From IMG/VR virus record IMGVR_UViG_3300032323_003286, positions 1-48,153 of that record: DNA of 48,153 nucleotides, one strand, 5' to 3'. The position numbers were made by a program, and so were the translations under genes. Each line of letters opens with the position of its first letter. Position 1 is the stretch's first letter. Of this stretch, positions 1 to 48,153 are shown piece by piece. Below the pieces are notes generated by a model, which worked only from the letters and a program-made list of their open reading frames with translations, was not told the DNA's origin and did no database searches. Source of the stretch: a virus.

Positions 1-234
1 ATGTTTTTTGTACATACTCCATATAGCTAAACTTTCATCTTTAGTTACACCATCTCTAGTTTTATGTCCAATTAAAACAATTACTTTGTCAATATTTGGA
101 TTTTTAGCTACTTCATCTACTAGGTAAAAGTGACCTAAAGTAGGTGGTTTAAAACCACCAGGAACTAAAGCAATACCTCTTTGTCCTTCTGCCTCTAAAA
201 TAGGTTTTATTAAAGATTCAACTAGTTTATTCAT
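1..234 (-). CDS. Nucleotidyltransferase (cytidylyl/adenylyltransferase-like), C-terminus outside window
   Basis: The first 78 residues are present and the frame is open to base 1. Residues 26-35 read PGGFKPPTLG followed by H, the (H/T)xGH signature of the HIGH-type nucleotidyltransferase superfamily (NMN adenylyltransferase, phosphopantetheine adenylyltransferase, glycerol-3-phosphate cytidylyltransferase). These enzymes transfer a nucleoside monophosphate from an NTP. The first His of HxGH is Thr here, a variant tolerated in this superfamily. A beta-strand VIVLIGHKTRDG follows. The start overlaps the stop of the upstream kinase gene by 8 bases, so the two are probably co-translated. The substrate cannot be told from this fragment. 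Confidence 0.8.
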   Translation of the reverse strand, partial: MNKLVESLIKPILEAEGQRGIALVPGGFKPPTLGHFYLVDEVAKNPNIDKVIVLIGHKTRDGVTKDESLAIWSMYKKH

Positions 235-979
235 TTATGAATTGATTTACTTTTTGTTTAGCTTCATCAAATGTATCAAATTCTTGTTCTATATCTAATA
301 AAGATTTAATTTCTTGATTTGTTTTTTCTTTGTCTGCTTTTGATTTTGCTAATTCTTCAGGTGATTTAGATTTACCTTTTGGCATAGGGAACAATTGTTG
401 AATTTGTTCCGGGTCAAATGATTTATCAACATCCTCAGGATCATTATTTACTATAACAATATTATTTCCAAATGCTTGTCTATAAGTATTAATGTTGGAG
501 ACTAAACCTTGCCAACTTTTCAACACAGCTGTGGTAGGTAAACTTCTACCACGTTCAGCATTTCGTTTTAAAGAAGTCATAGGGGAAACATAAATCATTA
601 CCATAAATGTTTCATATCCTCTTGCTTCTAATTCTTGTTTTTTCTTTAACAAAGGTTTAGAAGCAGCTCCTGTACCATCAATTATAATATTTTGTAGGGA
701 ACCTACTGCTTGGGTTTCTTTTTCTCTAGTTGTAACTCGAGCTCTACCCATTAATTTAGCAGCAGTGGAAAGTTCTTCAGGGGACATTAAAGCAAAATCT
801 TCTTTGCCTAATTCTTTTTTAAGGAGTTCTTCGTAATCTTCATCTACGTTTATCATTGTAAATCCTTTAATCCCCAATTTATTTAAGGTAAAGGTTTTAC
901 CAGCTCCCGCAGGACCCGCCATAAAGATAGCTTTAGGGGAGGATTGTACTTCCTTTAGTAATTGAACTAGACTTATCAT
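227..979 (-). CDS. P-loop kinase, zeta-toxin / polynucleotide-kinase-like
   Basis: This is a 250-residue protein with a clear Walker A motif GPAGAGKT at residues 22-29, just after a short N-terminal helix. It is followed by INVDEDYE, the position where zeta-toxin and AAA_33-type kinases place an acidic substrate-binding residue. A later segment IIIDGTGA (about residues 97-104) resembles a Walker B strand, and R-rich RNAERGRSL resembles an LID. The C-terminal 50 residues are lysine and glutamate rich and probably helical. It most likely phosphorylates a small molecule or nucleic-acid end. Its overlap with the nucleotidyltransferase gene suggests a paired salvage or nucleotide-modifying activity, but that is inference. 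Confidence 0.75.
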   Translation of the reverse strand: MISLVQLLKEVQSSPKAIFMAGPAGAGKTFTLNKLGIKGFTMINVDEDYEELLKKELGKEDFALMSPEELSTAAKLMGRARVTTREKETQAVGSLQNIIIDGTGAASKPLLKKKQELEARGYETFMVMIYVSPMTSLKRNAERGRSLPTTAVLKSWQGLVSNINTYRQAFGNNIVIVNNDPEDVDKSFDPEQIQQLFPMPKGKSKSPEELAKSKADKEKTNQEIKSLLDIEQEFDTFDEAKQKVNQFINE

Positions 980-990
980 ACTTATACATA

Positions 991-1764
991 TTATAGATCT
1001 CTTTTAGCTACGGTCCTAAATTCGGTAAATACTGGGGAATGTGTTGGGTTTTCTAAATCAAATAGGCGTTTTACAGTTTTAAAAATATCAATATTCTCTT
1101 CAAATGTGCGAGTTGATTCAACTATTTCCCATCCTTTACCTTGCATTTTACCTTTTGAAGCTTTGCGCTTAGATGATTTAACCCATAAAATACCGTAACG
1201 ATCTATTTTCTTGCCAAAACATTCTTCATAACATTGACCATAAACAGCTGTTTGTAATTCATATGTTAATTGAAGTTGATTAGATGTTTTTAAATCCAAT
1301 AACCAAGTTTCACCATTTATTTCTACAATTAAATCACAAGTACCTGCTATTTCTAACACATCTGAAAATAAATGGACTTCTGTTTCAATTAAGGTAGGTT
1401 TAAATTCTTCCCAAAATTCTACAAAACGTAAAAACATTTGCCATACATCTGGGTTGTGTTGGGGGCGTCCATATTCATCTAAAAAGTTTAATTCAGCTCC
1501 ATTTAGGTATTCTTCACATAATTCATGTACTTGAGTACCTTCTTCTGCTGCTTTTTTAACAATATAATCGGAAGCAAATCCAACTTGTTTAAGCCAATTT
1601 TCAAAAAATTTACCTTTTGGATAATATCCTAAAACATAAGTAACGGATGGATAATATTTTCCATTTCGTCTATAATATCGAGAATCAGGTAAAGTTATTT
1701 GTTGTGCATCTTCAGAGATTTGAAGAATACGGTCATATGATTTTTTGATATTTTTCTTTTTCAT
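991..1764 (-). CDS. PD-(D/E)XK nuclease, RecB/Cas4-like
   Basis: The 257-residue protein has the ordered motifs of the RecB/Cas4 exonuclease fold: His80 in TQVHELCEEY, Asp144 in GTCDLIVEI, Asp157-x-Lys159 in LLDLKTS, and the QxxxY motif at Gln171-Tyr175. These residues normally bind two metal ions and cleave DNA. No iron-sulfur Cys cluster is visible, so it is nearer to phage RecB-type nucleases than to true Cas4. The stop side of the primase gene overlaps its start by 4 bases, so it belongs to the replication/recombination operon and may process DNA ends during recombination-dependent replication. Confidence 0.85.
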   Translation of the reverse strand: MKKKNIKKSYDRILQISEDAQQITLPDSRYYRRNGKYYPSVTYVLGYYPKGKFFENWLKQVGFASDYIVKKAAEEGTQVHELCEEYLNGAELNFLDEYGRPQHNPDVWQMFLRFVEFWEEFKPTLIETEVHLFSDVLEIAGTCDLIVEINGETWLLDLKTSNQLQLTYELQTAVYGQCYEECFGKKIDRYGILWVKSSKRKASKGKMQGKGWEIVESTRTFEENIDIFKTVKRLFDLENPTHSPVFTEFRTVAKRDL

Positions 1765-2690
1765 ATCAAAGATAATTTTTTCTCCATTAACTTGTATTGT
1801 GTTAGAGGAGAAACTGTTTGTATAAGTTTCGTAAAATGTTCAAATCCCATTTCACTTGGGTCTTTCCCTTGAAGTTCAACCAAGTAAACTTCCTTACCAA
1901 TATCTAAAAGCTGTTCACAAAATCCAAGGGCTTGTTTAACAGCATCGTTATCTAGTGCAATATATATTTTTTGTACTTTAGATTCAACTAACTTTTTCAT
2001 TAAAGATGGTTGAATATTTTTTCCAAACAGTGGAATAACATTTCGCTTTATAGCTAAAGCATCAAATGGTCCTTCACATAGTATAATAGGTAGATCCCAA
2101 TTAATAAACAACTCAAACGCAACTATATCGCGAGACACTTCCGGATTGCGGTACTTGGTGTAAGGATCTTTCTCAAATGATCTCGCGGTAAAATAATTTA
2201 ATTTACCATTAGCATCATACGATGGTATAATAATCATATTAGCATATGTACCTGAGGAGCAATATCCAATATTGTATTTAAGGATATCTTGTTTAGATAT
2301 ATTTCGTTTTTTAAGATAAGCTAAAGCATGTCTAGCTGAAATGTCTTGGTTAGTTATGAAGGATTGGTATTCTTTAGGTAATTCTAAAATATTTTGTTTT
2401 ACTACTCCAATGTCTTCAGAAGAAACATTTTTAACTAATTTACTTAATTCTTGGAAATACCCAGCATCAACTTGAACTTGCTTAAATAAACTTCTTATGG
2501 TTTTACCTTTCTTACCACAAGTCCAACATGCCCATTGGTTTATACCGTCTTTATTTTCTGTAAAATTAACCTCTAATTTAGGTTTATGGTGATGACAAAA
2601 TGGACAAGTATATGCTTGATTCCCACGTGCAGTACGTTTACCTGTTCCTAAAACAGAATTTACAAGATTAACTAATAGTTCATTTACCAT
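1761..2690 (-). CDS. DNA primase, zinc finger plus TOPRIM (DnaG / T4 gp61-like)
   Basis: The 309-residue protein opens with a zinc-binding domain: Cys29-x2-Cys32 (CPFC) and Cys55-x2-Cys58 (CWTC). A TOPRIM domain follows, with ILCEGPFDALA (acidic Glu near residue 205) and the DxD-like YIALDNDAV near residue 248. These are the zinc and metal-binding catalytic elements of bacterial and phage primases that make RNA primers for lagging-strand synthesis. It is about the size of T4 gp61 and lacks the long C-terminal helicase-binding domain of cellular DnaG. No replicative helicase gene is seen in this window. Confidence 0.9.
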   Translation of the reverse strand: MVNELLVNLVNSVLGTGKRTARGNQAYTCPFCHHHKPKLEVNFTENKDGINQWACWTCGKKGKTIRSLFKQVQVDAGYFQELSKLVKNVSSEDIGVVKQNILELPKEYQSFITNQDISARHALAYLKKRNISKQDILKYNIGYCSSGTYANMIIIPSYDANGKLNYFTARSFEKDPYTKYRNPEVSRDIVAFELFINWDLPIILCEGPFDALAIKRNVIPLFGKNIQPSLMKKLVESKVQKIYIALDNDAVKQALGFCEQLLDIGKEVYLVELQGKDPSEMGFEHFTKLIQTVSPLTQYKLMEKKLSLI

Positions 2691-2731
2691 ATTTTAAAGG
2701 TACGAACTTAATCTATGGAAGCAAAATCTTT

Positions 2732-3334
2732 TTAACAATATTTAAAAGTATATCCTTTTAGAGTTGGGTAAGGATATTTTCCTTTTACAAATGAACAAAT
2801 ACAACCTTTACTAATGTTAAGAGATTCACTACACTCTTTTATACTGTTAAATACCTGTTGGATTTCTAAACATAAAATTTTTTTGGTTTTTTTACCTATT
2901 TTATTTTGGGATATTTTTTTACAAGTATCATTACTTAATTTTCTTCCACTTAATTTTTTTCTTAAATTGTCTTTATGTTCTTGAGTTCTTTTATATGACA
3001 AACCACTTCCATTTTCTTTTAAAAATTTACTATGTTCAGGTCTTTTTTTCCCTGTCCATGATGGTTTTGATGCTAATTTTATATTTAAACCTCGAACATG
3101 ACTGTTAAATAAAAGAATATAACTTTCTTCCTTTTCGTTTAATTGTTCTAATAAACATTCTTCTAAAATTTCAAATATGTGGGCTTCCCACCCATATTTT
3201 TTTAAAGAATTAAAAATTTTTATTGATTGATTACATTGAAGTTTTTTATATTCTTTAAATCTTCGTTCAATATCAATACTTTGTCCAATATAAACTTTAC
3301 CTTTTGGATTTGTAATTTTGTATATTCCAATCAT
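2732..3334 (-). CDS. GIY-YIG homing endonuclease with NUMOD-type DNA-binding modules
   Basis: The 200-residue protein begins with GIYKI (residues 3-7) and KVYIGQS, the GIY...YIG catalytic signature, followed by ERRFKEY with the expected Arg. The middle (about residues 90-150) has NUMOD3-like motifs such as RTQEHKDNLRKKLSGR. The C-terminal 50 residues resemble NUMOD1 (FNSIKECSESLNIS...LKGYTFKY). This is the layout of freestanding phage homing endonucleases (Seg/I-TevI type), which cut phage DNA lacking the gene and spread by repair. It sits between the primase and another GIY-YIG-like gene. Its codon use is richer in A and T than the primase gene, consistent with insertion. Confidence 0.88.
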   Translation of the reverse strand: MIGIYKITNPKGKVYIGQSIDIERRFKEYKKLQCNQSIKIFNSLKKYGWEAHIFEILEECLLEQLNEKEESYILLFNSHVRGLNIKLASKPSWTGKKRPEHSKFLKENGSGLSYKRTQEHKDNLRKKLSGRKLSNDTCKKISQNKIGKKTKKILCLEIQQVFNSIKECSESLNISKGCICSFVKGKYPYPTLKGYTFKYC

Positions 3335-3372
3335 ATGTTTTATTATACATATTGGAGAATTTACCTAAAATA

Positions 3373-3825
3373 TCAAAAAATAAAATCTTTAGAAAAAAAA
3401 CGTCCTTGTATATTATCGTTTATCCACTCATCAGGTTTTTCTAAAACCTCATGTTTAAATAAATACTTACATTCGTAATATGTTAAAAGTTTTTTATTTG
3501 AAGCAAAACATAAAATTTTACGTACAAAATCTTCTTGTTTACCTTGTTTAATTAACTCAACTATAGGTTTAGCAGAACCGTAATATGTTTTCCAATCAGA
3601 TTCTTTTTGAATAGTTGTAGTTAAAGATTTACGACCTCGAGTTACAGGTTGTTCAGCTAATTCTTTTTTAGTAAGTTTTTTCTTTACATTATGGAATAAA
3701 GATTTTTTACCTAAATACGCTTTACCTGAGGGTTCGTGTATTGTAATATAAATAAATCCGAATGTTCCTTCAGGGAAATCTTCTAAGGATTCTATCCTTT
3801 TATCTTTGTATAACCAATTTGACAT
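3373..3825 (-). CDS. GIY-YIG-like nuclease, conserved T4-type phage family
   Basis: The 150-residue protein contains FGFIYITIHEPSGKAYLGKK (about residues 22-41), a degenerate GIY...YIG pair, then SDWKTYYGSAKPI and a C-terminal YECKYLFKHEVL and NDNIQGRFFSKDF. I recognise this arrangement from small proteins of marine T4-like phages that are usually annotated as putative endonucleases. Unlike the neighbouring homing endonuclease it has no NUMOD repeats, so it may be a resident enzyme rather than a mobile one. The presence of YYG and the conserved Glu in YYECKY fit the family. Function remains inferred from the fold. Confidence 0.65.
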   Translation of the reverse strand: MSNWLYKDKRIESLEDFPEGTFGFIYITIHEPSGKAYLGKKSLFHNVKKKLTKKELAEQPVTRGRKSLTTTIQKESDWKTYYGSAKPIVELIKQGKQEDFVRKILCFASNKKLLTYYECKYLFKHEVLEKPDEWINDNIQGRFFSKDFIF

Positions 3826-3830
3826 AAAAT

Positions 3831-4718
3831 TTATAAATCTAGATTAACTAATATTGATGTATCTGTAACTGCTGATAATGGTAAGGGTTGGGCTAATTTG
3901 GCTACTGCTAATAAATTATAATTGTTATCATATAATCCAATTGTAGTAGCATATGGTGTAAAGAATGAACCCGTTGCAAAATTATATATTACCCCACTAT
4001 TTGAGCTCCCAGAAATTAAAGTTGGATTTTGAGAAAAGTTATATTCATTTTCTCTAATTGTGCATTTATATTGGGCTTCATAAATTGTAACAGTGCTTTC
4101 AAATTCACAAGATATATTTTGAGACATAGAAATATCTTGAATAATAGAAGGAGTTTTAGTTATGATAACCATTCCATGTTCATATATTATATCTCCTATT
4201 TTTGAACTTCCAGATATTAAATTACTTTCCCCATCATCAGTTAAAGAACCACTTTCATACGTTAAAGTAAAAGTACCTGGTTTAATATATTCTCCAAATA
4301 GATTTGAAGGAATAGCTATAACTGTAATTTCGTTATTTGATCCTGTTGGAAAATATCTATTAGCAGGTAATGTATTAGATAAATAATTATAAGCGTTTGG
4401 AGTGTATTGGGTTGTAGTTGTTATAGTCCCATCAACATTAAATGAAGCAGTTGTAACAGGTGAACCATCAGATCCAGAAATATAGTTATAGTAATATAAT
4501 TCTCTAACGGAACGATAAACTAAATATTTATCTTGAGTTGAAATATATCCTGTTGGATTTGAACCTGAAATCCACAAAGTAGGTTCAAGGTTTTTTCCAG
4601 TAAAAATATCAATTCCTGATCCTGTTAGATCAGCAACGTTCTCAAAACCAAATAATTTATTTACTTTGAATGGAGAGACGATAACGTCCGAAGTTGTAAA
4701 TGGTTTGAAAATGCTCAT
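3831..4718 (-). CDS. Virion structural protein, paralogue of the next gene
   Basis: The 295-residue protein is rich in Ser, Gly, Thr and Asn (ISGSS, GSGDGS), typical of marine T4-like tail proteins. Its C-terminal 60 residues (a segment reading TTIGLYDNNYNLLAVAKLAQ and ending NLDL) closely match the C-terminus of the adjacent 335-residue protein (TTIGMYNDSNDLLAVAKMSR, ending KLDF). The two probably arose by tandem duplication and share an assembly domain. No enzymatic motif is visible. It lies at the downstream end of the structural operon, 6 bases after the paralogue. A tail or neck role is likely but not shown. Confidence 0.75.
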   Translation of the reverse strand: MSIFKPFTTSDVIVSPFKVNKLFGFENVADLTGSGIDIFTGKNLEPTLWISGSNPTGYISTQDKYLVYRSVRELYYYNYISGSDGSPVTTASFNVDGTITTTTQYTPNAYNYLSNTLPANRYFPTGSNNEITVIAIPSNLFGEYIKPGTFTLTYESGSLTDDGESNLISGSSKIGDIIYEHGMVIITKTPSIIQDISMSQNISCEFESTVTIYEAQYKCTIRENEYNFSQNPTLISGSSNSGVIYNFATGSFFTPYATTIGLYDNNYNLLAVAKLAQPLPLSAVTDTSILVNLDL

Positions 4719-4724
4719 TCATTC

Positions 4725-5732
4725 TTAGAAATCTAGTTTTACTCTAACAAGAGCTTCTTTTGTAAAGTCTTTTAATAATGGGCGTGACATTTTAGCTACT
4801 GCTAATAAATCATTACTATCATTATACATTCCAATTGTAGTAATATATGTTTGTGGTTGGTTAATAAAATCATCATAAATTACTTCACCTGTTGATCCTG
4901 AAATGAATGTTGGGTTTTCAGAATAGTTAAATTCACTATTTCTTGCTCTAACAAATACATAATCAGAGGTGATTGTTTCTTGGGAGTTTAATGTAAAGCT
5001 TGCACCTAAAGAAATAGCATTATATAATCTTCTATTATTAAATCCTTCAGAGTTGTTTGAACGTGAAGGTGCTACTCGAATAGATTGTGAAATAGCTGAT
5101 GGGTTTAATAAAATTGTTCCTAAATCAGGGAATACTAAACCATATGAACCTGATCCAGCTACATATCCACTTCCATTTACTCCTGATCCGTTAGAACCAG
5201 ATACTAATTGGAATACACGAGAAGCTCCAATAAATGTATTTACAGAAACATCATTTGAGTTATCTGTAAGTTGAATTATACCTCCGGATCCTGAGAGTCT
5301 TAGGTTAAGAGATCCAGGGAATAAAGATTCTTTATAGCGGGCTCTTTCCATTGATAATACCCAGAAATTACTTCCTGTGACTATGTTTGTATCAGTTCCA
5401 AATAAGAAATTAGCATTTTCGTCTTCTAAAATTAATGCTCGGTATTGACCAAACATTGTTTTTGTAGGAGAATTTTCAGGAACAGCACTATTAAATAATG
5501 TACTACCACTTCCTAAAATATCACAATATACAATATCAAATTGTACTGCTGCTGTATCTTCTGTTGAAGCCGTTTGATAAATACTCAAATAATAATCCCC
5601 AGAAGAACCTGCTTCTTGTACTGAAGAGGTAAAAAATGATGTAAGGGTTGGGTTTCCTGTTGACCAAAGAGTAGAAGTGATTGAATCACTACTAACTACA
5701 AAATCTTCAGCGTCGAATCTTTTAAATGCCAT
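4725..5732 (-). CDS. Virion structural protein, paralogue of the preceding gene
   Basis: The 335-residue, beta-rich protein has N-terminus MAFKRFDAEDFVVSSDSITS, similar in pattern to MSIFKPFTTSDVIVSPFK of its neighbour. It shares that neighbour's C-terminal module EVIYDD...TTIGMY...LLAVAK. Gly-Ser linkers (GSGGII, GSNGSGVNGSG) alternate with hydrophobic strands. No catalytic motif is seen. Conserved ends with divergent middles suggest two copies of one structural part adapted to different positions in the virion. Confidence 0.75.
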   Translation of the reverse strand: MAFKRFDAEDFVVSSDSITSTLWSTGNPTLTSFFTSSVQEAGSSGDYYLSIYQTASTEDTAAVQFDIVYCDILGSGSTLFNSAVPENSPTKTMFGQYRALILEDENANFLFGTDTNIVTGSNFWVLSMERARYKESLFPGSLNLRLSGSGGIIQLTDNSNDVSVNTFIGASRVFQLVSGSNGSGVNGSGYVAGSGSYGLVFPDLGTILLNPSAISQSIRVAPSRSNNSEGFNNRRLYNAISLGASFTLNSQETITSDYVFVRARNSEFNYSENPTFISGSTGEVIYDDFINQPQTYITTIGMYNDSNDLLAVAKMSRPLLKDFTKEALVRVKLDF

Positions 5733-5743
5733 TAGTTATATTT

Positions 5744-6409
5744 TTAAACAGTTGTTTTTGTAATTGTAATTGGAATTGTTAAACGAGCTCCACTATCTAA
5801 ACCTACTACTGTTAATGTAGCTGCTAATTGAGTATTTGTTCCAAATAATGTATTTACAGTAGTTGCCCTTAAGTTAATTTGAGAACCAATTACTGTTGTA
5901 GAAACATTAGTACCTAATGTTGTTGTTGCAGTTGTATTAGCATTTGTAGCTGCTGTTGAATTAATTCCAATTCCAGTAAATGTACTCATTAAACGAACAT
6001 CTGAAATTGTAGCTGAGTATCCACTGGTTTCGAATGTTTGGGCATTTCCTAGGTAATTTAATGTTTGAGGAGTAATAGCTAATGAAGCACCTTGTTTTAA
6101 AGTAATAGCAGAATAACCTAAATTTAATACAGGTAATTTAGCTGTTCCACGAGGTAAAGTAGCTAATTTATATTTCATGATTTGTGTTTCTTGAGGAAAT
6201 GCTTCAAGTAAAGGCATATTTTGAATAGCCTCACCATAAAATGCTGAACCTGAGGGGTGGTTTGGGTTATATAAGGTATAATCAATTTCGTCATCTGCTA
6301 ATGCAAATTGTGTAATACGAAATGATCCATCGTTTTTAGCTAGTAATTCTCTACCTTTTGTTGTTAAAATTGCGTCAACTGTGACTACTTGGTTATTTAA
6401 ATATCCCAT
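5744..6409 (-). CDS. Conserved phage virion protein
   Basis: The 221-residue protein starts MGYLNNQVVTVDAILTTKGR, a beginning I recognise from structural proteins of T4-like marine phages. It continues with FRITQFALADDEIDYTLYN. The C-terminal half is rich in Thr, Asn and Ala and predicted to be beta-sheet. It is transcribed after the 2108-residue gene with a 40-base gap containing an A/T motif (plus-strand TTATAAATAT at 6421-6430). No enzymatic motif is present. The exact place in the particle is unknown. Confidence 0.75.
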   Translation of the reverse strand: MGYLNNQVVTVDAILTTKGRELLAKNDGSFRITQFALADDEIDYTLYNPNHPSGSAFYGEAIQNMPLLEAFPQETQIMKYKLATLPRGTAKLPVLNLGYSAITLKQGASLAITPQTLNYLGNAQTFETSGYSATISDVRLMSTFTGIGINSTAATNANTTATTTLGTNVSTTVIGSQINLRATTVNTLFGTNTQLAATLTVVGLDSGARLTIPITITKTTV

Positions 6410-6449
6410 GTTCTATTTTGTTATAAATATATTATACTAATAAATATTA

Positions 6450-9400
6450 TTAAAGCAAACCTTTCTGTGTAAGATCTTCAATGTATTTTCCTATATTTTG
6501 TTCTAGTTTATCACTTATATATTCAGGTTTAATTAAATATGGACTACTTACTCCAGAAGGGACAGATCCATCAAATATAAAAGATCCAGCACTATCAACA
6601 TATCTTCTTAAAACAAATTGATTTACATTAATTCCTGATCCTGAAATAGGGTTATCAAGGAGGATTAAAAGGTAGGTAAGAAGAGGAGTAGTAATTATAG
6701 ATGCTTCTTGTACCATAAAAGTTTTGGTTTCATCTCCTTCAAATCTAAATTCATCCCCAGTTTCAATTGTAAAAGGTAAAGTTACAGGATTAAACCCAGA
6801 CCCAGCAATATCTTTTTGATGTGTTTCTTGGTTTCCATAATATTGAATTAAAGCAGAACTAGTAGAGTATAAATAATTAGAAAATGCCGGGGATGGGTTT
6901 GTGAAAAATAATCCAGTAGTACTTATTGGTGCCGTAGGTAGTGGATTAGTTGATATTTTCCAAGTACTAGTAGCATTATATCCTACATTACTATTTCCTG
7001 TTATTAATTGAATTTGGAATACATCTCCTGCTACTAATTCAGTTGCAGGGATAGTTGTAGTAAACGATAATGGTTTAACAGTTCCTCCAGGTATATATCC
7101 ACTTCCGTTAACATATCCTGTTACTCCTACAGGAGTAAGTACACTTGATCTATTTCTAATAATACGAGCATAGGCAGTGGATGTAGTAGAGTTATTATTA
7201 AATATATTAAGATCTACTTGGAATATTAAATCTAACCCTTCAGTTATTAAAGCAGCAGATGCAGTATAAACATTTGGATTAGCTAATGAAGTACCAACCG
7301 AACTTCCAGATACTATAATAGTATCCATTGCTATTCCTGACCAAGAAGTAGAACCAAATCCACCAGAAGAATCTTTTAATGTAGCTGTATAGTCATTAAC
7401 GGATAAAGTTAGGTTAGGATTATCATCTGTAAATTCAATTTCAGGGGCAAATGACATTGAAGGATTTTGGTAATGTTTAATTTGGTTGTAAAGAATAGGT
7501 TCAATTTTAGTCCCACCTCTAAATACAGTTTTATATTGAGGTGAAGTATTTGTACTGGTTCCTAAAGATTCTATTTTAACTTTTTCTCCAGAAACAAAAG
7601 TACCTTGATTAACGTATAACGCAATATCATCTGTGTTTGGGGTTATAATATCTCCTTCTTCACCTATAAAGAATTTAATAAATGCAGCAGAAGCGTTCAT
7701 TTTTTCAGGTGCCCATCCACCAATAGAATCACAATATGCTACATACACTTTATTAGATTCAACTGAAGGTAATTTACCATATGTATCTTCATCTCCAGAA
7801 GTCCATGTATTTAAGAATTGAGAGGTAGTTTTACTACCTTCATATCTAGGAATAATATGGCGTTTTGTAGTATAGTTTGAATCTTGAACTGCTGCTTTTG
7901 TAGCGCTACTACTTATAATAGCTTCAAAATTTGTTGGAACAAGTAATCCAGTTGAATAATCTACATCTTCATAGATTAAACTTGTTCTTCCATCTTGTAC
8001 ACTATTTAATAAAGCATTTTGGTCACTATTATAAAAATTAGGAACAGTAATATATGGTTCTAAAATTACTGAATCTTGAACAGCTGCAATGGGGGCAATA
8101 CTTTGAGTAACTACTATTTGAAAATTACTCATAGTAACTGCAGTTCCAAAAGGAACAACAGCAAAAAAGTAACTTTCTTGCCCTTGTAACGGGACAAAAG
8201 ATCCGGTAAATGTAAATACAGTTGGAGTGGAAGGCACTGAAAATGTTGTAGAACCATATGTAGTTTCTTCAGTGTTTCTAAAATTAAAATTAACTGCAGA
8301 GTTAGGGCCTGTAGAGTTATTTAATGTTAGACTAGCTGTGATATGTAAAATTATATTTGGAGTATTAATATAAGTAATATTTCCTGAGGAAGAATTGTAT
8401 GCATTTTGGATATCTAAACTAGAGGTAAATTTAATAGAACTAGTTACAGCCGTTCCTGAGAAGTATCTGGGAGTAGATATAGAACCTGATATTTTATAGT
8501 TTTTTATTTCATTGTCTACTGTTGAGTATTGTGAATTAATTTCAATATCATATAAATAATAAGTGGGGTATTCAGTAATATTATTTATTTTATAATTAGT
8601 AGCAGTAGAATAATTTGAGTATTTTATTAAAAGATTAGTTATTTGTCCTAATGGAATTGTTGAATTATTTCCATTATAATCATTTTTAGCTATTTTAATA
8701 AAATTAACCCCTAAAGTATTAATTCCTCCATTAGATGGTTTTTTTCTTCCAACACTAATTAAAATTTCTCCATCATATGGTACTGTAGAAGAATTAAGAA
8801 GTTGGTTTGTAGAAAATGTTGATTGGAGAGATTGGTCAAAATTTGAATTTAAAAATAAGATTGGAGTATAGTTAAAAACAATATTTTCAACAGCATATGG
8901 TTGATTTAAACTTTGAGTTGTGACTATAACAACGGATCCGCTAAATTCACCATCGTAAAATTCATCTTGATCATCATGTAGTGTAACTATAAGTCCTAAA
9001 GGTGATTGGACTGTTTCATACCAACTTTGAGATACATTTCCTATATAGTTAAATGGTTCAAATGACCCACCAGTACCACCACTAAAATTCTCTATAGTTC
9101 CTAGATTATAATCATTCCATTGAGGAACAATTGTGCCTGATACTGAAATATCTTGGAAAGTAAAAGGAATATTAGTAGTAGTACCTAAATTAGGTGCATA
9201 ACTAAATTCTAAATATCCTGAGGTTACGGTAGAAGGATTTGAATTAGGTTTAAATCCTTCAATTTGGATAATATCTCCTGGTATTGCTGTAAATGAAGAA
9301 GAAATATATTCTGTAATAGAAGACCCAGGAGTATTAGTAGCAAATCCAGGGATTACTGAAAATCCATTTTGGGTTATAGTCCATCCGGTTAATCCTGATC

Positions 9401-12400
9401 CACTTGTAGTTAGAGAAGCAACAAAATTAATAGTTATTGGAGAGTCTACAGTATATATCCCTGTGGGTAAATTGAATGTAGAAGGAAGAATACCTGAGGA
9501 TGAATAGTAAGGGAATAATATTGATGATCCTGAGGAAACTTCTATAAATTGAAAATTAGAAGAAGTAAAATATACAGTTGCTAAAGATGAAGATGGTAAC
9601 TCTGAGTAAGAGGTATAAGCTAGGGTAGAATAAGGGTTAACTTGTGGTTGTGGGTATTTATTTCTTTCAAGTAGGTGTTGTTTAATAACAATTCCAGAAG
9701 CAAGACTTGTACGAGCAGGTACAAAATCTTTAATCATTTTAAATAATGAATTATCAAAGAATTTTATTAAACGTATAAAATCAATTAAATCATAATTTTT
9801 AGTATACTTTTCAAAATAATCATTTCTTAATTTATCTAAAGCAGGATATGACTCAGCTGAGGAGGAACGTAATCTTGGATCTCCTATATAATCTCCAATG
9901 TTAAAAAATCCTAATTGATCCATTATATCCTCATTTATCTCATTTTGAGGTGAAAATGCTACTTCAAGATAATTTATATTTGGAGTATAACTTGCACTTG
10001 CTTCTGTTGTTTGAGATAATGCTCTATATTGAGATAAAGTATCACCAGCAGGTAAAGTATTATTTTCTAAACGGATTTTATCACTAACAGTATTTTTAAT
10101 ACCTGCTACAGGTTGATCGTAAAAGAAATATTCTGTGTTTGGGGTAAATGTAGGAGTAGGTGTATTTCCAAAATAAAAAAAGTTACTATTTCCAACAAAT
10201 GAACTAGTAGGAGTCCAGGACCCTGTAACTTTTGGGTGAATTGAACGTGATCCCGTATATAATTCACCTCCTAAAGATGCCCTAAAAGCAAGTATATTAG
10301 GTCCACTCTTTATGGAGTTACCCTCAACTGAATAAGGATTCATTATATAATCCTTAAAAGTATTTTCAGTTAATCCTATAGTGTAATATCTAACTTCTTG
10401 TAAAGAACCTGAAAAATCAGAAGCAAGTGGAGGGGTTTCAAGGCTAAAGTCTATTCCTATAGAGTTAGCCCAAGAGGTTGAATCTTCATTAATTGAAGAA
10501 GAAGCATAAAATCCTAATAAAGTTCCATTATCTCCACCTTCATATATTTTATTACCAGCATGTAAAGTAAAATCATCACCTGCTCTAGTTATCATAGTTG
10601 ACCACCATCCATTATCAAAAAATGGTAAATAGATACTAGCTGTTGAATTAGGAGAATTAGTATAATCGGGATAAAATGTTAAAGTACCATATTGGTAATA
10701 TGGATTTATAATAGATCCGCTATATGAACCACTAGTATATCCTGATCCAGTGTATGTTAAAGTAATAGCAGATGTTATACCATTCCCATCATATAAATAA
10801 GCTAAACTTTGGGAAAGAGGAGAATTAACTCCCGGAAAACCTTCAGTTTTAAATCTAAAGGCTAATGTTGATGGTACATTATCTTCAGCACCCCAAGCTG
10901 GGTTTAAAGACCATGAAATAGATAAATGATTATCTGTACCTCTGGCTTGGAGAGCATAATTAAATTCATTTTGCCAATAATCCCAATCATTTGAATTTGT
11001 TTTATCTTTTCCTCCATACTCATTAATTCTTAATATTGTATCAGGAATACCATATGAAGTGATAAGAGCGCGCAAACCAGGTAAAGTACCTTTTGCTTTA
11101 AGCAGGTATGGTAAATTATGGTAAATGCGTTTATACAACGATTTATTCACATCATCTAACGGTAAATAATCGTTTGAAGCCGATATTAAAGTATTAACAT
11201 ATTCAAATCCACTAGGTGTAGGTAATGAACCTGTTATATTTGGGAATGGAAATAAAGCACCATCAGGTGTTAAACCTAAAAATGCAGTATATAAATCTTG
11301 TGTAGAAAAATTGTTTTGATATAATTTAATTCCAAAATCACGAATTGCATCTGCAACTATATCTTTTGAAATACCATATTCTAAACGGTTATCAGCATTA
11401 TATTTTTGAGTAACATCTTTATAATAAATCCAAATATTATCATAATGTTGACCTACCATTTCTACAAATAATTGGTAAGGTTCATTAGCTGAATCTTCTC
11501 TTAAGTATTCAGGGATAGTATAATATAAATTATCTTTATTAGTATTGTCATATAAAGATGCAGTTAAAATAATTCCCCCATAGTTTGGACTATATTCATT
11601 TGTACTTCCAAACCAAGTATTAACAGCTGAACTTCCTATTTTAGCTAGTGCATAAGGTTTTTCAGTTGTTGTTTTAGGCCAGGCATATGAATTATCACTA
11701 TAGTATAAAAAGTATTCATATCCGTCAAAATTAGTTATAATTTCATCTATTTTATTTTCATATACAGCAGCACTACTACTAATAGATGATGAGGAGTTTG
11801 TTGCATTGTTTAGTAAAGCAATAGAAGAAGAATATTCTTCAATTAATTCTATCTTATAATAGAAATTTTCTAAACGTGATTGAGCTGAGCTAAAATGAAT
11901 AAAATTTGGAAAATTAGTATAATCTACGTTTATATCAATTTCTTTTTCTTCAAGTAAACTATTTAATTGGTTTTGAGAACTAGTTAAAGAAGTTGTAATT
12001 AAATCAATGTAAGACAATTCTAAAGTTGAATTATTTACTTTATCTTTTAAATTTAAATTAAAATTAGGTCCTGAAAGTGGGGTTGTGTCTGAGATAATTA
12101 TAGGGAGATCTTCAAAAGTAACTTTGTAAGCTCTAGGTTCTTCCACAACTGTTACTACCCATAAAGGGAAATTTACATCAAAATCTTCAGGTAATGCTTC
12201 ATATAATTTAACTAATACTGTTGGATTATTTGGATCAGTATTATCTAATTGAACGTTATTTGCAATTACAAGTTGATTTTCTCCAAAATTAAGATAAAAA
12301 TCTAAAAAATAAGGACTATTTTCTCTTTCAACTATAAAATTGTTTGTTTGTTCAACGATACTAGGATTATCTAAAATAGTACTATCTAATCTAACCTCAG

Positions 12401-12776
12401 TTCTATCAGATGAAATTTCAGCTATATAAAGTTGTTCAAGATCAGAACCAATTTGTTTATTAAAAAAGTTAAAATATGTAGTATATTCTCCTTGATCAAA
12501 CCCACCATTTATTAAGATTTGCTCAGGATCTAATATAATTTCAGATATATTTTCCCCTTCACCTGCAGATTGACCATCATTTTGGATAGTATATTGGGAA
12601 AAATTATAATCAGAAAAAAGAATTATTTGGTTATTATCGTATGTAAAATATTCAATATAACTACTAGAGGAAAGAGAAGTATTAATATCAAGAGTTGATA
12701 TCAAATTCGTATCTTGTCCTTCATATGTTTGTAAAAGAAAACTTTGAGGATCTATTTGAGTAATTTCTGCTGCCAT
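6450..12776 (-). CDS. Giant virion structural protein with lectin/LamG-like domain (baseplate or tail-associated)
   Basis: At 2108 residues this is the largest gene in the window. The N-terminal third has charged helical stretches. About residues 450-600 contain a segment with HYDNIWIYYKDVTQKYNADN and KRIYHNLPYLLKAKGT, which I recognise from large structural proteins of marine T4-like phages. About residues 615-815 (LAFRFKTEGFPG, DNGWWSTMITRAGDDFTLHAG, SGSLQEVRYYTIGL) look like a concanavalin-A/laminin-G beta-sandwich, often used for glycan binding. The C-terminal half is made of Ser/Thr/Gly-rich beta modules (TFTGSF, SASLT). It follows gp25-, gp6- and DNRLRE-like genes, the place where T4 has gp7/gp8/gp10, so it may be a baseplate wedge or receptor-facing component. 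Its start overlaps the upstream stop by one base. Confidence 0.8.
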   Translation of the reverse strand: MAAEITQIDPQSFLLQTYEGQDTNLISTLDINTSLSSSSYIEYFTYDNNQIILFSDYNFSQYTIQNDGQSAGEGENISEIILDPEQILINGGFDQGEYTTYFNFFNKQIGSDLEQLYIAEISSDRTEVRLDSTILDNPSIVEQTNNFIVERENSPYFLDFYLNFGENQLVIANNVQLDNTDPNNPTVLVKLYEALPEDFDVNFPLWVVTVVEEPRAYKVTFEDLPIIISDTTPLSGPNFNLNLKDKVNNSTLELSYIDLITTSLTSSQNQLNSLLEEKEIDINVDYTNFPNFIHFSSAQSRLENFYYKIELIEEYSSSIALLNNATNSSSSISSSAAVYENKIDEIITNFDGYEYFLYYSDNSYAWPKTTTEKPYALAKIGSSAVNTWFGSTNEYSPNYGGIILTASLYDNTNKDNLYYTIPEYLREDSANEPYQLFVEMVGQHYDNIWIYYKDVTQKYNADNRLEYGISKDIVADAIRDFGIKLYQNNFSTQDLYTAFLGLTPDGALFPFPNITGSLPTPSGFEYVNTLISASNDYLPLDDVNKSLYKRIYHNLPYLLKAKGTLPGLRALITSYGIPDTILRINEYGGKDKTNSNDWDYWQNEFNYALQARGTDNHLSISWSLNPAWGAEDNVPSTLAFRFKTEGFPGVNSPLSQSLAYLYDGNGITSAITLTYTGSGYTSGSYSGSIINPYYQYGTLTFYPDYTNSPNSTASIYLPFFDNGWWSTMITRAGDDFTLHAGNKIYEGGDNGTLLGFYASSSINEDSTSWANSIGIDFSLETPPLASDFSGSLQEVRYYTIGLTENTFKDYIMNPYSVEGNSIKSGPNILAFRASLGGELYTGSRSIHPKVTGSWTPTSSFVGNSNFFYFGNTPTPTFTPNTEYFFYDQPVAGIKNTVSDKIRLENNTLPAGDTLSQYRALSQTTEASASYTPNINYLEVAFSPQNEINEDIMDQLGFFNIGDYIGDPRLRSSSAESYPALDKLRNDYFEKYTKNYDLIDFIRLIKFFDNSLFKMIKDFVPARTSLASGIVIKQHLLERNKYPQPQVNPYSTLAYTSYSELPSSSLATVYFTSSNFQFIEVSSGSSILFPYYSSSGILPSTFNLPTGIYTVDSPITINFVASLTTSGSGLTGWTITQNGFSVIPGFATNTPGSSITEYISSSFTAIPGDIIQIEGFKPNSNPSTVTSGYLEFSYAPNLGTTTNIPFTFQDISVSGTIVPQWNDYNLGTIENFSGGTGGSFEPFNYIGNVSQSWYETVQSPLGLIVTLHDDQDEFYDGEFSGSVVIVTTQSLNQPYAVENIVFNYTPILFLNSNFDQSLQSTFSTNQLLNSSTVPYDGEILISVGRKKPSNGGINTLGVNFIKIAKNDYNGNNSTIPLGQITNLLIKYSNYSTATNYKINNITEYPTYYLYDIEINSQYSTVDNEIKNYKISGSISTPRYFSGTAVTSSIKFTSSLDIQNAYNSSSGNITYINTPNIILHITASLTLNNSTGPNSAVNFNFRNTEETTYGSTTFSVPSTPTVFTFTGSFVPLQGQESYFFAVVPFGTAVTMSNFQIVVTQSIAPIAAVQDSVILEPYITVPNFYNSDQNALLNSVQDGRTSLIYEDVDYSTGLLVPTNFEAIISSSATKAAVQDSNYTTKRHIIPRYEGSKTTSQFLNTWTSGDEDTYGKLPSVESNKVYVAYCDSIGGWAPEKMNASAAFIKFFIGEEGDIITPNTDDIALYVNQGTFVSGEKVKIESLGTSTNTSPQYKTVFRGGTKIEPILYNQIKHYQNPSMSFAPEIEFTDDNPNLTLSVNDYTATLKDSSGGFGSTSWSGIAMDTIIVSGSSVGTSLANPNVYTASAALITEGLDLIFQVDLNIFNNNSTTSTAYARIIRNRSSVLTPVGVTGYVNGSGYIPGGTVKPLSFTTTIPATELVAGDVFQIQLITGNSNVGYNATSTWKISTNPLPTAPISTTGLFFTNPSPAFSNYLYSTSSALIQYYGNQETHQKDIAGSGFNPVTLPFTIETGDEFRFEGDETKTFMVQEASIITTPLLTYLLILLDNPISGSGINVNQFVLRRYVDSAGSFIFDGSVPSGVSSPYLIKPEYISDKLEQNIGKYIEDLTQKGLL

Positions 12777-13138
12777 TATTGTGGGTTAGCTAATGTTGTT
12801 CCTGTTTGTAATTGTATAATTTGCTTTTGAGCATCTAATAAATCAATTCTTAATTGAGCAATTTCATCTTGTAAAGCTAAAATTTCTTCTTGATTAGCTT
12901 CAAAACCAATGTATTCACTACTTTTTTTAATTAAATACTCATGGGAATTTATAATGCCTAATTCAGGTATATCATAAAAAAGATCATTGTACATGTTAAA
13001 AAATTCTTCTGTAGTTGGTTGAGCATCAAGAATTTGTTGCACTGATTGGACTCCCAACTGCTTAAAAGAAGTATCTATAACTTTAGTGTACTGTTCTTTA
13101 TTATATACTTGTTTATTTAAACTTACATTTTCACTCAT
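12776..13138 (-). CDS. Small coiled-coil protein of the baseplate operon
   Basis: The 120-residue protein ends in a heptad-patterned helix (about residues 80-112, EEILALQDEIAQLRIDLLDAQ) followed by a short Thr/Gly tail. The middle is aromatic and acidic (EEFFNMYNDLFYDIPELG). It overlaps the gene before it by 4 bases and touches the giant gene after it by one, so all three are translationally coupled. It may be a trimerisation or assembly factor for the giant protein, but I recognise no family. Confidence 0.7.
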   Translation of the reverse strand: MSENVSLNKQVYNKEQYTKVIDTSFKQLGVQSVQQILDAQPTTEEFFNMYNDLFYDIPELGIINSHEYLIKKSSEYIGFEANQEEILALQDEIAQLRIDLLDAQKQIIQLQTGTTLANPQ

Positions 13139-14253
13139 CCGTTAATAACTTTAAAATAGTAATTATCATCAAAGATTAATGTAGAACCATTTATGATAGT
13201 TTTAATTAAAATTTTATAATATCTTTCTGGTTCTAATCCACTCATATAAACATCAAAATAATTTCCCTTAGTATCAGAACTAATTTGAGTATATTGATTA
13301 TCGAAGTTAATAACAAATTCATTAGTAGCCAAGTCTTTTATTGCATAATATGAACTTGTTGGTAAATAATTCAAATTAGTAAATAAAGAACTTGTTTGAT
13401 ATACTCTTGTAGGGTATAAAGGACTTACATTTATATAAAATCTGTTAATACTTTCAGGAAAAAATTCTCCTGGGTTTTCAGATAAAGACATCTTTAAGTC
13501 TGTTGTAGTAACAACAGGAGAAGAAGGTGTAATGATTGAAGTATAATCTCTCCATCTAAATTCTAAAGTTGGAGGATATATTGTATTTGTATCAACACTA
13601 TAATATTTAAATATAGGTTGAATATATTGACTTGGATTAAATTCATATGAACTCGAAAGTTTACATATAAATCCATAATTCGGAATTGAACTGGAATACC
13701 AAGCATTTACAGTATTACTTACATTTACTTCAATATCTTTTACAGAACGTAAACCAAAAGATTGTGTAACTAAAAAACTAGAGGTAATAAACCAATTTCC
13801 CCCTCCTTGTGGGACACTTGTTGATGAATCTGATCCAGTATAAGAAAAACCTCCAATAGTTCCATTCATACTCCAATTACCAGAACCTGAAAAGTTGGAG
13901 AAATTCCAAGAAGCTCCATCAGTTCCTTGAGCAATATCTAAATAATATCCAGTACCGTTTATCCATGATTGAGCAAGAGGACGAATTTCAAGAGATACAT
14001 CTAAATTTACTCCTTGAGCTTCAGCTATAAAATTTTTAAGGTATACTCTATATGAACTTCCACTTATTTTATTATTGATAATATCTTGAATTTCAGTATT
14101 ATCAAATTGGGTAATATATCTTGCCACCCCAGGATTTAGACTAGTTCCTAAAGTATTAGAAACTTCACATATAGCGTTCAATCCTGTATTCATTACAGGG
14201 TAAGCAGAATATAAAGTAGTATCTTGGGTTGGGAATATTTTATAAACAGCCAT
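13135..14253 (-). CDS. Structural protein with DNRLRE-like N-terminus
   Basis: The 372-residue protein begins MAVYKIFPTQDTTLYSAYP then NTGLNAICEV. This matches the DATLYS...NTG pattern of DNRLRE-type beta-sandwich domains found in surface and phage tail proteins. Internal segments VSLEIRPLAQSWINGTGYY and DGASWNFSNFSGSGNW repeat the style of the fold. The C-terminal 120 residues are a second beta domain (RFYINVSPLYP, GLEPERYYKILIKT). It lies directly after the gp6-like gene and overlaps the coiled-coil gene. A baseplate-peripheral or fiber-attachment role is plausible. Confidence 0.75.
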   Translation of the reverse strand: MAVYKIFPTQDTTLYSAYPVMNTGLNAICEVSNTLGTSLNPGVARYITQFDNTEIQDIINNKISGSSYRVYLKNFIAEAQGVNLDVSLEIRPLAQSWINGTGYYLDIAQGTDGASWNFSNFSGSGNWSMNGTIGGFSYTGSDSSTSVPQGGGNWFITSSFLVTQSFGLRSVKDIEVNVSNTVNAWYSSSIPNYGFICKLSSSYEFNPSQYIQPIFKYYSVDTNTIYPPTLEFRWRDYTSIITPSSPVVTTTDLKMSLSENPGEFFPESINRFYINVSPLYPTRVYQTSSLFTNLNYLPTSSYYAIKDLATNEFVINFDNQYTQISSDTKGNYFDVYMSGLEPERYYKILIKTIINGSTLIFDDNYYFKVING

Positions 14254-14279
14254 TAATATATTTTATTATAAATATGGCG

Positions 14280-16124
14280 TTATAAAGGAACTACTTTACC
14301 TTTAATATCTGAGTTAGGGTATCTTACTTCAAAAATACTAGGATCTAATGATGGGTAAATTACTTGATTTTGAGTAGCTAAGGTTATATCATAAGCATAT
14401 TGAGAATATCCTGAGGTTGTTCCTGCTTTATTTTCAATAGTAATATTTTTAACTGTTTGAACCCCCTTAATTCTATCAAGTAAAACATATAAATCTCTTA
14501 CCATAATAGGTTGATTGATTTGCCAATTATTGATATTAAAATAAGATTGTAATGCTGTTATACAAGCCAAAAGAACTTCATTATTATTATACTCAGGTAA
14601 AACTATAATTTCAAAATTTACTCCAATATTAATAATAAATGCATTTTTTATTTCAATATTATCTCCAATCATTCTATATTGAGACATATAAGTTCTCAAA
14701 TTATTTTTTAATGTTTCAGAAGCATAATCTAATAAACCAATTGAATTTTGAGATAAAACAAATAAACTTAATGTTTCAATAGTTGAAATTTGAGTGTCAG
14801 TTAATTTAGGTTGTTCAATGTATGCTTTAGATATAGCACCATAATCCGAGGGCATACTTAAAGCTCTAATTAAATAATCATCAGCTGTAACTGAGCGTTT
14901 TTGAGAAGCAATTAGTGCTAGGGTATTTTGGCGAACCTCTTCTACTGTATCCCCTCCTTTCCCTCCAGAAGCAGCAGCTGCGTTATTTGAAGATAGAGAA
15001 TTAAAAATATAGTTAGCTATAGTTGAGTTTAAATTTGTATTATTAAACTTAACATTTGTAGAAGCTACTGTTGTAAGAGTATTAGACGATATATTTGAAC
15101 TAACTCCTCCTCCTGTTAGATATCTTACTGTTAAAGTAGTATTTGAAGGAGAAATTCCATAAGTTCCTGTGTATAAAAAATTTACAGGGGAATAAGCTGC
15201 TGTAAGTTTGTCTTGGTTGAAAGGTAATCCTATACCTACATTATTAGCATTAGGAGTAATTTCTTCATCAGTATCATCGGGAGAACCAGCTCCAAATTGT
15301 AATTGTACTTGGTTTTGAGATAATATTCGAGTAGCAAAACGTCTTGCAACTTTTTTAAGTCTCAATAAATATGGAGTATTATCTGTTTTATTAGGATCAT
15401 TTATATTAGTATTTTTTATAGGATCTAATACCATTTCTTGTCCTAAATGATCTACTTCATACCATCTATTTCCATCAGAATCTACAACATCTAAAATTTT
15501 AATAAAATTATTTGGTGAAAATGTAACTGTATTAAATTGAACAGGATCTGTAAAATTAAAAGAAACATTTTCAATAGTAGCAGAAATAGCATTTCTACTT
15601 TTCTTTAAAAGAAAATATTGAGGAATATTACCTGCAATTTGGTAAATTGAAATCTCAGTTGGATCTTGAGAACTTGAAATAGAGAAATCTACTTTATCTT
15701 GGATTAAAAATGTAGTTCCATTTTGGGATGAAATTGTAGTATTTTCTCCAATAGTTAAAGAATAGTCGTAATCAGGAACATATTCTGAGCCTACTTGTCT
15801 AGCAGGTAATTGTTGATAAAAATCAACTGTAACTTGAGCTACTGGTGAAATTTTGGGTTTATATCCAAACATATAGGCTAACTCATATATGCTATTAGTT
15901 TGTTGGGCATATTGAGTAAATGTTTCTTGGAATTGATTATCTAAATAAAAACTTAAAACATCCCCAACATATGCGGATTGTTCCATAAACATCATTCCTA
16001 CAGATGCAGGAGTAAAGTCATTAAATGTGTTTGGGAAATATGTTTTAGCATATTCAACTAAACGTGATCTAAAATCAGAAAAATCACGATTAATATATTT
16101 TATGTCTCTATTTGTATTAGCCAT
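14280..16124 (-). CDS. Baseplate wedge protein, T4 gp6-like (baseplate J family)
   Basis: The 614-residue protein is close in length to T4 gp6 (660). The N-terminus DIKYINRDFSDFRSRLVEYA and the segment MMFMEQSAYVGDVLSFYLDN are characteristic of gp6/J-type wedge proteins. The central stretch GGKGGDTVEEVRQNTLALIA followed by RSVTADDYLIRAL (about residues 389-421) is the conserved Baseplate_J core. The C-terminal domain (FIINIGVNFEIIVLPEYNN) is the dimerisation-type fold. gp6 dimers tie baseplate wedges into a ring around the hub. The gp25-like gene ends 2 bases upstream, the usual baseplate order. Confidence 0.92.
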   Translation of the reverse strand: MANTNRDIKYINRDFSDFRSRLVEYAKTYFPNTFNDFTPASVGMMFMEQSAYVGDVLSFYLDNQFQETFTQYAQQTNSIYELAYMFGYKPKISPVAQVTVDFYQQLPARQVGSEYVPDYDYSLTIGENTTISSQNGTTFLIQDKVDFSISSSQDPTEISIYQIAGNIPQYFLLKKSRNAISATIENVSFNFTDPVQFNTVTFSPNNFIKILDVVDSDGNRWYEVDHLGQEMVLDPIKNTNINDPNKTDNTPYLLRLKKVARRFATRILSQNQVQLQFGAGSPDDTDEEITPNANNVGIGLPFNQDKLTAAYSPVNFLYTGTYGISPSNTTLTVRYLTGGGVSSNISSNTLTTVASTNVKFNNTNLNSTIANYIFNSLSSNNAAAASGGKGGDTVEEVRQNTLALIASQKRSVTADDYLIRALSMPSDYGAISKAYIEQPKLTDTQISTIETLSLFVLSQNSIGLLDYASETLKNNLRTYMSQYRMIGDNIEIKNAFIINIGVNFEIIVLPEYNNNEVLLACITALQSYFNINNWQINQPIMVRDLYVLLDRIKGVQTVKNITIENKAGTTSGYSQYAYDITLATQNQVIYPSLDPSIFEVRYPNSDIKGKVVPL

Positions 16125-16126
16125 TT

Positions 16127-16531
16127 TTAAAATTGGATTTCAAGAACATCTGAAATACTAGTATTAATTACTGAATATTTAAGGGTTACGGTTATTTGGT
16201 TAGTATCTGATTGTCCAGTAACAATTAAGTCGGCTACGACTATATTTGGAAAATATGTGGATAATTTTTGGTTTATATCTTCTCTAAGAAAATCTAAATT
16301 CTCTGTTGTAATTTGTTCAAAAATAAATGCTCTTAAACCTCCTCCAAATGTTGGATTTAAAGGACGTTCTCCTGGATTGGTTAAGAAGAAATTTATTAAA
16401 TCTGCTTTTATAGCATCTTTGGTTTGATAATTTGAAATAAAAACAGCATCCCCACTTAATGGAAGATTTATCCCTACAGCTGCGCTTGTATTAAAATCAA
16501 TAGGGTATATCTGTTGGGGACTAAAAGCCAT
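16127..16531 (-). CDS. Baseplate wedge protein, T4 gp25-like
   Basis: At 134 residues it matches gp25 (132). The motif LTNPGERPLNPTFGGGLRAF (about residues 51-70) followed by IFEQ is the signature of the gpW/gp25 family, conserved from phages to type VI secretion TssE. The C-terminus is a beta-hairpin (ITVTLKYSVINT). gp25 sits in the inner baseplate and connects wedges to the sheath. Its start touches the stop of the 109-residue gene, and the gp6-like gene follows after 2 bases. Confidence 0.93.
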   Translation of the reverse strand: MAFSPQQIYPIDFNTSAAVGINLPLSGDAVFISNYQTKDAIKADLINFFLTNPGERPLNPTFGGGLRAFIFEQITTENLDFLREDINQKLSTYFPNIVVADLIVTGQSDTNQITVTLKYSVINTSISDVLEIQF

Positions 16532-16860
16532 TACTTGGTATTTAATAAACTCATAATTTGATCCATTCCTACTTCACCTGCTCCTAAATTACCATTTACC
16601 GGATCACTTACCTGTGGTCTAAAAGGAACAGCATCTTGTGAAGTAAAACTCATAGCGGTTTCACCTAAAACTTCAGCATATTTTGATCTAAAATCAATTG
16701 GAGGTGGAGCATAAGATGGAGTAGTAGTTGGTGGGGTATAAGATTCTTTAACTAATTGTTTTGGAGATTTTAACGCTTCCAATATAATTTCCTTTAATTC
16801 TTCTTGAATTACTTCTCTTACGGCTTCTTTAATTAATTTTTTAAAATCGTTACTTTTCAT
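16531..16860 (-). CDS. Small protein of the baseplate operon, unknown function
   Basis: The 109-residue protein has a strongly charged N-terminal amphipathic helix (residues 1-33, KKLIKEAVREVIQEELKEII). A Pro/Thr-rich linker TPPTTTPSYAPPP follows, then a C-terminal segment ending MDQIMSLLNTK. The same architecture (helix, proline linker, short tail) occurs in small proteins near gp5/gp25 genes of marine T4-like phages. It might be an assembly chaperone or a minor baseplate part. No family is assigned. Confidence 0.7.
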   Translation of the reverse strand: MKSNDFKKLIKEAVREVIQEELKEIILEALKSPKQLVKESYTPPTTTPSYAPPPIDFRSKYAEVLGETAMSFTSQDAVPFRPQVSDPVNGNLGAGEVGMDQIMSLLNTK

Positions 16861-16878
16861 ATAATTATAAATATTTGA

Positions 16879-18060
16879 TTATTCTGCTTTTAAATCATTT
16901 GTTTGTATATAAAATACAAGTTCATCAATCAATATCTGGTCAATTGAACTGTAAGACCATTCTCCTTGTAACATTACAACACCTCCTTTATTTCTAGCTA
17001 TGGCTCTTCTTCGTTTTAATGAATTTGTTGTAGCTTCAGTTTCAACCTCCATTTCAAATCCATTTACGTTAGTAACAACAGGTGATAATTGATTTGATTG
17101 TTGTTGAGTTAAAGCAGTTAATTCTGCTGAGATTTGTTCTTGGGGGGTATTGGGGGAACAATGTTGGATTAATTCATCTAAAAGACTTAAATTTTGTAAT
17201 GCTTGAGTTAAAACTTGGCGTAATATAACTAATGTTATTAAAAGACCAGTATTAACAGCTTTTAAAGATGTTATTGTTTTACCTATTGCATCTTTACTAT
17301 CTTGTATCCCTAATAAAACATTAGTTGGAAGTCCAGCTCCAGGAGGAACAGATGTTGGTAAAGGAAGATTTTTTAATATTAAAAATGAAATTTCTAATAC
17401 AGTAATTACATTACCCGAAATACCTAATGCTTTAGTAGTACTGTCTATTACTTTAAGAGTATTATTTAACTGTTTAACTAGTTTATTTTTTCGGCTAATT
17501 AATTTAGCTAATTCCTCTTGTGTAGGGCATGAAATTTGATTCTTAACATCTTCAAGTTTATTTTTATTTTGAGCTACTAATTGAGTTACTTTAGTAATTC
17601 CAAATTCAGCTATTAAAGTTAATATTACAGGTATTAAACGACTTTTAACATTAACAACAACATCATTTAATCTTTTTTGAGCGTAATATTTAGAATCTTT
17701 TTTATCTTTAGTTCTAACATCAATTTCTTCTTGAGTTATAAGGGATGAATTAATTTTGTCTTCATTTAAGCTATCTTGAATAGGCAGCATTTCGATAACA
17801 AAATTATCTTTAGGAGAACCATCTCCTTTATAAGGAGTATATTCTACACTTTCATACCCTTGTTTAATAATATTTAATTTAGGAAATGAAGATGAACTAC
17901 TTAAATCAATTTCTAAAGGAATAGAAATAGAAAAAGATCCTTGAGAATCTGAAATGGAGGGGATAGTTGAACTTGAAAAGTAAATATTAGCCCCTACTAT
18001 ATATTCATTTGATTTACTATCAATTACTAAACCAGAGCTATTAACTGTAATTTCTGACAT
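16879..18060 (-). CDS. Baseplate-operon protein with carboxypeptidase-regulatory-like N-terminal domain
   Basis: The 393-residue protein has residues 1-90 resembling a CarboxypepD_reg beta-sandwich: VIDSKSNEYIVGANIYF, then SDSQGSFSISIP and PKLNIIKQGYESVEYTP. This domain is common in Bacteroidetes surface proteins and in T4-like phages of that group. The middle has hydrophobic helices (VIPVILTLIAEFGITKV, VITVLEISFLILKNLPL, LLITLVILRQVLTQAL) that may be buried helices or membrane-contacting. The C-terminus has a basic patch KRRRAIARNKGG. It lies between the gp5-like and gp25-like genes, hinting at a hub or tail-tube-end component. Assignment to a T4 gene is not possible. Confidence 0.72.
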   Translation of the reverse strand: MSEITVNSSGLVIDSKSNEYIVGANIYFSSSTIPSISDSQGSFSISIPLEIDLSSSSSFPKLNIIKQGYESVEYTPYKGDGSPKDNFVIEMLPIQDSLNEDKINSSLITQEEIDVRTKDKKDSKYYAQKRLNDVVVNVKSRLIPVILTLIAEFGITKVTQLVAQNKNKLEDVKNQISCPTQEELAKLISRKNKLVKQLNNTLKVIDSTTKALGISGNVITVLEISFLILKNLPLPTSVPPGAGLPTNVLLGIQDSKDAIGKTITSLKAVNTGLLITLVILRQVLTQALQNLSLLDELIQHCSPNTPQEQISAELTALTQQQSNQLSPVVTNVNGFEMEVETEATTNSLKRRRAIARNKGGVVMLQGEWSYSSIDQILIDELVFYIQTNDLKAE

Positions 18061-18063
18061 GAT

Positions 18064-19335
18064 TTAGATTACTTTTACTTTAGTTGATTTAATATTTTTT
18101 AGGTTGGCTTCTAATTGACTTAATAGCTCAGAAGTAGTCATAGCTACTCCTCCAATAGCAGCATCAGGAACAGGTACTCCGCTTGGGAATAATTGAGAAG
18201 TTTCAAGTGTTTGAGTTAAAGCTTTTACTACTGAGATTAATTGGCGTAATAAAGTTTCAGTTTTATCTCCTAAAAGGGCAGATTCAGTAGCATTTTTACT
18301 TCCTAGTTTTAAATAACCTCCTACATTATGTAATGTAATATCTTTTGATTCAATATTTATAGTTTCATTAGTTGATAAACTAATAGATTTTTGCCCACTA
18401 ATTAAAATACTATCAGTTTTAGCATTTAAAACTACTCTATCAGAATTTAATATAATTTGTGGATTTACAAATTGAGAAGGTAATGTTGGGGGAGTATTAT
18501 ATGAGTTAAAATCCTCATTAGATAAACTAAAAGGTATTTTTTGATATGAAGTTAAATAAATTGAAGATAAATCATTACTAATATTTTCAGTAATAGGAAT
18601 CCATCCTCTATCATCTGTTTTTGTAGGTTGTCCATTTCTTAAAATTACAATTGGATCACCATTATTACCGGCACTAGACCAGTTATTAGCGTATTGACTT
18701 TTTGATTTAGCTGTTCCACCAAAACGCAAACTATTACCCCATCTTCCTTCATACATTATATCCCCAGCAAATGGCATTAAAGGATGTATATTAGATTTTT
18801 CAACAAATGTTGCTTGACTAGGATTATTTGGAGAATTTAAGTCTATTTCTACAACAGTATTATCAGGTATATTAAAAGCACCTGTTTCCACTTGAGTATA
18901 AGTTACATTTTGTGAAGGTGGAGTGGCACTAATTAATGGAGTAGGAAATGCACTTGAATTAGGAGATAATGCTCCATATAAAGATACAGGAAAATCATAT
19001 ACCCATTTTCCTCCTTTTGAATTAGGACCTACTACTTGATAAACAAAAACATATTCATTTACTAGTGGAAAATTTTTTTTATCTGAAAATGAAGGATAAG
19101 CAAGGTATACTTTAGTGTTTATTACGGAATTAACTGAAATATTTTCACCAGTTATTTGTCCAATTTGTTCAGGACCTGCATTAGGGTTATAGTTAGGGTG
19201 GTTTTCATCTAAGATAATATCAGTTACTCTAACTAGAATTCTTCCTTTACCTTTAGAAGAAGGTGAAGGTGATGAGGGCTTACTTCCTAAAGCCCTGTTA
19301 GTCATAGCAGGAAAACCAAACTTACCGTAAGCCAT
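18064..19335 (-). CDS. Baseplate hub / tail-spike protein, gp5-like, without lysozyme domain
   Basis: The 423-residue protein has an N-terminal OB-fold-like region (KGRILVRVTDIILDENHPNY). Then comes GDIMYEGRWGNSLRFGGTAK (about residues 186-205), a hallmark of gp5/VgrG-type hub proteins in marine T4-like phages. The C-terminal part has short repeats ILISGQKSISLSTNETINIE and DITLHNVGGYLKLG, the style of a gp5C triple-stranded beta-helix. T4 gp5 (575 residues) carries an internal lysozyme; I see no such domain here, so the wall-degrading activity must lie elsewhere or be absent. It is coupled to the 112-residue gene upstream. Confidence 0.85.
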   Translation of the reverse strand: MAYGKFGFPAMTNRALGSKPSSPSPSSKGKGRILVRVTDIILDENHPNYNPNAGPEQIGQITGENISVNSVINTKVYLAYPSFSDKKNFPLVNEYVFVYQVVGPNSKGGKWVYDFPVSLYGALSPNSSAFPTPLISATPPSQNVTYTQVETGAFNIPDNTVVEIDLNSPNNPSQATFVEKSNIHPLMPFAGDIMYEGRWGNSLRFGGTAKSKSQYANNWSSAGNNGDPIVILRNGQPTKTDDRGWIPITENISNDLSSIYLTSYQKIPFSLSNEDFNSYNTPPTLPSQFVNPQIILNSDRVVLNAKTDSILISGQKSISLSTNETINIESKDITLHNVGGYLKLGSKNATESALLGDKTETLLRQLISVVKALTQTLETSQLFPSGVPVPDAAIGGVAMTTSELLSQLEANLKNIKSTKVKVI

Positions 19336-19673
19336 TAGTCTTTAGGATTAAATTTTTTAACTTCTGAGAGTAGTTGGGCTTTTTCTTCTTCAGTCATCCC
19401 AAATCCTTCTTCTTCTGATTTACCAGAAGCAATAGCACGTTGTGCTATAGTAGCCATTTTGATTAACTGTTCATCGTTTTTAATACCTAATTCCATGTAT
19501 TCCTTAATTAAAGGAACAATTAAAGTAGCATCACCAATATCATTAATTAATGGTTTTAATTCGCCTATTAAAGCGTTAATTTGGGTTTCTTTTTTCTTTG
19601 AGTTTTCGTAAATTTCTTTTAATAAATCAGAAAATTTTTTCTTACCCCAAATATTTGATTCTAAATTATTCAT
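19335..19673 (-). CDS. Small conserved structural-operon protein, unknown function
   Basis: The 112-residue, highly charged, largely helical protein begins MNNLESNIWGKKKFSDLLKE and contains PLINDIGDATLIVPLIKEYM. Similar short proteins precede the gp5-like gene in marine T4-like phages, where they are uncharacterised. It is the first gene of the baseplate operon. Its leader has an A/T motif (plus strand TATAAATAT at 19689-19697) 15 bases from the start. It might be a hub-assembly factor. Confidence 0.7.
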   Translation of the reverse strand: MNNLESNIWGKKKFSDLLKEIYENSKKKETQINALIGELKPLINDIGDATLIVPLIKEYMELGIKNDEQLIKMATIAQRAIASGKSEEEGFGMTEEEKAQLLSEVKKFNPKD

Positions 19674-19706
19674 ATAAGTAGTTTTGGGTATAAATATAGG
19701 ATAATA

Positions 19707-20411
19707 CTAAAGTTGAAAATTTGTATACCCTTGATCTAAGTAAAATAAATAATTATGTTTAAAATTATCGTAAAGAGTATCTGCTATTTTAGTAATTTTT
19801 GGAGTTTTAGCATCCGGAATCATTTCACGAATGTAAATATAAAGAGCTTTTTTATTAAAAACGTCTATTTGATCTCGTTTTCTAAAAAGTTCTAAAATAG
19901 CATCTGCAATCTTAGCATCATATTCTTTAGAAAATATCTCATAAAGATTAAAACTAACAAATTCAACCCACCCATCCATAAACAAAGAAAGTTTATCATC
20001 TGAGTTAGAGGGTTCTATAGTGTAAGAATGGTTATCATCTTGTTCTAACTCGGTAACGGGTACCTTTTGAATTTTTTTCTTATAATTTTTATCATTATAT
20101 AGAATACACCATCGTTTTACAATAGTACCAAAATAAGAATAAGCTTTAGCTCCATTTTCTGGGTTGAAAAGATGCATTTTGGAAAGTAAAAATACTTCAA
20201 TTTCGTGTTGTAAATGTTCTAGATTTTCTACTTCAGTATGATAGAATTTAAAAGTATGGATTATATTTTGAGTTAATTTAAAGAAAGCATAATGAATTCT
20301 ATCTTCATATATCTTACTCTTTAATTCAAAATCAGTTGTATTGTTATACAGTACGATAGCATCCTCAGTATCTTGAGTGAAATAATTTCTACTAGGTGCT
20401 TTTTTTGCCAT
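19707..20411 (-). CDS. Late-transcription sigma factor, T4 gp55-like
   Basis: The start chosen gives 234 residues beginning MAKKAPSRNYFTQDTEDAIV. A start 33 bases upstream would overlap the preceding gene. The segments YEDRIHYAFFKLTQNIIHTF, NLEHLQHEIEVFLLSKMHLF and KAYSYFGTIVKRWCILYN are the conserved region-2-like helices of gp55-type sigma factors in T4-related phages. gp55 directs host RNA polymerase to late promoters, in T4 together with the sliding clamp. No gp33 or clamp gene is recognised in the window. The gene lies between the structural operon and replication-type genes. It is the best candidate for controlling the virion genes downstream. Confidence 0.85.
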   Translation of the reverse strand: MAKKAPSRNYFTQDTEDAIVLYNNTTDFELKSKIYEDRIHYAFFKLTQNIIHTFKFYHTEVENLEHLQHEIEVFLLSKMHLFNPENGAKAYSYFGTIVKRWCILYNDKNYKKKIQKVPVTELEQDDNHSYTIEPSNSDDKLSLFMDGWVEFVSFNLYEIFSKEYDAKIADAILELFRKRDQIDVFNKKALYIYIREMIPDAKTPKITKIADTLYDNFKHNYLFYLDQGYTNFQL

Positions 20412-20415
20412 CTTT

Positions 20416-20703
20416 TTAGTTGGACTTAATAATATTGAATTCATTTAGGATCTCTTGAATTTTAAGAATGGATTGGAAAATAACCCCAACTTCATCATCT
20501 TTTTCAAATACACCTCCACGATCCAACTCTTTAAGTTTTTTATTCGAAATCTCAATTGTGCGAGATAATCGATCTAAATAAGTTAAATAGCCCGCAACCA
20601 TATCTTCCTGTTTTTCATTTTTTCTAAGAAGATTATAAGTCGTGAACCCAAGGATCACGACTAATGTTGCTAAAATACAAGTTGTAATTACTAATGCTGT
20701 CAT
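20416..20703 (-). CDS. Membrane-anchored coiled-coil protein
   Basis: The 95-residue protein has one N-terminal transmembrane helix (residues 3-26, ALVITTCILATLVVILGFTT), then a basic stretch NLLRKNEK and a long helical domain (GYLTYLDRLSRTIEISNKKL). The charge pattern predicts the C-terminus in the cytoplasm. It overlaps the HD-domain gene by 4 bases and precedes the sigma factor by 4 bases, so it is co-transcribed with both. I recognise similar proteins beside gp55 in marine T4-like phages, without known function. Confidence 0.75.
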   Translation of the reverse strand: MTALVITTCILATLVVILGFTTYNLLRKNEKQEDMVAGYLTYLDRLSRTIEISNKKLKELDRGGVFEKDDEVGVIFQSILKIQEILNEFNIIKSN

Positions 20704-21494
20704 AAGTTATCAAATATATTTTTTAAACCTTCACTTTTAAATGAACCTAACGCTTTAGTTTTTGTTGAGGTTTTCTTTGATGAGTTTGGTTTGTTTCCTA
20801 ATGTAAAATTTCCTTTTCCATTATCCACGGATTTTTTACCTTCCTTTAACTTTGGTAACCATTCACGTTCAAATTCAATACGTGCTGCCATTAAATCTGC
20901 CTGGTGTAAAATATAAGGAAGAGCGGTACGTGGTTTTTGTTCGGGCATAAAATTAAGAAGATATTTCTTATTTGCTTCATCATATAAACCATCATGTGTC
21001 TGAATAGCTAACATCTCATTAAATGTATACTGGATACCGTGGGATTGAAGCATAAATAATCCTCTATCGGGTACTGAAGAAAATGGTACTTTAGTATTAA
21101 ACATGTAATCTTCCCCTAATTTATCTTTACGCCATTGATCAGTCTGAGGGATAAATGAGTCTTCATTTTCATCTCCCATTTTACCTAAATCATGATTCAA
21201 AGCAGAAAATACAAGTTCTTCAACTGTAAAAGTTGACATATCACATCCCTCACTATCCCATAATTCAACTTGCTTAAGTGCACATCGAATAACGCGTAAA
21301 ACATGTTCTACATACCCCCCAGGGAAAGCATTATGATATTCTTTTTTATGCGCAGCAGGCATCAACATTAAACGTTCAGAATATTGATCATAAAATTCTA
21401 ATAATTTTTCTTTACGTGGGGAGGAAATAAATTCATCAATATATTCCATTAATTCAACCCAATTAGATTGGATTTGTTCGGCGGTAAGATTCAT
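20700..21494 (-). CDS. HD-domain phosphohydrolase
   Basis: The 264-residue protein carries the HD superfamily motifs: His64 in GGYVEHVLRVI, His101-Asp102 in ALNHDLGK, a His in QSHGIQYTF and IQTHDG, and an Asp in ILHQADLMAARIE. These bind metal and hydrolyse phosphoester bonds in nucleotides or RNA. YhaM-type 3'-5' exoribonucleases and dNTPases use the same core. The C-terminal 45 residues are Lys/Ser/Gly rich and probably disordered. Phage HD proteins may act on nucleotides or on host defence signals; the substrate is not evident here. Confidence 0.82.
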   Translation of the reverse strand: MNLTAEQIQSNWVELMEYIDEFISSPRKEKLLEFYDQYSERLMLMPAAHKKEYHNAFPGGYVEHVLRVIRCALKQVELWDSEGCDMSTFTVEELVFSALNHDLGKMGDENEDSFIPQTDQWRKDKLGEDYMFNTKVPFSSVPDRGLFMLQSHGIQYTFNEMLAIQTHDGLYDEANKKYLLNFMPEQKPRTALPYILHQADLMAARIEFEREWLPKLKEGKKSVDNGKGNFTLGNKPNSSKKTSTKTKALGSFKSEGLKNIFDNL

Positions 21495-21510
21495 AACTTA
21501 TTTTATTTAA

Positions 21511-21678
21511 TTAATTTTCACGTTCAACGATAGCTTGAGTATCATCTCTTAATTCTAAAACTTCTTTTAAAATTTCACGAGCCACTTCTACGTTTCGTTC
21601 GTTTAAAGCATTTCTCATTCGTTTTAATTTGCTTTCTAAAGACTCCAAGCGTCTCAATAATAATTCTTTATTTCTCAT
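21511..21678 (-). CDS. Short coiled-coil protein (55 aa)
   Basis: This small gene encodes 55 residues starting MRNKELLLRRLESLESKLKR and ending DDTQAIVEREN. It is almost wholly a charged amphipathic helix with Leu/Ile heptads, so a dimeric coiled coil is likely. It sits 16 bases upstream of the HD-domain gene in the same orientation. Its leader is A/T only with no Shine-Dalgarno. Function unknown. Confidence 0.65.
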   Translation of the reverse strand: MRNKELLLRRLESLESKLKRMRNALNERNVEVAREILKEVLELRDDTQAIVEREN

Positions 21679-21764
21679 TTTTATTTATTTACTTATTTTT
21701 TAAATATAACCTTTATATTTTTAACATTTAAAATGAAAATGTAATTAAAGGTAATAACTTTCTT

Positions 21765-22202
21765 TTACTTAGGCAAGTTTTTTTCTACAAAATCGTAGAT
21801 TTTTTTCAAGTGAGCACATTTTTCATATTCTTCTACACCTTCAAAGTACCTAATACATAATTTTAATGCTGAGGAAAAATCCTCACTTGCATACATTTTT
21901 AAGGCTTCATTCCAAAATTTACTTCTAACTTTACAATCTTGGATCCAAAAATATGCTCTAGTATACATCATATATTCACCTGCATTATCTATCCCTTCAG
22001 TATCTAATTCAGGGTCAGATTTGGAAAAGAATTTTAAAACATGCTCTTTAAAAAGATTCCCATTAAGAATAAGTTTTTGAAACATTCCTAATTTGAAGTG
22101 AGGTGTTTCTTTATACAAAGTTAACTCACTCTCTAATTCCTTTCTTCCCTTATCGTCGTCATTTGGAAACCCAAAAAGTGCAAATATGCTATTTAAAGAC
22201 AT
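21765..22202 (-). CDS. Hypothetical protein, helical, UVR-like C-terminus
   Basis: The 145-residue, mostly helical protein has N-terminus MSLNSIFALFGFPNDDDKGR. The C-terminal segment FEGVEEYEKCAHLKKIYDFV resembles the short UvrB/UvrC (UVR) helical hairpin, in which a Tyr/Phe-Glu-x-Ala/Cys-x2-Leu/Ile pattern mediates protein contacts. A similar segment ends the 80-residue protein at 43534-43776. No catalytic residues are evident. It may be an adaptor protein. Confidence 0.65.
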   Translation of the reverse strand: MSLNSIFALFGFPNDDDKGRKELESELTLYKETPHFKLGMFQKLILNGNLFKEHVLKFFSKSDPELDTEGIDNAGEYMMYTRAYFWIQDCKVRSKFWNEALKMYASEDFSSALKLCIRYFEGVEEYEKCAHLKKIYDFVEKNLPK

Positions 22203-22243
22203 CGTTCTATATGTATATATTATCCAAAAACAGAATCCACGGT

Positions 22244-22504
22244 TTAATTCGTTGATTTTAACGTTTGAATTTTCAATTCTAAATCATTAATTTGATTTTC
22301 AATACCAGAAATGGTTTTCTTCATTTCATCATATCCTTTTATAGGATTTATAAAATTAGGATTAGCCGGGTGATACGCCCACATCTCATCTAAAATAGCA
22401 GAATAGCTAATCACTAGATTTTGAAGATCAATAACTTTATTTTCCAAATCATGTAATTCCATATCAATGATTTGTTGATACATATTTAAGCTCTTATCAG
22501 ACAT
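22244..22504 (-). CDS. Coiled-coil hypothetical protein
   Basis: The 86-residue protein has two long helices (MELHDLENKVIDLQNLVISY and GYDEMKKTISGIENQINDLE) around a short Pro/Asn-containing loop with AYHPANPNFINP. This suggests an antiparallel helical hairpin. It overlaps the end of the T5orf172-type gene by 8 bases and is therefore co-translated. No family is recognised. Confidence 0.65.
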   Translation of the reverse strand: MSDKSLNMYQQIIDMELHDLENKVIDLQNLVISYSAILDEMWAYHPANPNFINPIKGYDEMKKTISGIENQINDLELKIQTLKSTN

Positions 22505-22949
22505 ATTTTTTTCCTATTTGTTCAATAACTTGTTTTGCTTCTTCCAATGTAACTTTAAAAAATTCACGAGTGGGATTTATACGTTGCTTTTTAAAATGTT
22601 TATGAACTTCTCTTTCAATACGTTCACCTTTATAACATTTATAGGCCCATTCAACTTCATAACCCATTGGAACTCCTGTTCCACGAGACACTTGAGCTGC
22701 TCTTTCAAACGGATCTAATTTAGTATACCCTATTTTAATTAACTCAGGCATCGCAGGATTTGTAAGTATATACACCCATTCATCACCCTCGCGGCCTATG
22801 AATAGACCGCGTTTTTTACCCGTGTAATACGTTATTTTATCCCAACCGTCTTGACCTTCCTCAAGTGTAAAATATGAGGGTGGATTATTTGAGTAATCTT
22901 CGGAGCACGGAATATATTGTTTTGCTTCCTCTTGTGTAATTCGTTCCAT
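22497..22949 (-). CDS. T5orf172 / MUG113-type GIY-YIG domain protein
   Basis: The start chosen is the ATG in context GGTTATGG, giving 150 residues beginning MERITQEEAK. A start 30 bases upstream would overlap the preceding gene by 20 bases. The C-terminal half contains WVYILTNPAMPELIKIGYTK, then PFERAAQVSRGTGVP and EREVHKHFKKQR. This is the T5orf172/MUG113 branch of the GIY-YIG superfamily (VYIL...KIGYT, R in the helix, E-x2-H-x2-F). Members are thought to be DNA-binding nucleases. It is a third GIY-YIG-type gene in this window. Confidence 0.8.
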   Translation of the reverse strand: MERITQEEAKQYIPCSEDYSNNPPSYFTLEEGQDGWDKITYYTGKKRGLFIGREGDEWVYILTNPAMPELIKIGYTKLDPFERAAQVSRGTGVPMGYEVEWAYKCYKGERIEREVHKHFKKQRINPTREFFKVTLEEAKQVIEQIGKKYV

Positions 22950-22959
22950 AACCCATGAT

Positions 22960-23193
22960 TTAGAACCTAGCTTTTGCACCCGAACCTTTATACCAAGGTA
23001 AACCTTCTCTACCTTTAAGAGCCTCTTTCCACTCTTTTTCTGTCATTTTAATTCCATTAAGGTAATACTCTCGTTTACGATTATTCCCCTCAGGTATTAA
23101 AGCTGGACCTTCCCAATTGTGTAATTTGCCATTAAATGTGTACATGATTGTTCCGTCTGAAGTTGTTAACTTCTTTGATTTAAATTCTTCCAT
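22960..23193 (-). CDS. Hypothetical protein, small beta-rich
   Basis: The 77-residue protein contains TSDGTIMYTFNGKLHNWEGP and KREYYLNGIKMTEKEWKEAL. This is a repeated strand-turn (xxNGxxH.xxGPA and YYLNGxxxtexeW) reminiscent of MORN-like repeats seen in phage hypothetical proteins. The C-terminus WYKGSGAKARF is basic. It directly precedes the T5orf172-type gene. Function unknown. Confidence 0.65.
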   Translation of the reverse strand: MEEFKSKKLTTSDGTIMYTFNGKLHNWEGPALIPEGNNRKREYYLNGIKMTEKEWKEALKGREGLPWYKGSGAKARF

Positions 23194-23196
23194 AAA

Positions 23197-23349
23197 TTAA
23201 TTTGTTTTTTGTTTTTTATTAAAAGTACAATTGATAATCAGGTCTCCTAGGATAAGTCCACCAATGAAAGTGAAACCGTAAAGTCCTGTGAAGAAATATG
23301 ATGTAAAAAGAATTACAACTAGAATTGATTGGATTATTTTTGAACTCAT
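23197..23349 (-). CDS. Small two-helix membrane protein (50 aa)
   Basis: A 50-residue protein with hydrophobic segments IIQSILVVILFTSYFFTG and TFIGGLILGDLIIN and a basic C-terminus NKKQKTN. It ends 3 bases before the gene of 77 residues. Upstream, plus-strand TATTTATA at 23376-23383 reads TATAAATA on the coding strand, 26 bases from the start. That is the T4 late promoter consensus, so this may be a late gene. Confidence 0.6.
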   Translation of the reverse strand: MSSKIIQSILVVILFTSYFFTGLYGFTFIGGLILGDLIINCTFNKKQKTN

Positions 23350-23422
23350 GACCTTTATTTTTAATACGTAACCTTTATTTATACTTTAACATACAAACAA
23401 AAAATATAAAAGCCAAGTATTT

Positions 23423-24043
23423 TTAATCAAATACTGTTAAATTCATATTTGTATCTTCCCCACCATATGAAATTCCATAAGCATCATTAGGTGGTATATT
23501 ATTGTAATCCCATTCCCCCAAAATAAATAAATTTAATTTCCCTGCTCTAGCTATTAAATCATTTGTAGCTAATGAATTTAAGTACATATCAATACGCGTA
23601 TTATCTTCATCAAATATATATTCTTCTGAGTAGGGGATATATCCTGTAGTTACTGGGATTCTATTTTCATTTGAAGCCCCTGTTAAGTCCTGGGGTCTTC
23701 CTTTATATGCTCTAATTTTAAAAGATCCCCTCAAAGGTATTATGAAATCATCTATTCTTATTCTTATTGATAATCCTACAGGGATAAAAGTTAAGGCAGC
23801 ATCATATTGTACCCCGGTTCTAGTTAAATCAAAATTTGCTCTATTAGGGCTATTTCTAATTCTAAACTTATCCCCAACAAAAGAGGCATCGGATAATCTA
23901 GCTGCTTCCCATGAACTTGCATCTATTACATTATAAGAATATATTGCCGAAGGATCAAATCCTTCTGATTGGGAATTAATTCCAAAAATTGGTTCTGTAT
24001 TGGTTATTCTATTTGCTAAATCTTGTGCTCTGTAAATTGCCAT
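23423..24043 (-). CDS. Probable virion protein, unknown
   Basis: The 206-residue, beta-rich protein is not like the other tail genes in sequence. It contains IRIRIDDFIIPLRGSFKIRA and GYIPYSEEYIFDEDNTRIDM. There is no signal peptide, membrane segment or catalytic motif. It pairs with the 220-residue gene upstream (7-base gap), and both share the Ser/Asn/Thr-rich look of structural proteins. A fiber or decoration protein is possible. Confidence 0.65.
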   Translation of the reverse strand: MAIYRAQDLANRITNTEPIFGINSQSEGFDPSAIYSYNVIDASSWEAARLSDASFVGDKFRIRNSPNRANFDLTRTGVQYDAALTFIPVGLSIRIRIDDFIIPLRGSFKIRAYKGRPQDLTGASNENRIPVTTGYIPYSEEYIFDEDNTRIDMYLNSLATNDLIARAGKLNLFILGEWDYNNIPPNDAYGISYGGEDTNMNLTVFD

Positions 24044-24050
24044 AATATTT

Positions 24051-24713
24051 TTATGATATTGTTACTGTATATTCTCCTGTTCCTCTATATTGGATAGCAT
24101 CTATTGGAATTGTTATGTTTGGAGTAAAAGTAAAAGTTGAATAACCTGAGGGCACAACAACTCCTGCCATAAAAGAACTTGTTACTAAACCTAGGTCATA
24201 ATTTGAACCCCCTGAAAAAGTACCGGGTACTCCATCTATTGAATATGGAATTGTATTCCCATAGGTTTGATCTATTCCATTATAATTAAATACTGCTAAT
24301 GAATCTGCTCCTGTAGTAGTTATAGATATGTTACCTAAGTAAGTATCATATGGAGGATTTGTATAATTAGAATAATAAATGTTACTTGTTTCAATAGTAA
24401 AACCTATAGGATCTGTAAATTCAAAAGAGGATACATTCAAATAAATAGTATCGTTTGTGTTTGTTTGAGCTGAACCTGTAAATACAAAGTTTATTGTGTT
24501 TATTGAAAATGAACTTGATCCATTTAAAGCATAACTAGCTGAAGGGATAGCCATGTCTATAATAGCGCTAGCAAAGGTTTTAGCCTCATTAACCTCCCAA
24601 GTTCCTTCCATATATTTTGGGGTTTCACCTGTATAAAAAGAGGATGTTGTTATTGTTTCTATAAAAAAATAAGCTGATCCTTCTGAAGGATTATCAAATT
24701 GAAATGTTGCCAT
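24051..24713 (-). CDS. Probable virion protein, Ig-like beta-rich
   Basis: The 220-residue protein is composed of hydrophobic strands separated by Ser/Thr/Gly turns (SFSINTINFVFTGSAQTN, FTIETSNIYYSNY, STFTFTPNITIPI), consistent with Ig-like or fiber beta-sandwich domains. N-terminus MATFQFDNPSEGSAYFFIET is not a signal peptide. Two-gene unit with the 206-residue gene. Candidate decoration or fiber protein; no family recognised. Confidence 0.65.
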   Translation of the reverse strand: MATFQFDNPSEGSAYFFIETITTSSFYTGETPKYMEGTWEVNEAKTFASAIIDMAIPSASYALNGSSSFSINTINFVFTGSAQTNTNDTIYLNVSSFEFTDPIGFTIETSNIYYSNYTNPPYDTYLGNISITTTGADSLAVFNYNGIDQTYGNTIPYSIDGVPGTFSGGSNYDLGLVTSSFMAGVVVPSGYSTFTFTPNITIPIDAIQYRGTGEYTVTIS

Positions 24714-24733
24714 TTATTGTTTTATTATACATA

Positions 24734-24844
24734 TTAAGGTTTTTTCTTTCGGAATAAATTAATTATTCCAAATAATCCTCCTAAAACAATTGTAATAAAT
24801 CCAACTATAAGTAAAAATGGTATGTTTATGATTTTTCTTAACAT
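24734..24844 (-). CDS. Single-span membrane microprotein (36 aa)
   Basis: The 36-residue protein MLRKIINIPFLLIVGFITIV... has one hydrophobic helix (residues 6-30) flanked by basic ends (LRK and FRKKKP). It is the last gene before the GC-rich gene-free region. Plus-strand TATTTATA at 24844-24851 (TATAAATA on the coding strand) touches the start codon. Confidence 0.5.
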   Translation of the reverse strand: MLRKIINIPFLLIVGFITIVLGGLFGIINLFRKKKP

Positions 24845-24869
24845 ATTTATAATATACGTATATATCTTG

Positions 24870-25140
24870 TCGATGCCAAAGAATTTGTGACTCTCTCGGA
24901 TTTGAGTTTTGCGGGGTTTTGATCCTTGGGTCGATTTGGGAATTTGGGATGCATTGTGGGGATAAATGTATGGTATGTATGGTATATAGGGATATACAAT
25001 GTCGATGTGTAAAGATCGTAGGCGATCTGTGAATGTGTCTAAGTCCCGACCCTCACCACCCCGCGCCGTATTGACACCGGCGCGCGTGGGTATATAGTAC
25101 CATATAACGCACGTATATATACCGCCGTATACGGTACCGC
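24870..25140. other. Gene-free region with strand-skew switch and palindromes, candidate origin
   Basis: No credible gene. From about 24880 to 25010 the plus strand is markedly G-rich (GCGGGG, TTGGGTCG, TTTGGGAATTTGGG). From about 25048 it becomes C-rich (CCCGACCCTCACCACCCCG). Between them lie short palindromes: GATCGTAGGCGATC near 25014, GGCGCGC near 25080, ATATAGTACCATAT near 25092 and CCGTATACGG near 25125. An abrupt skew inversion around palindromes fits a replication origin or a packaging/recombination site. No experimental signature can be read from sequence. Confidence 0.45.
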
Positions 25141-25690
25141 AAAGATAGGGTCGCAGGATCGTAGACCCACAGACCCACCTTTCTCCAAGGTCACAGGGTC
25201 ACTGAATCACCAGACCATTGGCTCCCACCATCTCCAGGGTCACCGGGTTCCAGGGATCACCAGGTCACCCCAGACACCAGGGTCACCCAATTACCCAACC
25301 TCCACCCAGCACCCGGGTCACCAGACCACCCAGTACCCAAACCACCCAGTTACCCAGGTCACAGGGTCACCAGGTCACCCAAGCACCCAGACCCACCAAC
25401 CACCCAGACCCAACACCCAGGTTATCCCATCACCCGGGTCACCCAACATCCCAGTTGACCCAGTTCACATGGCACTTGAATCACCCAAGTGCCCATTGAC
25501 CCACCCAGCCACCCAGACTCAGCACCCAGACCCAGCACCCGGGCTCCAGGGTCACCAGGGCTCCAGGGTCACCAGGTTACCCATACCCAGTACCCAGGCT
25601 CCCAGGTCACAGGGTCACCCAGTACCAGGGTCACAGAGATCCCGAGTGCTCAAGCACCCGGGTTACTTAATTATTCAACATGTCTACTGA
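25141..25690. repeat. C-rich degenerate repeat array (GGTNACC / CACCCAG / CCCGGGT)
   Basis: About 550 bases with G+C near 60% (estimated by eye) in an otherwise roughly 30% genome. It is built from shuffled copies of GGTCACC, CACCCAG, CCAGGGTCACC and CCCGGGT. By eye GGTNACC occurs eleven times. The plus strand is strongly C-rich, and several plus frames stay open because the repeats contain no stop codons. No gene is supported. Spacing is irregular, so it is not a CRISPR or a simple tandem satellite. Confidence 0.8.
25542..25575. repeat. Perfect 17-bp tandem duplication inside the C-rich array
   Basis: GGCTCCAGGGTCACCAG is present twice in immediate succession (25542-25558 and 25559-25575). 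This is the only exact head-to-tail copy I see in the array, and points to slippage or duplication as one way it grows. Confidence 0.85.
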
Positions 25691-25706
25691 TCCCACTACA
25701 TGACTC

Positions 25707-25838
25707 TTAATTTAGCATCATGGCTCTCCACTCCCGTACCTCAGCCATAATTTCTTTGGCCTGCTCCTCAGTTAGAGTACTTACATCCAACCCATACTTT
25801 AAGCCAATTTCAATTAGCTCCTTTAACTCTTTACTCAT
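25707..25838 (-). CDS. Small hypothetical protein (43 aa)
   Basis: MSKELKELIEIGLKYGLDVS... ends EVREWRAMMLN. It is helical and acidic. The leader holds AGGAG six bases before ATG, a true Shine-Dalgarno sequence unlike most genes in the window. It begins 5 bases after the stop of the 68-residue gene, so the pair is an operon. It is the last gene before the C-rich array. Confidence 0.65.
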   Translation of the reverse strand: MSKELKELIEIGLKYGLDVSTLTEEQAKEIMAEVREWRAMMLN

Positions 25839-25843
25839 ATCTC

Positions 25844-26050
25844 CTAATTTTCTAGATCCGCTTCATGGTCACCATCCAGGATAAACCCATCTAATACCCT
25901 AGCTCGGTTCACATCTGCCCCAAACCCAGTTCTTATCACCTTAACCTTACCCCCAGGTTCTTGGGCCATCACCATTACTCTAAAGTAGTCATAACCCATC
26001 CCAATCATAGCTTGGTCTCCGACCTTTACATCTCTTAATTTCACTCTCAT
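25844..26050 (-). CDS. Small beta-rich hypothetical protein (68 aa)
   Basis: MRVKLRDVKVGDQAMIGMGY followed by YFRVMVMAQEPGGKVKVIRT looks like an SH3/KOW-like small barrel. It has a Shine-Dalgarno AGGAG before ATG and the TTCGTATATT element 20 bases upstream. Codons are G+C richer than those of the structural genes. Confidence 0.7.
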   Translation of the reverse strand: MRVKLRDVKVGDQAMIGMGYDYFRVMVMAQEPGGKVKVIRTGFGADVNRARVLDGFILDGDHEADLEN

Positions 26051-26070
26051 ATCTCCTAATTTTATGCTCC

Positions 26071-26080
26071 AATATACGAA
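26071..26080 (-). promoter_or_regulatory. TTCGTATATT element
   Basis: Minus strand TTCGTATATT followed by GCATAAAA, 20 bases before the 68-residue gene; exact copy of the recurring element. Confidence 0.7.
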
Positions 26081-26096
26081 CCCAAGTGCTTAAACC

Positions 26097-26261
26097 CTAT
26101 GCCTTAACCTTGGAGCCAACCAGCATCCCGGCTTCAAAATAGTAAAAAGCCAGGCGGCCATCAGGCTGTAAAACGGTAATGTTGGCGTCTGCGGTTAAGC
26201 ACCCATCTACATTTTGGATGCGCGATTGATTCAATTGGATAAACGTGTATGCTGTCATATG
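26097..26261 (-). CDS. Small hypothetical protein (54 aa)
   Basis: The start chosen is the internal ATG of MTAYTFIQLNQSRIQNVDGC. The longer frame would begin inside the upstream hairpin (26277-26300), which is unlikely. The rest (TVLQPDGRLAFYYFEAGMLV) is beta-rich. Codons are G+C rich. Function unknown. Confidence 0.6.
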   Translation of the reverse strand, partial: HMTAYTFIQLNQSRIQNVDGCLTADANITVLQPDGRLAFYYFEAGMLVGSKVKA

Positions 26262-26276
26262 TTCTAGATTTTGGAC

Positions 26277-26300
26277 CCCGAAAGCCCGATTGCTCGGGCT
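26277..26300 (-). terminator. Hairpin with GCAA loop, probable terminator
   Basis: On the minus strand AGCCCGA-GCAA-TCGGGCT followed by TTCGGGG. Seven perfect pairs with a GNRA-type loop, lying between the 44-residue and 54-residue genes. The T-run is short. Confidence 0.55.
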
Positions 26301-26330
26301 CATGGAGTGTATAATTAAAAAGTAAACCGA

Positions 26331-26465
26331 TTATTCTGTCTCTTGCTTTGCCATCTTATCTATCAATGCGGCTTTAATTGCATCAAACTCGCTCCAATAT
26401 ATTTCAACTGTGTTATCAATGATCTCCATTATCTTATTTATGTCTTCAATGGTTAAATTTTTCAT
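26331..26465 (-). CDS. Small acidic helical protein (44 aa)
   Basis: MKNLTIEDINKIMEIIDNTV... ends DKMAKQETE. Predominantly helical and acidic. It has its own TTCGTATATT element 24 bases upstream. Its trailer CGGTTTACTTTTTAATTATA resembles the trailer after the tRNA-like element at 27154. Confidence 0.6.
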   Translation of the reverse strand: MKNLTIEDINKIMEIIDNTVEIYWSEFDAIKAALIDKMAKQETE

Positions 26466-26489
26466 GTGTCTCGGTTTTAATTATGGTTT

Positions 26490-26499
26490 AATATACGAA
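26490..26499 (-). promoter_or_regulatory. TTCGTATATT element
   Basis: Exact copy, 24 bases before the 44-residue gene. Confidence 0.65.
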
Positions 26500-26505
26500 C
26501 TGGTT

Positions 26506-26694
26506 TTATGGTCTGGGCGTCCGGTCAATCTGGCTCCCATATTTCTGTGGCTCTACTACCTCCAAGGTCACTATATCTAAGCCACCTAACTCTGCTGCCA
26601 CCACGGCATCCAACTCGCTCTCAAATGCTCGGGCGTTAGCCATGTCATATAAGCCATAATCTAACATCTCGGTTACTATATAAATCTTTTTCAT
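26506..26694 (-). CDS. Small hypothetical protein (62 aa)
   Basis: MKKIYIVTEMLDYGLYDMAN followed by RAFESELDAVVAAELGGLDI and a Pro/Arg-rich tail. The first part resembles a beta-alpha unit. Shine-Dalgarno AGGAG lies before ATG and TTCGTATATT is 20 bases upstream. High G+C for this genome. Confidence 0.65.
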   Translation of the reverse strand: MKKIYIVTEMLDYGLYDMANARAFESELDAVVAAELGGLDIVTLEVVEPQKYGSQIDRTPRP

Positions 26695-26714
26695 GTCTCC
26701 TAATTTTATACTTT

Positions 26715-26724
26715 AATATACGAA
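26715..26724 (-). promoter_or_regulatory. TTCGTATATT element
   Basis: Exact copy, then AAAGTATAAAATTAGGAG; 20 bases before the 62-residue gene. Confidence 0.7.
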
Positions 26725-26750
26725 CTGGCTCTGGTATCTGGGCGTCCAAA

Positions 26751-27017
26751 TTACCAATCAAAATATTCACTAAACACTATCTCACCTTTATCACCTTTAG
26801 AAATAGTAACATTACTCCATTGATTGGTATGTAAAAAACTTATCTCATTAGTATTCACATCAAATCTATAGATGTCTTCCGAATCGCCCCCAAAGCTACA
26901 TTGGATTTTAAATCCATCTTCGGTTTTACCTTCGAAATTAAAGGTGTACTTGTAATATGAACTAAATTTAACTTTAGCATCTCTAAATTTCTCGTTTACT
27001 TGCTCTACTGTCATCAT
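26751..27017 (-). CDS. Small hypothetical protein (88 aa)
   Basis: The start chosen is ATG at 27017 (MMTVEQVNEKFRDAKVKFSS). The longer frame would read through the TTCGTATATT element. Contains KYTFNFEGKTEDGFKIQCSF and EDIYRFDVNTNEISFL, a beta-sheet protein of unknown function. An AAGAAACATG leader without Shine-Dalgarno distinguishes it from the other island genes. Confidence 0.65.
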   Translation of the reverse strand: MMTVEQVNEKFRDAKVKFSSYYKYTFNFEGKTEDGFKIQCSFGGDSEDIYRFDVNTNEISFLHTNQWSNVTISKGDKGEIVFSEYFDW

Positions 27018-27037
27018 GTTTCTTAATTTTATACTCC

Positions 27038-27047
27038 AATATACGAA
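27038..27047 (-). promoter_or_regulatory. TTCGTATATT element
   Basis: Exact copy followed by GGAGTATAAAA, 20 bases before the 88-residue gene. Confidence 0.7.
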
Positions 27048-27076
27048 CCCACCCTCACAACCCATATTCCCTACGA

Positions 27077-27102
27077 CCCCAAAAGCCCGGATAAACCGGG
27101 CT
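27077..27102 (-). terminator. Hairpin terminator after tRNA-like element
   Basis: Minus strand AGCCCGG-TTTAT-CCGGGCT followed by TTTGGGG. Seven perfect pairs. It ends the tRNA-Met / tRNA-like transcript before the 88-residue gene. Confidence 0.6.
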
Positions 27103-27129
27103 CACAAGGTGTATAATTAAAAGATAAAC

Positions 27130-27142
27130 CGGTTATGAAGCG
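27130..27142 (-). promoter_or_regulatory. Conserved 13-base trailer of tRNA-like elements, copy 1
   Basis: CGCTTCATAACCG on the minus strand, 11 bases beyond the 3' end of the tRNA-like element. An identical copy follows the other tRNA-like element at 41632-41644. It might guide 3' processing. Confidence 0.55.
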
Positions 27143-27153
27143 GTGTCTTAATA

Positions 27154-27211
27154 GTGAGGGGTGGAGAATCGAACTCCATCTATGTCTTGACCTTACCACC
27201 ATGGCCCCTCT
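27154..27211 (-). tRNA. tRNA-like element lacking an anticodon arm, copy 1
   Basis: The minus-strand 58 bases have an acceptor stem AGAGGGG/CCCCTCA (six pairs, one mismatch at the end) and a perfect T-arm TGGAG-TTCGATT-CTCCA. Between acceptor and T-arm are only 26 bases (CCATGGTGGTAAGG...ACATAGA), with a D-arm-like GGTGGTAAGG but no room for an anticodon stem-loop. A normal tRNA has about 42 bases there. It may be a decayed tRNA or a tRNA mimic. It lies in tandem with tRNA-Met. Confidence 0.5.
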
Positions 27212-27257
27212 GGGCCTGCAGACCCATTATTTAACTTAATTTCTAGTGGTAAGGTCA
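27188..27257. repeat. 12-bp perfect inverted repeat
   Basis: TGACCTTACCAC (27188-27199) and GTGGTAAGGTCA (27246-27257) are exact reverse complements 46 bases apart. The distal arm also forms a 5-bp stem, 7-base loop hairpin (TAGTG-ACCTTAC-CACTA on the minus strand), the geometry of an anticodon arm. The proximal arm lies inside the tRNA-like element, so the two could pair in the precursor. Confidence 0.7.
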
Positions 27258-27322
27258 CTACCCACACATCCCGGAATCTTAGCTAGCATTTCAGCCCCGG
27301 TATTTGTTACAACTGTATCTTG

Positions 27323-27396
27323 TGGTCCCAACAGGGCTCGAACCTGTGACCTGCTGATTATGAGTCAGCTGCTCTAACCTACTGAGCTATAAGACC
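27323..27396 (-). tRNA. tRNA-Met (CAT anticodon)
   Basis: A full cloverleaf of 74 bases. Acceptor GGTCTTA/TGGGACC pairs with two G-U; D-arm GCTC/GAGC; anticodon arm GCTGA-CTCATAA-TCAGC; T-arm ACAGG-TTCGAGC-CCTGT; discriminator A. No CCA is encoded. A CAT anticodon in loop CTCATAA could be elongator Met or lysidine-modified Ile; sequence alone does not decide. Confidence 0.93.
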
Positions 27397-27403
27397 TTAT
27401 ATT

Positions 27404-27598
27404 TTACTCTAAACTTTTTCTAATTACCACCATCGCAAATATAAAACTCAATAAACTCAATACTACAATCGCAAGTACTGTATTCAATGTAAACAATGAC
27501 ATCACCAATGCCGCTCCTGAGAATGGGTTAAAGTCAAACTTAAATAATACTGTTCCTGTCACATTCACTCCCAAAATAATCGCAATCGCTAACATCAT
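27404..27598 (-). CDS. Two-helix membrane protein (64 aa)
   Basis: MMLAIAIILGVNVTGTVLFK and LNTVLAIVVLSLLSFIFAMV form two hydrophobic helices joined by a loop (FDFNPFSGAA). The leader AAAAGTTATG is the usual early type. It ends 8 bases before tRNA-Met, so it and the tRNAs share a transcript. Confidence 0.7.
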   Translation of the reverse strand: MMLAIAIILGVNVTGTVLFKFDFNPFSGAALVMSLFTLNTVLAIVVLSLLSFIFAMVVIRKSLE

Positions 27599-27639
27599 AA
27601 CTTTTAATTTTAAATTTATCTTTCTTATCTTCTACATTC

Positions 27640-27649
27640 AATATACGAA
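27640..27649 (-). promoter_or_regulatory. TTCGTATATT element
   Basis: Exact copy, 41 bases before the 64-residue membrane gene, which heads the tRNA transcript. Confidence 0.65.
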
Positions 27650-27679
27650 ACCACCTTAACACCTGGTAGTCCAGTTGGC

Positions 27680-28024
27680 TTATGCAGCCAACTCACTCCC
27701 ATCTGCCTTAGGTAAAGCAGGTCGTCCACGCTTCACAGCTCCACCATTTGCCTCAGCCTTGGCTTTCAACTCAGCCAATCGGATCTGTCTTGCACTATTT
27801 GGATTCACAGGTCGTCCTTGACCCACACCATTGGCTTTATTCACAGCTTGTTTTTCCAATCGAGCCTGTCTCTCACTATTTGGATTCACAGGTCGTCCAC
27901 GCTTCAACTCACCATTTTGCTTCTTAGCTTCCAACTCTGCCAAACGGATTTGACGTGCTGAATTTGGATTAACTGGGCGTCCTAGTACTTTAACTTCTTC
28001 TACAATTACATTTACATTTTTCAT
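27680..28024 (-). CDS. Repeat protein with AT-hook-like GRPVNPNS units, copy 1
   Basis: The 114-residue protein has three near-identical repeats GRPVNPNSxRQxRLxxLxAK at about residues 16, 43 and 70, each with a basic residue before GRP (LGRP, KRGRP, QGRP), and a last KRGRPALPKAD near residue 99. GRP flanked by Lys/Arg is the AT-hook core that binds the minor groove of A/T DNA. The intervening ARQxRLAELxAK is an amphipathic helix. A DNA-bridging or nucleoid-like role is plausible in this AT-rich genome. A paralogue is at 30954-31283. This copy is G+C rich at the DNA level. Confidence 0.7.
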   Translation of the reverse strand: MKNVNVIVEEVKVLGRPVNPNSARQIRLAELEAKKQNGELKRGRPVNPNSERQARLEKQAVNKANGVGQGRPVNPNSARQIRLAELKAKAEANGGAVKRGRPALPKADGSELAA

Positions 28025-28073
28025 AATCTTAATTTTTAAATTTAAACTTTATTTCTTATTTCTTTTATACTTC

Positions 28074-28083
28074 AATATACGAA
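28074..28083 (-). promoter_or_regulatory. TTCGTATATT element
   Basis: Exact copy followed by GAAGTATAAAAG; 49 bases before the GRP-repeat gene. Confidence 0.65.
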
Positions 28084-28099
28084 CTTAATTTCAAACTAC

Positions 28100-28168
28100 T
28101 TAGTCCATAATTATTTTATATTTCAACCAAGCCAAAATCACAACCCCAATCCACAATGCTACTACCAT
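28100..28168 (-). CDS. Membrane microprotein D of a four-gene cassette (22 aa)
   Basis: MVVALWIGVVILAWLKYKII... ends MD. One hydrophobic helix with a Lys/Tyr C-terminal border. Starts 4 bases after the stop of the preceding gene. Confidence 0.5.
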   Translation of the reverse strand: MVVALWIGVVILAWLKYKIIMD

Positions 28169-28172
28169 ACCT

Positions 28173-28253
28173 TTATTTTCTAAAATCCTTTGCTACACCT
28201 TCAATTGCTGCTAACAACACTACTATTATCAAAAATCCAATCACTACTCCCAT
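28173..28253 (-). CDS. Membrane microprotein C of a four-gene cassette (26 aa)
   Basis: MGVVIGFLIIVVLLAAIEGV then AKDFRK. Single hydrophobic helix with basic C-terminus. Starts 3 bases after the stop of B. Confidence 0.55.
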   Translation of the reverse strand: MGVVIGFLIIVVLLAAIEGVAKDFRK

Positions 28254-28256
28254 ATC

Positions 28257-28337
28257 TTATTTTCTTAAACTTTTATACCCTTCAGTCCACACAAACACTA
28301 ATACCAATCCAAAAAACAAAACAAATCCAAATTCCAT
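28257..28337 (-). CDS. Membrane microprotein B of a four-gene cassette (26 aa)
   Basis: MEFGFVLFFGLVLVFVWTEG then YKSLRK. Single hydrophobic helix, basic tail. Starts one base after the stop of A, so initiation is probably by coupling. Confidence 0.55.
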   Translation of the reverse strand: MEFGFVLFFGLVLVFVWTEGYKSLRK

Positions 28338-28338
28338 A

Positions 28339-28425
28339 TTACTTCTTACTAAAAGTTTCAATTACTAAATTTACACAACCAATTCCTCCAAACAACAACA
28401 CTAAATAAATAATACTTCCTATCAT
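28339..28425 (-). CDS. Membrane microprotein A of a four-gene cassette (28 aa)
   Basis: MIGSIIYLVLLFGGIGCVNL then VIETFSKK. Heads the cassette behind a TTCGTATATT element and an AAGTTATG leader. Its hydrophobic helix and basic C-terminus match the next three genes in style although not in sequence. Confidence 0.58.
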   Translation of the reverse strand: MIGSIIYLVLLFGGIGCVNLVIETFSKK

Positions 28426-28451
28426 AACTTATCTTTCTTTAATTATACATC

Positions 28452-28461
28452 AATATACGAA
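28452..28461 (-). promoter_or_regulatory. TTCGTATATT element
   Basis: Exact copy, 26 bases before the microprotein cassette. Confidence 0.65.
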
Positions 28462-28475
28462 TTTTATTTTGTAAA

Positions 28476-28784
28476 TCATATTCCTGTTTTTTCTTTCAAA
28501 ACACCATCCAACATATCAATTATTTTCTCTAAACGTCCAGTACAAGTTAATTCATCCAAAGAATACGTTGTTTCCTCATAATAGTATCCACAACAATCAC
28601 ATCCCCAATCTTCCAATATCCCTAAAGTCACATATCCATCTTCAAAATCAAAACTTCTGATCACTGCATCATCATTGTTTTCATTAAGTGGCTCATTATA
28701 TAATTCACTATCAAAATCAATATCTTTAATTTTTCCAAATTGCATAAACATATTACATGCTTCCATAAACTCTCTTGCTGTCAT
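28476..28784 (-). CDS. Acidic hypothetical protein with Cys-rich motif (102 aa)
   Basis: Start at the ATG in GATTATGACAGC. Residues begin MTAREFMEACNMFMQFGKIK. A cluster DWGCDCCGYYYEE near residue 65 might bind metal, but only three Cys are adjacent. The rest is strongly acidic and probably binds a protein partner. Function unknown. Confidence 0.7.
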   Translation of the reverse strand: MTAREFMEACNMFMQFGKIKDIDFDSELYNEPLNENNDDAVIRSFDFEDGYVTLGILEDWGCDCCGYYYEETTYSLDELTCTGRLEKIIDMLDGVLKEKTGI

Positions 28785-28789
28785 AATCT

Positions 28790-28867
28790 TCAATTTAAAA
28801 AATATAATAAAACAAATTTAATACCTACTACTCCTACTGTTAATAACAAACACACTAAAATTTCCAT
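28790..28867 (-). CDS. Membrane microprotein (25 aa)
   Basis: MEILVCLLLTVGVVGIKFVL then LYFLN. One hydrophobic helix. Has its own TTCGTATATT element 25 bases upstream and leads the acidic 102-residue gene (5-base gap). Confidence 0.5.
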   Translation of the reverse strand: MEILVCLLLTVGVVGIKFVLLYFLN

Positions 28868-28892
28868 AACTTTATCTCTTTATTTATACTGA

Positions 28893-28902
28893 AATATACG
28901 AA
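28893..28902 (-). promoter_or_regulatory. TTCGTATATT element
   Basis: Exact copy followed by TCAGTATAAA; 25 bases before the 25-residue microprotein. Confidence 0.65.
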
Positions 28903-28913
28903 TCAAATTTTAC

Positions 28914-29051
28914 TTAGCTTAGTCCTGAAATAAAATCTAAACATTTCTGTTTATCATGGAAACTTACTCTACACCCGTCCACATATAAAAAGTATCCAAT
29001 TGTTTCATCAAATAATACTAATACTCCTTTGTACACAAAACTATTATTCAT
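28914..29051 (-). CDS. Small hypothetical protein (45 aa)
   Basis: MNNSFVYKGVLVLFDETIGY... ends CLDFISGLS. A compact beta-rich protein. The stop is within the GGACTAAGCTAAG motif typical of gene ends here. Confidence 0.6.
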   Translation of the reverse strand: MNNSFVYKGVLVLFDETIGYFLYVDGCRVSFHDKQKCLDFISGLS

Positions 29052-29076
29052 AACTTATCTTTTTTAATTATACATC

Positions 29077-29086
29077 AATATACAAA
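29077..29086 (-). promoter_or_regulatory. TTTGTATATT element (variant)
   Basis: TTTGTATATT, one change from the consensus, 25 bases before the 45-residue gene. Confidence 0.55.
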
Positions 29087-29109
29087 AAAACCTTTAATTA
29101 ACTTAGTCC

Positions 29110-29272
29110 TTAAATATAAACAAAATATAATTTAACACCATTCACCTCTTTTACCTCCATTATTTCTTCTAAAGTTCCAAAATCCAATCCTAATTGATCT
29201 TCTAACCCCTCTATTTCTAAACTTACTATTAAAGTAATCCCACCTTCTAACTCTTTTTCTAAATAATTCATA
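29110..29272 (-). pseudogene. Small acidic gene with a probable single-base frameshift
   Basis: Begins MNYLEKELEGGITLIVS in frame behind a promoter element and GTTATG leader. After a run of four T residues on the coding strand (plus-strand AAAA at 29219-29222), the frame turns basic (RNRGVRRSIR) and stops early. A +1 shift there yields LEIEGLEDQLGLDFGTLEEI...VNGVKLYFVYI, whose acidic composition matches neighbours and whose stop is directly followed by the conserved AGGACTAAG. Either a broken gene, a sequencing/assembly slip in a homopolymer, or programmed frameshifting. Confidence 0.6.
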
Positions 29273-29295
29273 ACTTTTATCTTTAATTATACATC

Positions 29296-29305
29296 AATAT
29301 ACAAA
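29296..29305 (-). promoter_or_regulatory. TTTGTATATT element (variant)
   Basis: TTTGTATATT, 23 bases before the frameshifted gene, directly after the hairpin at 29306-29326. Confidence 0.55.
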
Positions 29306-29326
29306 AAGCCCCTTAAATAGGGGCTT
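29306..29326 (-). terminator. Intergenic hairpin, probable terminator
   Basis: Minus strand AAGCCCC-TATTTAA-GGGGCTT followed by TTTG. Seven perfect pairs immediately upstream of a promoter element. Confidence 0.6.
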
Positions 29327-29347
29327 CCTTTATCAATTATATTTTAT

Positions 29348-29704
29348 TTATTCTTCATCCATTTCATATTCTTTTCTATAACCTTCTAATATTTCAATTT
29401 TAATCTTTTCTTCTAAATTACTTTTATTAACTAATCTTTCTAATGCTTCAAAATTTTCATAACAAAAATCACCTCTATAACCACCTCCCCAATCATCCAT
29501 CATATTATTATATAAAAAGATCTCATCTAAAAAATTATTCACACTATTCATACTCACCATACAACCATACTCACTTCCCCCACTCACATGCAATCTAAAC
29601 TTCACAAATCCCAATAATACCTCTACAAATTCATCTTCACCTTTCAATGCTTCTAAATTACTATTACAATACTCTCTATAAATTCTCTCTAATTCTAACT
29701 TCAT
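29348..29704 (-). CDS. Hypothetical acidic protein (118 aa)
   Basis: MKLELERIYREYCNSNLEAL then DEFVEVLLGFVKFRLHVSGG and MMDDWGGGYRGDFCYENFEA. Ends YEMDEE. Acidic with a Gly/Trp-rich middle. The coding strand here is extremely G-rich and C-poor. No family recognised. Confidence 0.72.
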   Translation of the reverse strand: MKLELERIYREYCNSNLEALKGEDEFVEVLLGFVKFRLHVSGGSEYGCMVSMNSVNNFLDEIFLYNNMMDDWGGGYRGDFCYENFEALERLVNKSNLEEKIKIEILEGYRKEYEMDEE

Positions 29705-29735
29705 AACTTTAATTTTTTATCTTTTAATATACTGA

Positions 29736-29745
29736 AATATATGAA
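29736..29745 (-). promoter_or_regulatory. TTCATATATT element (variant)
   Basis: TTCATATATT, 31 bases before the 118-residue gene. Confidence 0.5.
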
Positions 29746-29746
29746 A

Positions 29747-29766
29747 AATACCTTAAACAAGGTATT
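29747..29766 (-). terminator. Intergenic hairpin
   Basis: Minus strand AATACCTT-GTTT-AAGGTATT. Eight perfect pairs immediately upstream of the promoter element. Confidence 0.55.
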
Positions 29767-29772
29767 CCTTTA

Positions 29773-30123
29773 TTATTCTAAATCAAAATATTCATATTTA
29801 ACTATTATATTATTTTCAATAAATTCTACATTATAACAAATATCTTTCTTAAAACATTCACTACTTAATTTATCTATTAAACAAACTCCATTACCTATAA
29901 ATTCTTTTATATCATTTACATCTATTCCATCATCATTCAAATCTTCAATATAATCTTCATCTAATTCAAAATTATATTTAATAATATCTCCTTCCTTATA
30001 ATGATCACTCCAATCACCTCCTAAACCACTATCAATTAAACTTTCAATAAAATCTACAACTTTATTTTCATTTCTTTCAAAATTATCTAATACAACTTCT
30101 TTTTCAAATTTTACAAATTTCAT
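29773..30123 (-). CDS. Hypothetical acidic protein (116 aa)
   Basis: MKFVKFEKEVVLDNFERNEN... contains GLGGDWSDHYKEGDIIKYNF and LDEDYIEDLNDDGIDVNDIK. Ends VKYEYFDLE. Acidic with alternating strands and helices. Function unknown. Confidence 0.7.
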   Translation of the reverse strand: MKFVKFEKEVVLDNFERNENKVVDFIESLIDSGLGGDWSDHYKEGDIIKYNFELDEDYIEDLNDDGIDVNDIKEFIGNGVCLIDKLSSECFKKDICYNVEFIENNIIVKYEYFDLE

Positions 30124-30153
30124 AACTTTAATTTTTATCTTTAATTATACATC

Positions 30154-30163
30154 AATATACAAA
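30154..30163 (-). promoter_or_regulatory. TTTGTATATT element (variant)
   Basis: TTTGTATATT followed by GATGTATAATTAAAG; 30 bases before the 116-residue gene. Confidence 0.55.
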
Positions 30164-30186
30164 ATATCTATTAAAAAAGCTAGTCC

Positions 30187-30393
30187 TTAACTAGCCATAT
30201 TTTCAACCCATATTTCATTCCTATCTACAACTAAATAAACACAAATATCTTTAAAGTCATATCTATAATTTTTAAACAAATATCCTACAATTTCATCATC
30301 AAATTCATTTACATCATATTCAGCTACTTCACTATTACCTAAATTCTTAAATTTAAAAAAATTACTAATAATAAACATTTCAATTTTCTTCAT
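30187..30393 (-). CDS. Hypothetical acidic protein (68 aa)
   Basis: MKKIEMFIISNFFKFKNLGN then SEVAEYDVNEFDDEIVGYLF and VVDRNEIWVENMAS. Mixed alpha/beta, acidic. Function unknown. Confidence 0.65.
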   Translation of the reverse strand: MKKIEMFIISNFFKFKNLGNSEVAEYDVNEFDDEIVGYLFKNYRYDFKDICVYLVVDRNEIWVENMAS

Positions 30394-30417
30394 AACTTAT
30401 CTTTTTATTTATACTGA

Positions 30418-30427
30418 AATATACGAA
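30418..30427 (-). promoter_or_regulatory. TTCGTATATT element
   Basis: Exact copy followed by TCAGTATAAA; 24 bases before the 68-residue gene. Confidence 0.65.
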
Positions 30428-30428
30428 A

Positions 30429-30677
30429 TTAAATTAACTCAAAATAGTCCTTATAATAATCAAAATCAAACCATCCATAACTACTCTCCCCCTCCCAATT
30501 TTCACTTTTAACACACTTTAATATAGTCTCATCTTCAATAATTTCATCTACTTCCCATTCATCACCTACTACTAACATATGAATAAAACTCATATTAAAT
30601 TCTTCTTCACTTAACAATCCTTGATTACTTAAGTTGTCTGTTACAAAAAATCCATTTTTAATTACTCTATACTTCAT
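30429..30677 (-). CDS. Hypothetical acidic protein (82 aa)
   Basis: MKYRVIKNGFFVTDNLSNQG, then MSFIHMLVVGDEWEVDEIIE and GWFDFDYYKDYFELI. Beta-rich with many Trp and Tyr. Its stop lies next to the following promoter element, leaving essentially no spacer. Confidence 0.68.
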   Translation of the reverse strand: MKYRVIKNGFFVTDNLSNQGLLSEEEFNMSFIHMLVVGDEWEVDEIIEDETILKCVKSENWEGESSYGWFDFDYYKDYFELI

Positions 30678-30701
30678 AACTTATCTTTTTATTTATACCT
30701 G

Positions 30702-30711
30702 AATATATGAA
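30702..30711 (-). promoter_or_regulatory. TTCATATATT element (variant)
   Basis: TTCATATATT followed by CAGGTATAAA; 24 bases before the 82-residue gene. Confidence 0.5.
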
Positions 30712-30734
30712 TTATCTTTGATGATTCTTAGTCC

Positions 30735-30890
30735 TTATATTTCTCGAATTTCATATTCACCATCTACTCTTTCAATGACTTCTTCAAATGAAATTTCATT
30801 CACGTCATAACCTAAACTTTCAATAACGTTTTCCTTTGAATCACAAATGCAACTAATGTTCAATACATAATCAATAACTAAATACTTCAT
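30735..30890 (-). CDS. Small acidic protein (51 aa)
   Basis: MKYLVIDYVLNISCICDSKE then NVIESLGYDVNEISFEEVIE, ending YEIREI. Starts with AAAGTTATG and ends at a stop followed by GGACTAAG. Function unknown. Confidence 0.68.
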   Translation of the reverse strand: MKYLVIDYVLNISCICDSKENVIESLGYDVNEISFEEVIERVDGEYEIREI

Positions 30891-30920
30891 AACTTTTATT
30901 TTTATCTCTTTTTATACTAC

Positions 30921-30930
30921 AATATACGAA
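30921..30930 (-). promoter_or_regulatory. TTCGTATATT element
   Basis: Exact copy followed by GTAGTATAAAA; 30 bases before the 51-residue gene. Confidence 0.65.
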
Positions 30931-30953
30931 TCAAACATTAAAAAAGGTAGTCC

Positions 30954-31283
30954 TTAATTGACTACCTCTGTTTTAACTTCCTCTACTTTTTCTTTTTTAG
31001 GTCGTCCTCGTTTAATCAAACCTAACTCTCTTTTACTTTCTAATTCTTTTAGTCTCTTTTGACGTTCTGAATTTTCATTTACTGGACGTCCTTTTTTAAT
31101 TTCTCCATTAATTTTCTTATTCTCTAATTCCTTCAAACGTTTCTGTCTTTCAGAGTTTTCATTTACAGGGCGTCCTTTCTTTAACAATCCATTTTCTCTT
31201 TTTTCTTCTAAAAAAGCAATTCTTAATTGACGATTTGAATTTGGGTTAACTGGACGTCCTAATTTAATTTCTTTAACTTTCAT
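30954..31283 (-). CDS. Repeat protein with AT-hook-like GRPVNxNS units, copy 2
   Basis: The 109-residue paralogue of the 27680-28024 protein has repeats KLGRPVNPNSNRQLRIAFLE, KKGRPVNENSERQKRLKELE, KKGRPVNENSERQKRLKELE and a final KRGRPKKEK, spaced about 27 residues. Each unit has a basic-GRP core and an amphipathic helix. Here spacers are Glu/Lys rich and codons A/T rich, unlike copy 1. The last KRGRPKK is a near-perfect AT-hook. A DNA-binding, perhaps DNA-bridging, role is inferred. Confidence 0.72.
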   Translation of the reverse strand: MKVKEIKLGRPVNPNSNRQLRIAFLEEKRENGLLKKGRPVNENSERQKRLKELENKKINGEIKKGRPVNENSERQKRLKELESKRELGLIKRGRPKKEKVEEVKTEVVN

Positions 31284-31323
31284 AACTTTTCTTTTTAATT
31301 ATTTATCTCTTTATTTATACCTT

Positions 31324-31333
31324 AATATACGAA
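31324..31333 (-). promoter_or_regulatory. TTCGTATATT element
   Basis: Exact copy followed by AAGGTATAAAT; 40 bases before the second GRP-repeat gene. Confidence 0.65.
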
Positions 31334-31359
31334 TTATTTTTAATATCTTTTAGTCCTTA

Positions 31360-31584
31360 TTAACTTTCATCTTTTATATAACTAATTAAGTCCTCATCAT
31401 TCATAAAACTCTTTTCTTTATACCCTTCCTCTATATAAGTGTCCCATTTCTGATAAGCCCCTTCAAAAATATCTATTTTATTATTTACTTTTAAATAAAA
31501 GTCATCTTCATATCCTCCGTCTAAGAATAATTCCCATTTTACTTCTATTCCTTCTTTTTCTAATTTTTCTTTTAAATCTTTCAT
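31360..31584 (-). CDS. Hypothetical acidic protein (74 aa)
   Basis: MKDLKEKLEKEGIEVKWELF then LDGGYEDDFYLKVNNKIDIF and KSFMNDEDLISYIKDES. Alpha/beta, acidic. Function unknown. Confidence 0.68.
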   Translation of the reverse strand: MKDLKEKLEKEGIEVKWELFLDGGYEDDFYLKVNNKIDIFEGAYQKWDTYIEEGYKEKSFMNDEDLISYIKDES

Positions 31585-31608
31585 CTTTTATCTCTTTATT
31601 TATACTTC

Positions 31609-31618
31609 AATATACGAA
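31609..31618 (-). promoter_or_regulatory. TTCGTATATT element
   Basis: Exact copy followed by GAAGTATAAAT; 24 bases before the 74-residue gene. Confidence 0.65.
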
Positions 31619-31634
31619 TCTTATTTAATAAAGC

Positions 31635-31784
31635 TTATTCCTCTGATGATTTATGTTTTTGTTTTCTTGTATATGTCTTTTTAGAAGGTATAGTCCTTGC
31701 TACAAAGCGTCCGTCAAAATAGCCTTGTTGCTTCTGGGATTCCCTTGTGGCAGTTAAATTAATTTTAATCGTTTCTTTTTTCAT
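31635..31784 (-). CDS. Small basic protein (49 aa)
   Basis: MKKETIKINLTATRESQKQQ then GYFDGRFVARTIPSKKTYTR and KQKHKSSEE. Strongly basic, in contrast to acidic neighbours, suggesting nucleic-acid binding. The promoter element lies only 6 bases before ATG, so the message would be nearly leaderless. First gene transcribed away from the gene-free region at 31.8-32.4 kb. Confidence 0.62.
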   Translation of the reverse strand: MKKETIKINLTATRESQKQQGYFDGRFVARTIPSKKTYTRKQKHKSSEE

Positions 31785-31790
31785 GCTTTT

Positions 31791-31800
31791 AATATACGAA
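31791..31800 (-). promoter_or_regulatory. TTCGTATATT element, unusually close to start
   Basis: Exact copy, but only 6 bases before the ATG of the basic 49-residue gene. The usual TATAA stretch is absent. Confidence 0.5.
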
Positions 31801-32033
31801 GAATCTTTTGATAAAAAACGTCCTCACTTAAGCAGTAAGGTGGCCTGCAATTTATTGCAAGCTTTCAATTTTTTTGTGAACAATTTTGTTTTTTGTTTAC
31901 TCTGTAAATACTTTTGTGCCCGTTAACTGTTGCTATTTACTTCTTCTATTTCCATTACAAATGTTCTCTTATACATATGGCAATATACAACTTTTTTTAT
32001 GTTTTTCCAAGTATTTTTTTAATTTTTTTAATG

Positions 32034-32094
32034 TCAATTTCTACCCTTTGATGACGATTTTTACCCTAGTGTCGATTTCTACCCCGTGATTCCT
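32034..32094. repeat. Three iteron-like copies of TCGATTTCTACCC
   Basis: TCAATTTCTACCC (from 32034), ACGATTTTTACCC (from 32054) and TCGATTTCTACCC (from 32072), spaced 20 and 18 bases and each followed by a G/T/A tail. Such short direct repeats near two helical turns apart are typical of protein-binding arrays. Confidence 0.65.
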
Positions 32095-32315
32095 TGCGTT
32101 TTCGTGTGGTTTTGTATATACTTTTGGAAAGAAGTTAAAAAGGGGTGGGGATGGGTGTAAATGGGTTAGACCACGACATTATTTGTACTCTATGTTGCCA
32201 ATCACATTTTCCACATACCATATGATAATTTCCGTTCGGTGATGATCATTGTTGATGATCGTCGTTCCCTATGTTGATGTTCATTCCACACATGACGATT
32301 CACATTTGATGAAGA

Positions 32316-32332
32316 ACTAATAACATTAGTTA
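32316..32332. repeat. Inverted repeat AACTAAT-AAC-ATTAGTT
   Basis: Seven perfect pairs with a three-base centre inside the candidate origin; could be an operator for a dimeric protein or a cruciform. Confidence 0.6.
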
Positions 32333-32434
32333 TTATTTATGATTTTCGTGGCGATTTTCATCGTTGATTTTCATTTGTGATGACTATCATTGACGATGTT
32401 CGTTCACGTTTATTTTGCGATAATCATCAATGTT

Positions 32435-32506
32435 TCATCGCACAAAATCCCTAATCAATAACATGATGATCAATATACTAAGAAATACTATTACAAATGC
32501 TACCAT
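32435..32506 (-). CDS. Membrane microprotein (23 aa)
   Basis: MVAFVIVFLSILIIMLLIRD then FVR. One hydrophobic helix with basic end. It starts with AGGTTATG 14 bases after the 54-residue gene and ends at the border of the candidate origin. Confidence 0.5.
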   Translation of the reverse strand: MVAFVIVFLSILIIMLLIRDFVR

Positions 32507-32520
32507 AACCTTTATTTTAT

Positions 32521-32685
32521 TTAATCAATTTTCACTCCTAATGTTTTACACATATGTTCCAGATCAATTTCAATATCTCCTTTACTTTCCAATACTGCTT
32601 TCAATGAACCAACCATTTGTACTACATTGGGATGTGTTGAGATCATTTCTGCTTTTTTAATGAATTCACTTAATTTTATTTTCAT
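32521..32685 (-). CDS. Small hypothetical protein (54 aa)
   Basis: MKIKLSEFIKKAEMISTHPN then VVQMVGSLKAVLESKGDIEI and ending LGVKID. Helical. Has its own promoter-like element 28 bases upstream and precedes the 23-residue microprotein. Confidence 0.65.
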   Translation of the reverse strand: MKIKLSEFIKKAEMISTHPNVVQMVGSLKAVLESKGDIEIDLEHMCKTLGVKID

Positions 32686-32713
32686 AATTTTTTTCTTTTT
32701 TTATTATACACTG

Positions 32714-32722
32714 AATATACGA
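32714..32722 (-). promoter_or_regulatory. TCGTATATT element (variant)
   Basis: One change at the 5' end (ATCGTATATT) followed by CAGTGTATAATAA; 28 bases before the 54-residue gene. Confidence 0.55.
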
Positions 32723-32739
32723 TTTCTCTCTCACAAAAA

Positions 32740-32955
32740 CTATTCCTCTATAATCTCTAGCTCTGTTTCGGTATGCCAATTAGCAGTGTTTTCCATTCCA
32801 AATTCATTGGTACGTCCCTTTACAATTACTTTGTAATCTAATCCGTCACGTTCATCCAATTCATATCCAACAATAACTCCTATATCACCAACTTCATTTA
32901 TTGATCCGTTTTCTGAGGATACAATTTTTACTTTATTTCCTACTTCAAATTTCAT
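32740..32955 (-). CDS. Small KOW/SH3-like protein (71 aa)
   Basis: MKFEVGNKVKIVSSENGSIN then EVGDIGVIVGYELDERDGLD is a typical KOW/SH3-like barrel pattern (VGxxVxI...GxxGxIxG). Ends ETELEIIEE. It may bind nucleic acid or ribosomal partners. It begins one base after the stop of the 24-residue microprotein. A similar protein is at 38452-38658. Confidence 0.7.
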   Translation of the reverse strand: MKFEVGNKVKIVSSENGSINEVGDIGVIVGYELDERDGLDYKVIVKGRTNEFGMENTANWHTETELEIIEE

Positions 32956-32956
32956 A

Positions 32957-33031
32957 CTAATACTTTTTAAATAATACTAAACCAATCAATGTCCACCAAA
33001 ATCCAACCCAAATAAGTCCAAACAATATCAT
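32957..33031 (-). CDS. Membrane microprotein (24 aa)
   Basis: MILFGLIWVGFWWTLIGLVL then FKKY. Hydrophobic, Trp-rich single helix with a basic end. Overlaps the stop of the 53-residue gene as ATGA and leads the KOW-like gene by one base, so all three are coupled. Confidence 0.55.
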   Translation of the reverse strand: MILFGLIWVGFWWTLIGLVLFKKY

Positions 33032-33189
33032 GCTAAATCTTTAATTAAGTCCCACAATGTTTCTCCTGTTCCTTTTCCATTAAATGTTACCTCATAGTTT
33101 GGGTCCATTCCACTCAACAATGTATCATCTACCAATTCATGTAGGTATTCAAATTCCTTCTCGTAATAATCACATTTCAAACTATACAT
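33028..33189 (-). CDS. Small acidic protein (53 aa)
   Basis: MYSLKCDYYEKEFEYLHELV then DDTLLSGMDPNYEVTFNGKG and ending LIKDLA. Starts at AAAGTTATG. Function unknown. Confidence 0.65.
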   Translation of the reverse strand: MYSLKCDYYEKEFEYLHELVDDTLLSGMDPNYEVTFNGKGTGETLWDLIKDLA

Positions 33190-33215
33190 AACTTTTATTT
33201 TTTCTTTTATACTAC

Positions 33216-33225
33216 AATATACGAA
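33216..33225 (-). promoter_or_regulatory. TTCGTATATT element
   Basis: Exact copy followed by GTAGTATAAAAG; 26 bases before the 53-residue gene. Confidence 0.68.
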
Positions 33226-33241
33226 ATCTATTTTGGAAAAC

Positions 33242-33682
33242 TTAGTCCTCCATTATTTCTTCTTCAAATATATCACTCAAACTCTCCCGTACACAAGTAT
33301 CTACACTATACCAATAATCCCAAATCACACCGTAACAGGTCAAATCTTCACCATTAAATTTACTTTTAATGTTCCAACCATCACCATCATATTCATACCC
33401 CAATTCTTTTAGGTTAGTTGCGAATTGTTTTGCATAATGTCTCATTACAATACGATCAATTGTGTCCACTAATATACAATCAAGGAATTCATCATCTTCC
33501 CCTTCAAAATCATTTCTCAATTCTTCAATTGTTTCTAACCAAAACTCATCATTGTCATCACGTAATGATTTAATTAGTTCTGAAGTGCCTTTATACATTT
33601 TCCACCCGTTTTCTTTACGTAGTGTAATGATTTCGCTTTTAATAGTATCTAATGTGTCTTTTACAATTTCTAATTTTTCCAT
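33242..33682 (-). CDS. Hypothetical acidic protein (146 aa)
   Basis: MEKLEIVKDTLDTIKSEIIT then NGWKMYKGTSELIKSLRDDN. The middle is strongly acidic (DFEGEDDEFLDCILVD) and the C-terminal half contains GYEYDGDGWNIKSKF and VIWDYWYSVDTCV. Helical N-terminus, beta C-terminus. The high acidity suggests a DNA-mimic or binding to a basic host protein, but nothing confirms it. Confidence 0.7.
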   Translation of the reverse strand: MEKLEIVKDTLDTIKSEIITLRKENGWKMYKGTSELIKSLRDDNDEFWLETIEELRNDFEGEDDEFLDCILVDTIDRIVMRHYAKQFATNLKELGYEYDGDGWNIKSKFNGEDLTCYGVIWDYWYSVDTCVRESLSDIFEEEIMED

Positions 33683-33704
33683 AACCTTTTTTCTTTTATA
33701 CTAC

Positions 33705-33714
33705 AATATACGAA
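33705..33714 (-). promoter_or_regulatory. TTCGTATATT element
   Basis: Exact copy followed by GTAGTATAAAAG; 22 bases before the 146-residue gene, directly after the hairpin at 33715-33732. Confidence 0.7.
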
Positions 33715-33732
33715 AGCTCTTTTGTAAGAGCT
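33715..33732 (-). terminator. Intergenic hairpin attached to promoter
   Basis: Minus strand AGCTCTT-ACAA-AAGAGCT then TTCGTATATT. Seven perfect pairs. Confidence 0.6.
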
Positions 33733-33738
33733 ATTCCT

Positions 33739-34206
33739 TTATTTTTCTAAAATTAGAAAACTAATTGGGGATTGGTCAATTGTGTTTTGTATTTGAGCTA
33801 CTACTGTTTCTATGAATTTCTCTGGTGTGATTTGTTTTCCTTCATATTCTAAAACAGGTTTGAAATTAACACAATCCACTATAAGTGTATCATACATTCC
33901 TCCATCACTCCATCTGTATTGTATTCCTGTTCTGAATCGGAATCCACCTTTAACTTCTTTTTTAGCTTTTTCCCGGTTATAACCATATACCATTTCTCTT
34001 TCATAAACTGCTCTATCAACATGATGATTTATGCCATGTTTCCTTACATAAAATTTATTTTGAAGGTAATCTAAAAAATCAAAAATATACTCTTCACAAA
34101 AATCAATAATAACTTTTGCTTTGGCTGCTTTCTTTTGTGCTGCTAAATCTTTTTCAATTTCAATTTTGTTTTGTTCTTGTTTGAACATTTCATCAAATTT
34201 CTTCAT
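33739..34206 (-). CDS. Hypothetical protein with charged helical N-terminus (155 aa)
   Basis: MKKFDEMFKQEQNKIEIEKD then a Lys/Ala-rich helix LAAQKKAAKAKVIIDFCEEY. The middle contains GGFRFRTGIQYRWSDGGMYD. The C-terminus VVAQIQNTIDQSPISFLILE is helical. No family recognised. Co-transcribed with the 65-residue gene (19-base gap). Confidence 0.7.
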   Translation of the reverse strand: MKKFDEMFKQEQNKIEIEKDLAAQKKAAKAKVIIDFCEEYIFDFLDYLQNKFYVRKHGINHHVDRAVYEREMVYGYNREKAKKEVKGGFRFRTGIQYRWSDGGMYDTLIVDCVNFKPVLEYEGKQITPEKFIETVVAQIQNTIDQSPISFLILEK

Positions 34207-34225
34207 AACTTTTATTTTTTATTTC

Positions 34226-34423
34226 TTACAAACTATCAACAAACTTATACACTTCATGTAACAATGAATCATCATCAATTTGATACCCATCTTTACTAGT
34301 TACTTCACAATCCATGAATTTTCCTGAATCGTCTAACCATTCTTTATAAATTAGTACTCCTTCTGTTTCATGTTGAATAGTAATTGTATTTACTGTAAAC
34401 TGTTCTGTAATTAAAACTTCCAT
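34226..34423 (-). CDS. Small acidic protein (65 aa)
   Basis: MEVLITEQFTVNTITIQHET then EGVLIYKEWLDDSGKFMDCE and ending VYKFVDSL. Beta-rich. Function unknown. Confidence 0.65.
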   Translation of the reverse strand: MEVLITEQFTVNTITIQHETEGVLIYKEWLDDSGKFMDCEVTSKDGYQIDDDSLLHEVYKFVDSL

Positions 34424-34446
34424 AATTTTTTTCTTTTTATATAATC

Positions 34447-34456
34447 AATATACGAA
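34447..34456 (-). promoter_or_regulatory. TTCGTATATT element
   Basis: Exact copy followed by GATTATATAAAAAG; 23 bases before the 65-residue gene. Confidence 0.65.
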
Positions 34457-34472
34457 ATCTCTTTTGTAAAAA

Positions 34473-34718
34473 CTATTCCTTAATTATATTTGCTAATCCA
34501 TTACCTGCATTGATGATCCGTTTAGCTATTGTGTCTACACTTTCAAGTACTTCAAACCCACCATTGTTATGTGTTGTTACTCCTATTCTGGTATGTTTTG
34601 GTTTGTCTATTGTTCCGTAGCTTCTTTTTTCTTCTACTTCAAAGAAATGTCCTATCATGTTTATGTTTATGTAGATAGGTTTTTTAGTTGATAGTGATGT
34701 TACTTTAATTATATACAT
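34473..34718 (-). CDS. Hypothetical protein (81 aa)
   Basis: MYIIKVTSLSTKKPIYININ then MIGHFFEVEEKRSYG and RIGVTTHNNGGFEVLESVDT. A small beta-barrel-like protein. Its stop is the TAG of GGAATAG, so the coding region runs right into the post-gene motif. Confidence 0.68.
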   Translation of the reverse strand: MYIIKVTSLSTKKPIYININMIGHFFEVEEKRSYGTIDKPKHTRIGVTTHNNGGFEVLESVDTIAKRIINAGNGLANIIKE

Positions 34719-34721
34719 ATT

Positions 34722-34943
34722 TTAGTCTTTAATATAAACGTTTTCATAAAATTCCTTCAACATTACACCATGTTCTGTTTTAACATAGTCACGCTCCAAT
34801 TTATATAAGTATTGTAGTGTTCGGTTGAATGTCCAAAAGCTATTAACTGATTTGTTTGTTGGTGTGTTGTAAAATGATTCTTTCTTACAACCCCAATCTT
34901 GAATTAGCTTGTCTACTATTTGTTGTTTTGTTTCGAATGTCAT
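34722..34943 (-). CDS. Hypothetical protein (73 aa)
   Basis: MTFETKQQIVDKLIQDWGCK then NKSVNSFWTFNRTLQYLYKL and ending VYIKD. Basic and helical. Sits 3 bases before the 81-residue gene in one operon. Confidence 0.66.
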   Translation of the reverse strand: MTFETKQQIVDKLIQDWGCKKESFYNTPTNKSVNSFWTFNRTLQYLYKLERDYVKTEHGVMLKEFYENVYIKD

Positions 34944-34946
34944 ATT

Positions 34947-35132
34947 CTAGTTTTTATCTGCCATGTTTAGTTCATTTGAAACAGTTACAATTTCGTTTAG
35001 TTCCTCAACGAGGAATTCTAATTGTGCTTTCATCATGGGATGAATATCATCACCCATCAGTTCCATAAATGTAATAGCTCCGGTTATTTTACCTTTAATT
35101 ACAGCTTCTAAAATCAATCCTTTTTGCAACAT
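34947..35132 (-). CDS. Hypothetical protein (61 aa)
   Basis: MLQKGLILEAVIKGKITGAI then TFMELMGDDIHPMMKAQLEF and ending ELNMADKN. Helical. Head of a three-gene operon. Confidence 0.66.
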   Translation of the reverse strand: MLQKGLILEAVIKGKITGAITFMELMGDDIHPMMKAQLEFLVEELNEIVTVSNELNMADKN

Positions 35133-35165
35133 AACTCTTATTTTTTAATTTCTTTTTATACAATC

Positions 35166-35175
35166 AATATACGAA
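35166..35175 (-). promoter_or_regulatory. TTCGTATATT element
   Basis: Exact copy followed by GATTGTATAAAAAG; 33 bases before the 61-residue gene. Confidence 0.65.
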
Positions 35176-35201
35176 TCTTCTTTCAAACAACTTATTCCCT
35201 C

Positions 35202-35396
35202 TTAAAACGCTCGTTTTAATGTGAGGGTTTCTAGTTTTGACAGCGCTTCGTCAATTGTCAAATCAACAAATCCATTTGTGAACAGTGGTGTTCTATTATT
35301 TGATTCTGCTTTCGCAATTTCCATTTTCATTTGTTGTGCAACCAACTTCAAACCTTCTTCAATTAAATGCTTTTCAAATCCGCTTAACTTTTTCAT
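35202..35396 (-). CDS. Hypothetical protein (64 aa)
   Basis: MKKLSGFEKHLIEEGLKLVA then QQMKMEIAKAESNNRTPLFT and ending TLTLKRAF. Helical and basic at the end. Function unknown. Confidence 0.66.
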   Translation of the reverse strand: MKKLSGFEKHLIEEGLKLVAQQMKMEIAKAESNNRTPLFTNGFVDLTIDEALSKLETLTLKRAF

Positions 35397-35439
35397 AACT
35401 TTTATTTTTTTAATTTAATTTCTTTTTCTTTTATACTGT

Positions 35440-35449
35440 AATATACGAA
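35440..35449 (-). promoter_or_regulatory. TTCGTATATT element
   Basis: Exact copy followed by ACAGTATAAAAG; 43 bases before the 64-residue gene, joined to the hairpin at 35449-35470. Confidence 0.7.
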
Positions 35450-35470
35450 AGCCCTCTTAAGAGAGGGCTT
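35449..35470 (-). terminator. Intergenic hairpin attached to promoter
   Basis: Minus strand AAGCCCTCT-CTTA-AGAGGGCTT then TCGTATATT. Nine perfect pairs, the longest of the set. Confidence 0.65.
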
Positions 35471-35478
35471 CCTTTATT

Positions 35479-35799
35479 TTATTCTTCAATAATATATTCT
35501 TCAAACGCAGCAACTACATGATCCATTATTGCTGAGATATCTATGTCTATACGAGTCACTTCAATACGATTCTCATAATTTAATTCCAACTCAGCACTAT
35601 CTAAATGTGCCAAATTATCACTGCAATAATCTAGTGCTTTTTCGATTCGTTGAGACACTTCATCAGCTAATGCTTGTGTAATTACCATTTGTGGTTGAAC
35701 GGTAATTTGGTTGATCAATGCAATCACTTTATCAATATCAACTTGTGATGTTAATGCTTTAGCTGCTTCTAATTGTTGTACAATTTCTTCTTTTTTCAT
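35479..35799 (-). CDS. Hypothetical acidic helical protein (106 aa)
   Basis: MKKEEIVQQLEAAKALTSQV then DKVIALINQITVQPQMVITQ and RIEKALDYCSDNLAHLDSAE. The C-terminal half ends FEEYIIEE. Mostly helical. Function unknown. Confidence 0.7.
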   Translation of the reverse strand: MKKEEIVQQLEAAKALTSQVDIDKVIALINQITVQPQMVITQALADEVSQRIEKALDYCSDNLAHLDSAELELNYENRIEVTRIDIDISAIMDHVVAAFEEYIIEE

Positions 35800-35824
35800 A
35801 ACTTTCTTTTTTTAAATATACTTC

Positions 35825-35834
35825 AATATACGAA
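35825..35834 (-). promoter_or_regulatory. TTCGTATATT element
   Basis: Exact copy followed by GAAGTATATTTAAAA; 25 bases before the 106-residue gene. Confidence 0.65.
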
Positions 35835-35835
35835 T

Positions 35836-36123
35836 TTAATCTTCAAAATCTTCGTCCTTCTCAAACGCTTTTACTGAAAGTTCAAAAGATAAAATATCCA
35901 ATTCATCTTCTAGATGTTCTAAAAATGTTTCCTCTCCATCATCACCTGCTAATAAACGATCTATACGTTGAGCATATATTTCTGCTTTGCGGAGCATTTC
36001 ATAGCCCTTTTTAAATTCTGCTATGATTTCTTCAGGTTGGTCATTCATAGCAATTTCATGTTCAACACGATTAGCTATTTCTCTAATGCGTCGTTGGTTA
36101 TAATCAAATGTTCCTCCACTCAT
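35836..36123 (-). CDS. Hypothetical helical acidic protein (95 aa)
   Basis: MSGGTFDYNQRRIREIANRV then EHEIAMNDQPEEIIAEFKKG and ending AFEKDEDFED. I recognise the MSGGTFDYNQYRI-type start as a common small phage protein of unknown function. Overlaps the upstream gene's stop by 4 bases. Confidence 0.75.
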   Translation of the reverse strand: MSGGTFDYNQRRIREIANRVEHEIAMNDQPEEIIAEFKKGYEMLRKAEIYAQRIDRLLAGDDGEETFLEHLEDELDILSFELSVKAFEKDEDFED

Positions 36124-36395
36124 AGTTCTAATTCTTTAACAATTTCGTTTAATTTTGTTTCCATCAATACACAGTCTTGTTTTACTTGCTCATTAGCTGA
36201 GTCTAAAACAGTTAAATTGAAATATGAACGGTGATATTCTATCCAGTTATCGCTTTGGTATCCTTCAAATACTTCAGGTACAATTGAGATTCGTCCACCA
36301 AAACCATCATCTTCTATGTAATAGTTTGGGAATGTTTCTTCAATGAATGTAAAAAATCGTTTTGTAACTTCTTTGCGTTTTTGTGTCTTTGTCAT
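36120..36395 (-). CDS. Hypothetical protein (91 aa)
   Basis: Start chosen at the GTTATG preceding MTKTQKRKEVTKRFFTFIEE, because the longer frame would run through the promoter element and hairpin. Contains NYYIEDDGFGGRISIVPEVF. It is translationally coupled to the 95-residue gene. Function unknown. Confidence 0.7.
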   Translation of the reverse strand: MTKTQKRKEVTKRFFTFIEETFPNYYIEDDGFGGRISIVPEVFEGYQSDNWIEYHRSYFNLTVLDSANEQVKQDCVLMETKLNEIVKELEL

Positions 36396-36425
36396 AACTT
36401 TTCTTTTTTCTTCTTTTATACTTGA

Positions 36426-36435
36426 AATATACGAA
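36426..36435 (-). promoter_or_regulatory. TTCGTATATT element
   Basis: Exact copy followed by TCAAGTATAAAAG; 30 bases before the 91-residue gene. It is followed upstream by the hairpin at 36436-36453. Confidence 0.7.
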
Positions 36436-36453
36436 AGCTTTCTTATGAAAGCT
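36436..36453 (-). terminator. Intergenic hairpin attached to promoter
   Basis: Minus strand AGCTTTC-ATAA-GAAAGCT then TTCGTATATT. Seven perfect pairs. Confidence 0.6.
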
Positions 36454-36459
36454 ATTCCC

Positions 36460-36882
36460 TTACATTCTATAAAACAATGAATATGATTCATTATGTGTTA
36501 GATATCTTTCTCGAATATACTTCCCCAAATCAAATCCCTTCAAACCTGTAGCTACAATTTCATCCCAATTCTCATCTGAAATGCGAGCATACAAATCTCT
36601 AAATTCCTCTCGGTTACGACTTGCTTGCGCTAGCATTTTTTCTTTTTTACGTGCAGTTGTAACTTCTTTACGTACCAATGCTTTTTCAGCTGCAGGCACA
36701 CCATCACCAGGACAAAATGGGAATTGAAATTGTAAGCGTCGTCCTACTTTATTTTCGCCTGTTTTACGATCCCATGTATATGTATTTTCCCATCGTAGAT
36801 GTATTTCCCATCCTCGATTACCTCCGTAATAAAATGTTTCTTGATCTTTAATTTCGTCCCAATACGTTTTAACTTTTGCCAT
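36460..36882 (-). CDS. Hypothetical protein (140 aa)
   Basis: MAKVKTYWDEIKDQETFYYG then GNRGWEIHLRWENTYTWDRK and QFQFPFCPGDGVPAAEKALV. The C-terminal region GFDLGKYIRERYLTHNESYS ends FYRM. Basic overall. I recognise no family; the start MAKVKTYWD is a plausible phage motif. Confidence 0.7.
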   Translation of the reverse strand: MAKVKTYWDEIKDQETFYYGGNRGWEIHLRWENTYTWDRKTGENKVGRRLQFQFPFCPGDGVPAAEKALVRKEVTTARKKEKMLAQASRNREEFRDLYARISDENWDEIVATGLKGFDLGKYIRERYLTHNESYSLFYRM

Positions 36883-36904
36883 AACTTTTCTTTTTTATAC
36901 ATTC

Positions 36905-36914
36905 AATATACGAA
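36905..36914 (-). promoter_or_regulatory. TTCGTATATT element
   Basis: Exact copy followed by GAATGTATAAAAAAG; 22 bases before the 140-residue gene. Confidence 0.65.
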
Positions 36915-36930
36915 ATCTTCTTTGTAAAAA

Positions 36931-37236
36931 CTATTCCTTACCTACTCTTATAATCTCAACATCTTCATATTTAATTTTTCCTTTTGTTCTATTTCCCATC
37001 ATATCAAATGTAAACAAATGAACACATGTTGGACCAAAATTTTTCACATTCATTGAATCTAAATATAAAATTTCATCAACTGAAATAGACTCAACTACTC
37101 CTTTATTAAACATTTTACGATCCTCATCAAATCCAATTGAATCGTTACATATGAATTGCTTTTTACCTAAACGAGCAGGAGCAAAAAATGTTGTTCCTGG
37201 TGTCATCAATGCTGCTTTAATTTCTTTAACTGTCAT
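36931..37236 (-). CDS. Hypothetical protein (101 aa)
   Basis: MTVKEIKAALMTPGTTFFAP then ARLGKKQFICNDSIGFDEDR and ending EDVEIIRVGKE. Beta-rich. Function unknown. Confidence 0.7.
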   Translation of the reverse strand: MTVKEIKAALMTPGTTFFAPARLGKKQFICNDSIGFDEDRKMFNKGVVESISVDEILYLDSMNVKNFGPTCVHLFTFDMMGNRTKGKIKYEDVEIIRVGKE

Positions 37237-37266
37237 AACTCTTATTTTTTCTTCTTTTATACATTC

Positions 37267-37276
37267 AATATACGAA
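37267..37276 (-). promoter_or_regulatory. TTCGTATATT element
   Basis: Exact copy followed by GAATGTATAAAAG; 30 bases before the 101-residue gene. Confidence 0.65.
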
Positions 37277-37292
37277 TTCTTTTTGATAAAAA

Positions 37293-37757
37293 CTATTCCT
37301 CTACTTTAATTGCAAAGTATATTTTTACTCTCAGATGGTTTCCGTCGCTTTTATTTCCAACAACAACACCATCAATCACTGAAAATGCATGGCCTTTCTT
37401 GATGACGAGGTATTTTCCTTTAGGATATTTTTCAATAAACATTGACAATGTTATGTTTGTTGGTTTACCACCATTCTTTTGATGTCTTGCTGAACCCGGG
37501 TATGTTAGGTTTGTTTTTGGTATGACTGAATATGGAATACCTTTGATGTTGTTTAGTGAGCTAAGTTTTATTGCCGTGTTGAATGTGCCTTTTCTTGGTT
37601 TTCTTCCAAATTCTTCCGCTACAAATCTATGTGCAATGTTATATTCTAACCCAAACGTTGAAGCGACTGCTCTAACTACACAATCGTTTCGTTCACCTTT
37701 AGCAATTGCACTTTCGTTGTAGCCAATAATGTGATCTGCTGAACAAATACTTTTCAT
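37293..37757 (-). CDS. Papain/C39-like fold protein, putative cysteine peptidase
   Basis: The 154-residue protein has GERNDCVVRAVASTFGLEYN (Cys26 as candidate nucleophile in an N-D-C helix start), then Arg/Lys-rich PRKGTFN. It also has KKGHAFSVIDGVVVGN with His123 and Asn135. This Cys...His...Asn order and the hydrophobic strand after His match small papain-like or C39-like domains in phages. It might cleave, deamidate or bind a host protein. The stop is the TAG of GAATAG, at the conserved post-gene motif. Confidence 0.65.
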   Translation of the reverse strand: MKSICSADHIIGYNESAIAKGERNDCVVRAVASTFGLEYNIAHRFVAEEFGRKPRKGTFNTAIKLSSLNNIKGIPYSVIPKTNLTYPGSARHQKNGGKPTNITLSMFIEKYPKGKYLVIKKGHAFSVIDGVVVGNKSDGNHLRVKIYFAIKVEE

Positions 37758-37786
37758 AACCTTTATTTTTTTCTTTTTATACAGCC

Positions 37787-37796
37787 AATATACGAA
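37787..37796 (-). promoter_or_regulatory. TTCGTATATT element
   Basis: Exact copy followed by GGCTGTATAAAAAG; 29 bases before the papain-like gene. Confidence 0.65.
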
Positions 37797-37798
37797 AT

Positions 37799-37909
37799 TT
37801 ATTTTGTGAAAACTATTCCTCCGCTATAAAGAAAACCTTCTAGATATAGCATGAAACGTTCCATTTCGATTTCCTCAACTTGCTCTTTAGCGCTTTTTCT
37901 CTTTTTCAT
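37799..37909 (-). CDS. Small basic protein (36 aa)
   Basis: MKKRKSAKEQVEEIEMERFM then LYLEGFLYSGGIVFTK. Basic start, helical. Its last codons read through the post-gene GGAATAG motif in another frame and end next to the promoter element. It is the weakest of the small genes. Confidence 0.45.
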   Translation of the reverse strand: MKKRKSAKEQVEEIEMERFMLYLEGFLYSGGIVFTK

Positions 37910-37934
37910 TGTTCTTCGTTTTTAAATGTTTTAT

Positions 37935-38084
37935 TCACCAATCATATTTACCTTCATTGTAAGCATCTTCAATTTGTTGTTTCTCCATTTCTTTGGCTTG
38001 TTCAAGTATTTCATATAGATCATCATCATGATTTGAGTCTATAATTTTCTCAAACAACCATTCTACTGCTGTTTGCTCTTTCAT
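37935..38084 (-). CDS. Small conserved phage protein (49 aa)
   Basis: Start chosen at MKEQTAVEWLFEKIIDSNHD, directly after the preceding gene's stop; a longer frame overlaps that gene. Continues LEQAKEMEKQQIEDAYNEGK and ends YDW. I recognise MKxTAVEWLxE...LEQAKxMExxQI as a common motif of small Bacteroidetes-phage proteins. Function unknown. Confidence 0.75.
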   Translation of the reverse strand: MKEQTAVEWLFEKIIDSNHDDDLYEILEQAKEMEKQQIEDAYNEGKYDW

Positions 38085-38085
38085 A

Positions 38086-38400
38086 TTATTCAATTGTAAT
38101 ATCAACATTAAACAATTCACCCAACACCGTTTCTTCCATGTCTTCAAACATTGTACCTTCCATTGCCCACAATACGCTTTGAATACTAGTAGCTGATTTA
38201 ACTCGTTCTGTAGTATGTTCAATGTCACGTTTTGTGGATCGGATTGATTCGATAATTTCTTCAATTTGATCTAGTGTTTCGTCTCGATCTTCATTGATTA
38301 CTGATCTAATGTCTTGAAACATGTCGTGGATAAAATCATCAACACGTTCTGACATCATTGCAATAACTCGTTGTTTACCTTCTTCAAAATTAAATTTCAT
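38086..38400 (-). CDS. Hypothetical helical acidic protein (104 aa)
   Basis: MKFNFEEGKQRVIAMMSERV then DDFIHDMFQDIRSVINEDRD. The centre has a heptad-like EIIESIRSTKRDIEHTTERV. Ends GELFNVDITIE. Mostly helical, possibly coiled-coil. Function unknown. Confidence 0.7.
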   Translation of the reverse strand: MKFNFEEGKQRVIAMMSERVDDFIHDMFQDIRSVINEDRDETLDQIEEIIESIRSTKRDIEHTTERVKSATSIQSVLWAMEGTMFEDMEETVLGELFNVDITIE

Positions 38401-38425
38401 AACTTTCTTTTTTTAAATATGCTTT

Positions 38426-38435
38426 AATATACGAA
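38426..38435 (-). promoter_or_regulatory. TTCGTATATT element
   Basis: Exact copy followed by AAAGCATATTTAAAA; 25 bases before the 104-residue gene. Confidence 0.65.
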
Positions 38436-38451
38436 TCTTTTTTTAAATCTT

Positions 38452-38658
38452 CTATTCCTCTACTTTTGTAAATTGTGATTCGTAGTAACCACCATCGCTT
38501 TGTTCATCTGATAGTTCGTTTCGGATCCACTCCACTAGGATAAATTCTTCTCCATCTTCATCAATTTCATATCCTTTACAAGTTGCTGTTGCACCTTTTT
38601 TAGCTAAATATCTACCAAACCCATCAAACTCTAAAATATCACCTTCTTTAAATTTCAT
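38452..38658 (-). CDS. Small KOW/SH3-like protein (68 aa)
   Basis: MKFKEGDILEFDGFGRYLAK then GATATCKGYEIDEDGEEFIL and YYESQFTKVEE. Similar to the 71-residue KOW-like protein at 32740-32955 in pattern (GDxxxF...G.TATC.GYE). Overlaps the upstream gene's stop by 4 bases. Confidence 0.7.
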   Translation of the reverse strand: MKFKEGDILEFDGFGRYLAKKGATATCKGYEIDEDGEEFILVEWIRNELSDEQSDGGYYESQFTKVEE

Positions 38659-38855
38659 AGTCCTAAATCTTTACGTTCTTCAATTAAATATTCTGTTTGT
38701 TCTAATGGTAATGTCATTACCAATTGACGAAGCATTTGATCTTCCATTCCTGTTTTCTTTAAAATATATTGCATTGTTTCACCATCAACATCTATTTTCT
38801 TCAATTCTTCGATGATATCAAATACAATTCCAAAATTTTCTTTTAAGCAACTCAT
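38655..38855 (-). CDS. Small helical protein (66 aa)
   Basis: MSCLKENFGIVFDIIEELKK then IDVDGETMQYILKKTGMEDQ and ending LIEERKDLGL. Resembles a short helix-turn-helix or dimerisation bundle. Function unknown. Confidence 0.66.
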   Translation of the reverse strand: MSCLKENFGIVFDIIEELKKIDVDGETMQYILKKTGMEDQMLRQLVMTLPLEQTEYLIEERKDLGL

Positions 38856-38880
38856 AACTTTTCTTTTTTTATTTGAATGA

Positions 38881-38890
38881 AATATACGAA
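38881..38890 (-). promoter_or_regulatory. TTCGTATATT element
   Basis: Exact copy followed by TCATTCAAATAAAAA (no TATAA); 25 bases before the 66-residue gene, joined to the hairpin at 38890-38911. Confidence 0.6.
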
Positions 38891-38911
38891 AGCCCTTTTA
38901 TTTAAGGGCTT
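38890..38911 (-). terminator. Intergenic hairpin attached to promoter
   Basis: Minus strand AAGCCCTT-AAATAA-AAGGGCTT then TCGTATATT. Eight perfect pairs. It partly overlaps the coding end of the 250-residue gene. Confidence 0.58.
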
Positions 38912-39650
38912 CCTGTTTACTAAATTTTTCTAACAATTCCTCTGAATTCATTTTTTCATATTCAGCGTCATGTTTCTTGTGTAGATATTCTTTGTTGTAG
39001 TAAGTATCTAATCTAAATTGAACATAACTACCTGAATCAAATTTAACTTCAATAATATCAAATGAACCACTATATTTTGACCAATCATTTTTAGAAGTTA
39101 CTGTAGCTTTTGGATACAACTTGGTATATTTTTCAATGATTGTTTCTTTTAAACTAACTTTCTTTTTGTATTCTTCAAACAATACTTCTTGACGTGAATT
39201 GTGTATTTTTAGTTTTTCAAGCAATGTTGTAGGTTTGACATAACGATATTGCTCTTGAATTGAATTGCATTGTACTTTATCACGTTCAAAATAAACACTA
39301 AACATTGTATTGATAAGTTCACCATTGTAGAATTGCTTTCCATTCAACGAGATATGACCTGTAGTGTTTTCAAATGTCAATTCTGTAGTGAATTGGGTTT
39401 TATCATAGCTAGAACCCAATGTTACTTCTCGTGTAATGATTTCTGTTTTAAATGTGTTTTGAAAATCAATGCCTAGTCTAAAACCATTTCTGATGAGCAA
39501 TTCTTCATTTCGTTGATTTGCTATAGTGTTTAGGTTAATAGTTGTTTTTTGTCTCTCAAGATAAATATTGATGAGTTTTTCTTGCTCAGGTGTAAATAAA
39601 ATACCTGCGAATAGGTCTAATTGGTTTGGATCTTTAATTTCTTCATTCAT
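38898..39650 (-). CDS. Hypothetical protein with clamp-binding-like motif (250 aa)
   Basis: Residues 9-16 read NQLDLFAG, matching QLxLF, the bacterial and phage sliding-clamp-binding motif, near the N-terminus. The rest is beta-rich in the middle (ITREVTLGSSYDKTQFTTEL, FENTTGHISLNGKQFYNGEL) and helical and charged towards the end (EEYKKKVSLKETIIEKYTKL). No catalytic motif is evident. If the motif is real it might be a clamp-associated replication or repair accessory. Its gene is one of the longest in the early array. Confidence 0.68.
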   Translation of the reverse strand: MNEEIKDPNQLDLFAGILFTPEQEKLINIYLERQKTTINLNTIANQRNEELLIRNGFRLGIDFQNTFKTEIITREVTLGSSYDKTQFTTELTFENTTGHISLNGKQFYNGELINTMFSVYFERDKVQCNSIQEQYRYVKPTTLLEKLKIHNSRQEVLFEEYKKKVSLKETIIEKYTKLYPKATVTSKNDWSKYSGSFDIIEVKFDSGSYVQFRLDTYYNKEYLHKKHDAEYEKMNSEELLEKFSKQEALK

Positions 39651-39678
39651 AACTTTTTCTTTTTTTCTTTTATACTTT

Positions 39679-39688
39679 AATATACGAA
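39679..39688 (-). promoter_or_regulatory. TTCGTATATT element
   Basis: Exact copy followed by AAAGTATAAAAG; 28 bases before the 250-residue gene. Confidence 0.68.
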
Positions 39689-39695
39689 TTCTTTT

Positions 39696-40079
39696 TTACA
39701 AAACATCTTCCCCTTCTAAAGCAAGAAACAAATTTGCTACAGGTCCTCCTGATGAAACTAGCCATTTATTGTCTTTTGTAAGGCAGTAAACATACTCTTC
39801 ACCACTCTCAAATCCTAGATTAAACAAACCTTCAACACTTAAATAACTAATTGAATGTTTATCTTCACCACGATCACGGTGATATGCTACTGTTGTTTCT
39901 ATTGTTGAACGGAGTTCTGAAATGTCTCCTAGTGCGATTAATGCTTCTACTTTAGAACGATCTGTATAATCATTTTGGAGTGTTTTTCCTACATATTCAG
40001 GATACCCATCAAAGTGACAGTAAATTGAATTAACACTACCATTTTCTTTTTCAATTGCGATTCGACTTCTTGTTGCCAT
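39696..40079 (-). CDS. Conserved phage hypothetical protein (127 aa)
   Basis: MATRSRIAIEKENGSVNSIY then CHFDGYPEYVGKTLQNDYTD, which I recognise from many phage genomes as an uncharacterised family (MATRSRIG...H.DGYP..VG..L). The C-terminus EYVYCLTKDNKWLVSSGGPV is conserved too. Function unknown. Its codon use is typical of the surrounding genes. Confidence 0.8.
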   Translation of the reverse strand: MATRSRIAIEKENGSVNSIYCHFDGYPEYVGKTLQNDYTDRSKVEALIALGDISELRSTIETTVAYHRDRGEDKHSISYLSVEGLFNLGFESGEEYVYCLTKDNKWLVSSGGPVANLFLALEGEDVL

Positions 40080-40107
40080 AACTTTTCTTTTTTTAATTTT
40101 ATACTTT

Positions 40108-40117
40108 AATATACGAA
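40108..40117 (-). promoter_or_regulatory. TTCGTATATT element
   Basis: Exact copy followed by AAAGTATAAAATT; 28 bases before the 127-residue gene. Confidence 0.68.
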
Positions 40118-40118
40118 A

Positions 40119-40643
40119 TCATCTTTTAATACCCAATTCCTCAAGTGTTTTTGGAGTATAATCAACTCGCTCACATGAAACACAAATGTAACGTTCATCT
40201 GGTATTTGGGTTATGTTGTATGTACCAAGGTGATAAACATCTCTCATTACTTGCTTGTCATGGATGTGACCATGAATGTTATAGTTGAAACGATAATCAA
40301 GCTCCATTGGATGAATCGGACAGTGTGTCAACATTACACCTTTGTACTGTATCATGCCTGCTACGCTTTCAACATATTCAAGTAATTTTTTAACGTCTTG
40401 TCGTCGATCATGGTTACCCAATACAACATGTTTCATACCGTTTAAACGATCAAGCAATGGGTATGGTGATGATTTTTCCATTGTCACATCACCTAAAATA
40501 TATGTAACGTCTCGTTTTGAAACAACGCTGTTATATTTTTCAATAATGTACTCGTCGTGTTCTTCTACTGTTGCGAAGCCGCGTTTAAGTGCCATATTGG
40601 TGTGTGATAGATGTAAATCAGCGATAAATCTTACTGTTGCCAT
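40119..40643 (-). CDS. Metallophosphoesterase (174 aa)
   Basis: The calcineurin-like signature is complete: FIADLHLSH (Asp9, His11), YILGDVTM (GD), VLGNHDRRQ (GNHD), MLTHCPIH (TH) and YNIHGHIHDK (GHxH). These bind two metals and hydrolyse phosphodiester or phosphomonoester bonds. Its size fits the short UDP-sugar/nucleotide or YfcE-like phosphodiesterases of phages. It may act on host nucleotides or signalling molecules. A second, larger member is at 47093-47848. Confidence 0.88.
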   Translation of the reverse strand: MATVRFIADLHLSHTNMALKRGFATVEEHDEYIIEKYNSVVSKRDVTYILGDVTMEKSSPYPLLDRLNGMKHVVLGNHDRRQDVKKLLEYVESVAGMIQYKGVMLTHCPIHPMELDYRFNYNIHGHIHDKQVMRDVYHLGTYNITQIPDERYICVSCERVDYTPKTLEELGIKR

Positions 40644-40659
40644 TTTCTTAATTTTCTCA

Positions 40660-40669
40660 AATATACGAA
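40660..40669 (-). promoter_or_regulatory. TTCGTATATT element
   Basis: Exact copy, 16 bases before the metallophosphoesterase gene. No TATAA follows. Confidence 0.6.
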
Positions 40670-40685
40670 ATCTTTTTGATGAAAG

Positions 40686-40922
40686 CTATTCCTCTTTAAA
40701 TTCTTGACATACGACCATATATTCAGGTAAATACACTACTTGACCAGCACAATCGTTGTATTTTGTAAATTCCGGGTTTGCCATGATTTCAAAATAACAT
40801 CTATCGTCCTGTATGTAAATGAGTTTACCTAGCAATGTTGAAAAACAATTGTTGTTTAATACACGTCCAATCATTTCTTTAGCGTTTTTCATTTGTGGTA
40901 TGCGGGGTGTGATTTGTCTCAT
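40686..40922 (-). CDS. Hypothetical protein (78 aa)
   Basis: MRQITPRIPQMKNAKEMIGR then VLNNNCFSTLLGKLIYIQDD and ending EFKEE. Alpha/beta. Overlaps the upstream gene's stop by 4 bases; last gene of a three-gene operon. Confidence 0.65.
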   Translation of the reverse strand: MRQITPRIPQMKNAKEMIGRVLNNNCFSTLLGKLIYIQDDRCYFEIMANPEFTKYNDCAGQVVYLPEYMVVCQEFKEE

Positions 40923-41290
40923 ATCTTTTTAAGTAATAAAAATCCATTTTCATCGAGTTTTGGTTTCTTGATGATATCTAAATTTTCATCATAACTTTCA
41001 AATTCTTCCATCTCAATCTCAACTTCAATTTCTTTTGGTTGATACAATTCCATTGCTCGTTTAAAACCTAACTCATATGACTCGTTGTAAATAACTGTAT
41101 CTTTTGAATCTTCTATGATGAATTTGTTAATGTCAACAACACCAAACAAATCATCACAGTTTTGTTTTGATAATTTACCAACACCATAGTTATGTATCAT
41201 GTCATCATCGCTTGATGCTATAAATTCTAAATCTTCAACTCTGCATAAGTTGTAAAATTCACCTTCTATTCTTTTAAGTATTGCTTTCAT
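40919..41290 (-). CDS. Hypothetical acidic protein (123 aa)
   Basis: MKAILKRIEGEFYNLCRVED then LEFIASSDDDMIHNYGVGKL. The C-terminal half is acidic (KEIEVEIEMEEFESYDENLD) and ends NGFLLLKKI. Function unknown. Overlaps both neighbours by 4 bases. Confidence 0.68.
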   Translation of the reverse strand: MKAILKRIEGEFYNLCRVEDLEFIASSDDDMIHNYGVGKLSKQNCDDLFGVVDINKFIIEDSKDTVIYNESYELGFKRAMELYQPKEIEVEIEMEEFESYDENLDIIKKPKLDENGFLLLKKI

Positions 41291-41520
41291 CGTACAATAT
41301 CTATTGCTTGTTTAACTTTATCTAATAACGCTGCTAACTCTTCTGGTCCATTTATAGCCCATTGTTCTGTTTTCAACACGTAAAATGCTCCTTCTGAATC
41401 TGAAATACCCATATCTGACATACATTCGATTGTTAATGTTTCAACTCCATTCATATCGTTTGAACAGCAATGTTCTTCTTGGGTGAATTCGAATATAACT
41501 TTATCTAATTTAATTTCCAT
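41287..41520 (-). CDS. Hypothetical acidic protein (77 aa)
   Basis: MEIKLDKVIFEFTQEEHCCS then GVETLTIECMSDMGISDSEG and ending KVKQAIDIVR. Beta-rich start with a Cys pair. First gene of a three-gene operon. Function unknown. Confidence 0.68.
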   Translation of the reverse strand: MEIKLDKVIFEFTQEEHCCSNDMNGVETLTIECMSDMGISDSEGAFYVLKTEQWAINGPEELAALLDKVKQAIDIVR

Positions 41521-41541
41521 AACTTTTCTTTTTATAAGTTT

Positions 41542-41551
41542 AATATACGAA
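41542..41551 (-). promoter_or_regulatory. TTCGTATATT element
   Basis: Exact copy followed by AAACTTATAAAAAG; 21 bases before the 77-residue gene. Confidence 0.65.
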
Positions 41552-41584
41552 ATTTCTTTTGCTCAAACTATTCCTCTTTTAAAT

Positions 41585-41622
41585 AAAAAAAACCTGCCGT
41601 GCGTTCGTATCCACACGGCAGG
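41585..41622 (-). terminator. Strong intrinsic terminator
   Basis: Minus strand CCTGCCGTG...CACGGCAGG with nine perfect pairs and a 12-base loop, followed by eight T residues. The clearest rho-independent terminator in the window. It ends the transcript of the tRNA-like element and the DUF932-type gene. Confidence 0.85.
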
Positions 41623-41631
41623 TAAAAGAAA

Positions 41632-41644
41632 CGGTTATGAAGCG
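41632..41644 (-). promoter_or_regulatory. Conserved 13-base trailer of tRNA-like elements, copy 2
   Basis: CGCTTCATAACCG, identical to 27130-27142, lying 5 bases beyond the 3' end of the second tRNA-like element and 9 bases before the terminator stem. Confidence 0.55.
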
Positions 41645-41649
41645 TTTTG

Positions 41650-41712
41650 TAGTCAGGACAGGACTCGAACCTGTTGCTGGTCATAGTGCGTTTACCCTTC
41701 CGCCACCTGACT
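41650..41712 (-). tRNA. tRNA-like element lacking an anticodon arm, copy 2
   Basis: The minus-strand 63 bases have a perfect seven-pair acceptor AGTCAGG/CCTGACT, a Leu-style D-arm TGGCGGAAGGGTAAACGC with stem GCG/CGC, and a perfect T-arm ACAGG-TTCGAGT-CCTGT. Only 13 bases (ACTATGACCAGCA) separate D- and T-arms, so no anticodon arm fits. Discriminator A. It cannot decode in the usual way. Perfect acceptor and T stems argue against simple decay. Confidence 0.55.
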
Positions 41713-41719
41713 TACCTGC

Positions 41720-42529
41720 TTAGGCAGCCACGAACTCGGCTGCCACTGCAAATAGCTTTTGGTTAATTTCCATGTCTTGTTTGAAATTCTTCACTTTACG
41801 TGCTTTGCGAATTTTCACTCCAGCCATGTATTGGAAATCACCTTCAAGAATTTTCTCTTGAATCACGTTGAATACTGACCATAGGTCTTTACCTTTATCT
41901 TCGTCACGTGTTGGCTCAAGCAATTTGTCCAAATCAACAGTGATGTTTTTCAATTCATCTTCTTTGAAACGAGCTGCGAGTGCTTTTGTAGCGAGCTCTT
42001 TTGCTTGCTCTTCACTCAATTGAGTTTGTTTCATTTTGTTCATTGATTCAACTGTTAGAGGCAACTGTTCAACCATTGCTCGGATTTGCTTTTGCAATTC
42101 CTCAAATGTGTATCCCATGTGACGCATTTTAACATCATTGAACTGTTCAGTTGAAATCACCAAACCGTTTTCACATACCATACGGAACAAACCGGCTGTA
42201 AATGTAAACGCGTTTTTTCCATCATTGGAATTTGTCAATAGGATTTGTGGAAACACTGTGTCTCCGTCTGCACCGTTGATCACAACTTCTGGGTTACGGA
42301 ATACAACTAGGTGTTTTTGGAACCCCATTGTTCCGGTTTTACGTGCTTTGACCTCTTTAGCATCAACTACACCCCAACCTAGTTCGGCCATATCCTCAAT
42401 CACTTTATGTGTTGGAATGTGTGTAAACTTGTCTGAAACCGTTGGTGCGGCTGTTGCTGTAAAAATTGAGCGTGCTTGGTTTTTAATTTCGCTCATTGTC
42501 AAAAAACTGTCTTTGCTTAGATCTAACAT
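41720..42529 (-). CDS. DUF932-type protein, paralogue 1
   Basis: The 269-residue protein has the layout of phage/plasmid DUF932 proteins: PTHKVIEDMAELGWGVVDAK, GFQKHLVVFRNPEV, then FTFTAGLFRMVCENGLVIST. A C-terminal DLWSVFNVIQEKILEGDFQY and NFKQDMEINQKLFAVAAEFV complete it. The function of the family is unknown; it is often near plasmid or phage recombination genes. The paralogue at 43843-44652 shares the C-terminal pattern. Codons here use more G and C than the flanking small genes. The tRNA-like element follows 7 bases later in the same transcript. Confidence 0.85.
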   Translation of the reverse strand: MLDLSKDSFLTMSEIKNQARSIFTATAAPTVSDKFTHIPTHKVIEDMAELGWGVVDAKEVKARKTGTMGFQKHLVVFRNPEVVINGADGDTVFPQILLTNSNDGKNAFTFTAGLFRMVCENGLVISTEQFNDVKMRHMGYTFEELQKQIRAMVEQLPLTVESMNKMKQTQLSEEQAKELATKALAARFKEDELKNITVDLDKLLEPTRDEDKGKDLWSVFNVIQEKILEGDFQYMAGVKIRKARKVKNFKQDMEINQKLFAVAAEFVAA

Positions 42530-42583
42530 AACTTTTCTTTTTTAATTTAATTTATAATTTTAATTTCTTTTTCTTATACAGTC

Positions 42584-42593
42584 AATATACGAA
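42584..42593 (-). promoter_or_regulatory. TTCGTATATT element
   Basis: Exact copy followed by GACTGTATAAGAA; 54 bases before the first DUF932-type gene, the longest leader of the set. Confidence 0.65.
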
Positions 42594-42621
42594 AGATATC
42601 CTGTAAATCCAATTCCTCTTT

Positions 42622-42972
42622 TTACTTTACAAAAAGCTGCACTAAAAGTATTGCGAGTGCGAGCATTAAACAAATAAATGTTTTCATTGTCATTGGTTCA
42701 TTGAATACAGCCCAACTTAACCAACTAAACACTATAGCACCAATTGAAAACCCAATTAAACGTGATGGCCACATTTGACCATCAAATGCTATAATCATGT
42801 TTTTAACTGAGTACATGAATAACATTGAAATAGGTATACCCATTAATACTGTTAACCAATAGTTGTTTTTGAACCATTCAAACTTAAGTGGACCTTGTAA
42901 TTGATAAAATGTTGCCACTTGAGCCAAAAATCCAAAAAACATACCTATTAATAGGTTTCCTATATTCACCAT
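42622..42972 (-). CDS. Four-helix membrane protein (DMT-like)
   Basis: The 116-residue protein has four hydrophobic segments (LLIGMFFGFLAQVATFY, YWLTVLMGIPISMLFMYSV, LIGFSIGAIVFSWLSWAVF, TFICLMLALAILLVQLFV) with an EPMTMK turn. This spacing is like small DMT/EamA-type or SMR transporters. Phage members are conserved but uncharacterised. It overlaps the stop of the 110-residue acidic gene (TAATG). Confidence 0.72.
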   Translation of the reverse strand: MVNIGNLLIGMFFGFLAQVATFYQLQGPLKFEWFKNNYWLTVLMGIPISMLFMYSVKNMIIAFDGQMWPSRLIGFSIGAIVFSWLSWAVFNEPMTMKTFICLMLALAILLVQLFVK

Positions 42973-43304
42973 TACTTGTAGAATTTACTGTCATCAATTT
43001 CATAATCGAATTCATCGTCTACTTTGTAGTAGTCGTCTTCAATGTCGTCGTCTTCAACATCTTCATCTTCATCTCTATATTCAGGAAGCAATCCAACTTT
43101 TTCCACTACCCACCATACTCTATCTTTGTATAGATCAATTGATACACCATCAATTTCTACTACACCTGCATCGGTGAGTTCAGCCAAATCAGCTATTAAG
43201 CGGCAAGTCAATTGATCAATCTCGTCAATGTTGATTTCTTTTTCTTTTGACTTTGCTTTGATTTCAAGCCACTTTGTCTCAATGATATTTTTTTCTTTTT
43301 TCAT
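42972..43304 (-). CDS. Hypothetical acidic protein (110 aa)
   Basis: MKKEKNIIETKWLEIKAKSK has a basic start, then LTCRLIADLAELTDAGVVEI. The C-terminal 35 residues are extremely acidic (EYRDEDEDVEDDDIEDDYYK). An acidic tail like this could bind a basic host protein. Function unknown. Confidence 0.7.
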   Translation of the reverse strand: MKKEKNIIETKWLEIKAKSKEKEINIDEIDQLTCRLIADLAELTDAGVVEIDGVSIDLYKDRVWWVVEKVGLLPEYRDEDEDVEDDDIEDDYYKVDDEFDYEIDDSKFYK

Positions 43305-43319
43305 AACCTTTATTTTATT

Positions 43320-43532
43320 TTATTTACTGAATTTACTTGTAATTACGGCAATGCCTATCACAATTGCTACTATTGTTCCGATTAGTGCCAACGGGATCCA
43401 CAATGGACTAGTTACCCACCACCACGACCAATTTGCTACCGGTCCTACTTCTGCTAGTTTAAGGGTTAGAAAGATCAAAAACAATACTGTTCCAATACCC
43501 AAACCACCTGTTGTTGCTTTTTTATCACTCAT
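43320..43532 (-). CDS. Two-helix membrane protein (70 aa)
   Basis: Start chosen at MSDKKATTGGLGIGTVLFLI, one base after the preceding stop (TAG-T-ATG). Then FLIFLTLKLAEVGPVANWSW and a second helix PLWIPLALIGTIVAIVIGIA ending TSKFSK. A holin-like two-span layout, but too little evidence for that role. Confidence 0.7.
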   Translation of the reverse strand: MSDKKATTGGLGIGTVLFLIFLTLKLAEVGPVANWSWWWVTSPLWIPLALIGTIVAIVIGIAVITSKFSK

Positions 43533-43533
43533 A

Positions 43534-43776
43534 CTATACGTTTTTCCTTTTTTCATTTAACTCGTCTCTAATTAATGCTGCTATTTCATAATTTTCTGTT
43601 TCAACAGCAAATTTCATCATATCTTCAATCATTAAACTAAAATCATTGTTGAATTCCTCTTCTAATAGAAATTGAAATGATAATTTGTCTTCAAGTGATA
43701 ATTTGCTTGCTTCAATTGTTGGATGAAAATATGTGTTGCTTGCTTGTATCAAATTTAAAATCTTTTTTTCTTCCAT
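43534..43776 (-). CDS. Small protein with UVR-like C-terminus (80 aa)
   Basis: Start chosen at GGTTATGGAAG (MEEKKILNLIQASNTYFHPT). The C-terminus VETENYEIAALIRDELNEKR matches the UVR (UvrB/UvrC) helical hairpin (DYExAAxLRDxL). It probably mediates a protein interaction. Compare the 145-residue protein at 21765-22202. Followed by a coupled membrane gene. Confidence 0.72.
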   Translation of the reverse strand: MEEKKILNLIQASNTYFHPTIEASKLSLEDKLSFQFLLEEEFNNDFSLMIEDMMKFAVETENYEIAALIRDELNEKRKNV

Positions 43777-43796
43777 AACCTTTATTTTATACATTC

Positions 43797-43806
43797 AATA
43801 TACGAA
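43797..43806 (-). promoter_or_regulatory. TTCGTATATT element
   Basis: Exact copy followed by GAATGTATAAAATAAAGG; 20 bases before the UVR-like gene, next to the hairpin at 43806-43827. Confidence 0.7.
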
Positions 43807-43827
43807 AGAGGAGATAAATCTCCTCTT
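43806..43827 (-). terminator. Intergenic hairpin attached to promoter
   Basis: Minus strand AAGAGGAGA-TTTA-TCTCCTCTT then TCGTATATT. Nine perfect pairs. Confidence 0.62.
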
Positions 43828-43842
43828 CCTTTTTTATATCTT

Positions 43843-44652
43843 TTAAACTGCTAGAGCATATTGATCAGCTAAGCTGAATAGTTTTTGATTCAAAATCATA
43901 TCTGTTTTAAAGTTACGAACATCAGCTGTTAGGTTTTCTTGAATTCTGTTGAACACTGTCCACAAATCGTTACCTTCATCTTCAATACGATTAACTTTAA
44001 GCAATTGCAATACTTTTTCTTCTTGCGCAGCATTAACTTGAGCATTTCTTAAAGAATCAACATAATCTGCTCTGTTCAAATCAAATGAACTATCAAATTT
44101 AATTCGATATGCATCTCTAGCAAGAGCATTAGCTTGTTCATGCGTTAATATAACATTTTTAAAGTTTCTAAATGAATCTAGATACATATCAGCTTGATTA
44201 ACTACTTGAGCAATGATTTGCGGAATCTTGTAATAATCAACTTCAGTATGTTTAACTTTAGCTACAGCATAATCACGATGCATCATGTTGTTTACACAAA
44301 CATAACGAAATGCTCCTGGTTGGATTTCAAGCGCTGTGTTACCGCTTGTGCTGTTTGATAGTTTGATAGTAAACAATGATTCGATGTTACCTTTTCTATC
44401 ATACATTTTAAAATCAGGATGATGTAAATCAAGATAATGCGAATCAATTTTTCTACTTTTACCTCTTTGTTCAGCTACGCCTTTTAATTTAAAACCTTCG
44501 TTTTGTAGCATTTCAACCACATCTAACGTTTCGATATAAAATGGTTTTTGTTTGATGCGTTGAACATTTTTAATGTTGTTTACATCTAGTGTGTTAGCAA
44601 ATGCGATTGCTTTGTTGATATCGTTATCAACCGGAATAAATTTGTACTTCAT
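43843..44652 (-). CDS. DUF932-type protein, paralogue 2
   Basis: The 269-residue protein begins MKYKFIPVDNDINKAIAFAN. It has SLFTIKLSNSTSGNTALEIQ, then GAFRYVCVNNMMHRDYAVAK (equivalent to GLFRMVCENGLVIS of paralogue 1). It ends DLWTVFNRIQENLTADVRNF, KTDMILNQKLFSLADQYALA. Same length and same ending pattern show a common origin, but identity elsewhere is low. Two copies flanking small membrane genes suggest an old duplication. Confidence 0.8.
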   Translation of the reverse strand: MKYKFIPVDNDINKAIAFANTLDVNNIKNVQRIKQKPFYIETLDVVEMLQNEGFKLKGVAEQRGKSRKIDSHYLDLHHPDFKMYDRKGNIESLFTIKLSNSTSGNTALEIQPGAFRYVCVNNMMHRDYAVAKVKHTEVDYYKIPQIIAQVVNQADMYLDSFRNFKNVILTHEQANALARDAYRIKFDSSFDLNRADYVDSLRNAQVNAAQEEKVLQLLKVNRIEDEGNDLWTVFNRIQENLTADVRNFKTDMILNQKLFSLADQYALAV

Positions 44653-44677
44653 ACTTGTTTTTTTTAATTATACACTT

Positions 44678-44687
44678 AATATACGAA
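44678..44687 (-). promoter_or_regulatory. TTCGTATATT element
   Basis: Exact copy followed by AAGTGTATAATTAAAA; 25 bases before the second DUF932-type gene. Confidence 0.68.
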
Positions 44688-44688
44688 A

Positions 44689-44704
44689 GGAGGATTGCTC
44701 CTCC
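44689..44704 (-). terminator. Intergenic hairpin attached to promoter
   Basis: Minus strand GGAGGA-GCAA-TCCTCC then TTTCGTATATT. Six perfect pairs and a GNRA-type loop. Confidence 0.58.
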
Positions 44705-44714
44705 AATTCCTTTT

Positions 44715-45518
44715 TTATTCTTCTGCTTGATTAAAAGCATAATGAACTCCATCTTTATAAATCGAAAAGTAGATTTTAAAATCTTTATCGCAATCACGAT
44801 TCTTCTCGAAGTGAAGCGTTCGCTCCAAACCATCTTTGCTACGTTCTACTTTGCAAAATGCTTCCATCATGTGTTTCAATCGGTTTGAACCAGCAAATTC
44901 ATCGCTTTTAGTTACTTGTTGAATATTGATGAATGAAGTATAGTAAGTTTGTTTGTTTTTACCTTTCTTAACATCATCTTGCAACTTCAAAAACCATGAT
45001 TCTGCGTTTTTTGCTGTACCTCCGTTTTGATCTTTATACATATCAAGTATTTCTGCTACTGAATCGACTGCAATTACGTCATATCCTAAGCTAAATACAT
45101 GTTCAATTGTTTCTTTCAATGTATCCATATGATCTTTCAAAAACAATGTTTGTACACAACCAAATGCGGGCATTCGTCGGCAATATTTGTAGTGTCCGAT
45201 TTGATCCATTTCTCCTTGTACAAGCAAACATTTCAAACCTTGCATTGTAAAACGAGCTAGCATATCCATTACTAGTGTTGATTTGCCTGAACCTGGTCCG
45301 CCTGCAATCATCATTGATGTACCTGGCATTAGTCCGCCTTCAGTTGATAGGATCAAATCAATTTCTGTATTTGTTTTGAACGGTACAAATAGCGATTCAT
45401 TGAATTTTAAATCATTACCTCTAAATAGTTGTACAGATGTTGGATCAAATTCAACTGTTACTTTTTGTTTTGCTGGGCGTCCTCGTTTCACTGCTGTTTC
45501 TCTTTTTTCAATTTTCAT
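44715..45518 (-). CDS. RecA-fold ATPase (RadA/RecA-like) with N-terminal AT-hook
   Basis: The 267-residue protein has Walker A GPGSGKST at residues 74-81 and Walker B-like DVIAVDS at 147-153. It also has a RadA-style NIQQVTKSDEFAGSNRLKHM and KNRDCD (compare the KNRFG motif of RadA). Residues 11-17, KRGRPAK, are an AT-hook core, the same element as in the GRP-repeat proteins. It is shorter than RecA or T4 UvsX (about 350-390), lacking a C-terminal domain. Likely role: recombination or DNA-strand processing in replication. UvsX-like strand exchange cannot be assumed. Confidence 0.82.
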   Translation of the reverse strand: MKIEKRETAVKRGRPAKQKVTVEFDPTSVQLFRGNDLKFNESLFVPFKTNTEIDLILSTEGGLMPGTSMMIAGGPGSGKSTLVMDMLARFTMQGLKCLLVQGEMDQIGHYKYCRRMPAFGCVQTLFLKDHMDTLKETIEHVFSLGYDVIAVDSVAEILDMYKDQNGGTAKNAESWFLKLQDDVKKGKNKQTYYTSFINIQQVTKSDEFAGSNRLKHMMEAFCKVERSKDGLERTLHFEKNRDCDKDFKIYFSIYKDGVHYAFNQAEE

Positions 45519-45545
45519 AACTTTTCTTTTTTTAATTTATACTTT

Positions 45546-45555
45546 AATATACGAA
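45546..45555 (-). promoter_or_regulatory. TTCGTATATT element
   Basis: Exact copy followed by AAAGTATAAATTAAA; 27 bases before the RecA-fold ATPase gene. Confidence 0.68.
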
Positions 45556-45582
45556 TTCTTTTTTTAAAAACCTATTCCTTAA

Positions 45583-45780
45583 TTATTCAACCATCCATCC
45601 GTTTTGGTATCGATCTGCTTCATATTGTTTATTGTAAACAAACATAATAATAGCGATGATTGTGTTTAACCAAAAGAAAATAAAATATTTACTGAAATGA
45701 CCTTTGATGTACCATTTAATAAATACATATGCTAGGTAAAATACAATTACGCCTTCTAAAAATTTAAATATTCCTCTCAT
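45583..45780 (-). CDS. Two-helix membrane protein (65 aa)
   Basis: Start at GATTATGAGAGG gives MRGIFKFLEGVIVFYLAYVF, then KWYIKGHFSKYFIFFWLNTI. Two hydrophobic segments joined by a basic loop, ending QYEADRYQNGWMVE. Function unknown. Confidence 0.68.
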   Translation of the reverse strand: MRGIFKFLEGVIVFYLAYVFIKWYIKGHFSKYFIFFWLNTIIAIIMFVYNKQYEADRYQNGWMVE

Positions 45781-45800
45781 AATCTTTTTTTTATACACTC

Positions 45801-45810
45801 AATATACGAA
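45801..45810 (-). promoter_or_regulatory. TTCGTATATT element
   Basis: Exact copy followed by GAGTGTATAAAAAA; 20 bases before the 65-residue membrane gene. Confidence 0.66.
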
Positions 45811-45835
45811 TTCTTTTTTAAATCTCTTATTCCTC

Positions 45836-46045
45836 TTATAAAGGTAGTTTTTCTAATTTAAAAGAAGTCCCTTGTTGAATGATTCGAAATTGAGCTTCAT
45901 TTACAATTGTTCTAGCTTCATCCATGTCCTCACCAAATTCAGGATAACCTCGTCTCATTCCGATGAATACTTGAGCATATTCGTTTAAAACAATAAACTC
46001 AGGCTCTTTAGGTTCTCTTAATTTTTTATTTAAAACTGCTTTCAT
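45836..46045 (-). CDS. Small hypothetical protein (69 aa)
   Basis: MKAVLNKKLREPKEPEFIVL then NEYAQVFIGMRRGYPEFGED and ending TSFKLEKLPL. Basic start, alpha/beta. Function unknown. Confidence 0.66.
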   Translation of the reverse strand: MKAVLNKKLREPKEPEFIVLNEYAQVFIGMRRGYPEFGEDMDEARTIVNEAQFRIIQQGTSFKLEKLPL

Positions 46046-46062
46046 TTTCTTAATTTAAGAGG

Positions 46063-46072
46063 AATATACGAA
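46063..46072 (-). promoter_or_regulatory. TTCGTATATT element
   Basis: Exact copy followed by CCTCTTAAATTAAG (no TATAA); 17 bases before the 69-residue gene, after the hairpin at 46073-46090. Confidence 0.6.
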
Positions 46073-46090
46073 AGGGAGATTGCTCTCCCT
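46073..46090 (-). terminator. Intergenic hairpin attached to promoter
   Basis: Minus strand AGGGAGA-GCAA-TCTCCCT then TTCGTATATT. Seven perfect pairs and a GNRA-type loop. Confidence 0.6.
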
Positions 46091-46105
46091 ATTCCCTTTT
46101 TTAAA

Positions 46106-46363
46106 TTAAAATCTCGCAAGTGGGTCTGATGGTGGTAGATTAATTGTTAATTCACCTTTTGAATTAAGTGCTTTTTCTAAAGGTTTTACTTCAACTAACA
46201 CTCCGTTAATTTTAAATGAACCTCCTTGTTTAAGTAGTTTTTTAAATAGAATTTCGTGGCTTTCTTTCCACGATTCACTTGCTTTAAGGACAGTTGCTTT
46301 GTCTACTTCAACTCCATCAAATTTGATGATGATTCCTTTTCTAATTGATTGTGCTGATATCAT
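46106..46363 (-). CDS. Hypothetical protein (85 aa)
   Basis: MISAQSIRKGIIIKFDGVEV then DKATVLKASESWKESHEILF. The end KGELTINLPPSDPLARF is a Pro-rich tail. Function unknown. Overlaps the stop of the preceding microprotein as ATGA. Confidence 0.68.
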   Translation of the reverse strand: MISAQSIRKGIIIKFDGVEVDKATVLKASESWKESHEILFKKLLKQGGSFKINGVLVEVKPLEKALNSKGELTINLPPSDPLARF

Positions 46364-46458
46364 TTTTTAATTTTTTTAGTGAAATACCACTCACCAATTT
46401 TCATTCCAACTGCGATCCCAAAAAGAAATCCTCCTAACCATAATATAAAATCAATCAT
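46360..46458 (-). CDS. Membrane microprotein (32 aa)
   Basis: MIDFILWLGGFLFGIAVGMK then IGEWYFTKKIKK. One hydrophobic helix with GxxxG-like spacing and a basic tail. Overlaps the genes on both sides (8 bases and ATGA), so translation is coupled. Confidence 0.62.
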   Translation of the reverse strand: MIDFILWLGGFLFGIAVGMKIGEWYFTKKIKK

Positions 46459-46681
46459 TTTCTTCTAAAATTTCTTCGTTAATAATTTCTGCTTCTTGTA
46501 TTGTTTCTGCAAACAAAAAATGTGATTCTGTTCGCAACACATGATCAACATTTGTTAAATAATCTCTCCATTCCTTTACTGCCTCTAAATTGATGATTCC
46601 CTCTTTATTGGCAAACAACGAAATTGGAATGTCTCGGTGGATTATATACCACTTGTCGTTATGTTTGTATAATTGTTTCAT
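46451..46681 (-). CDS. Hypothetical protein (76 aa)
   Basis: MKQLYKHNDKWYIIHRDIPI then NLEAVKEWRDYLTNVDHVLR and ending ILEEND. Alpha/beta with an acidic end. It abuts the gene before it. Function unknown. Confidence 0.68.
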   Translation of the reverse strand: MKQLYKHNDKWYIIHRDIPISLFANKEGIINLEAVKEWRDYLTNVDHVLRTESHFLFAETIQEAEIINEEILEEND

Positions 46682-46906
46682 TTACTCTAAACTTAAACCA
46701 CTATCGCTTTTCAACTCGTGAAGCGTTTCTCTGATTTTCTCTACAGCTTTATATGCTTCACCTATTAGTTTATCATTGTATTTTAATTCTTTACGTAGGT
46801 GTTGATCTAGTTCCCACACTAACATTTTCCATTTCCATCCATTAATAGCTGACTCCATGTCTTCTCGCTCATCCATTGGGTCAAATTCCAGAATCACTTT
46901 TGCCAT
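46682..46906 (-). CDS. Conserved phage hypothetical protein (74 aa)
   Basis: MAKVILEFDPMDEREDMESA then NGWKWKMLVWELDQHLRKEL with the common small-phage pattern MAKxILEFxxxEdxxxxxxAxxG.KWxxvlWElDqxLR. Found widely in phages, function unknown. Ends GLSLE. Confidence 0.82.
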   Translation of the reverse strand: MAKVILEFDPMDEREDMESAINGWKWKMLVWELDQHLRKELKYNDKLIGEAYKAVEKIRETLHELKSDSGLSLE

Positions 46907-46907
46907 G

Positions 46908-47102
46908 TTATTTTTCTATTAATTTCATATTTTTCCAATCTGAGGTAACACCATTTACTCTTACTCTATATTTGAATACAGATAAGGGATGACATTCACC
47001 AATAAATTCACCTTCATACCATTGATCTGGTTTGTATTGTCTGTGGTATTTGGGTAAGAATATATTGCTCACTAGTACTTTATCTCCTTTATTTACAGCC
47101 AT
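46908..47102 (-). CDS. Small KOW/SH3-like hypothetical protein (64 aa)
   Basis: MAVNKGDKVLVSNIFLPKYH then WYEGEFIGECHPLSVFKYRV and ending MKLIEK. A barrel-like pattern (GDKVLV...GEFIG). It overlaps the upstream metallophosphoesterase gene by 10 bases. Confidence 0.68.
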   Translation of the reverse strand: MAVNKGDKVLVSNIFLPKYHRQYKPDQWYEGEFIGECHPLSVFKYRVRVNGVTSDWKNMKLIEK

Positions 47103-47848
47103 GTTATTTCATTTGTTACATTATCCCATTCAAATGTCCATGGAGCATTTGTATAATTGTATCGTTCATCTAAAACAGATGCATTAAAATAATGTGTTTG
47201 ACCATCATAGTAGTAACCATAACTACCATGTATATGTCCGCAAACATGAATTTTTGGACGAGAAACAGTGTTAATATGTTCTGCTAACAATTCACATCCC
47301 ACTCGTATTGTGTTCCCACCAGGTATATCTAACTTACCCCAAACAGGACCATGTGTAACTAGAATATCTGTGTTGATTGGAATAGCATCCCATTTTGCTT
47401 TAAGTTCTTCTCCATTACGAGGCAAATTAAACGCCCAATCATAAAACCATGGCTGCCACGGTGAACCATATATGCGAACGTTTTCTTCCGGCATATCTCC
47501 ATTGTGTCCATCATAGTATAGAACATGTTCTTCATCTTGTAGATATTCTATTGTTTTATGTTCTGCTAAAGCATTTTTAGCCCATTCAGGGTCGTTTTCC
47601 ATTATGCGATCGTGGTTACCTGCGATCAATATTTTTGTATTGTAATTGTCAATTTCATCAAACCACTTAAAGAATTCACGAGCTTCAATGAAATCGTATC
47701 CTGAAGACATAAAATCACCTGCATGTATCAAAATGTCACCTCCAGGTAAATCTAGTGGTTGATCGGCATTGCGTAACGACTTTGTTGTTGAAAGTTGATT
47801 ATGCTTTGTATGCGTATCTGATATTAATGTGATTTTATAAATTCCCAT
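47093..47848 (-). CDS. Metallophosphoesterase, larger calcineurin-like (251 aa)
   Basis: Start chosen at MGIYKITLISDTHTKHNQLS; a longer frame overlaps the gene upstream. Motifs: LISDTHTKH (Asp11, His13), ILIHAGDFMS (GD), ILIAGNHDRI (GNHD), ILVTHGPVWG (TH) and HVCGHIHGSYG (GHxH). All metal ligands are present. The length and ITLISDTHTKH...GDILIHAGD pattern match MPPED-type/UPF0046-like phosphodiesterases. It probably cleaves a cyclic or diester nucleotide, perhaps a defence or signalling molecule. Confidence 0.88.
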   Translation of the reverse strand: MGIYKITLISDTHTKHNQLSTTKSLRNADQPLDLPGGDILIHAGDFMSSGYDFIEAREFFKWFDEIDNYNTKILIAGNHDRIMENDPEWAKNALAEHKTIEYLQDEEHVLYYDGHNGDMPEENVRIYGSPWQPWFYDWAFNLPRNGEELKAKWDAIPINTDILVTHGPVWGKLDIPGGNTIRVGCELLAEHINTVSRPKIHVCGHIHGSYGYYYDGQTHYFNASVLDERYNYTNAPWTFEWDNVTNEITWL

Positions 47849-48125
47849 TTTTTGTAATATATAATTTATAACTTGAATTTTTTGTTTTAAATGTAATACA
47901 GCGATGATCTCCAAATTCAACATCACTTTCAATTTCTGTAATTGTAGTTGTTAACCAAGTGTATTGAAATGTATATTGTGGATCAATAATAACACTAAAA
48001 CCAACTTGAGGTTCATCGTGGAGTTGTTTGTAACGGCTACCTATTTCTTCACCTTCCCACTCTATAAATTTGTATTGTGTTCCAAAATGTGTTTTACCAT
48101 TACTTTTTATTAGTGTAATGGGCAT
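47835..48125 (-). CDS. Hypothetical protein (96 aa)
   Basis: MPITLIKSNGKTHFGTQYKF then GSRYKQLHDEPQVGFSVIID and ITEIESDVEFGDHRCITFKT. Ends SYKLYITKNGNL. A beta-rich protein of no recognised family. Its end overlaps the phosphoesterase start by 14 bases. The 28 bases beyond its start hold nothing I can assign. Confidence 0.68.
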   Translation of the reverse strand: MPITLIKSNGKTHFGTQYKFIEWEGEEIGSRYKQLHDEPQVGFSVIIDPQYTFQYTWLTTTITEIESDVEFGDHRCITFKTKNSSYKLYITKNGNL

Positions 48126-48153
48126 ATTTGTTGAATCACAAATGTTACAAACA

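Follow-up and report, generated by a model that had tools for sequence, protein, structure and literature searches.

The stretch of DNA considered here contains a segment of about 810 nt that differs from everything around it, and the question is what this segment is and what place it has in the biology of the phage. The window, that is, the whole analysed stretch of 48,153 bases, is a viral record classed as linear, with nearly all genes on the minus strand. Its first part (1-24.7 kb) holds a baseplate/tail module together with an exonuclease and a DnaG-type primase, and numerous small genes fill the second (25.8-48 kb). The unusual composition that the first-pass annotation had described is confirmed. 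Positions 25001-25700 have 50-60% GC against ~31% for the contig, and the sequence, analysed in 50-bp windows, is G-rich in 24901-25050 (skew +0.64, +0.76, +0.25) and C-rich from 25051, down to -0.60. The GGTNACC sites counted earlier by eye number exactly eleven within 25140-25690; the whole window has 15, whereas dinucleotide shuffles predict 4.4 (maximum of 100 shuffles, 8). CACCCAG is present in 10 copies and, in the whole window, only in this segment; the exact 17-bp tandem copy lies at ~25542-25575, and the previously named sequence CCGTATACGG is also found. The segment is gene-free, as had been claimed, in that its coding (minus) strand has no ORF of at least 60 aa, while the open frames of the plus strand (25218-25499 and others) result from GC content. 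A coding array was rejected, as the coding strand lacks an ORF and lengths vary freely among relatives.

A conserved element and its genomic setting

The anomaly is real, but it is not one unit. The segment consists of a conserved element, E1, and a separate repeat array, and the G-to-C flip falls inside the 810 bp because the junction between these two parts lies there. In the order of transcription, on the minus strand, the 523-nt array (25668 to 25146) is followed by E1 of about 300 nt (25140 to 24839), a 36-aa ORF and the tail genes. The features of the region are as follows:

24051..24713, minus strand: ORF at which the tail/structural gene run begins; weak homologs lie directly after E1 in L006, L007 and G1
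24734..24844, minus strand: first ORF downstream of E1, 36 aa, read from the sequence as a small membrane-like protein
24839..25140, minus strand: E1, a non-coding DNA element that is conserved and present once (matched by nhmmer over 25136-24839 with 255-263 bits, and aligned in sets of 5, 26 and 29 relatives); its parts in transcription order are an AT box GTATATATAnGG, an inverted repeat CCCACGCGCGCCGnTGTCAATA, TTAGAC, TTTACACATCGACATTGTATATnnCTATATA, an A/C-rich tract and an end box GGCATCGACAnnnnATATACGTATATT
25146..25668, minus strand: hypervariable array, 523 nt, 61% GC, of degenerate 7-9 nt words, directly upstream of E1
25148..25180, minus strand: element-proximal array end GTGGGTCTGTGGGTCTACGATCCTGCGACCCTATC, which, read from the sequence, resembles the short 59-67 nt spacer of L058/L162
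25711..25838, minus strand: small ORF (~42 aa, ORF listing) separating the array from the early genes
25844..26050, minus strand: small ORF of the early block (ORF listing)
26097..26303, minus strand: small early gene; most relatives have a homolog immediately upstream of either E1 or the array
26071..46072, minus strand: promoter-like box TTCGTATATT of individual genes, 35 exact copies (expected 0.22)

Homologs of E1 were recognised by synteny in L007 first, and then by pattern scans and a scan with the neighbouring HD-domain protein. A profile search with nhmmer gave 80 matches, which were reduced to 46, one of them weak, after duplicates were removed; E1 is known from about 45 related uncultured phages. 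The alignment reveals the conserved blocks GTATATATA, CCACGCGCGCCG.TGTCAATA, TTAGAC, CATCGACATTGTATAT..CTATATA, CAAATC and ATATACGTATATT. The position of E1 is constant, always between the small-gene block and the tail operon, even when the first downstream ORF is a different one; a short ORF resembling that of the window is found in L007, L076 and L078. In the window and in two collinear relatives, G1 (106 kb, identical with L064) and G2 (95 kb), E1 occurs once and marks the border of two gene classes. G1 encodes a large terminase, a Gp23 capsid protein and a T4-like portal. The closest isolate is Flavobacterium phage immuto (vB_FspM_immuto, Immutovirus; L129; 160 kb; host Flavobacterium sp. 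LMO8), with 52% identity in the HD protein and 45% in the baseplate protein. In immuto, E1 is unrecognisable by sequence (best nhmmer E 0.4), and the four best weak matches lie in the syntenic gap.

E1 was also considered as a structured non-coding RNA, and this candidate was rejected. Among 26 aligned elements no covariation was detected; their consensus fold reaches -0.5 kcal/mol and no pair is changed on both sides. A search of Rfam gave no match. Since a consensus RNA fold is absent, E1 is taken to act as DNA. It is conserved DNA placed directly upstream of the late operon, and it differs from the putative early promoters. Its position, motifs and conservation suggest that E1 is probably the control region of the late operon, acting as double-stranded DNA at the region where the tail operon starts; on the same grounds, it is possibly a replication start site in addition. 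This putative control element, apparently undescribed so far, is common to a large set of aquatic, uncultured phages of the Bacteroidetes type.

The small genes on the other side of E1 carry a different signal. All 35 copies of TTCGTATATT point in the direction of transcription and stand upstream of individual small genes, on one side of E1; none occurs on the tail side in the window. The box, often followed by GAAGTATAA, is probably a phage early promoter, judged by its placement, and has 24 copies in G1, 32 in G2 and 10 in immuto.

Further observations concern this block and the contigs that were scanned. The small genes just upstream of E1 are extremely depleted of C on the coding strand (window 28000-31500, L007 2000-4600, G1 24-28 kb), with GC skew up to -0.88 on the plus strand and 200 nt without any C on the coding strand of L007; between 4 and 8 kb upstream of E1, third-position C/(C+T) drops to 0.07. 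Two small proteins (window 27680-28024 and 30954-31283, minus strand) consist of KRGRPVNxxSxRQxRLAEL repeats whose GRP cores resemble AT-hooks; they have homologs in L007, L020 and L086, and no Pfam match. A second locus, E2 (window ~32470-31818, minus strand), lies within the small-gene block and comprises a conserved non-coding block, GGTCTAACCC...CTTTCCAAAAgTATATACAA, and, ahead of it, an AT-rich array of words of its own (AAAATTACC, AAAATCGTCA, GAAAATTACC, GAAATTATCA). This layout is found in about ten relatives (L040, L023, L064 (G1), L060, L054, L086, L078, L007, L106), so that a word array next to a conserved element is a repeated habit of these genomes. The scan of genome contigs for E1 yielded L165 (CAIJXV010000083.1, a freshwater MAG contig of 85 kb), which has the E1 signature CCACGCGCGCCGNNGTCAATA and may represent a contig of phage origin that was binned with a bacterial MAG, together with two matches likely to have arisen by chance; matches of a loose E1 core pattern in L045 and L046 were dismissed as two chance matches.

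Composition and turnover of the array

No other non-coding stretch of the window comes close to the array in word repetition; it has 70 pairs of repeated 7-mers per 250 bp, where the median is 3. Its words are all on the minus strand and belong to the type GTGACCC/CTGGGT, namely GTGACC (15 copies against 1.3 expected, and 0 on the other strand), CTGGGT (15 copies) and GACCCT. Periods of 8 (z 7.6) and 17 (z 5.9) are present. In other words, short head-to-tail repeats exceed chance, as in a VNTR or satellite.

Arrays occupy the same place in other members of the group. Measured from the gene stop to E1, they span 616 nt in L076, 457 in L078, 483 in L073, 550 in L150, 346 in L063/L055, 406 in L074, 652 in L082 and 138 in L153; the contigs L151 and L163 are truncated within their arrays. 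With each of L076, L078, L073, L074 and L082 the array of the window shares 61-78 9-mer positions, and 19 with L063, while reverse-strand controls give 0-2 and shuffles ~4 (maximum 17). This same-strand sharing above shuffles indicates that the window carries the same thing as its relatives, not a coincidental GC-rich tract. The words vary by lineage (GTGACCCT, GAGACCCG, GAGGTAT, CTGGTTACC, CTGGGT), the period remains 7-9 nt, and each of the ten arrays shows enrichment of GACC (z 4-8.6). In the seven arrays checked, the reverse strand has no GTGACC.

Other relatives have almost nothing at this place. The homolog of the gene at 26097-26303 lies exactly 18 nt from E1 in L040, L023, L062, L054 and L052, and 40-87 nt from it in L077, L154, L060, L058, L162, L059 and L051; in the window, two extra small ORFs and the 523-nt array intervene. 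Lengths differ strongly even between sisters on short branches, with 550 nt in L150 against 18 in L054, 457 in L078 against 40 in L077, 616 in L076 against 40 in L154, and 87 in L051 against 18 in L052. Arrays are scattered over a tree of five concatenated proteins (12 genomes with, 28 without, 4 unknown). Presence and absence require 8 changes on this tree, whereas shuffling gives 10.5 on average, with a fraction of 0.049 of the shuffles needing no more changes than observed; these counts are approximate because the tree (FastTree) is midpoint-rooted and has no outgroup.

Moreover, there are traces of repeat growth within single arrays. The array of L076 includes an internal segmental duplication of roughly 70 bp, and L163 starts, at 1-202, inside an array of exact 71-nt higher-order repeats. 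These features are characteristic of tracts that expand from a short seed and collapse again; the segment 25148..25180 is a candidate for this seed, and the arrays evolve far faster than the surrounding genes. The contigs L081, L084 and L151 likewise start inside or beside arrays, which suggests that the assemblies were probably broken by them.

Immuto carries two intergenic arrays of RNNACCCGNNNN (66.28-66.45 and 66.76-66.90 kb), mostly with a strict 12-nt period. These hold, in ~600 bp, 15 of the 33 ACCCG words on the plus strand of the 160-kb genome, and the reverse strand has none there. The 8-mers that they share with the arrays of most relatives exceed shuffles; those shared with the array of the window do not. 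An annotated ORF of immuto, gp149 (66811-66933), overlaps one of the ACCCG arrays and may be spurious.

Strand composition and alternative explanations

The proposal of a replication origin in the first-pass annotation started from the skew flip, and strand composition indeed changes at this border on a larger scale. At third codon positions, (G-C)/(G+C) is positive just upstream of E1, with values between +0.37 and +0.59 over the adjacent 8 kb in the window, +0.58 in G1, +0.43 in G2 and +0.34 in immuto, and becomes negative (~-0.1 to -0.4) from 4-12 kb downstream of E1, in immuto from 8 kb. The switch at the E1 border is real and shared by these four genomes, with the direction of genes unchanged. 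By the usual leading-strand rule, an origin lies at the minimum of cumulative GC skew, with a G-rich leading strand. At E1 the cumulative curve has a maximum, the opposite sign, which is terminus-like. The change of gene class offers another cause, and strong early transcription upstream combined with codon usage downstream could equally produce the switch, which was therefore not counted in favour of an origin.

The conserved half may contain a replication origin. E1 and the array might together form an origin in which AT-rich boxes melt, inverted repeats assist, and direct repeats function either like iterons or as closely spaced sites at which primase starts; primers made in the array would be extended across E1 and on into the late genes. 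Strongly conserved single-copy DNA with AT boxes and palindromes, including a potential melting region, is what E1 provides, the sign of the skew changes there in four phages, and all ten arrays are enriched in GACC on one strand. The phage also has its own primase of the Zn-ribbon/Toprim DnaG type, and the complements of GACCC and GACCA are GGGTC and TGGTC, of which the former is a T7-type primase site; T7 primase uses 5'-GGGTC-3' (PMC5517523). However, the skew in the direction of transcription runs from G-rich to C-rich, the array is missing from close sisters, and the repeat unit is not kept, in disagreement with an iteron origin. The words of immuto are RACCCG/TACCCG, not GACCC alone, and its cumulative skew has no extremum. 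GACC (complement GGTC) is enriched in the ten arrays, but for GAC alone several arrays show no clear enrichment. On balance, we regard an origin formed by E1 and the array as rather unlikely.

That the array is transcribed and works as RNA, a folded terminator or insulator halting early transcription before the late operon, is an improbable reading. The coding-strand RNA folds far below shuffles in the window (z -5.2), L076 (-7.5), L078 (-6.7), L073 (-5.8) and L063 (-5.8), and by eye, terminator-like hairpins stand at the array spot in the array-less L106, L007, L064 and L091. On the other hand, the arrays of L074 (z -0.2) and L082 (z -0.7) fold no better than shuffles, near sisters with the 18-nt spacer have no hairpin there, and self-complementary words alone lower the folding energy. 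A G-quadruplex array was rejected, as the window has 9 G4 motifs against 2 in shuffles, but six other arrays have none. A packaging (pac/cos) site, also suggested earlier, is very improbable. E1 is single-copy, and repeated binding boxes are used by some large-terminase phages, but in G1 the terminase gene lies tens of kb from E1 and the array, and the array is dispensable and lacking in near sisters; contig ends inside arrays are most simply an assembly effect. The suspicion of a foreign or host-derived insert, or of an assembly chimera, arose from the GC content and words of the array, which differ from the rest of the contig, and it is hardly credible now. The flanks are collinear with relatives, many of which, from different samples and metagenomes, carry an array of this kind in the same position; the sequenced isolate immuto carries similar words; and BLASTN of the array with its surroundings against phage and plasmid collections gave no meaningful match. 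L055 and L063, from two samples, are 98.4% identical with nearly the same array, and L081, L082 and L084, from three samples, are identical over their shared parts. The array of this particular contig is known from one assembly, as the identical contig L002 ends at window ~21055. Three matches of its 17-mers in viral contigs lie inside genes and were judged to be chance.

Interpretation and comparison with known systems

The explanation that we favour, with moderate confidence, is that the window covers the early/late boundary of a T4-gp20/gp23-type phage akin to Flavobacterium phage immuto, and that the array is a phage satellite or VNTR-like tract expanding and collapsing beside the early/late control element E1. 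Its degenerate 8-nt words would have grown out of the short GC-rich spacer that separates E1 from the last early gene, being copied in a single orientation with the common core GACC. The turnover of the array and its location are shown by the comparison of relatives, and slippage or unequal recombination would be the molecular step. Since close sisters lack the array, it is dispensable, and any role should therefore be one of tuning, through spacing or through binding or priming sites beside E1, and not that of an essential origin or packaging signal.

Words of the GACC type are found again in lineages that are separate, a recurrence not required under pure neutral slippage. It could reflect either selection for the word or common ancestry followed by repeated collapse. 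In a stronger version, the GACC words would be functional; they might, for example, be sites where the phage primase starts primers or where a phage regulator binds, and replication or late expression would be tuned by their number. The array would then be a self-renewing, strand-oriented device that a clade of large Bacteroidetes phages maintains beside a universal early/late control element; we consider this unlikely. If true, it would reveal how late transcription or DNA synthesis is started in this group. The fast array also lends itself to strain tracking as a natural marker, and it offers a means of asking how phage replication creates and erases repeats.

The earlier statement that no phage element of this kind had been described agrees with a literature search of open-access papers, which found nothing on such arrays, and several known systems can be compared. 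Iteron origins (lambda ori, P1 oriR, plasmid iterons) also place direct repeats beside AT-rich boxes and palindromes, but their repeats measure about 18-22 nt, whereas the array words of 7-9 nt are highly degenerate, the array is missing in close relatives and no initiator gene is adjacent. Immuto shares a homologous tail module, intergenic ACCCG-word arrays and the skew switch at the syntenic boundary, which lies at 74.2-74.6 kb; its arrays, however, keep their strict period and lie ~8 kb off that boundary. Minisatellites and VNTRs resemble the array in their short degenerate head-to-tail words, in higher-order repeats such as those of L163 and in length differences between near sisters. Unlike them, the arrays of this phage clade keep to a single conserved site next to a control element, share words across separate lineages and are strictly one-stranded relative to transcription. 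The NCCR of JC virus, a polyomavirus, is a non-coding early/late boundary with a conserved part and a hypervariable part in which repeats rearrange. Hypervariability of this NCCR is described in a published account (PMC11769028). The virus is unrelated, and in the window phage early and late genes are codirectional, the words are of ~8 nt and the role is putative; still, E1 and the array likewise combine a conserved and a hypervariable non-coding part between early and late genes.

What the first reader, a model, noticed from the sequence alone, without database searches (positions are those of the whole stretch)
41650..41712. Second anticodon-less tRNA-like element with perfect stems
Seven perfect acceptor pairs, a Leu-style D-arm and a perfect T-arm are separated by just 13 bases. 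It has a strong terminator and the same 13-base trailer as copy 1, 14.5 kb away. Two independent loci with the same missing part are hard to explain by chance decay and suggest a functional mini-tRNA, perhaps to occupy tRNA-processing enzymes, EF-Tu or a host anti-phage tRNase.
Basis: partly seen in the sequence, partly recalled or inferred. Interest (0 to 1): 0.75.

Follow-up and report, generated by a model that had tools for sequence, protein, structure and literature searches.

The report
Phage tRNA-shaped RNAs with swappable cores
Viruses of bacteria carry many small RNA genes shaped like a transfer RNA at both ends but with the code-reading arm replaced by an exchangeable folded piece, and the element found here is one of the smallest of this large, apparently unrecorded family.

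Summary
At 41651-41712 (-) lie seven perfect acceptor pairs, a Leu-type D-arm and a perfect T-arm with 13 nt in place of the anticodon arm. Given the local stretch, Rfam's tRNA model scores it 39.9 bits (cut-off 29) and itself skips the anticodon arm. It is not a lone oddity. Metagenomic phage contigs yielded 221 distinct elements with the same chassis (acceptor AGTCAGG/CCTGACT, U8, D-loop GG, TTCRANY T-loop) and an interior of very different length and sequence. Only 11 of 213 have a standard anticodon arm (6.8 expected by chance; 263 of 315 ordinary tRNAs). The interiors fall into 162 sequence clusters of 211, and their helices show compensatory changes. At one orthologous site after a DUF932 gene, close relatives carry about 12 different cores, and distant relatives an ordinary tRNA-Leu(UAA). 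Best reading: a natural tRNA scaffold. Host tRNA enzymes trim and protect the ends; the core is an exchangeable RNA effector. Structure and diversity are shown; processing and function are inferred. The shared 13-base trailer is a separate covarying hairpin module.

The parts
41651..41712 (-). tRNA-like chassis element (62 nt plus A73 at 41650): acceptor 5' 41706-41712, D-arm 41688-41703, 13-nt linker in place of the anticodon arm 41675-41687, T-arm 41658-41674, acceptor 3' 41651-41657
   Evidence: sequence; Rfam tRNA model 39.9 bits with the anticodon arm skipped; same chassis at the same site in relatives
41629..41647 (-). trailer hairpin AAACG-CTTCATAAC-CGTTT, conserved 9-nt loop, covarying stem
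   Evidence: stem of at least 3 bp in 42 of 135 distinct occurrences of the loop motif, against 4 of 49 for the reversed motif; stems AACG/CGTT, ACCG/CGGT, ACTG/CAGT, TGCT/AGTA, ATCG/CGAT
41585..41623 (-). intrinsic terminator: hairpin 41592-41623 followed by a T-run
   Evidence: sequence; the same hairpin plus T-run follows the element in relatives
41720..42529 (-). upstream gene, DUF932 protein (269 aa), syntenic anchor
   Evidence: Pfam PF06067, E 1.1e-31; relatives
   Evidence: no tRNA match; alternative fold; relatives carry chassis elements before the same 3' module
27322..27396 (-). ordinary tRNA-Met (CAT), comparison

Best explanation
It is a natural 'tRNA scaffold' RNA. A phage transcript contains a tRNA chassis (acceptor, D-arm, T-arm, elbow). 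Host RNase P and RNase Z (and probably the CCA-adding enzyme) trim it as they would a tRNA, giving a short, stable RNA with defined ends. The anticodon arm has been replaced by an exchangeable folded domain, so the RNA cannot decode; the domain does the work, most likely as an RNA effector or decoy acting on host or rival factors. Rapid swapping of domains between phages by recombination at the conserved ends fits such an arms race. The window's copy is the near-empty form with a 13-nt linker. Shown: the chassis, the missing arm, the diversity, compensatory changes in cores, place-for-place exchange. Inferred: transcription, processing, CCA addition, recombination at the ends, effector role.
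For: Rfam tRNA model matches with the anticodon arm skipped. 187 of 201 T-arm/acceptor hits have GTCAGG 20-200 nt upstream, against 12 downstream. Conservation ends sharply after the D-arm: U8 96%, A14 83%, no base above 39% at positions 26-34. The D-stem covaries: of 75 elements without GCG, 56 pair, shuffled mean 37.3, maximum 46 in 100 shuffles. Cores: 162 clusters among 211; cluster A has 9 pairs changed on both sides, 4 of them in core helices, 0 of 500 shuffles reach it; compensatory changes in clusters D and B; 129 core representatives fold better than shuffles (mean z -0.61, t -6.7). The 3' context equals that of true phage tRNAs: C74 in 215 of 221 elements and 470 of 504 ordinary tRNAs. 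Syntenic swap of about 12 cores, tRNA-Leu(UAA) in 11 distant relatives. Engineered tRNA scaffolds use the same design: acceptor, T- and D-arms with the anticodon stem-loop turned into an insertion site (PMC3753655, passages).
Against: No transcript, processing or phenotype data. The element itself does not fold better than shuffles (z 0.25) and has almost no core, so in this phage it could be a remnant. 32 of 213 elements lack a D-stem with GG in the loop by the simple test. Some members keep an arm (L014-L016, with G at position 33). Core covariation was tested in only a few clusters of 3-9 sequences; 142 of 162 clusters are single sequences, so most cores are untested.
Confidence: 0.5

Rival explanations
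1. Processing punctuation. The tRNA shape only marks cut sites between genes, as mitochondrial tRNAs do, setting the 5' end of the next message or the 3' end of the previous one; the interior is a spacer that must merely fold out of the way.
For: Elements lie between codirectional genes, 0 of 201 inside a same-strand ORF over 100 aa; 51 of 195 end 10-29 nt before the next ATG ORF, against 76 of 1942 random positions; 88 of 214 have an ORF starting within 60 nt, against 131 of 529 ordinary tRNAs and 419 of 1878 random positions.
Against: A spacer should drift, but cores show compensatory changes, and near-identical cores recur in different contigs. The window's element sits before a terminator hairpin, where no following message needs a new 5' end.
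Confidence: 0.2
2. Decoy for tRNA-binding factors: a mini-tRNA that occupies RNase P/Z, EF-Tu or a host tRNA-targeting defence.
For: The features those factors read (acceptor/T stack, T-loop, elbow; recalled) are the conserved ones; copies are numerous in some contigs (10 in L193's, 9 in L209's contig).
Against: Does not need, or explain, more than a hundred different interiors, several shown to be structured; cannot be a substrate decoy for anticodon nucleases because it has no anticodon; no binding data.
Confidence: 0.12
3. Aminoacylated acceptor for a non-ribosomal reaction: a Leu-type acceptor charged without an anticodon (LeuRS of E. coli does not need the anticodon; recalled) and used off the ribosome.
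For: Leu-type D-arm and A73 in 198 of 221; tRNA-Leu(UAA) at the syntenic site in 11 relatives.
Against: The acceptor differs from that of the syntenic tRNA-Leu; some elements have no D-arm; does not explain the cores.
Confidence: 0.08
4. Decaying or chimeric phage tRNA without function.
For: The window copy has lost almost the whole middle; some interiors contain a second T-arm-like hairpin (for example L307, L209), as if made by recombination between tRNAs.
Against: Perfect acceptor and T-arm kept in over two hundred distinct copies (acceptor pairing was required by the scan), covariation in chassis and cores, occurrence at one orthologous place in 16 of 17 closest relatives (the 17th, L008, carries one with an acceptor mismatch).
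Confidence: 0.1

Closest known systems
Engineered tRNA scaffold for recombinant RNA (PMC3753655, passages read)
   Same: Acceptor stem, T- and D-arms kept; anticodon stem-loop turned into an insertion site for a chosen RNA; recognised by cellular factors.
   Different: Man-made; here natural, phage-encoded, with many different inserts.
tmRNA (tRNA-like domain)
   Same: tRNA-like ends whose anticodon arm is replaced by another RNA domain (recalled; tmRNA's two domains are mentioned in a passage).
   Different: No match to tmRNA models at the element (at copy 1 only 7-8 bits); relatives 53-190 nt long against 347 nt for the tmRNA named; no tag reading frame was searched for.
Bacteriophage T4 species 1 RNA (rnaC)
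   Same: Phage-encoded stable RNA in the tRNA region; sequence ends with a perfect T-arm and no anticodon arm is evident to me; late, function unknown (PMC9697503, PMC3014915, passages).
   Different: Rfam tRNA model does not match it (only tRNA-Sec, 17.5 bits, below cut-off); acceptor poorly paired; exchangeable cores not examined.
Bacillus cereus pseudo-tRNA tRNA-Other (PMC3399842, passages)
   Same: tRNA-shaped RNA outside translation, proposed part of a regulatory RNA.
   Different: Keeps an anticodon (Trp); chromosomal, flanks a genomic island.
Ordinary phage tRNA-Leu(UAA)
   Same: D-arm type, place after the DUF932 gene in 11 relatives.
   Different: Has an anticodon arm and variable arm; other acceptor sequence.

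Membership tests
tRNA (RF00005) | Covariance score above the curated cut-off | tested here: met
   39.9 bits, cut-off 29; missed with fast filters on the whole window
tRNA (RF00005) | Acceptor, D- and T-arm with U8, D-loop GG, TTCRA T-loop | tested here: met
tRNA (RF00005) | Anticodon arm (5 bp, 7-nt loop, U33) | tested here: not met
   13 nt in its place; the model skips 17 positions; 11 of 213 relatives have one, 6.8 expected
tRNA (RF00005) | Aminoacylation and decoding | not testable with these tools
   -
tmRNA | Match to the tmRNA model | tested here: not met
   no tmRNA match at the element
tmRNA | Tag reading frame and pseudoknots | not tested
   no tag search was made; the 13-nt linker leaves no room for them in this copy
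Natural tRNA-scaffold RNA (proposed) | Conserved chassis with interior of unrelated sequence at one orthologous site | tested here: met
   about 12 cores after the same DUF932 gene
Natural tRNA-scaffold RNA (proposed) | Interior is structured RNA under selection | tested here: met
   for relatives; the window's own 13-nt linker has no core to test
Natural tRNA-scaffold RNA (proposed) | Ends cut by RNase P and RNase Z | not testable with these tools
   only context tested: positions 73-74 and -1 like ordinary phage tRNAs
T4 species 1 RNA | Same covariance family (tRNA model) | tested here: not met
   rnaC does not match the tRNA model

The most novel reading that the evidence does not exclude
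Phages, probably of Bacteroidota, run a modular RNA effector system. A fixed tRNA chassis, matured by host tRNA enzymes, displays one of a very large, horizontally exchanged set of folded RNA domains, each aimed at a different host or competitor factor: an RNA counterpart of swappable anti-defence gene cassettes.
Probability: 0.35. Interest if true: 0.95.

Novelty: categorically new. Interest (0 to 1): 0.8.

Why it matters
If the reading holds, nature already uses the design that biotechnologists built as the tRNA scaffold, on a large scale and inside phages. The elements are overlooked because tRNA finders either miss them or call them undetermined or odd tRNAs, and no Rfam family other than tRNA matched those tested above its cut-off. 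It opens a defined, testable question (what do the cores bind?), offers a ready collection of natural structured RNA domains, and may bear on the old puzzle of T4's stable RNAs of unknown function.

Tried and rejected
Ordinary tRNA with an overlooked anticodon arm: rejected by the tRNA model's own alignment. Intron in the anticodon loop: elements are only 53-190 nt long, which I judge too short for a group I intron (recalled), and no intron model hit the loci scanned. tmRNA: no match. Copy 1 as a second mini-tRNA: not supported; the 11-bp inverted repeat of copy 1 was not found in viral contigs (0 hits). Named isolate phages: blastn with two arrays and one element gave only partial matches; the listed rows are annotated tRNAs, short stretches or unannotated places, and I opened three of them: phi92 and Antha 'tRNA-OTHER', a different odd tRNA, and crAss-like cr4_1. 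Flavobacterium phage immuto, nearest named relative of the DUF932 gene (43%), has no match to a strict spaced chassis pattern, but that pattern also missed most known carriers (1 of 8 records matched), so this is weak. Literature: nine searches answered listed no description of such a family in the open-licence library; closed papers were not searched. Folding energy of the element is uninformative. Downstream genes: 88 fall into 77 clusters, no common partner gene.

Caveats on counts. The 221-member set is defined by a 5' acceptor motif and by paired acceptors. One search drops inserts under 20 nt (10 of 221) and includes a few over-long parses (for example e288, e61, e255). One search keeps lengths to 165 nt (213 of 221) and, for folding, one representative per shared 12-mer, 30-130 nt (129). 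One search drops duplicates and hits near contig ends. One search drops 57 elements of the GTCAGG/GTTAGG type and tRNAs without a recognised T-loop.

Full report
WHAT IS THERE. The window is a virus record of 48,153 bases with most genes on the minus strand. Seven nucleotides after the stop codon of a DUF932 gene (41720-42529, Pfam E 1.1e-31) lies the element: acceptor AGTCAGG/CCTGACT (seven pairs), U8, a Leu/Ser-type D-arm, 13 nt, a perfect T-arm, A73 and C74. A covarying hairpin and a strong terminator follow. ARAGORN and Rfam with fast filters do not list it. With permissive filters on a 201-nt stretch, Rfam's tRNA model gives 39.9 bits (cut-off 29, E 1.9e-7) and its alignment replaces the 17 positions of the anticodon arm by 7 nt. 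Energy does not stand out (z 0.25).

COPY 1. The exact trailer match is real, but the tRNA model finds nothing there at E up to 10. Three relatives carry true chassis elements in front of the same 3' module, so copy 1 may be a divergent member with a long core, but this is open.

THE FAMILY. Relatives of the DUF932 gene (the best 80 of 163) showed the same chassis at the same place with different interiors. A scan of 300 loci for a T-arm plus seven paired acceptor bases gave 677 elements, ordinary tRNAs included, against 8 in shuffled loci, 599 of them distinct. Of these, 221 have the NGTYRRG acceptor. Sizes run from 53 to 190 nt among 199 GTCAGG elements. Several contigs carry arrays: 14 of 14 contigs tested hold 2 to 10 copies of the 3' end, 0 for the reversed pattern. 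Twelve stretches were found in bacterial genome assemblies, nearly all titled as metagenome-assembled, several labelled as Bacteroidota families (Sediminibacterium, Flavobacterium, Saprospiraceae, Chitinophagaceae), others labelled Neisseriaceae, Peregrinibacteria, Helicobacteraceae and Rickettsiaceae. Host range is therefore a guess.

CHASSIS. 187 of 201 T-arm hits have GTCAGG at 20-200 nt upstream, 12 downstream. Bases are conserved up to the end of the D-arm (U8 96%, G10 85%, A14 83%, G18 80%) and then not at all. D-stems that are not GCG still pair in 56 of 75, shuffled mean 37.3. The flanks are those of real tRNAs: C74 in 215 of 221 elements and 470 of 504 ordinary tRNAs; T at -1 in 173 of 221 and 352 of 504. 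In 198 of 221 the base after the acceptor is A.

NO ANTICODON ARM. A 5-bp stem with 7-nt loop and U33 is found in 11 of 213 elements, 6.8 expected when the core is shuffled, and in 263 of 315 ordinary tRNAs by the same crude test. Exceptions exist: the L014-L016 type has a 5-bp arm with G in place of U33, which ARAGORN calls tRNA-Asn or tRNA-Lys.

CORES. 211 interiors fall into 162 clusters, 142 of them single; some cores are identical or nearly so in different contigs. In cluster A (9 sequences) all 209 cells pair, 9 pairs change on both sides, 0 of 500 shuffles do as well, and slid controls reach at most 2. Of the 9 double changes, 4 lie in core helices and 5 in the acceptor and T-stems. Cluster D swaps GTTGAA..TTCAAC for GAGCAA..TTGCTC. 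Cluster B has a double change in the core at one pair. 129 representatives fold better than dinucleotide shuffles on average (mean z -0.61, 44 below -1 and 8 above +1).

PLACE-FOR-PLACE EXCHANGE. Of 81 DUF932 loci (window included), 35 have an element or tRNA within 420 nt and 46 have none. Of the 17 loci with at least 79% protein identity, 16 have it by the script, and the exception, L008, has one with an acceptor mismatch. By my sorting of these plus L018 and L020, about 12 different cores occupy this one site. In 11 relatives at 62-65% identity the site holds an ordinary tRNA-Leu with anticodon UAA; in 6 at 61-63% it holds a chassis element with acceptor GGTCAAG. This suggests, without a tree, that the elements arose by replacing the arm of a tRNA-Leu.

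CONTEXT. Elements sit between codirectional genes; 51 of 195 end 10-29 nt before an ATG ORF, against 76 of 1942 random positions, and 88 of 214 have an ORF of 35 aa or more starting within 60 nt, against 131 of 529 ordinary tRNAs. So a role in message processing is a live rival.

TRAILER. The 13-base trailer is the loop CTTCATAAC closed by a stem that changes in step (42 of 135 distinct occurrences with 3 bp or more, 4 of 49 for the reversed motif). It precedes terminators with or without a tRNA-like element, so it belongs to the 3' end module, not to the element.

MECHANISM. The conserved parts are what RNase P, RNase Z, the CCA enzyme and EF-Tu read in tRNAs (recalled); the part that reads codons is gone; the replaced part is folded, selected where tested, and exchanged. 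The engineered tRNA scaffold has this very design (PMC3753655, passages). I therefore favour a natural scaffold that matures and protects an exchangeable RNA effector (0.5), over punctuation (0.2), decoy (0.12), decay (0.1) and a non-ribosomal acceptor (0.08). The window's member, with a 13-nt linker, is among the shortest and may be an emptied or minimal form.

NOVELTY. Nine answered literature searches in an open-licence library listed no such family (calls in Tried and rejected). Rfam's only model that matches the tested elements above its cut-off is tRNA. T4's rnaC, of unknown role (PMC9697503, PMC3014915, passages), is the nearest phage precedent by eye, but fails the tRNA model. I rate the family, not this single copy, as categorically new; a cautious reader could call it a new variant of non-decoding tRNA-like RNA.

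Noticed in passing
window 41629-41647 and 27130-27142; L084, L105, L106, L087-L089, L101, L104: Hairpin with conserved loop CTTCATAAC and covarying stem, before terminators; in these loci it lies at the stop codon of DUF932 or of another gene (protein ends ..AS, stop codon TAA in the loop) with no tRNA-like element. The loop resembles a CAU anticodon loop (UUCAUAA). Function unknown.
   Followed up: partly
L003/L004/L009, L006/L018/L022, L013-L016, between the DUF932 stop and the element: Three further kinds of apparently structured RNA (about 65-95 nt) sit upstream of the chassis element; not identified.
   Followed up: no
L226:4982-5153 and L070 near 8987-9128: Elements with a long extra insert in the D-loop, so the chassis seems to accept cargo there too.
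   Followed up: no
L315 (crAss-like phage cr4_1) 430-681 and 1300-1530: Group I intron match (74.9 bits) and, about 600 nt later, a stretch that looks to me like a tmRNA start (recalled likeness; no Rfam tmRNA hit) followed by an anticodon-poor tRNA-like end (tRNA model 22.6 bits, below cut-off).
   Followed up: partly
L202:4124-4186: Near-threshold match to freshwater-1 RNA (70.1 bits, cut-off 72) inside a region rich in these elements.
   Followed up: no
L226 near 3935, L006 after 8995: The string GTTGTTCCCTTGAGAAAGGAAT recurs next to elements in different contigs, perhaps another small RNA.
   Followed up: no
L198, ORF just after an element: A GroES-like protein (Pfam Cpn10, E 7.6e-11) is encoded directly downstream of an element.
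   Followed up: no
L307, L209, L234: Some interiors contain a second T-arm-like hairpin (GGTTCxAxxCC type), pointing to recombination between tRNA-like genes.
   Followed up: no
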